A DNA stretch of 21,482 nt from a virus (IMGVR_UViG_3300032053_010502:1-21482), one strand, 5' to 3'; counted from the stretch's first letter, positions 1-21,482 are shown. A program made the numbers and translations. The notes: a model not told the origin generated them from the letters alone.

Positions 1-1889
1 ATACAAATATCTTTCTGACTCCACAAGAAATCAGAATCTTCCGTATACCACGAACCATAATTAAGGAACTGCAATGTGCCAGCTTCCATAACCATGGCGC
101 CATCCTGAAATTCTCCAACAGCCTGTTGAATATTCGGCGACCCTGACCCAATTAGATAAGGCAAATAGATGTTGTCTTCGCGGTAAATGCGCATTGATAT
201 ATCGTCGAAATAAATCGAACTCGATGTTGCATTGGATCCATATGCTCCGCAACCGGCATAGACAATATAATTCGTGTGATCGGGATGCGCTGTAAAATCA
301 AGCGTGTATTTCGTCCACACGCCATTCGTCGACGGGAGAATGATTTCTCCACCGGCCGCCCAACTTCCATCGGACTGCAACCACACGGCCTGGCCAACAG
401 AAAGAACAATAAGACCGGCCGTCTTCCCAGTGTCTGTTTTATACCAAACAGTAAGACGTGTTTTTCCCGACGGCAAAAGCCTGTGCGTTTGAGAAGCGCG
501 CACGTAATTGTTGGAAGAATCGACGTCTATGCGAATACAATAACCACCGCCGTGCACGCTGACAATTTCTCGATTGATCGTGCTCGTGCCCGTTTCTGTT
601 TTTGACCACCGATCCGGCGTTGTGGCGTTGGCCCACTCTTCAAACCCGCCATCAAGCAGGGCCTCTGTCAACCGCGGATAAACAGCCTTGAAATCTTTAT
701 AATGTGCATTGCAATAATAACGCCATGACAAAGCAACAAGCGTGTAATCAGCCGTTAACGGAACTGTTTCAACATCAGGAGCATCAGATCCAGATGTGTG
801 AAGATAGAGAAGACCATTATCATAATCATAATAAAACGATGAAGCATTGCTATTACATTCGGCCAATGTAAACCGCTCTGTGTATTCGATATCGTTTTCT
901 GTAACAGAATCGACAACGCGTGTATACGGCGTCAACCAGAGATTAGGATACCCCGACTCCTCCGCTCCCCAGGTCAACCCGCCGTCGGCAACGAACTCTT
1001 GGGCATCTCTATAATCCGACCATCCGACAGAATGGAAAATTCTTACATGAACCTCGTCAAACAGCATCGTCCCGGCGGTGAACCATATCCACTTGTACAT
1101 GAGGAATTTTTGCGTAACATCGGTCGCAACGAAAGTGAGATAATGATTGGCCCATGCCCCAGAGGTCGTCCCTGAAACATATACTTCATTCCCCCATGCG
1201 GAATCATAGGTGGTGAGCCTTAGCGTCTCGTCGCCGGATGTCCCTGATTTAACCCAAGCCGAATACTCGTATGTTAACCCGATGGATAAGCCCGTAGCAA
1301 CCTGGCGGGCATATTGGCTTCCAGCCTCGCTACAAGTCATCTCCATACAATTCCCGCTTTTCCCGCCAGCGATTGAAGCGATGGAACAATTAATTGCCGT
1401 CCACTCTGCCGTGTCTGAGTCGAACCCGCCATTGAGTATAAATTCAGTATCCCGAACGACCTCGGACACATCCGCCGCCGCCGCGTTCCCGTAATAGCAC
1501 CAGATATGCGTCCCCGCCATCGCCACGTCGGACTTGACCCAGAAGATGCCTGTGGCCTCACCGCCAGCCACGGCGAAGGATTCCCGCTCGTAGGAGAGGA
1601 GCGTCGTCCCATCAGCCGCCGTGAAGCGGATGTCGTATCCCGTCGCCAAGCACTCGGCCCCGATAGCTATGCTCGCGGGCGATCCGGCAACTATGGGGAC
1701 CTTGACGGGAAAGTCCACCTGGTCCGCCGTGGGAGGCAGTAGGGTGATGAGCTTCCGTTTGGTCCAGGCGTTAAACGACACTGGCCATGACTTATTCCAT
1801 GTCAACGGAGTAATATGCTGACCGGGTCTGGCCTCGACAAGAATCATTCTCCATGCATCTGTCTGCAACAGGAATTGAGTGAAATTCAT
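1..1889 (-). CDS. Tail fibre / receptor-binding protein with DUF2341 and two carbohydrate-binding modules (C-terminus beyond window)
   Basis: The frame is open from an ATG at 1889 to the left edge (629 codons seen, no stop), so the gene is partial at its 3' end. The ATG follows the TAA of the upstream gene by one base. Residues about 41-140 match the DUF2341 pattern: WTKRKLITL, then GYDIRF, DGTTLLSYE, FWVKSDV and the YYGNA signature. Residues about 148-286 and 409-570 each look like a CBM4/9-type jelly roll: each begins L(N/D)GGF, has a W and a GG..C strand, and ends with (Y/L)FD(D/E)(I/V). Such modules bind polysaccharides, which fits a tail-tip adhesin placed after the tape measure and distal tail genes. 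The DUF2341 part (1441-1740) is far richer in GC (192 of 300 bases counted) and uses GGG glycine codons often, unlike neighbouring genes. No catalytic motif is visible in the part seen. Fibre assignment is inferred from domains and position. Confidence 0.8.
   Translation of the reverse strand, partial: MNFTQFLLQTDAWRMILVEARPGQHITPLTWNKSWPVSFNAWTKRKLITLLPPTADQVDFPVKVPIVAGSPASIAIGAECLATGYDIRFTAADGTTLLSYERESFAVAGGEATGIFWVKSDVAMAGTHIWCYYGNAAAADVSEVVRDTEFILNGGFDSDTAEWTAINCSIASIAGGKSGNCMEMTCSEAGSQYARQVATGLSIGLTYEYSAWVKSGTSGDETLRLTTYDSAWGNEVYVSGTTSGAWANHYLTFVATDVTQKFLMYKWIWFTAGTMLFDEVHVRIFHSVGWSDYRDAQEFVADGGLTWGAEESGYPNLWLTPYTRVVDSVTENDIEYTERFTLAECNSNASSFYYDYDNGLLYLHTSGSDAPDVETVPLTADYTLVALSWRYYCNAHYKDFKAVYPRLTEALLDGGFEEWANATTPDRWSKTETGTSTINREIVSVHGGGYCIRIDVDSSNNYVRASQTHRLLPSGKTRLTVWYKTDTGKTAGLIVLSVGQAVWLQSDGSWAAGGEIILPSTNGVWTKYTLDFTAHPDHTNYIVYAGCGAYGSNATSSSIYFDDISMRIYREDNIYLPYLIGSGSPNIQQAVGEFQDGAMVMEAGTLQFLNYGSWYTEDSDFLWSQKDIC
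1441..1769. other. GC-rich island inside the fibre gene, matching the DUF2341 domain
   Basis: Counting bases 1441-1740 gives 192 G or C of 300 (64%). Sampled 60-base lines elsewhere give 33% (2281-2340), 43% (841-900) and 43% (3841-3900). The island coincides with the DUF2341 domain of the fibre (residues about 41-140, positions 1769-1470). Its flanks at 1021-1440 and 1741-1860 are intermediate (about 48-57% in the lines counted). This is best explained by domain acquisition from a GC-richer source. Confidence 0.6.
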
Positions 1890-1890
1890 T

Positions 1891-2988
1891 TTATCTCAGT
1901 TCCTCAAGTGTCAGCGTAACGTTAAAATATGTATCCATAAAAACATGTTGAACGCGCATCTGCCCGCTCATGCGAACATAAACCGTTGTGCCCGACGTGT
2001 CGCGATCACGTGTCACGAAGAAATCAAGAGACTGACCTCGGCTTGTAAACATATTAACGAAGTTTTGAGCATCAGCATATGTCGCATATTCAAACTCAAA
2101 CTCCATAATGCGATAACGACTAAACTGATTTGAAGAAATCTGACCGCCGGATGACATCGTGATGACTGATGGATCTTCGTGATTTTCGCGATAGTTATTC
2201 GAAATGTTTATACCTGGAGAAAAAATAGGACCAAGAAAAACACGTCCTGATTCTGAATAACCATCGGGATTGTTTATATCAACAATTTTATAACGGAAAT
2301 ATCTGTATGTGGTAAGAGCACTGGCCCAATGATAAACAATAAGGCCGGCCGTCAACGGGACAATAACATCAACAGGAGGAGTTCCTGTCCATACGTTTGC
2401 TGTGTTCGCTTGAATTCTGACAACGGCCGTAGAAGAAAGATTGTGGCCTTTGAGAGCAAATGCTTGAACGGTCTGAGCCGAACCAAGATCGCAAGAAACC
2501 CATTCTTCGGTATGAATGCGAACATAGTCGGCCGTATAACTTGCTGAACCAGTATCATCGGCCGCAACGTTATAACCAATTGTGCTACCAATGGAATTCG
2601 CTGCATTGCCGCCAGATTGCCAAAGCAAAGAAAACGCTCCGGGTCCAGAAATATTAAACTTAAATGTTATCGCCGAATATGTAATTGTATAGACCTGAGC
2701 TCCAGCGGCATCCATCTTTGCTTTTATTTCGGCCATTAACGTTGTGATCGAATACGTGGCCTCAGCAAGCGTAGCAGTAACAGAAGACCCATCGTTAAAA
2801 TCAATAAACTTGTTTGTTGCCGAAATAACAAAATTACCACCTGCCATGCCGGCTCCATAACGAGTGCGCCATGGAATTGTATGAAGGCGCTGTTGTGTAT
2901 TCGCGGCAGGAAAACTAGGATGCTGCGAACTATACAACAAAGAACCGCCGTCCCAAAGATTGTTATAAAGGAAAGCAATATTCTGCAT
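1891..2988 (-). CDS. Distal tail / baseplate-type protein with a discoidin-like (F5/8 type C) domain
   Basis: A 365-aa protein encoded just downstream of the tape measure gene (stop at 2994-2996, ATG at 2986-2988, AGAGGA ribosome binding site between them). Residues about 52-140 form a beta-rich phage-tail repeat module (NFVISATNKFIDFNDG, then ATYSITTLMAEI, then a strand ending in IGYN). Residues about 158-258 resemble an F5/8 type C or discoidin sandwich: EEWVSCDLG, FALKGHNL, YRYFRYKIVD and GRVFLGPIF. The C-terminal part (about 275-365) resembles the tube-contacting domain of tail-tip proteins, with FEFEYATYADAQNFVNMF and FFVTRDRD. The place between tape measure and fibre is the classic place for a distal tail (Dit-like) protein. 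It probably joins the tube end to the fibre and may bind sugars. The exact class is inferred. Confidence 0.65.
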   Translation of the reverse strand: MQNIAFLYNNLWDGGSLLYSSQHPSFPAANTQQRLHTIPWRTRYGAGMAGGNFVISATNKFIDFNDGSSVTATLAEATYSITTLMAEIKAKMDAAGAQVYTITYSAITFKFNISGPGAFSLLWQSGGNAANSIGSTIGYNVAADDTGSASYTADYVRIHTEEWVSCDLGSAQTVQAFALKGHNLSSTAVVRIQANTANVWTGTPPVDVIVPLTAGLIVYHWASALTTYRYFRYKIVDINNPDGYSESGRVFLGPIFSPGINISNNYRENHEDPSVITMSSGGQISSNQFSRYRIMEFEFEYATYADAQNFVNMFTSRGQSLDFFVTRDRDTSGTTVYVRMSGQMRVQHVFMDTYFNVTLTLEELR

Positions 2989-2993
2989 TGATA

Positions 2994-5900
2994 TTATCCT
3001 CTAATCGAACGGCCGGCAATTGGGAGTCGTTCTCCTGCATTCGCCTTCTTCACCCACTTAATGACAAGTGTTTCAAGTTCGTGCAACGGAAGCACAATTG
3101 GTTCAAACACGTCTGTCCGTTCAACGACAGTAACCTGGGGTGCCTGTGTTTTCGGCGCACCAATATCAACACGTTCTTTAATACCGGGTTCGACATAAAA
3201 CATTCGCGGCCCCGTAACAGTTCCATGAAATCCAGTCGCAGCACCAGTTTGAGGAACGCCTCTTCCGCCCGGCACAGTAGCATCAGGGTTAAGATTGTCA
3301 AGATACTCAGCCGAATCAGCGGCCCTTTGATCAAGCACGTCGAACCCACGATTAATAGCATCAGGGAATGCCCGACCAAACCTGTCGATAAGGCGGTCCA
3401 TACGGTCAACCATATTGTCGAAACCTTCTTTAAGAACGTCTTCCAATGACCTTGCTTTTTCCTTATAAACCCCTGCCGCCTTAGCCTGATCAATGAGCGC
3501 CTGTGTAGCATCATCAAGCGGAATACCAAGTTGCTTGGCATAGTAAACGGCATCAGCCAATGACGGAGCCATAAGAGCCAAAGCATCGTGTGAATCTAAT
3601 CCGGCGTCTGTAAGTTTCTTGTAATAGATAGCCGCCTGATCTGTAGTGGCCTTAAGTGTTTCAGCCGTAAGGAACCCAGTATTGCCAAGCGCTTCCATGA
3701 CTTCGCGATTTCCGTCAATAGCTTCAAAGAGTTCTTTATTGGCCTTCGCAAAATCAGAGATCTTGAGAAGTTTCGTAATGGCATCGTTGCCAGTCATTCC
3801 CAACGCCTCAAGTTTCATACTGAGATTAGCCAACGGTTCGGACAACTCAGTCATGGCCTCATACCATGATTTTCCTTGTGCAATATAGGCATTGAATGTT
3901 GCAAGGATAGAAGCAGAAACATTATCAATCTGCCGTTTCGCATCGACAGATCCATCCTTGACGATTTGAATCTTCTTATTGAGCTCAATTACTTCCTTGC
4001 CGATGTCCTTATAATCGCCAGAACTTGGAGCCAGTTTCTTTTGTTGAGCAATAAGATCAGCGAGTTGCATTTCCATATCATGCAACCCTTCAATTCCAGG
4101 AGCGATCGCCATCGTCATCTTAGTCAGGCCGGCAGAAGCACGCGAGAGCCAACCATAAACATAATCATCAACAGCCTTGATACTCACGCCCATTGTTCGG
4201 AATTTCTTAATAAGGTTTACAAACGTCTTATCACCTTCGCGGCCCATGTCAACCATGCCTGTAATGAATGTAGCAAGCGAATCATTCAGCGCCTTCATGC
4301 CTTCAGTTGCACTAAGGGCGCCTGATTTCATGGCACCAAGAATAAGACTGATCTTCTGAACATATGTTGAGAAATTCTTTGTCGTGATACCTGTCTCTTG
4401 CATCACCTGAGAAAGTAATTGAGCTTCGGCGCGCGTGGCACCGATCGTGTTCTTCAATTCAACAAGTTGTTTGGCCAGGTTTTCAGAAATATCACCAAAC
4501 GCCTTATATGATTTTTGCATAGACGCAATATCTTTCTTCAGTTTATCGGCTGCCTTTTGCTCCTTCGACTTACCGCCGAAGAGACCGCCGATAAGTCCAC
4601 CGATAAGACTTCCGACAATAGGAACGGCTGCACCAAGCGTATCGCCAAGTGTCTTGCCTAACATTTTACCAAGAGATTTAGTAACTCCCTTCTGCATACT
4701 TTGCCCAAGCGCGCCGCCAAGCGCCGCGCCAACGCCAGCAAATGCACCTGTTCTTCCTGTAATAGCTTTTGCGATGGATGCGCCAAGTTGGCCGGCCATA
4801 ACAGGACCAATATCTTTTGCTAAAGCTGCCCAATCAGTTGGAAGTTTTTCTTCTGCTCCCTTAGTAAATGCTGCCGAAACCTTTTCAGCGATTGAAGCCG
4901 AAATCGTAACAAGTCCGCTAAAACGTTCACTAACAGAATCGCCGAGAACCTGTAAGGCCGTTGCAATCGTTCCAAACGCCTTACTCATATCTGCTTGCGT
5001 GCTTTTCGCAAGTATCTTTCCAGCTGCAATTATCTTAGCATATTCAGGTGGAACTTCCTTGCCAAGTTTTTTATAAATTTCAATCAACCTAACGACCGTA
5101 TCGTATTCGTCTTCCTTAGTTAAAAGACTTTCAACGCCTTGATCTTTAGCTGATTGTTTGAGCGCATCGTATGCTAATTCCATATCTACAAGATTCTTAC
5201 TTACAGATGATTTCAACGTAACACCAAGAACATCGGCCGCTTCTTTAGCACTGTTAAACATGCCTGGAAACCACGAAACATCAAATTGTTCCTTATCAAG
5301 TTTTGGCATATTAGCAAGCACATCACCAAGATCTTTAGCGGCTGGAAGCGTAGCATTGAAATCACGACCCATAAGTTTAATCCCATCTGATGCAACAACG
5401 GCCGTGCTGCTAAGAGCTTTAAGCCGCGTCTCGATCTCTTCTACGCCGATCGAATATTGCTTCTCATCGACGGTCCCATCCTTATGACCCTGACGCAACT
5501 TGGCGAACTTCTTTTCAAGTTCATCCATTTCTGTTTTTACCTGAGGAACTGTCTTAACTCCAAGATCAGCCAATGTTCCATCAAACAAACCAAGTTCTAT
5601 TCTAAGCGCCCTGATAGATTCAGTGAGAGCTTTTTCCTGATTAGTTGTTAATTGTTTCTTGAAATCTCTGAGATAACCTTCAGATTCTTTGAGTTTGGTT
5701 CCAAGTTCGTCTTTGGTCGTAACACCAATGCGTTTTGTCAATTCATCTGCGGCCTTAAGTTCTTCTTCACTTAATGCTGGAACCGGAGATTTCTTTCCAT
5801 CCTTAACTGTCGAAGTAAGATCCTTTGCGCCCTTAAGAACCCAACCGATTTTCTTGGCCCAAACATCCAGAACCGTGTTACCAAGTGAACCGGTCTTTTC

Positions 5901-7709
5901 AAACTCAGGTCTAAGAACAGCCATAGCATCGCCAATGCTGTCGATATTTTTTCCGGCCATTAACGAAGCGGCACCCAATACTTTTATTCTCAGTGCTTCA
6001 ACGGCGTCGTGCCCAGCCGCCAAACCGCCAGTCCTGTCTTTTGCCTTTGGTTCAAACAGATCTTGCAACATTTTATCAAGACCTGTTACTTCGCCAATAA
6101 CACGACCAATTTTCCATCCAGCGAAAGCGGCCATTCCAACAGCAGGAAGCGCTTTAAGTGCACCACCAAGACCGACAATAGGGTTGCCAAGTGTCTTAGT
6201 AAAAAGTGTTGCGAAATTAGTCAATTTCCCGCGTATTCCTTGGCCCGCAAATATGAGTGACATTGCCGCACCGGCGTTTCCGATTCCTCTTGTTAACGCA
6301 GCAAATGCTTCAACTGCAAGTGTGCGTTTTTGCCACATATACCACACAACATAAAGTTGAATAATGTCTTTAATAACTTCTTTCATAGCCACAAGTTGTT
6401 TAACGATTTTGCCTGTGCCATCGATAAATTTGAAAAAAGTTGCGCCGGCGTTAAGACCCCAGTCTACCAGGGCAACACCAATTTCACTGATCTTCTTTTC
6501 AAAATTCGCAACCGTGCCAAACGTCTTTTCAACAGCACCAGTGATACCTTGCATAAATCCGATCTTGACCTTCTCAACCAAACTCTTAGCCACGGTGATC
6601 CAAGCATCAAATGACGCCATTTTCTTTTTAAAAGACGCTTCCATGCCGGCAGACTTTCCGAATTCATTCAATGAGTCGTTCAAACCTCCAACACCTTGCG
6701 CTGCTAACATCATAACACCAGAAATAACACGAGCACTAAAACCTAACTTATCGATCTTTTCAAGTGAACCGCCGGTCTTTTCGGTCAAGTCTTGAATGAA
6801 CCCAGCCAAACCCTTTGTGCGAATGGCTTCAACACTAAATTCCAAACCAAGGGAAGTAGCATAAGCCTTTGCGTCCTTACTAGCATTCAGGACCCCGACT
6901 AAGAACATTCGCAGTTGCATTGCCGCTGCACTTGCTTCAATGCCCTTTTTAGTCATGCTGACCATGGCCGCCGCAATAGTATCCAAACTAATTCCGGCTT
7001 GTGAAGCCAATGGCGCAACCTTGCCAATGGAACCTTCTAATTCCGCAAATGAAATACGGCCATTAAGTTTAACCATCTTGAACAAAGTATCAGAAACACT
7101 CGTGGCTTTTTCAACGCCTTGACCATAAGCATTGAGAACTGTCGAAACACTTTGCATTGCTGTGGCCACGTCTGTCATAGCAACTTCGGCCAACTTAGCC
7201 GAAATCGGAACCATCTTAAATGATTCCTCGGGATTGAATCCAAGTTGTAACGCCTTTCTAAAGGCATTAGCCGATTCAATAGAAGAACCATATATTGGAC
7301 TTAACTTCATCAGACCAATACGATATTTATCCATGGTTTCATCTGATTGATCAACCATGGCACGAATATTGTCCCAAGCTTTCTCAAACTTTAAACCTTC
7401 ATCTATGGTGCTCTTGATTGTTTGTGTTATTTTATTAATGACTTGCTGAACACCTGTCATAATTCCCATACCCGCAGCCATTGAAAGTATGGGACCCTTA
7501 AACGCGTTCCCTAATCTCTTCCAACCACCTTCTGATGCGGCGACCTTGTCTTTCATCTTATCAAGGCCGGCTCCGGTTTTTTTAGCGCCTTTTTCTACCT
7601 GGTCAAGTGACTGAACAATTTCCTTGGCTGCCTTTTTAACAACAGGAGTGCCTTTGTCATCGACTGAAATAATAAGATTAATGTCGCGAGAACCGCTTTT
7701 ACGAGCCAT
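2994..7709 (-). CDS. Tail tape measure protein
   Basis: A 1571-aa protein, the longest in the window. In long-tailed phages the tape measure fills the tail tube during assembly and fixes tail length. Residues about 100-340 carry the TP901-type tape measure core: small-residue helices such as MTKKGIEASAAAMQLRMFL and FSARVISGVMMLAAQGVGG. Hydrophobic helices occur near 70-90 (PILSMAAGMGIMTGV) and 440-465 (LYVVWYMW). A Gly/Ala-rich membrane-like run lies near 985-1050 and ends in SLIGGLIGGLFGGKSKEQ. The rest is largely helical and charged, with coiled-coil character near 690-760. It sits directly after the tail chaperone genes, as expected. The start ATG at 7709 has only a distant AAGG, and a terminator-like hairpin lies just upstream, so expression is probably held down. 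No lysozyme or peptidase motif was recognised. Confidence 0.95.
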   Translation of the reverse strand: MARKSGSRDINLIISVDDKGTPVVKKAAKEIVQSLDQVEKGAKKTGAGLDKMKDKVAASEGGWKRLGNAFKGPILSMAAGMGIMTGVQQVINKITQTIKSTIDEGLKFEKAWDNIRAMVDQSDETMDKYRIGLMKLSPIYGSSIESANAFRKALQLGFNPEESFKMVPISAKLAEVAMTDVATAMQSVSTVLNAYGQGVEKATSVSDTLFKMVKLNGRISFAELEGSIGKVAPLASQAGISLDTIAAAMVSMTKKGIEASAAAMQLRMFLVGVLNASKDAKAYATSLGLEFSVEAIRTKGLAGFIQDLTEKTGGSLEKIDKLGFSARVISGVMMLAAQGVGGLNDSLNEFGKSAGMEASFKKKMASFDAWITVAKSLVEKVKIGFMQGITGAVEKTFGTVANFEKKISEIGVALVDWGLNAGATFFKFIDGTGKIVKQLVAMKEVIKDIIQLYVVWYMWQKRTLAVEAFAALTRGIGNAGAAMSLIFAGQGIRGKLTNFATLFTKTLGNPIVGLGGALKALPAVGMAAFAGWKIGRVIGEVTGLDKMLQDLFEPKAKDRTGGLAAGHDAVEALRIKVLGAASLMAGKNIDSIGDAMAVLRPEFEKTGSLGNTVLDVWAKKIGWVLKGAKDLTSTVKDGKKSPVPALSEEELKAADELTKRIGVTTKDELGTKLKESEGYLRDFKKQLTTNQEKALTESIRALRIELGLFDGTLADLGVKTVPQVKTEMDELEKKFAKLRQGHKDGTVDEKQYSIGVEEIETRLKALSSTAVVASDGIKLMGRDFNATLPAAKDLGDVLANMPKLDKEQFDVSWFPGMFNSAKEAADVLGVTLKSSVSKNLVDMELAYDALKQSAKDQGVESLLTKEDEYDTVVRLIEIYKKLGKEVPPEYAKIIAAGKILAKSTQADMSKAFGTIATALQVLGDSVSERFSGLVTISASIAEKVSAAFTKGAEEKLPTDWAALAKDIGPVMAGQLGASIAKAITGRTGAFAGVGAALGGALGQSMQKGVTKSLGKMLGKTLGDTLGAAVPIVGSLIGGLIGGLFGGKSKEQKAADKLKKDIASMQKSYKAFGDISENLAKQLVELKNTIGATRAEAQLLSQVMQETGITTKNFSTYVQKISLILGAMKSGALSATEGMKALNDSLATFITGMVDMGREGDKTFVNLIKKFRTMGVSIKAVDDYVYGWLSRASAGLTKMTMAIAPGIEGLHDMEMQLADLIAQQKKLAPSSGDYKDIGKEVIELNKKIQIVKDGSVDAKRQIDNVSASILATFNAYIAQGKSWYEAMTELSEPLANLSMKLEALGMTGNDAITKLLKISDFAKANKELFEAIDGNREVMEALGNTGFLTAETLKATTDQAAIYYKKLTDAGLDSHDALALMAPSLADAVYYAKQLGIPLDDATQALIDQAKAAGVYKEKARSLEDVLKEGFDNMVDRMDRLIDRFGRAFPDAINRGFDVLDQRAADSAEYLDNLNPDATVPGGRGVPQTGAATGFHGTVTGPRMFYVEPGIKERVDIGAPKTQAPQVTVVERTDVFEPIVLPLHELETLVIKWVKKANAGERLPIAGRSIRG

Positions 7710-7725
7710 TGATAAAGGACCTTTT

Positions 7726-7769
7726 CAAAAAAACAAGAAAGGCCGGTGGAGTGTTAATCCGTCGGCCTT
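7726..7769 (-). terminator. Intrinsic terminator or attenuator between chaperone and tape measure genes
   Basis: On the minus strand a 7-bp stem AAGGCCG/CGGCCTT (763-769 pairs with 739-745 in the last three digits) is topped by a 2x2 internal loop and a 3-bp GGA/TCC stem. It is followed by a T-rich run with seven consecutive T (7727-7733). It starts 10 bases after the TGA of the chaperone extension and ends about 17 bases before the tape measure ATG. There is no room for a promoter after it, so partial read-through is likely. Confidence 0.65.
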
Positions 7770-7778
7770 ACTTTCCTA

Positions 7779-8168
7779 TCAAACTTTCTTCTTTGCCGCC
7801 TTGTCCTTCCACTTTGTGCATTCTTCCATAAGTATTGCGTGGAAATGTATCAACCGCATATAAACGTCGTCCCAAAGATCCCGATGGATTTCCATCAACC
7901 GGAAGACGGAAAGCACATCGTGCATCGAAAATTGTTTCATTCCCGACCATTCCCCGTAGTTCGGCGGCAGTAATTCGTAAATATCGAGGACGACATCGTT
8001 GCCGAACTGAGGTTGCGACTTGGTAACCTCGCAATTGATGCAATCGAAAGCTTCCGCTATCCACACTTGTGATCCGGCTGCGAATGCTTTCGGGTCTCTG
8101 AACATTGCACATTTGTCGCAAGATTTCCTTAATTCTTTTGGCTTAGAATGCCAAGCCGCAATTAAGCT
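7779..8168 (-). CDS. Tail assembly chaperone, -1 frame extension (gpT-like), expressed by frameshifting
   Basis: This 129-codon frame begins at the slip site of the upstream chaperone and ends at TGA 7779-7781. It lies in the -1 frame relative to that gene. It is open only back to a TGA at 8184-8186, so entry must happen in the short overlap that holds the slippery heptamer. The first ATG in frame is at 8105, has no well-placed Shine-Dalgarno sequence, and would remove part of a clear motif. Read through the shift, the protein contains IAAWHSKPKE, then CDKC, 22 residues, then CINC: two CxxC pairs suited to zinc binding. The first pair lies upstream of the ATG. The rest is helical and acidic, with a lysine-rich end. 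The fused product would be 285 aa. The role follows from the lambda gpG/gpGT paradigm: a long chaperone that recruits tape measure to tail tube subunits. Confidence 0.8.
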   Translation of the reverse strand, partial: SLIAAWHSKPKELRKSCDKCAMFRDPKAFAAGSQVWIAEAFDCINCEVTKSQPQFGNDVVLDIYELLPPNYGEWSGMKQFSMHDVLSVFRLMEIHRDLWDDVYMRLIHFHAILMEECTKWKDKAAKKKV

Positions 8169-8174
8169 AAATTT
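8140..8174 (-). promoter_or_regulatory. Predicted programmed -1 ribosomal frameshift signal (A AAT TTA plus stem-loop)
   Basis: The heptamer AAATTTA occupies 8168-8174 on the minus strand, phased as A AAT TTA in the frame of the upstream chaperone (canonical X XXY YYZ). It lies one codon (GCT) before that gene's TAA. Ten bases downstream is a stem-loop at 8140-8157, GGCTTGG-CATT-CTAAGCC, with 7 pairs including one G-U. The overlap between the two frames is limited to about 8165-8183. Confidence 0.8.
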
Positions 8175-8635
8175 TCGAGTTGATCAGCTTTGATCTCGGC
8201 GATCTTGGAGTAGTTCTCCACGTTAGTCGCCGTATCAATAACCCATCCCTCGAACTCGAGTGATACTTCGAGCAGCGCAGAGGCCACATCAAAGTTATAC
8301 CCGACTTCTGTCTCATCCGTAACACCTTCGCCGGCTTCGATACCGGGGACGATCTTCCGAAGTTTGCCGACAGAAAGACCGCGCCAATCTTTGATGATAT
8401 GGCGACAGTATTCGGCTCTCAGTTTCTCGTCATTAAAACGCTCTTCCTGCGACCTTGTTCTGGGGTTGGTCCAAACCTCACGGGCAACTTCCCGAATTTG
8501 GTTGAGCATGAACTTGGATGCGTAAGAGATCTTAAAATAGACCTCAGGAAGAAAAGGAAACTGGAACTCTGCGATCCGTTGAGCCTTACCGGCTTTTTTG
8601 ATCGCGGCTGCAAGATTTTTTGTTTCGATAATCAC
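8162..8635 (-). CDS. Tail assembly chaperone, short form (gpG-like)
   Basis: A 157-aa protein with a GTG start at 8633-8635 preceded by a strong AAAGGAG six bases away. It lies between the tail tube and tape measure genes, the invariant place of tail assembly chaperones. It has the usual family look: an N-terminal strand region (FQFPFLPEVYFKISYASKF), a helical middle and the segment EYCRHIIKDWRGL, common in these chaperones. It ends in an acidic helix whose last codons hold the slippery site. In lambda-like phages the abundant short form coats the tape measure and the rarer frameshifted form binds tube subunits. Both forms are absent from finished virions. Sequence similarity across this family is low, so the call rests on position, size, and the frameshift. 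Confidence 0.8.
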   Translation of the reverse strand: MIIETKNLAAAIKKAGKAQRIAEFQFPFLPEVYFKISYASKFMLNQIREVAREVWTNPRTRSQEERFNDEKLRAEYCRHIIKDWRGLSVGKLRKIVPGIEAGEGVTDETEVGYNFDVASALLEVSLEFEGWVIDTATNVENYSKIAEIKADQLENLA

Positions 8636-8644
8636 GAAACTCTC

Positions 8645-8688
8645 CTTTAAAATAAAAATAGTGGGGAGAGACCCGAAGGTCTCTCCCC
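8645..8688 (-). terminator. Strong rho-independent terminator after the tail tube gene
   Basis: On the minus strand GGGGAGAGACC-TTCG-GGTCTCTCCCC forms a perfect 11-bp stem (8663-8673 with 8678-8688) closed by an ultrastable C(UUCG)G tetraloop, followed by ACTATTTTTATTTT. It lies 60 bases beyond the tube gene stop and just before the chaperone ribosome binding site. It probably stops or protects the abundant tail tube transcript while letting some reading through to the chaperone and tape measure genes. Confidence 0.9.
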
Positions 8689-8748
8689 TGAGACGTCAAC
8701 CGTAGTTGGCGTTAATATGCGAAAAAACATGGACCTCCGGCCTGTCCC

Positions 8749-9912
8749 TTACTTGAACCGGATCTTAACTTCGTCGTTGCCCGCCGAAGACGCGATGGCC
8801 TGGAACGGGACGTTCTGTTGGAATTCCTCATCACCACTGATCTCAGGAGACCTGTATTCAGCATACGGGACGGTGATTTCTGCAATAGCCCCAGCGACGT
8901 CGCCAGAGGGAATAACCAACGCATCGGTGATTTTGTAATCAGCGCGATAGAAATAACTCAGACCCTGCTTGAGGAAGTAGAGCATGAGGTTCCCGGCGAC
9001 ATCACGTTTGCCGGGCCGGCCATAACGTTCAGCCGTCCAAACGCCGTTCTTCTCATTCTCATAGAACTTAACGTTGTTCGTGATAGTGAGACCGGCCGAA
9101 ATGATGATGGCGTTAGCGCTACTGACCGTGACAAGACCGAGCTTGCCATGCGAAGGCGCACCGACTTCGGTTCCAGCAGCGGGCCACCACGGTGTAATCT
9201 CAGGATTGCTGCCCTGATTTGTGACCAATGCGGGACTGATCGTAATTGTGTTGGCCGTGTAGTTGACACCAGTCAACTCATAACCAACGTCTGTGTTGTC
9301 ATCAGTTCCAACAACAACAAACATGCCCTTCTTATAAAGTTGAGCGCCACCGGCTGCAAGAATAATAACTTGCTTGCCAATACCGCAAGTATCAAGGGCA
9401 GGACACGTGCCGGCATAAAGTTGCTCCATGAACTTACCGGCCCAATTGACGCCGGAGATAGCATCACCAGCAACTCCAAACTCTCCCGACTCCATAACGG
9501 TGCCGCGGAAAGCAAAAACGCTGTGGCCCTTCTTCACCCACAAGGTGAAGGAATCAACCTGGGAAGCAAGCGTATAATCGACATAAGTCGCTTGAGCGTC
9601 TTCCGTTCCGAAAAGACTGCGAAGAAAAACTCGGTGCTCAGGAGGAGTGCCGAGAATACCGGACGGTTTGATATACGTGCGGGCGCTAAATGTCCCAACA
9701 CTAAGTCTAGCCTTGATCGAAGCAAACTTCGAGGCCGACGCCCGGATCTGCTCATCGTCGAGTAGTTCGCGCTGTTGACTGAACGCCACTGGACCAACGG
9801 TCAAAAGCTGATTAGCCGCGGCCGGTTTCTTCAGCGTTCCGCATGTAGTTTCAATGACGGCATAACAGGCTTCTTCATTTGAATACGCAAAATCAAGTGC
9901 GCAGTTGCTCAT
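8749..9912 (-). CDS. Major tail tube protein
   Basis: A 387-aa protein starting at ATG 9910-9912, with AAGGA about nine bases upstream. It lies after two terminator-like proteins and before the chaperones, which is the place of the tube subunit in siphoviruses. The N-terminal half is beta-rich (SVGTFSARTYIKPSG, TLASQVDSFTLWVKKGH). Residues about 190-229 form an inserted small beta domain (KKGMFVVVGTDDNT, NTITISPAL). The C-terminal part holds RDVAGNLMLYFL, FYRADYKITDAL and EYRSPEISGDEEFQQNVPFQ, as in large tube proteins with the final strand (EVKIRF) that packs between rings. Sampled lines of this gene are about 58% GC, above the tape measure gene, perhaps through codon selection for high expression. 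It is flanked by a double hairpin upstream and a strong terminator downstream. Confidence 0.8.
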   Translation of the reverse strand: MSNCALDFAYSNEEACYAVIETTCGTLKKPAAANQLLTVGPVAFSQQRELLDDEQIRASASKFASIKARLSVGTFSARTYIKPSGILGTPPEHRVFLRSLFGTEDAQATYVDYTLASQVDSFTLWVKKGHSVFAFRGTVMESGEFGVAGDAISGVNWAGKFMEQLYAGTCPALDTCGIGKQVIILAAGGAQLYKKGMFVVVGTDDNTDVGYELTGVNYTANTITISPALVTNQGSNPEITPWWPAAGTEVGAPSHGKLGLVTVSSANAIIISAGLTITNNVKFYENEKNGVWTAERYGRPGKRDVAGNLMLYFLKQGLSYFYRADYKITDALVIPSGDVAGAIAEITVPYAEYRSPEISGDEEFQQNVPFQAIASSAGNDEVKIRFK

Positions 9913-9930
9913 TGTTAATTATCCTTTAGG

Positions 9931-9979
9931 TCTGCATTGCGCAGAAATATTCCTACGGCGTTTGCTACGCCGAGGATAT
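9931..9979 (-). promoter_or_regulatory. Two adjacent hairpins in the leader of the tail tube gene
   Basis: Just after the stop of the upstream gene (9979-9981), a long hairpin spans 9947-9979: arms ATAT-CCT-CGGCGT and ACGCCG-AGG-ATAT, 13 pairs with two single-base bulges and loop TTGCT. A second small hairpin, TCTGC-ATTGC-GCAGA, spans 9931-9945. The minus-strand T content after the first is low, so this is more likely an RNA processing, stability or attenuation element than a terminator. Confidence 0.55.
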
Positions 9980-10407
9980 TATGTGCTCTTTTCATCGAGG
10001 TGATATCTCGTTTCGAGCATGACATCAAAATAATAAAGTGGCATTTCTCCGCTGATGCCGGAAACGGAATCGACCTGGCACTTTGTTGCCGTTTGGTCAA
10101 GAGTAAAATGCTCACCAATCTTATCGCGGATAGCCTTGACAAGACTTTCATAAGTAGAAGTGGGAACCACTCCCCACGTAATAAACAAAACCCGCATACG
10201 AAGTGGCAACGACATCATTGACCGTTGCGTGCTTTCGTTTTCAAAAACTTCCTCAGCCGGTTCAACGATATCGGCCAAAGGAAGATCTACTTCGTTATAC
10301 AGCGTCATGTCAACATCAGTGTAAGTTCGAACAACGGTTTTAATAGTAGAAATCTCATCGATGATTTCAGCAAGTTTGGCAATGAGTGCCCTTCTTTGTA
10401 GTGCCAT
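9979..10407 (-). CDS. Tail terminator-like protein, second copy
   Basis: A 142-aa protein, start ATG at 10405-10407 with GAGG seven bases before it, overlapping nothing and three bases from its neighbour's stop. It has an N-terminal helix, a beta strand block (SLPLRMRVLFITWG), a helix (TYESLVKAIRDKIGEH) and a last strand (LYYFDVMLETRYHL). This order matches tail terminator proteins, which form a ring at the top of the tube and stop its growth. The same order of elements is seen in the gene immediately upstream, so the pair may be an old duplication, with one copy a terminator and the other a neck or tube-joining protein. It directly precedes the tube gene, the usual place for the terminator. 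Which of the two is the true terminator cannot be told. Confidence 0.55.
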   Translation of the reverse strand: MALQRRALIAKLAEIIDEISTIKTVVRTYTDVDMTLYNEVDLPLADIVEPAEEVFENESTQRSMMSLPLRMRVLFITWGVVPTSTYESLVKAIRDKIGEHFTLDQTATKCQVDSVSGISGEMPLYYFDVMLETRYHLDEKST

Positions 10408-10410
10408 GTT

Positions 10411-10839
10411 TTACCTCACACTGTAGAAGACGATGTCAAGAATCATTATGAACTGACCTTGCGGGTGTTTGTTCCCGCCGTCTGTTGTGATCGACCTGAT
10501 CTCCATTCCATACGCTTTGTTGCCGCACGTCGGATCTGTGCGAACCTTTGTAGCGACAGAATCCATAAATGTGTTAAGAAGCGTGCCGAGCGATTCTGAT
10601 TCGCCGGCCCAAACCCAACCAACGATCGCGACTGTGAATTCGTTCTTGACGATATTCTTGAGAATATATGTTTTGTCGACGCGAATGTGATTGATGAATA
10701 CGCCAGGATAACGATCAGGACCAATGGCCGAATCGTAAATGCGTTGATAATCAGCGAACTTGATGCCCGTAATCTGGTTCATGACGACACCCAAATAAGC
10801 AAGGACTTCTTCTTCTGTTCCTTTTCCAAAATAGGCCAT
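10411..10839 (-). CDS. Tail terminator-like / minor tail protein, first copy
   Basis: A 142-aa protein whose ATG (10837-10839) overlaps the TAA of the HK97 gp10-like gene by one base (TAATG), so translation is probably coupled. Visible elements are an N-terminal helix (EEEVLAYLGVVMNQI), a strand in NEFTVAIVGWVW, a helix (LGTLLNTFMDSVATKV) and a C-terminal strand (FIMILDIVFYSV). This is the alpha-beta layout of tail terminator or completion proteins. It shares length and layout with the next gene, but little residue identity that I can see. The context, between a gp10-like protein and the tube protein, agrees with a head-tail joining role. The assignment is by fold pattern and synteny only. 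Confidence 0.5.
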   Translation of the reverse strand: MAYFGKGTEEEVLAYLGVVMNQITGIKFADYQRIYDSAIGPDRYPGVFINHIRVDKTYILKNIVKNEFTVAIVGWVWAGESESLGTLLNTFMDSVATKVRTDPTCGNKAYGMEIRSITTDGGNKHPQGQFIMILDIVFYSVR

Positions 10840-11336
10840 TAGATTTTACCTCCAGCTGCGATCACTTCGTTGAGTGTCTTCAGCGTCAGATCGATATATT
10901 GATCAACAATATAATTTGTTTCTTTTTGAGCCTGTTCAACCATATGATAAGCCGGCGTGCCAGGATGATGAACAAGTTTGCTGAAAATTTCCGCGCCTTC
11001 GATAAAGAAACGCAAGCGTTTGCATTTGCGCGGTCTGATAATGTGCGGAACCGTTCCCTCTTCAAAGAACAAAATAACATCAGGATTTTTCTGATACGTA
11101 TTTGCAATCGTATAAATTTCAGCCGTTCCTTCTCTTGTCTCTTCCATCATCCAAAGTTCTTTGATATTTGTTCGACCAGCAGAAGTCGGAGGCGTATGCA
11201 TTTTAACGATACGCAACGCCTCGTTCGCTACCTTGCGCATCATGATACGAAAGAACGGTCCTAACTTTTCAGAGACAGTCGTTAACTTGCGCCGTGCTTG
11301 TTCATAATCAACCGTGATGTGTGTTTGCCCAGCCAT
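10839..11336 (-). CDS. HK97 gp10-like head-tail joining / tail completion protein
   Basis: A 165-aa protein. The N-terminal helix bundle contains MRKVANEALRIVKMHTPP, as in gp10-like proteins where this region is followed by a 'TG.L..s' strand (here SAGRTNIKELWMM). Residues 91-98 (FEEGTVPH) and 123-130 (HHPGTPAY) are the family's landmark motifs: the G.T...H segment and the HPGt.p..fm motif at the start of the last long helix. Proteins of this family sit at the neck and help attach tails to filled heads. ATG at 11334-11336 lies three bases after the stop of a 46-codon ORF, and the 3' end overlaps the next gene by one base. Confidence 0.8.
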   Translation of the reverse strand: MAGQTHITVDYEQARRKLTTVSEKLGPFFRIMMRKVANEALRIVKMHTPPTSAGRTNIKELWMMEETREGTAEIYTIANTYQKNPDVILFFEEGTVPHIIRPRKCKRLRFFIEGAEIFSKLVHHPGTPAYHMVEQAQKETNYIVDQYIDLTLKTLNEVIAAGGKI

Positions 11337-11339
11337 AAC

Positions 11340-11480
11340 TTACTCGCTGACACCCGATAAGGCATAGAATAGGCCATAAGGTGCCACTCTCTGACCCCCA
11401 GGTGAATCTTCTCGGGCTAACCCATATGTTCTATTAGGTCCGGCTTCCTGGCCGGCCGAGAATGAAATCATGTTAATCAT
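11340..11480 (-). CDS. 46-aa ORF between neck genes, function unknown
   Basis: A short frame starting at ATG 11478-11480, sharing one base with the TAA of the upstream neck gene (TAATG), and ending at TAA 11340-11342, three bases before the next ATG. This exact fit, in a region otherwise lacking a gene, is the main evidence. A second ATG is at 11471. The protein begins MINMISFSAGQEAGPNRTYG and ends in APYGLFYALSGVSE. It is rich in Gly and Ser, with no membrane segment or cysteine. No Shine-Dalgarno sequence is seen, so translation would depend on coupling. I do not recognise the family. It could be a neck peptide or an untranslated filler. Confidence 0.5.
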   Translation of the reverse strand: MINMISFSAGQEAGPNRTYGLAREDSPGGQRVAPYGLFYALSGVSE

Positions 11481-12157
11481 TAGAAATACAGTTTCGTCTT
11501 GATCTCGAGGTCATCAAAGAACTCTGTCTTCTTCGCCTCGATAAAAGGCCGCATCGATACTGCGGGAAAATCAACGAACCCGCCCTCGCGCAAGATGCCG
11601 CCTAAGTTGCTGCGTTTCAGGAGAATAATTTCAAGACACTTCCAGACAACTCCTGTAACTAACGTAGACTCAAAATCAGCCGGACACTTGGCCAACGTCC
11701 AATCTGTTTTCTCAACAGAAATATACCAATACTTTTGGCCGGCCTCTTCAGGATAAGGATCAATAGCCAACTTCCTGCGAACAGGATCAAAATAATGCCT
11801 GATGCGCGGAAGGGCACGAGCTTTCCTTGTCATTTCAATGACCCATAATGATGGGAACTGAACGTATTCGTTTGGTTCGTCGACACAGATACGATATCCG
11901 CCGAGAACCATAATATTTTCGTCCATTGTGTCCCACAAGAAAACCTTTTGAACGCGCATTGTCGCAGAGTAAACATCATATTCGCGTGTATTAATAATTG
12001 ACGTGATATAACGAAGAACCTTAGATGGGATCCGTTCTGCGATCTTCGTGAGAATATATCCTGATTCACGCAAGATGTCCGCATCTGCGAGTTCAATTAC
12101 ATTAGCGACTTTACCGACTTCGGCCCGGACAGCAGCGTAGAGACTACTTGCATCCAT
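11480..12157 (-). CDS. Putative head-tail adaptor (neck) protein
   Basis: A 225-aa protein with an ATG at 12155-12157 preceded by AGAGGAG eight bases away. It has a helical N-terminus (residues about 1-50, including ADADILRESGYILTKIAERI), a beta-rich middle (YDVYSATMRVQKVFLW, YEVs-like strands, WYISVEKTDWTLA) and a C-terminal helix run (VTGVVWKCLEIILLKRSN). A helix-then-sandwich layout at the head end of the tail module is typical of adaptors that bind the portal. It lacks cysteine clusters, catalytic motifs and membrane segments. Identification is by position and general architecture, not by a diagnostic motif. Confidence 0.5.
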   Translation of the reverse strand: MDASSLYAAVRAEVGKVANVIELADADILRESGYILTKIAERIPSKVLRYITSIINTREYDVYSATMRVQKVFLWDTMDENIMVLGGYRICVDEPNEYVQFPSLWVIEMTRKARALPRIRHYFDPVRRKLAIDPYPEEAGQKYWYISVEKTDWTLAKCPADFESTLVTGVVWKCLEIILLKRSNLGGILREGGFVDFPAVSMRPFIEAKKTEFFDDLEIKTKLYF

Positions 12158-12314
12158 TTGCTTTTCTCCTCTTGTCCTCTGTTATGACGACAAGTTCTTT
12201 TTCCATCTGCGGAAAAAGAATGTGGTCGTGACCATAGGCGTCGCGAATACAGATATCAATGTCTTTCTTATTCGTAATCCTGACACGTTCCATCCGCATT
12301 GTCGCTTGTTTCAT
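12144..12314 (-). CDS. 56-aa ORF upstream of the neck gene, function unknown
   Basis: This frame starts at ATG 12312-12314 and ends at TAG 12144-12146, overlapping the next gene by 14 bases. A partial ribosome binding site (AGGCGAG) lies just upstream. The protein begins MKQATMRMERVRITNKKDID and continues with DAYGHDHILFPQMEKELVVI, resembling the single small beta sheet of many short virion-region proteins ('makes contact with N/T-rich turn, then a Y/G/H stretch and a V-rich last strand'). The frame stays open upstream to the stop of the fucose synthase gene but has no ATG, GTG or TTG there. No family is recognised. It fills the only gap between the sugar operon and the neck genes. Confidence 0.5.
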   Translation of the reverse strand: MKQATMRMERVRITNKKDIDICIRDAYGHDHILFPQMEKELVVITEDKRRKANGCK

Positions 12315-12371
12315 TTTTCTCGCCTTAGTCCGAACATTGGCTCCGGTCGGTTCGTCTTCCGCCAGCGCTCT

Positions 12372-13322
12372 TTACCACCGCACAATTGCTTCCTTATAGT
12401 TCTCTTCGAACCATTCAAGCGTCGATGCGATGCCGCTTCTAAGCGACGTCGGCGCTTCCCAATTTAAGAACGCCTTCGCTCGCGATGTATCAAAAACTTT
12501 CTTTGCCTGACCATCAGGTTTCGTCGCATCCCAATTGAGGCGGCCTTTGAAACCGATGACATCGGCAATTGTTTCAGCCAACTCTTTAATAGTCGTGCCT
12601 ACACCAGTCCCGATATTAAGTGGCGCCGTCAAATCCCACATTTCAAGCGCCTTAATAATTCCTTCAGCCGCATCCTGAACATAAAGGAATTCACGAATGG
12701 GCGATCCTGTTCCCCACATGTCAACGTCTTTTCCGTCACGCTTGGCTTCATAAAATTTCCTGATAAGAGCCGCAACCACGTGCGACCGCTCGGGACTGTA
12801 AGAATCCCAAGGTCCGTAAAGGTTGGCAAGCATAACGTGAATCCCGTTGAAACCATATTGTTTCTTATATGCCTCGCATTGGATCTGCATCATTTTTTTC
12901 ACGGCTCCATAGTTACGCACGGACTCGTGCACGGGGCCGGCCCAAAGATCGTCTTCTGTAAGACTGCCGACAATGTGGCCAGGATAAGCGCATGCTGTTC
13001 CAATGCCGACAAATTTCTCAACACCGTAACGCCTAGATGCTTCGATAACATTAGCCGCCATGACCGTGTTCTCATAATAAATCTGACCAGGAATCGTTTG
13101 ATTGATACCGAGTCCTCCATAAAGAGCGGCCGAATGAACGACAACATCGGGTTTAACGTTTTCCATGGCTAGCAAGCAATCAGAAAGAACCTGAAGATTA
13201 AACTGTTCTTTACGGACAGTCGATGCTTCGATTCCACGCTTTGTCAACTGCCACATGATTTGCGAACCAAGGAATCCCTTGCCGCCCGTAACGAAAACAC
13301 GTTTTCCTTTAATGTTAAACAT
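12372..13322 (-). CDS. fcl: GDP-L-fucose synthase-like epimerase/reductase
   Basis: An extended short-chain dehydrogenase of 316 aa, counting from ATG 13320-13322, which has AGGAGG ten bases upstream; an upstream in-frame start at 13373 adds 17 residues that the family lacks. GDP-L-fucose synthase turns GDP-4-keto-6-deoxymannose into GDP-L-fucose with NADPH. Evidence: TGGKGFLG (12-19), then HSAALYGGLGIN, the Y..(3)..K pair at Y138/K142 in NYGAVKK, a long family-specific NLYGPWDSY followed by SHVVAALIRKFYEA with the catalytic His (H181), and IREFLYV. The catalytic Ser of E. coli Fcl (Ser107) is Thr here (GTACAYPG), while the Cys two places later is kept. It overlaps the upstream epimerase gene by eight bases. 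GDP-mannose dehydratase is not in the window; it may be host-supplied or lie further upstream. Confidence 0.85.
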   Translation of the reverse strand: MFNIKGKRVFVTGGKGFLGSQIMWQLTKRGIEASTVRKEQFNLQVLSDCLLAMENVKPDVVVHSAALYGGLGINQTIPGQIYYENTVMAANVIEASRRYGVEKFVGIGTACAYPGHIVGSLTEDDLWAGPVHESVRNYGAVKKMMQIQCEAYKKQYGFNGIHVMLANLYGPWDSYSPERSHVVAALIRKFYEAKRDGKDVDMWGTGSPIREFLYVQDAAEGIIKALEMWDLTAPLNIGTGVGTTIKELAETIADVIGFKGRLNWDATKPDGQAKKVFDTSRAKAFLNWEAPTSLRSGIASTLEWFEENYKEAIVRW

Positions 13323-14247
13323 TACAGAAAGGCCTCCTGACCTCAAATGATTTGAATAGCGAAAGCAATTCATCGACTGTTTCGTCGAATGACGTCAGGC
13401 ATGTAAAACCGGCCTTAGCCGCCTTGTCATAACTAACTTCATAATTGCGTTGATCTTCGTCTTTCTGGAAATCTGCATAGTGACAATAGAAATCGATGCG
13501 TTTCTTCAAGGCTTCAGCGACTTCTTCCTTCGACAGATTCATTGTCGGGTTGCCGATATTATATGTCTCGCCTTTCAACGCGTCATAATTGTCGATAGCC
13601 CAAACAATTGATCTGGCCATATCGTCGACATTGATAAATGACCGTTTAAATTTCCGTTCATAGATCACAAGATTTCGTTCCTTGAGTGCTCGATAACAGA
13701 AATCATTAATAAGAAGATCAAGGCGCATGCGTGAAGAAACACCAGCCCCTGTCGCATACCTGAAAATAACTCCGCCGCGAACGTTAACAAGATCTTCAGC
13801 GCGAGCCTTTGTCTTACCATAAACAGTAAGAGGATTAAGTGGCGAATCTTCGCGGCAAATCTCCTCAATGTTTCCATAAGACGATCCTGTTGACGTAAAA
13901 ATAAAAGGAACATCTTTGCCGACACTCGCAAGTGCATTCGCTGTCCCTGAAAAATTCACATGAGCGGCTTCAACCGGATCTTTCTTGCAAATCGGATAAC
14001 CGACCCATGCCGCAAGATGGACAACGCAAGTCGCCGTTCTAGCCGCAAGTTTCAGTGCTGCCGAATCCCTGACATCGCCGATAACGAAATGAAATCTTTT
14101 ATTTTTGAAGCACGAGAACAAGCTTTCAGGCGGCCCAAACATAAGGTTGTCGAAGACCGTGACCTCATGACCGTCAGCAAGAAGTTTTGGAATGAAAACG
14201 GATCCAATGAATCCGGCCCCGCCAGTTACAAACACGTCGTGTTTCAT
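13315..14247 (-). CDS. NAD-dependent epimerase/dehydratase (extended SDR) of nucleotide-sugar metabolism
   Basis: A 310-aa extended SDR. It has the Rossmann motif TGGAGFIG (8-15), NAD-binding FDNL, GDVRD (57-61), VVHLAA (75-80), a Ser/Thr-rich strand FTSTGSSYG and the catalytic Y143/K147 in VYGKTK. The C-terminal part carries SFINVDDMA and YNIG, as in UDP-glucose 4-epimerase relatives. Substrate is unknown: such enzymes epimerise, dehydrate or reduce NDP-sugars. ATG 14245-14247 overlaps the stop of the cytidylyltransferase (ATGA) and has AGGAAC nearby. It precedes the fucose synthase gene with an eight-base overlap. The two may act in one route or on separate donors. Confidence 0.85.
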   Translation of the reverse strand: MKHDVFVTGGAGFIGSVFIPKLLADGHEVTVFDNLMFGPPESLFSCFKNKRFHFVIGDVRDSAALKLAARTATCVVHLAAWVGYPICKKDPVEAAHVNFSGTANALASVGKDVPFIFTSTGSSYGNIEEICREDSPLNPLTVYGKTKARAEDLVNVRGGVIFRYATGAGVSSRMRLDLLINDFCYRALKERNLVIYERKFKRSFINVDDMARSIVWAIDNYDALKGETYNIGNPTMNLSKEEVAEALKKRIDFYCHYADFQKDEDQRNYEVSYDKAAKAGFTCLTSFDETVDELLSLFKSFEVRRPFCNV

Positions 14248-14657
14248 ATCGTTCCTTTTTCGCTTATGATTTTTTTAATTGTCGAACTGCTGACGCCGTT
14301 CGTATATTTATAGTAGACGACTTTAACGCCTAACTTTTTTGCTTCTTCAAGACCGGCCAACGGTTTTCCTTTCCAATCGCTACCGAGCACAATGCGTTGA
14401 ATACCAAAAAACTTAACGACATGAAGAGGAATATTCATCTCGTTAACAACGACACCATCGACATACCGGCATGCTCGAACAACAGACATCCGTGCTTGAA
14501 AACTCATAACAGGTGCCTTACCTTTATTTGTGCACACTGCTTTATCTGTGTTAATCCCGACTAAAAGAAACGATGCATTGTTCTTTGCTCTCTTCAACAA
14601 GGCAACATGACCATAGTGAAAAAGATCCCACGTGCCTGGGACATATGTCTTAGTCAT
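14244..14657 (-). CDS. TagD-like cytidylyltransferase (CTP:glycerol-3-phosphate or related alcohol phosphate)
   Basis: A 137-aa nucleotidyltransferase. It has the HxGH motif at residues 14-17 (TWDLFHYGH), an RYVD helix, the GSDWKGK segment (92-98; TagD has GDDWEGK), and a C-terminal GVSSSTI, equivalent to the GISTTKI of TagD. Length agrees with glycerol-3-phosphate cytidylyltransferase (about 130 aa). I chose ATG 14655-14657: it overlaps the DUF2284 stop by eight bases, has CGGAG before it, and puts the start strand MTKTYVPGTWD in place. A start at 14711 would add an unrelated leader. The enzyme makes CDP-alcohol or a related NDP product from an alcohol phosphate. An RfaE/HldE-like ADP-heptose activity is less likely. 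A LicD-family protein is encoded two genes upstream, which could use the product. Confidence 0.85.
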   Translation of the reverse strand: MTKTYVPGTWDLFHYGHVALLKRAKNNASFLLVGINTDKAVCTNKGKAPVMSFQARMSVVRACRYVDGVVVNEMNIPLHVVKFFGIQRIVLGSDWKGKPLAGLEEAKKLGVKVVYYKYTNGVSSSTIKKIISEKGTI

Positions 14658-15153
14658 AAAAAATCGCTCCGATACGGTAGAATTTTCCCTTAACTGGGAA
14701 CCTGATATCAACCTTGAATTTCTTCAAAGCCTCAATAACATTAATGCCTGTTGCTTCAATAGGCACGATCGATTTTTCCGGCAACCTGCACGGAAACTCG
14801 CAACCACCTGGACACAGTTTACACGAACCAGCTCCAAATGCAACAACAAAACAATGACCATCTAACATCAGCAGTTCGCGCATCGTCATAATGGCCTTAT
14901 GAAGTTCAAGCGAACTTATACTGCCAAGGTCGGCGATACTTTCAGGCGTGTCTGTAATGTCATCTGGAATATTAAATTCGCAAACGACAAACATACCATG
15001 CCGATAACGCTTGAGAAGATTCTCATAATAATCAAGGTTGCCGATATAAGGAGGGCACGTCGCCTTCTTTCCATAACGCTTGCATGAATAACATTCTTCC
15101 CTGACCTTGGCGTCAAATACCAGATCCTTAGGATCAAAATCATATGTTATCAC
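14650..15153 (-). CDS. DUF2284 predicted metal-binding protein
   Basis: A 167-aa protein with cysteines in the DUF2284 order: C21, C24 and C33 in CYSCKRYGKKATCPP, then C101, and C111, C114, C118 and C122 in GSCKLCPGGCEFPCRLP, followed by EATGINV. Families with this layout are thought to bind a metal or an iron-sulphur cluster; function is unknown. The GTG start (15151-15153) overlaps the TGA of the LicD-SDR gene (GTGA) and has GGAGG six bases upstream. It is between the LicD-SDR and the cytidylyltransferase genes. I know of no established role in phage sugar metabolism. It may be a redox or metal-dependent step of the pathway, or a metal-sensing accessory. Confidence 0.85.
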   Translation of the reverse strand: MITYDFDPKDLVFDAKVREECYSCKRYGKKATCPPYIGNLDYYENLLKRYRHGMFVVCEFNIPDDITDTPESIADLGSISSLELHKAIMTMRELLMLDGHCFVVAFGAGSCKLCPGGCEFPCRLPEKSIVPIEATGINVIEALKKFKVDIRFPVKGKFYRIGAIFYD

Positions 15154-16427
15154 AACATGCCTCCGATAGTAATTATCTTTGGCCTGTCTGCGCGTGCCAG
15201 AGAAAGAAGATAGTTGATAGTCTTAAGAACATCATCCATCCCAACCAATGGCGCCCTAAACTCGCGAATTTTTTCCCCATACTTTTGGATTGTCGATGCT
15301 GTATAAATAGCGCCGAAATTTGCAGATGTTGCCCGCACACCGATAGGTCCATATTCAAGATTAACAGTCTCTGTTATCGCTGCTGCTCCGTGTTTAACAG
15401 CCGAATACATCGCCTTACCCGGAGCCGCTGTTAAGCCGCGCGTTGAACCAATATTGATAATATAACCTTCACGTTGATTGCCCATAACAGGAAGAACCGC
15501 TTTCAGTGTCGACAAATAAGCTCGCATTGAGAGGGCATACATGGCGTCAAAATCACGAACACTTGATTCCGCCAAATCTGAAAAATACATAAGGCCGGCG
15601 TTATAGATCAAAGCATCAATATAACCAAACCTTGCATGCGTTCTCATGACCCAATTCTTTATATCGTCTTCATTTGTAAGATCACAACGCGTGCCCATCC
15701 ATTCGCCACTGTCTCCATCAATCATTGATCGCCCGCAAGAACTTACACAAAATCCTTGATCAGCAAGGTTTTTTGCGATGTTATAACCTACCCCTTTTGT
15801 CGCACCGGCGACCATGATAACCTTTTGAGCACCAAGAAATCCTTGCATAAGGTTCTTTGTATTATAGCGCCAATCATGATAGTTTTTTTCATCATGCCAA
15901 TCATCGCCATAAAACATAGTCAAAAAATCTTCAACAGGAGAAGGAGTCGGCCACATGCGGCCATATGCTTCAACAGATCCAAAGTTTCTAAAAAACTTAC
16001 TTGGCCATTCACAGCGCCCTTCGCGCCACGGCCAACTTGGTCCCATTGGGCGATTGTAATATACCGTATCGCCCTGTTGATAATGTGCCTGCAATTCAAA
16101 ACGAACTTCATGGTCGTCTTTAACCGGACTACTGTGCTTGCTACACCACGCGATCTTTCCATTGCGCACACCGCCAGGCCAACCGACTTCGTCGAAATAT
16201 CCAGACTCTCTGAGCTTTATAACAATACGCTGAAGCGTTTCTTCATCAGGAACACCGATATCAATATCTTTGTCATGATGGAGAAGATGTCCTTCTCTAA
16301 CAAGTCCAAGTAATGTCCCACCAATCAAGAAATAAGGTTCGTGAGTTGCCGTCATAATCTCGTGGAACTTGAGAAAAACTTCTTCTACAACAGTTTGACC
16401 TACTTCAGCGAATTTATACTTACGCAT
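15150..16427 (-). CDS. Fusion: LicD-family phosphotransferase domain plus short-chain dehydrogenase
   Basis: A 425-aa protein in two parts. Residues about 1-195 are LicD-like: a helix, then YFLIGGTLLGLVREG (32-46) and a DKDIDIGV motif with D52, D54 and D56, as in nucleotidyltransferase-fold LicD/fukutin proteins that move phosphocholine or ribitol phosphate from a CDP-donor to a glycan. Residues about 200-425 are a classical SDR: VAGATKGVG (206-214), YNAG (275-278), S328, Y341 and K345 in YSAVK. The start ATG (16425-16427) follows a GAGGAAGG site. There is no stop or frameshift in the junction (GFLGAQKVIMVAGATKG), so this is one chain. A reasonable reading is that the SDR makes a polyol or reduces a sugar and the LicD domain transfers its phosphate. 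Substrates are not known. Confidence 0.8.
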   Translation of the reverse strand: MRKYKFAEVGQTVVEEVFLKFHEIMTATHEPYFLIGGTLLGLVREGHLLHHDKDIDIGVPDEETLQRIVIKLRESGYFDEVGWPGGVRNGKIAWCSKHSSPVKDDHEVRFELQAHYQQGDTVYYNRPMGPSWPWREGRCEWPSKFFRNFGSVEAYGRMWPTPSPVEDFLTMFYGDDWHDEKNYHDWRYNTKNLMQGFLGAQKVIMVAGATKGVGYNIAKNLADQGFCVSSCGRSMIDGDSGEWMGTRCDLTNEDDIKNWVMRTHARFGYIDALIYNAGLMYFSDLAESSVRDFDAMYALSMRAYLSTLKAVLPVMGNQREGYIINIGSTRGLTAAPGKAMYSAVKHGAAAITETVNLEYGPIGVRATSANFGAIYTASTIQKYGEKIREFRAPLVGMDDVLKTINYLLSLARADRPKIITIGGML

Positions 16428-16430
16428 ATT

Positions 16431-16847
16431 TTAGCCTTCCTCGATAATATCTTTAACGCACGTCCTGTTATTAAATGGATCTTCAAGCCTTTCTGTATCG
16501 ACAATAAACGGAAGCGAAACTTCAAACAGTATCGCGCCGTTAGAACCAGCTACAAGCATATGTGGCGTTCCGGGTTTAATGCGAATAGCACAACCCTCTT
16601 TGATTTCTTCAAACACCGAATCACAAAACAGAACCTTATCTGATTTGCCAATACGAATTTTAAGAAATCCTTTGGCAACATAAATCGTTTCATCCTTCTG
16701 TCTATGAACATGATAACTTGTCGCCTGACCAGGACCAAGAGTCAATATTTTGCCAAGATATTCTTCTGTCATCCCGAACCAAATTTCTTTGCCCCACGGT
16801 TTTTCAACCGTAGCATAACCATGTTCTTTAATCAATTGGTAACACAT
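16431..16847 (-). CDS. Cupin sugar-phosphate isomerase-like protein (mannose-6-phosphate isomerase type II C-terminal-like)
   Basis: A 138-aa single-domain cupin. It opens with EKPWGKEIWF, the usual start of type II mannose-6-phosphate isomerase or ManC C-terminal domains. Metal ligands are visible: H46 and H48 in SYHVHRQKDETIYV, E53, and H96 in KPGTPHML. It has no pyrophosphorylase domain. A free cupin of this kind could convert fructose-6-phosphate to mannose-6-phosphate, feeding GDP-mannose and then the fucose synthase encoded downstream. An epimerase or a sugar-binding role is also possible. The ATG (16845-16847) lies 20 bases inside the membrane protein gene in another frame and has TTGAGGA before it. 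Confidence 0.8.
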   Translation of the reverse strand: MCYQLIKEHGYATVEKPWGKEIWFGMTEEYLGKILTLGPGQATSYHVHRQKDETIYVAKGFLKIRIGKSDKVLFCDSVFEEIKEGCAIRIKPGTPHMLVAGSNGAILFEVSLPFIVDTERLEDPFNNRTCVKDIIEEG

Positions 16848-17130
16848 TGATTTTCCTCAATTGAATAACATTCCAAATGACGACGCCGAGAAGAGCGACG
16901 TCAAGAGCAAAGGCATGCCAAAGCCAACCGCGTTCACAAAGAAAACCAAGTTGAAAAATCCAAAAGGCCCAAATGACTGCAAGGGCCGTTCCAATATTGC
17001 TTCGTTTAATAAGATAGCGAATAAGCGGATTAAACTCTGTTGCCCGCCCTGATGCAAGAGCCTTCATCGTCGTCGCGTGATCAACCCACTTGAGAATAAT
17101 ACCGACTATGAAAAGAATCCATCCAATCAT
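16828..17130 (-). CDS. DUF5658-like small membrane protein
   Basis: A 100-aa protein with three hydrophobic segments (about 2-15, 45-64 and 69-90). Between the first two lies the conserved pattern D17, TT (20-21), G28 and E32-F-N34-P35 (WVDHATT, TEFNPLIRYL), which I associate with DUF5658. Its function is unknown. Its ATG overlaps the TGA of the basic protein gene by four bases (ATGA). Location among sugar genes suggests a membrane role in the pathway, for instance anchoring enzymes or lipid-linked intermediates. A holin role is possible but not supported by position. Confidence 0.6.
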   Translation of the reverse strand: MIGWILFIVGIILKWVDHATTMKALASGRATEFNPLIRYLIKRSNIGTALAVIWAFWIFQLGFLCERGWLWHAFALDVALLGVVIWNVIQLRKINVLPID

Positions 17131-17312
17131 TTTGTCACTAACGCTTTCACACGAGAAACAGATTCTTTAGCAATCGCATCATTAGGATTTTTAGCGATGT
17201 GCTTTTCAAGATCGTTAAAACGTTTCTTGTATCCACGCCTTGAGACATTATAGCGTTTACGTTTCGGTTGATCGCCTTTGCGTTTTTTGCTGCTTCCTTG
17301 TTTGCTGGGCAT
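17127..17312 (-). CDS. Small basic protein, function unknown
   Basis: A 61-aa protein with a very basic N-terminus (SSKKRKGDQPKRKRYNVSRR) and a C-terminal helix (KRFNDLEKHIAKNPNDAIAK, then SRVKALV). The N-terminus suggests binding of nucleic acid or an acidic polymer. ATG 17310-17312 lies one base after the stop of the upstream gene (TAA-C-ATG), and its TGA overlaps the next ATG, so it is within the same translational chain. I do not recognise a family. There are no cysteines, membrane segments or signal peptide. Confidence 0.6.
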   Translation of the reverse strand: MPSKQGSSKKRKGDQPKRKRYNVSRRGYKKRFNDLEKHIAKNPNDAIAKESVSRVKALVTK

Positions 17313-17313
17313 G

Positions 17314-17565
17314 TTACTTTTTCATACCATAACTCTTAAACTGATCAATGACAGGAGGTTTCTTTTTCCCTGTCACAATATCTGAAATCAACTCATCGAT
17401 TTCTTGAATCAATGCATTGCGTTGAAGATTGAGCGCACTGATCTTGCGCTTGGCATCAGCAACGGTTTTATCGTCGGCCCCAGGCGCCTGAGCAATGTCT
17501 TCTTGATTCCACAACTTGTGGTTAACCGTGAAGAGTTTGTCAATAAGAGATCCTGGAGTTTCCAT
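17314..17565 (-). CDS. Mini DUF4254-like protein
   Basis: An 83-aa protein. Residues 11-23 (LF..NHKLWNQED) and 39-57 (KRKI..LN.QRN.LI..ID) match the two signature stretches of DUF4254, in which full-length bacterial proteins of about 190-200 aa have 'hr.N..LW..ED' and 'KR.ID.LNQ.RND.IE..D'. The protein is thus about half the usual length and keeps only this helical core. Full-length members often lie beside glycosyltransferases in surface-sugar loci, consistent with this place. Function is unknown. TAA-G-ATG links it to the methyltransferase gene upstream and TAA-C-ATG to the basic protein gene downstream. The resemblance is from memory of the family pattern and needs a profile search. Confidence 0.55.
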   Translation of the reverse strand: METPGSLIDKLFTVNHKLWNQEDIAQAPGADDKTVADAKRKISALNLQRNALIQEIDELISDIVTGKKKPPVIDQFKSYGMKK

Positions 17566-17566
17566 C

Positions 17567-18286
17567 TTACTTTGCCACCGCTGTCAGGCAAATGCGCCCG
17601 ATGTTCTTAGGTTGTTCAACAATGCTAATGTTGTTTTCATCAGGTTCAAAACCCGATGTTCGCAACATGGCCAACAAGCATGATTTGCTTGGCGCCCAAT
17701 ATGTCGTTTCATCGCAATAGATACGATCACCGCTATTAAAAATCATAACAGGTTCGTTGTCCTCATTGCGATAACATGCTGTCTCAAGAAAAAGACGACC
17801 GCCTTTCTTCATACAAGCACGTGTTTGGATCAATCCTTCCAACGGTTCAAGCATGTGGTATAAAACACCAAGATGCTGAACGATGTCAAACAACTCGCCG
17901 TTCAATTCATACTTGATAACGTTGGAAAGAGCAGAAGAAAGATTTTCTACGCTTGCACCGTAAACAGGAATCACATCGCTACAACGCACTATCTTGGCTA
18001 ACAAAAATCTTTCAATAAGTTTCGGCATTTGCCCTGAATCAAGACCGACAACGCAACGTGCTCCAATTTCCTCGGCCTCAAACGCCCACATTCCATCGGC
18101 ACAACCAAGATCAAGAACAACTTTATCTTTATAATCAATAGCATTTCGAATCTGGCGATTTTGTTCCCACTGTTCTTCCAACGCACAAACTCCAGGAGTT
18201 ATAATACCGTTGCCAAGATCTATCGAATGATACCATGGAGCCAAAGCATCAACCGCTGCTTGAAGTATATCTCTTTTTATTAACAC
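17567..18286 (-). CDS. CmoB-like SAM-dependent methyltransferase
   Basis: A 239-aa class I methyltransferase. It opens with APWYHSIDLGNGIITPG, the typical start of the CmoB/DUF1698 family, and has SAM motif I VVLDLGCADGMW (56-67), an acidic D in GLDSG at the end of strand 2 and QHLGVLYHMLEPLEGL (137-152), also family-like. CmoB itself acts on tRNA wobble uridine, but relatives in sugar loci methylate or carboxymethylate other substrates. Being within a glycan operon, it most likely caps a sugar hydroxyl, though a tRNA or protein target is not excluded. The GTG start (18284-18286) lies in the end of the glycosyltransferase gene, seven bases overlapped, with GAGGAG five bases upstream. Confidence 0.75.
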   Translation of the reverse strand: MLIKRDILQAAVDALAPWYHSIDLGNGIITPGVCALEEQWEQNRQIRNAIDYKDKVVLDLGCADGMWAFEAEEIGARCVVGLDSGQMPKLIERFLLAKIVRCSDVIPVYGASVENLSSALSNVIKYELNGELFDIVQHLGVLYHMLEPLEGLIQTRACMKKGGRLFLETACYRNEDNEPVMIFNSGDRIYCDETTYWAPSKSCLLAMLRTSGFEPDENNISIVEQPKNIGRICLTAVAK

Positions 18287-21003
18287 AAAATCTCCTCAAT
18301 AATAATTTCTATATCCTTAACCGTCAATGTCTGAAAACAAGGCGGTTCACCAAGATCAAATTCCTTTGGACGATATGGCCCCTCTGTATTCGCACATGGA
18401 ACCTTATAATCGCAATGATGCAAACCAAACGGACATTTGCCCGTCACCGCAACCATCAATGGAAACATCTGCTCGAACACACTGCCGTTGCGATTAGAAA
18501 AAAGCGTAATGACCGGAATATTAAGCGCCCCAGCCACGTTGCTTAATCCAGTATCTGGAGAAACAACGACGTGCGCCAAAGAAATAAGTGCTGACATCTG
18601 GAAAAACGAATATTTCCTAGATGACACCACGACCTTATAATCGGCCATTATAAGGCTGGAGGTTAATAATGCCATGCCGTGCCATGCCTTCATCGGATTA
18701 GAACCATCTGGCACAATGACAATGCGCTTGCCATTGCCTGAAGTTTTCTTCCACTCTGTTTCCGCCCATGCCCGTTCGCTTGCCTTAACGACAAAATCAG
18801 GTTGAAGATTATCGACCGGCAAACCAGCAATATCAAGATGGATCTTTGTGCGCGGACTTTTAATCTCTCCATGCAACGCGACCTCTTGCCATTCCTGACG
18901 AAACTCGACATCAGTCAAATTGAGTTCAATTTCAGGACTGTGTGTCGCACTGGTTGCAAACCCATCAACATATTTGTAGCGGCGAATAAGGCTCTTGAAC
19001 TGTTCGGGGACATCATAGAACACCGAGACTTTGTCCCCATATTTTCGCTTGAATTCCCTGGCCACTACACTTATGAAAATTATATCACCCCAACCGCCCA
19101 TTCCTCTGCGAACAACAACGGTTGATTTCCCATCGTCCTTTATCTGTTGTTCAACAGAACGGACAGTATTTCCTTTTCTGTGTTCGACCCCAAGCAACTT
19201 GAGATCTTGCGGAGAGTGAGGATGAAATCCCCATTTCTCTATATAATACGCGATATTTTTATTCCAATGAATATCTTTGTCACGCCGTTCAAGTTCAATG
19301 GTATTAAGAACACCTCCGAGCAAATGGTAATAAAGAGCTGTTGGAGTTTTCTTAAAAGTTCCCTGAGCCAGGCGTATCCTGATATTATAATCGTTGTCTT
19401 CAATATAACGCGGAGTGAAATGTTCGTCGAAAGGCCCGACCTTCTCAATCGTGTCGCGCCGAAACATCGTGCATGAATATGCTGAATGCGGAATATCGAC
19501 AATATTTATCAGGGCGCCTGACTGCACCGGGAAACTATCTATAGTCCACGGCGGAATCCCCATAACTTCTTGTGCCGTTAACGCCGAAATACTTGGATCG
19601 CCCTCCATGATTTCCACCATCTTGTCGACAGTGTCATAGCGAAGAACGATATCGTTGTTCAATAGCAAAAAGTAATTGGCATTAGATTTTAGGAATTCCA
19701 CGACGCCTATATTCTGAGCCGCTGATACACAACAGCGTTTAGAAACATAATGAATGTTATTTTTCTCTAACCAATCTTGTGTTCCATCTGTCGACTTGTT
19801 GTCAACGACAAAAAGTTCTATATCATATCTTGACCTGATCGAAGCAGAAGCACGTTTTGTCCAATCAAGCAAGTTATATGTCAACATGGTCGCAAATACT
19901 TTTGGTTTAGGAACTAACTGCGCCTTGACCGCATTAACGACTTCTACTGGATCAATATCAGTCATACACGACGGAATATCGGCGGCCTCTTTTGCAAGAT
20001 ACGTATCGCCAGGAAGACAAGTTAGGTTCCACCAGCAAGGGCGTTCAACGTGCGAACACTTTCCCTGGACCCACACGGCCTTTGGATAACTATCGCAAAT
20101 AATCTCGCCCTCTGTTGAACCAAAAATCCCAACGATCCTTTTGTCGAACGCGCCGGCTAAATGCAAAACTGCCGAATCAGCAGTAACAACAACATCTGAT
20201 TCAGCAATAATAGCCGCCATTTCTTCAAGGTCATAAAGAAAATTTCCTTTATCATCCATTTCATCAACAACGATCGTGTCATAACCTTCGGCCTGAAGAA
20301 GTTGTTCGACCGCGTCCATATGCGGATACGTTCTAGAAACAGCAAATGACAACGAAGCAATGGCAACCAACGGCCGGCCAGGAGTCAAACCATGTTTGAG
20401 AAACTGAAAGATTTGTTGAACCCTAAGTTTTTCTTTTTCGGTCACGATATAAACAGGAGTCTTTTTGATAGCATAAAGGCCGAGTTGTTCAAGATAAAGA
20501 TCTGTTCTATTACGCGCCTTAGTCCCGACTTCCTCTGGTTTCCTGTCAAGCTTGACGTCAATATGGTTAAGGTCAAATATGATGTCCCATACGCGATTTT
20601 CTCTAGTCACAACCTCATCAACAAATGGATTGCCCTTCCAAACACGTTCAAAGCGTTCAAGTGTTTTTACGCCGACATAAACCTTTGGACCATAAAGTTC
20701 TTTAAACGCCGTTGCAACGACAGTCAACATAAGATTGTCACCCAAGCGATCTGTCTTTGAAACATCAAGCAAAACATTGACGTGTTTGTTTTTCTCAAGC
20801 ACTAACTTGAGTTTTCCCTGAGCCTCCCAAATAACAGGAGACGTAAAATAAAGACCCAACGAATCGCTACTCATTTTTCCGATAAAATGCGCCTTCTTCG
20901 GATGGATCTTGATAATCTGATCGTTGATGCAAATCGCCTCAATGCGCAGACCTTCATTGACGTAAAGTTTTCCATGAGGAAGATCAAACGTGCGAAGAGG
21001 CAT
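18280..21003 (-). CDS. Three-domain glycosyltransferase fusion (GT9 - GT2 - GT9)
   Basis: A 907-aa protein with three transferase modules. Residues about 75-365 are GT9 (heptosyltransferase-like): DRLGDNLMLTVVATAFKELY (85-104), nPFVDEVV, and VVVTADSAVLHLAGAF (271-286). Residues about 369-600 are GT2 of the GT-A fold: VDNKSTDGT (400-408), the metal-binding region LLLNND (446-451) and EDNDYNIR (535-542). Residues about 628-905 are a second GT9: GGWGDIIFISV (636-646) and VVSPDTGLSNVAGALNIP (813-830), followed by a cysteine-rich tail. Residues 1-70 form an unassigned beta-rich leader. It would add up to three sugars from one chain; donors are unknown. ATG 21001-21003 overlaps the TAA of the partial GT9 gene by one base. 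Confidence 0.85.
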   Translation of the reverse strand: MPLRTFDLPHGKLYVNEGLRIEAICINDQIIKIHPKKAHFIGKMSSDSLGLYFTSPVIWEAQGKLKLVLEKNKHVNVLLDVSKTDRLGDNLMLTVVATAFKELYGPKVYVGVKTLERFERVWKGNPFVDEVVTRENRVWDIIFDLNHIDVKLDRKPEEVGTKARNRTDLYLEQLGLYAIKKTPVYIVTEKEKLRVQQIFQFLKHGLTPGRPLVAIASLSFAVSRTYPHMDAVEQLLQAEGYDTIVVDEMDDKGNFLYDLEEMAAIIAESDVVVTADSAVLHLAGAFDKRIVGIFGSTEGEIICDSYPKAVWVQGKCSHVERPCWWNLTCLPGDTYLAKEAADIPSCMTDIDPVEVVNAVKAQLVPKPKVFATMLTYNLLDWTKRASASIRSRYDIELFVVDNKSTDGTQDWLEKNNIHYVSKRCCVSAAQNIGVVEFLKSNANYFLLLNNDIVLRYDTVDKMVEIMEGDPSISALTAQEVMGIPPWTIDSFPVQSGALINIVDIPHSAYSCTMFRRDTIEKVGPFDEHFTPRYIEDNDYNIRIRLAQGTFKKTPTALYYHLLGGVLNTIELERRDKDIHWNKNIAYYIEKWGFHPHSPQDLKLLGVEHRKGNTVRSVEQQIKDDGKSTVVVRRGMGGWGDIIFISVVAREFKRKYGDKVSVFYDVPEQFKSLIRRYKYVDGFATSATHSPEIELNLTDVEFRQEWQEVALHGEIKSPRTKIHLDIAGLPVDNLQPDFVVKASERAWAETEWKKTSGNGKRIVIVPDGSNPMKAWHGMALLTSSLIMADYKVVVSSRKYSFFQMSALISLAHVVVSPDTGLSNVAGALNIPVITLFSNRNGSVFEQMFPLMVAVTGKCPFGLHHCDYKVPCANTEGPYRPKEFDLGEPPCFQTLTVKDIEIIIEEILC

Positions 21004-21482
21004 TATGCTTCCCAGAATCTCATAAGATGGTTACGCATCCTGGAATAAATAACATCAGGTTCTTGCTTCAAACACATGAATCCTTTTTGCTGGCATTCAG
21101 TGCGTGTCGCATACTCAAAACACGGTTGGCAACCAAGGTTAGATGCAAGTTCAATACCAACCGCACCCTCAGGATAAAGAGGGTGTTTCGATAAACGTTC
21201 TTCCACGCGCGTCGGACCAAGCAATGCGACAGTCGGAGTCTTTGCAAAATGCGCCATCCAAAGTGGAGCTGAGTCCATCGTAACAATGGCCTTTGCGCGA
21301 CCGATAAGAAGAAAGATTTCGCGAAGTGAAAACCTGCGATTAAAAACATACGTTTTCCCATCTGTCCCGCTTGGTTGTCTAAGGCCGATGTCTTCGCCGA
21401 TATATACGACATCTATTCCTTCACAATTCATAGCGGTCACGATCCATTCAATGGCGTCCTTCGAAAGCGAACGGCGATCACC
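21003..21482 (-). CDS. GT9-family glycosyltransferase, C-terminal part (N-terminus beyond window)
   Basis: The frame is open to the right edge (159 residues seen), so the 5' end is outside the window. The GT9 donor-binding motif is visible: AIVTMDSAPLWMAHFAKTPT followed by VALLGPT. It ends in the usual cysteine-rich tail of bacterial GT9 proteins, GCQPCF, TECQ and MCLKQ. GT9 enzymes use activated heptose or other NDP-sugars with a GT-B fold. Its TAA overlaps the next gene's ATG, so it heads the visible part of the sugar operon. An internal GTG at 21440 is not the true start, as the protein-like frame goes on upstream (DRRSLSKDAIEWI). Confidence 0.85.
   Translation of the reverse strand, partial: GDRRSLSKDAIEWIVTAMNCEGIDVVYIGEDIGLRQPSGTDGKTYVFNRRFSLREIFLLIGRAKAIVTMDSAPLWMAHFAKTPTVALLGPTRVEERLSKHPLYPEGAVGIELASNLGCQPCFEYATRTECQQKGFMCLKQEPDVIYSRMRNHLMRFWEA

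Follow-up and report, generated by a model that had tools for sequence, protein, structure and literature searches.

We found that glycan-synthesis genes form a cassette between the major capsid protein (MCP) gene and the neck genes in a lineage of phages, and that this placement is a rule of the lineage and not a quirk of one contig. Because the placement is lineage-wide, the finding is of more interest than was stated in the initial annotation of this DNA. Our reading, to which we give a probability of roughly 0.6, is that the region is a late-expressed, cytosolic locus for virion glycosylation that lies within a structural operon and consists of a conserved pair of core-building glycosyltransferases and a set of exchangeable enzymes for the outer residues. 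Gene content and linkage make it a candidate phage virion-glycosylation system. Late timing, a virion protein as acceptor, the identities of the sugars and the role of DUF2284 are what we infer from the sequences.

Genes of the window and relatives of the phage

The window, that is, the whole stretch of DNA that was analysed (viral record IMGVR_UViG_3300032053_010502), contains 21,482 bases, and every recognised gene in it is on the minus strand. The glycan cassette is made up of 12 co-oriented, nearly gapless genes, the first of which (GT9) is cut by the contig end. A 57-aa gene (g12144) and then the neck and tail genes lie 3' of the cassette. In order of transcription, from 21482 downward, the genes are:

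21003..21482, minus strand: GT9-family glycosyltransferase, C-terminal ~160 aa, with the 5' part beyond the contig end (PF01075, E=1.3e-6)
18280..21003, minus strand: GTx3, a GT9-GT2-GT9 three-domain glycosyltransferase of 907 aa (PF01075 in two stretches, PF00535)
17567..18286, minus strand: SAM methyltransferase, CmoB/TIGR04290-like (PF08003, 7.9e-17; TIGR00452, 8.4e-21, below cutoff)
17314..17565, minus strand: mini-DUF4254, 83 aa, predicted helical hairpin (PF14063, 4.2e-13)
17127..17312, minus strand: small basic protein, 61 aa, with no assigned family (ORF only)
16828..17130, minus strand: DUF5658 small membrane protein with two hydrophobic segments (PF18902, 1.1e-5)
16431..16847, minus strand: cupin, WbuC/mannose-6-P isomerase-like (PF07883, 1e-7; TIGR04366 below cutoff)
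15150..16427, minus strand: LicD-like phosphotransferase, probably fused to a short-chain dehydrogenase (SDR) (PF04991, 4.7e-4, weak; PF00106, 9.7e-36)
14650..15153, minus strand: DUF2284 metal-binding-type protein (PF10050, 5.5e-27)
14244..14711, minus strand: cytidylyl/adenylyltransferase-like protein, rfaE2/TagD type (PF01467, 3.5e-15; TIGR02199/TIGR01518 below cutoff)
13315..14247, minus strand: NDP-sugar epimerase/dehydratase, an SDR (PF01370, 1.4e-33)
12372..13373, minus strand: GDP-L-fucose-synthase-like SDR, fcl (PF01370, 7.7e-48; NF047922, 272 bits, cutoff 500)
12144..12314, minus strand: 57-aa junction gene g12144, with a homologue 3' of the cassette in most relatives (tblastn/blastp)
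11480..12157, minus strand: protein at the neck/adaptor position, 44-56% conserved in relatives (position only)
10839..11336, minus strand: tail completion/Neck1 protein (phrog_5, E=2e-4)
8749..9912, minus strand: protein at the tail-tube position, about 47-62% identical in relatives and used as a search query (position only)
2994..7709, minus strand: tape measure protein (phrog_1533, 2e-29)

The intergenic gaps of the cassette are -1, -7, 1, 1, -4, -20, 3, -4, -62, -4, -59 and 57 nt, and the gap is within 20 bp at 11 of the 12 junctions. The overlaps of 62 and 59 nt are a product of start choice; likely starts at 14657 (cytidylyltransferase-like protein beginning MTKTYVPGTWD) and 13322 (fcl-like protein beginning MFNIKGKRVFVTGG) give 8-nt overlaps. 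The initial annotation had put the glycan genes on one strand leading into the neck and tail genes, and by ORFs and Pfam and NCBIfam matches all of them are where it placed them. The operon it described stands, with 12 genes and not eleven; the near-gapless arrangement of stops and starts also stands, except that two of the called starts were over-long. The tape measure, tail assembly chaperone (phrog_313) and Neck1 assignments are backed by PHROGs. Those of tail tube and adaptor are by position only, and the 11480..12157 protein had no match to PHROG or Pfam.

We searched for relatives of this phage in several ways. No match among cultured phages was found by tblastn of INPHARED with GTx3, the tail-tube protein and the neck protein. 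Single-sequence scans of IMG/VR with GTx3, the tail-tube protein and DUF2284 yielded nothing, and alignments were used as queries instead. Over its full length, mini-DUF4254 matched proteins of two huge phages, LR756501 (735 kb) at 48% and LR756504 (636 kb) at 39%; both copies sit in large glycan gene clusters, in genomes that are unannotated in GenBank. A three-sequence alignment of mini-DUF4254 found 154 loci in IMG/VR. Scans with mini-DUF4254 and the tail-tube protein gave relatives of the window phage in which six neck-tail genes average 40-55% identity, and further relatives were added by scans with GTx3 and with MCP. The latter include the closest relative, L127, in which GTx3 is 77% and the methyltransferase 74% identical to those of the window, and in which a full-length GT9 of 349 aa, 74% identical to that of the window, directly follows MCP. 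Matches to DUF2284 in "phage" records from human faeces were dropped, as their neighbours are bacterial-type genes.

The relative G001 encodes T4-like portal and capsid proteins, DNA polymerase A, RecA, a ThyX-type thymidylate synthase, an N-acetylmuramoyl-L-alanine amidase and a 7-deazaguanine gene set. This set (GTP cyclohydrolase I, two QueC, PTPS and a radical SAM protein) suggests a modified guanine in the DNA of the G001 phage. The host is taken to be a bacterium. A 5.3-kb contig of the phage group with a tail-tube match (JAFCFJ010000019.1) is binned in a Pacearchaeota MAG, and we did not take this as evidence on the host because the amidase of G001 points to a host with peptidoglycan; the contig is probably misbinned. 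The tail is likely long and non-contractile, since no tail sheath was recognised.

Fixed placement, constant ends and variable interior

In the relatives, the gene directly 5' of GT9 is that for MCP (T4-gp23-like; Gp23, PF07068; phrog_138). The order in L127 is scaffold/protease-like gene, MCP, GT9, GTx3 and methyltransferase, and based on this order the gene missing upstream from the window is almost certainly MCP. To avoid ascertainment via glycan genes, we counted placement in loci found by a scan with MCP alone, together with two contigs from other scans. GT9 was 3' of MCP for 20 of 21 distinct MCPs, with a gap of 55-227 bp in 19 loci and 852 bp in one. GTx3, two-domain or re-ordered in a few relatives, was likewise 3' of MCP for 20 of 21. 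The neck module was found downstream in these loci wherever the contig extends that far, and the cassette lay between MCP and neck in all examined contigs that span both. Scattering of the cluster in relatives, which the initial annotation had named as grounds for rejecting its reading, was looked for, and the outcome was the opposite: diverged relatives keep it in one place, with the capsid gene on one side and the neck genes on the other. This constancy favours late co-expression and a virion target.

The sole MCP without a GT9 is that of L132/L207, in which GTx3 is still downstream and another gene occupies the GT9 position. In L132 this is an ORF that is not related to GT9 and begins with a zinc-ribbon/HNH-like segment (L132:9060-9908), and the same contig has a mini-DUF4254 gene and a GT9 fragment upstream of MCP. 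A partial exception is G013, a contig that begins in fibre-like genes just before GT9. Fibre-like genes (DUF2341/LamG) with a partner of ~100 aa shift position among relatives and occur before MCP, GT9 or the neck genes (L006:10404-15279; L102; L121:1-873; L122).

The ends of the cassette are constant and the interior is not. We compared nine genomes. All six backbone genes were shared in 36 of 36 pairs (40-55% mean identity), as were GT9 and GTx3. Interior genes, in the same 36 pairs, were shared in 41 of 201 possible cases (20%). Conserved ends with replaced interior genes are what is seen in a surface-antigen locus. Cassettes range from 7.9 to 18.4 kb and from 8 to 20 genes (the counts for G001 and G013 include adjacent fibre-like genes), and the genes of each are co-oriented if spurious ORFs on the other strand are disregarded. 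The GT9 and GT2 domains have conserved motifs across seven relatives.

The interiors of relatives encode sulfotransferases, sulfatase-family proteins, radical SAM enzymes, an asparagine-synthase-like enzyme and DUF362. In G011, the interior encodes a PEP mutase with an EDKx5NS motif (IEDKLFPKSNS; PF13714, 1.4e-56), which is not in the window, along with TPP-enzyme subunits, a class V aminotransferase and a cytidylyltransferase (L105:11370-12260, L105:12273-12761, L119:10229-12166). This set is likely a phosphonate pathway, and its position gives a phage cassette with such genes adjoining capsid genes. L131 and L134/L135 also carry the window's own block of LicD/SDR, DUF2284, cytidylyltransferase, SDR and fcl, with the genes similarly ordered but LicD as a gene of its own. 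In L134, LicD and the SDR are adjacent yet distinct genes, so the window protein is probably a gene fusion.

The initial annotation had described the set with DUF2284, mini-DUF4254 and DUF5658 as one not known from phages. The first two are not peculiar to this phage: L131 and L134/L135 also have DUF2284 (47-51% identity) as part of the block just described, and mini-DUF4254 is present in the 154 IMG/VR loci described above. DUF5658 did not recur; among the cassettes examined it is in the window only.

Viral copies of mini-DUF4254 (n=82) are 74-102 aa long, and those of G001, G004 and G010 each correspond to one half of the PF14063 model, either the N-terminal or the C-terminal one. An alignment of 42 sequences has eight invariant residues (D9, L11, N46, Q48, R49, E55, D57 and K77, window numbering). 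AlphaFold2 predicts a helical hairpin (mean pLDDT 91.8). A fold search gave generic helical hairpins only, none at E<=0.001, a sequence search of the PDB found no credible relative, and no catalytic signature is evident in the protein. The window copy scores 49.8 bits against PF14063 (gathering cut-off 27) and covers only positions 3-61 of the 144 in the model; in other phages the matched part is 54-141 or 73-142. There is a hint that cellular DUF4254 may be an internal duplication of the mini-DUF4254 unit. In 47 non-redundant loci outside the lineage of the window, the genes directly next to it (counted with no random-gene control) encode epimerases, methyltransferases, aminotransferases, acetyltransferases and glycosyltransferases. 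The protein may be a non-catalytic helper that partners glycan enzymes or serves them as a scaffold. We call it an accessory and not a defining part of the locus because it was not found in the records of G012 and G016, both of which are incomplete. It is a phage-wide accessory of glycan clusters, those of the 636-735 kb phages included, and the family offers a new way into glycan loci of phages generally, again including these phages.

Probable expression and target of the glycan enzymes

In most relatives a strong hairpin lies after the capsid gene; its structure is conserved and its sequence is not. Seventeen of 19 MCP-GT9 gaps have MFE z-scores of -2.8 or lower (for example, L127:2718-2944 and L211:11231-11316), and the stems, most of which have at least 11 pairs, show no sequence relationship between relatives. 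A U-rich tail follows in a few relatives only. The distance from hairpin to GT9 is usually 8-50 nt, which leaves little room for a promoter, and the neck-side end of the cassette is closely coupled to the neck genes. In the window, a scan for promoters and terminators yielded modestly more hits than shuffled sequence did, none of them usable. The hairpin may serve for attenuated read-through or for protection of an mRNA end. Its conservation after the capsid gene suggests that the glycan enzymes are made late but at a lower level than capsid, not fully coupled to it. The interpretation offered in the initial annotation is partly supported: the fixed placement favours late co-expression, and the hairpin suggests less than full coupling.

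We looked for genes that would export a glycan. Among 127 cassette-region genes, hydropathy identified one multi-pass-like protein (the DUF5658 protein, two hydrophobic segments, window only) and otherwise scattered, single segments. No flippase, polymerase, ligase or initiating transferase (Wzx/Wzy/WaaL) was recognised among the 127, a result that relies mainly on hydropathy, many interior genes outside the window being annotated only by mutual similarity. The lack of recognised export machinery argues for cytosolic glycosylation of a protein. A candidate acceptor is the C-terminal serine of MCP: 21 of 21 distinct MCPs end in serine, mostly as T-x-T-x-S or T-S-S, and the last residues of five outgroup MCPs of the gp23 family are I, L, P, M and M. 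This is no more than suggestive, since the 21 MCPs share ancestry and are not 21 independent events, the outgroups number five, and the serine may be structural. In mycobacteriophages, capsid and tail-tube subunits are reported to carry glycans at their C-terminal ends (Freeman et al. 2023, as cited in PMC12619734).

Under the reading that we prefer, the operon would be read from the capsid gene through the hairpin into the glycan genes and then into the neck and tail genes, so that the enzymes would be made late, in the infected cytosol. GT9 and GTx3 would equip a protein of the virion with an invariant core oligosaccharide, with the serine-ending C-terminus of MCP as the candidate acceptor, and the exchangeable interior enzymes would make and attach outer residues. 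In the window, the fcl-like protein and the SDR could provide a GDP-fucose-type or other deoxysugar, LicD could transfer a unit (phospho-polyol type) activated by the nucleotidyltransferase, and methyl groups would be added; some relatives would use sulfate or phosphonate. We put forward more tentatively a stronger version, a "virion serotype locus", in which the constant GT9-GTx3 pair would attach the core to the terminal serine of MCP and the swappable capsid-neck cassette would make the outer glycan differ from phage to phage, with sulfated and phosphonate-bearing forms among them.

Counting against our reading, a core-modifying product could exit through host MsbA without phage exporters, and the hairpin might uncouple the cassette from MCP transcription. 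It is conceivable, if rather unlikely, that the enzymes alter the LPS core or another envelope glycan of the host, either for superinfection exclusion or to stop progeny from sticking to debris, as has been suggested for the LPS clusters of cyanophages. GT9 enzymes are best known for heptose transfer to the LPS core, and the GT9 matches here are heptosyltransferase families. Assignment as an LPS core heptosyltransferase (WaaC/F) was not obtained, both NCBIfam scores being below the curated cutoff (TIGR02193, 58.6 vs 185.3; TIGR02195, 44.5 vs 134.6). LicD, WbuC-like cupins and fcl are usual in surface-polysaccharide loci, clusters in jumbo phages and cyanophages have been read as changing the host surface (PMC7824862), and extension of the LPS core needs no flippase from the phage. 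However, the cassette is fixed directly after MCP in 20 of 21 distinct loci, no O-antigen assembly genes were recognised, and late timing is ill suited to exclusion in a lytic cycle. In addition, the gp23 and neck regions of the prototype cyanophage, P-SSM2, are without glycan genes (95-135 kb, which holds gp13 to gp23; only this prototype was checked).

It is improbable that glycosylation of the virion is limited to tail fibres or receptor-binding proteins, tuning adsorption, and does not involve the capsid. DUF2341/LamG fibre genes do lie between cassette and neck in L006/L007, and fibre-like genes lie upstream of MCP in G009, but most relatives have no fibre genes at the junction and adjacency to MCP is nearly universal. 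DNA glycosylation and an exported O-antigen were both considered and both disfavoured. Phages use diverse glycosyltransferases on DNA (Pyle 2024, as cited in PMC12619734), so the sugars might contribute to hypermodified bases. We regard this as very improbable: the 7-deazaguanine set of G001 is elsewhere in the genome and belongs to a base pathway not known to need sugars, and the cassettes include PEP mutase, sulfotransferases and LicD, none of which is an enzyme of DNA modification. Least probable of all is chance cargo at a tolerant site with no common function, for although the interior content is strongly variable, GT9 and GTx3 are present about as consistently as MCP, and diverged phages share the LicD-SDR-DUF2284-cytidylyltransferase-SDR-fcl block with its genes similarly ordered.

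Comparison with known systems

Phage glycan gene clusters are usually read as modifying the host surface, and we found no published description of a capsid-neck glycan cassette in the open-access literature. A cluster that is locked to the MCP gene and varies in its middle but not at its ends makes the alternative, glycosylated virions with variable glycan types, directly testable.

Several known systems share parts of this arrangement. The glycoconjugate regions of the Borg archaeal elements (PMC12660748) also combine sugar and phosphonate genes on an extrachromosomal element; unlike the cassette, they encode membrane and secreted proteins and have no tie to a tailed-phage capsid. Bacterial O-antigen and capsule loci have conserved flanks, a variable interior, and fcl, cupin, LicD and epimerase genes. 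In contrast to those loci, the cassette has no recognised Wzx, Wzy, WaaL or initiating transferase and sits in a viral structural operon. The LPS-like clusters of cyanophages and jumbo phages (P-SSM2; PMC7824862) contain phage glycosyltransferases, nucleotidyltransferases and sugar enzymes that vary between relatives, as here, but are interpreted as changing the host surface.

To our knowledge, mycobacteriophages have one or two glycosyltransferases and no large swappable cassette. They are also tailed phages that encode glycosyltransferases, and the glycans described for them (Freeman et al. 2023, as cited in PMC12619734) are on the C-termini noted above. Here, in contrast, 8-20 genes are locked after MCP, and the acceptor is a candidate only.

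The locus would work most like the capsid glycosylation of chloroviruses. We know of no chlorovirus in which the glycosylation genes are kept as one cassette beside MCP. In the chlorovirus PBCV-1, a three-domain glycosyltransferase (A111/114R), found in all members, builds part of the constant MCP core without host organelles (PMC7826918). Both systems would have virus-encoded soluble glycosyltransferases, a widely conserved three-domain enzyme for a conserved core, variable outer parts and no use of host secretory glycosylation. They differ in that the chloroviruses are eukaryotic algal viruses with another capsid fold and other glycosyltransferase families, and in that their acceptor and glycan structures are proven, whereas those of the phage locus are putative. 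If our reading is correct, the cassette would be the bacterial-virus counterpart of the chlorovirus capsid glycans.
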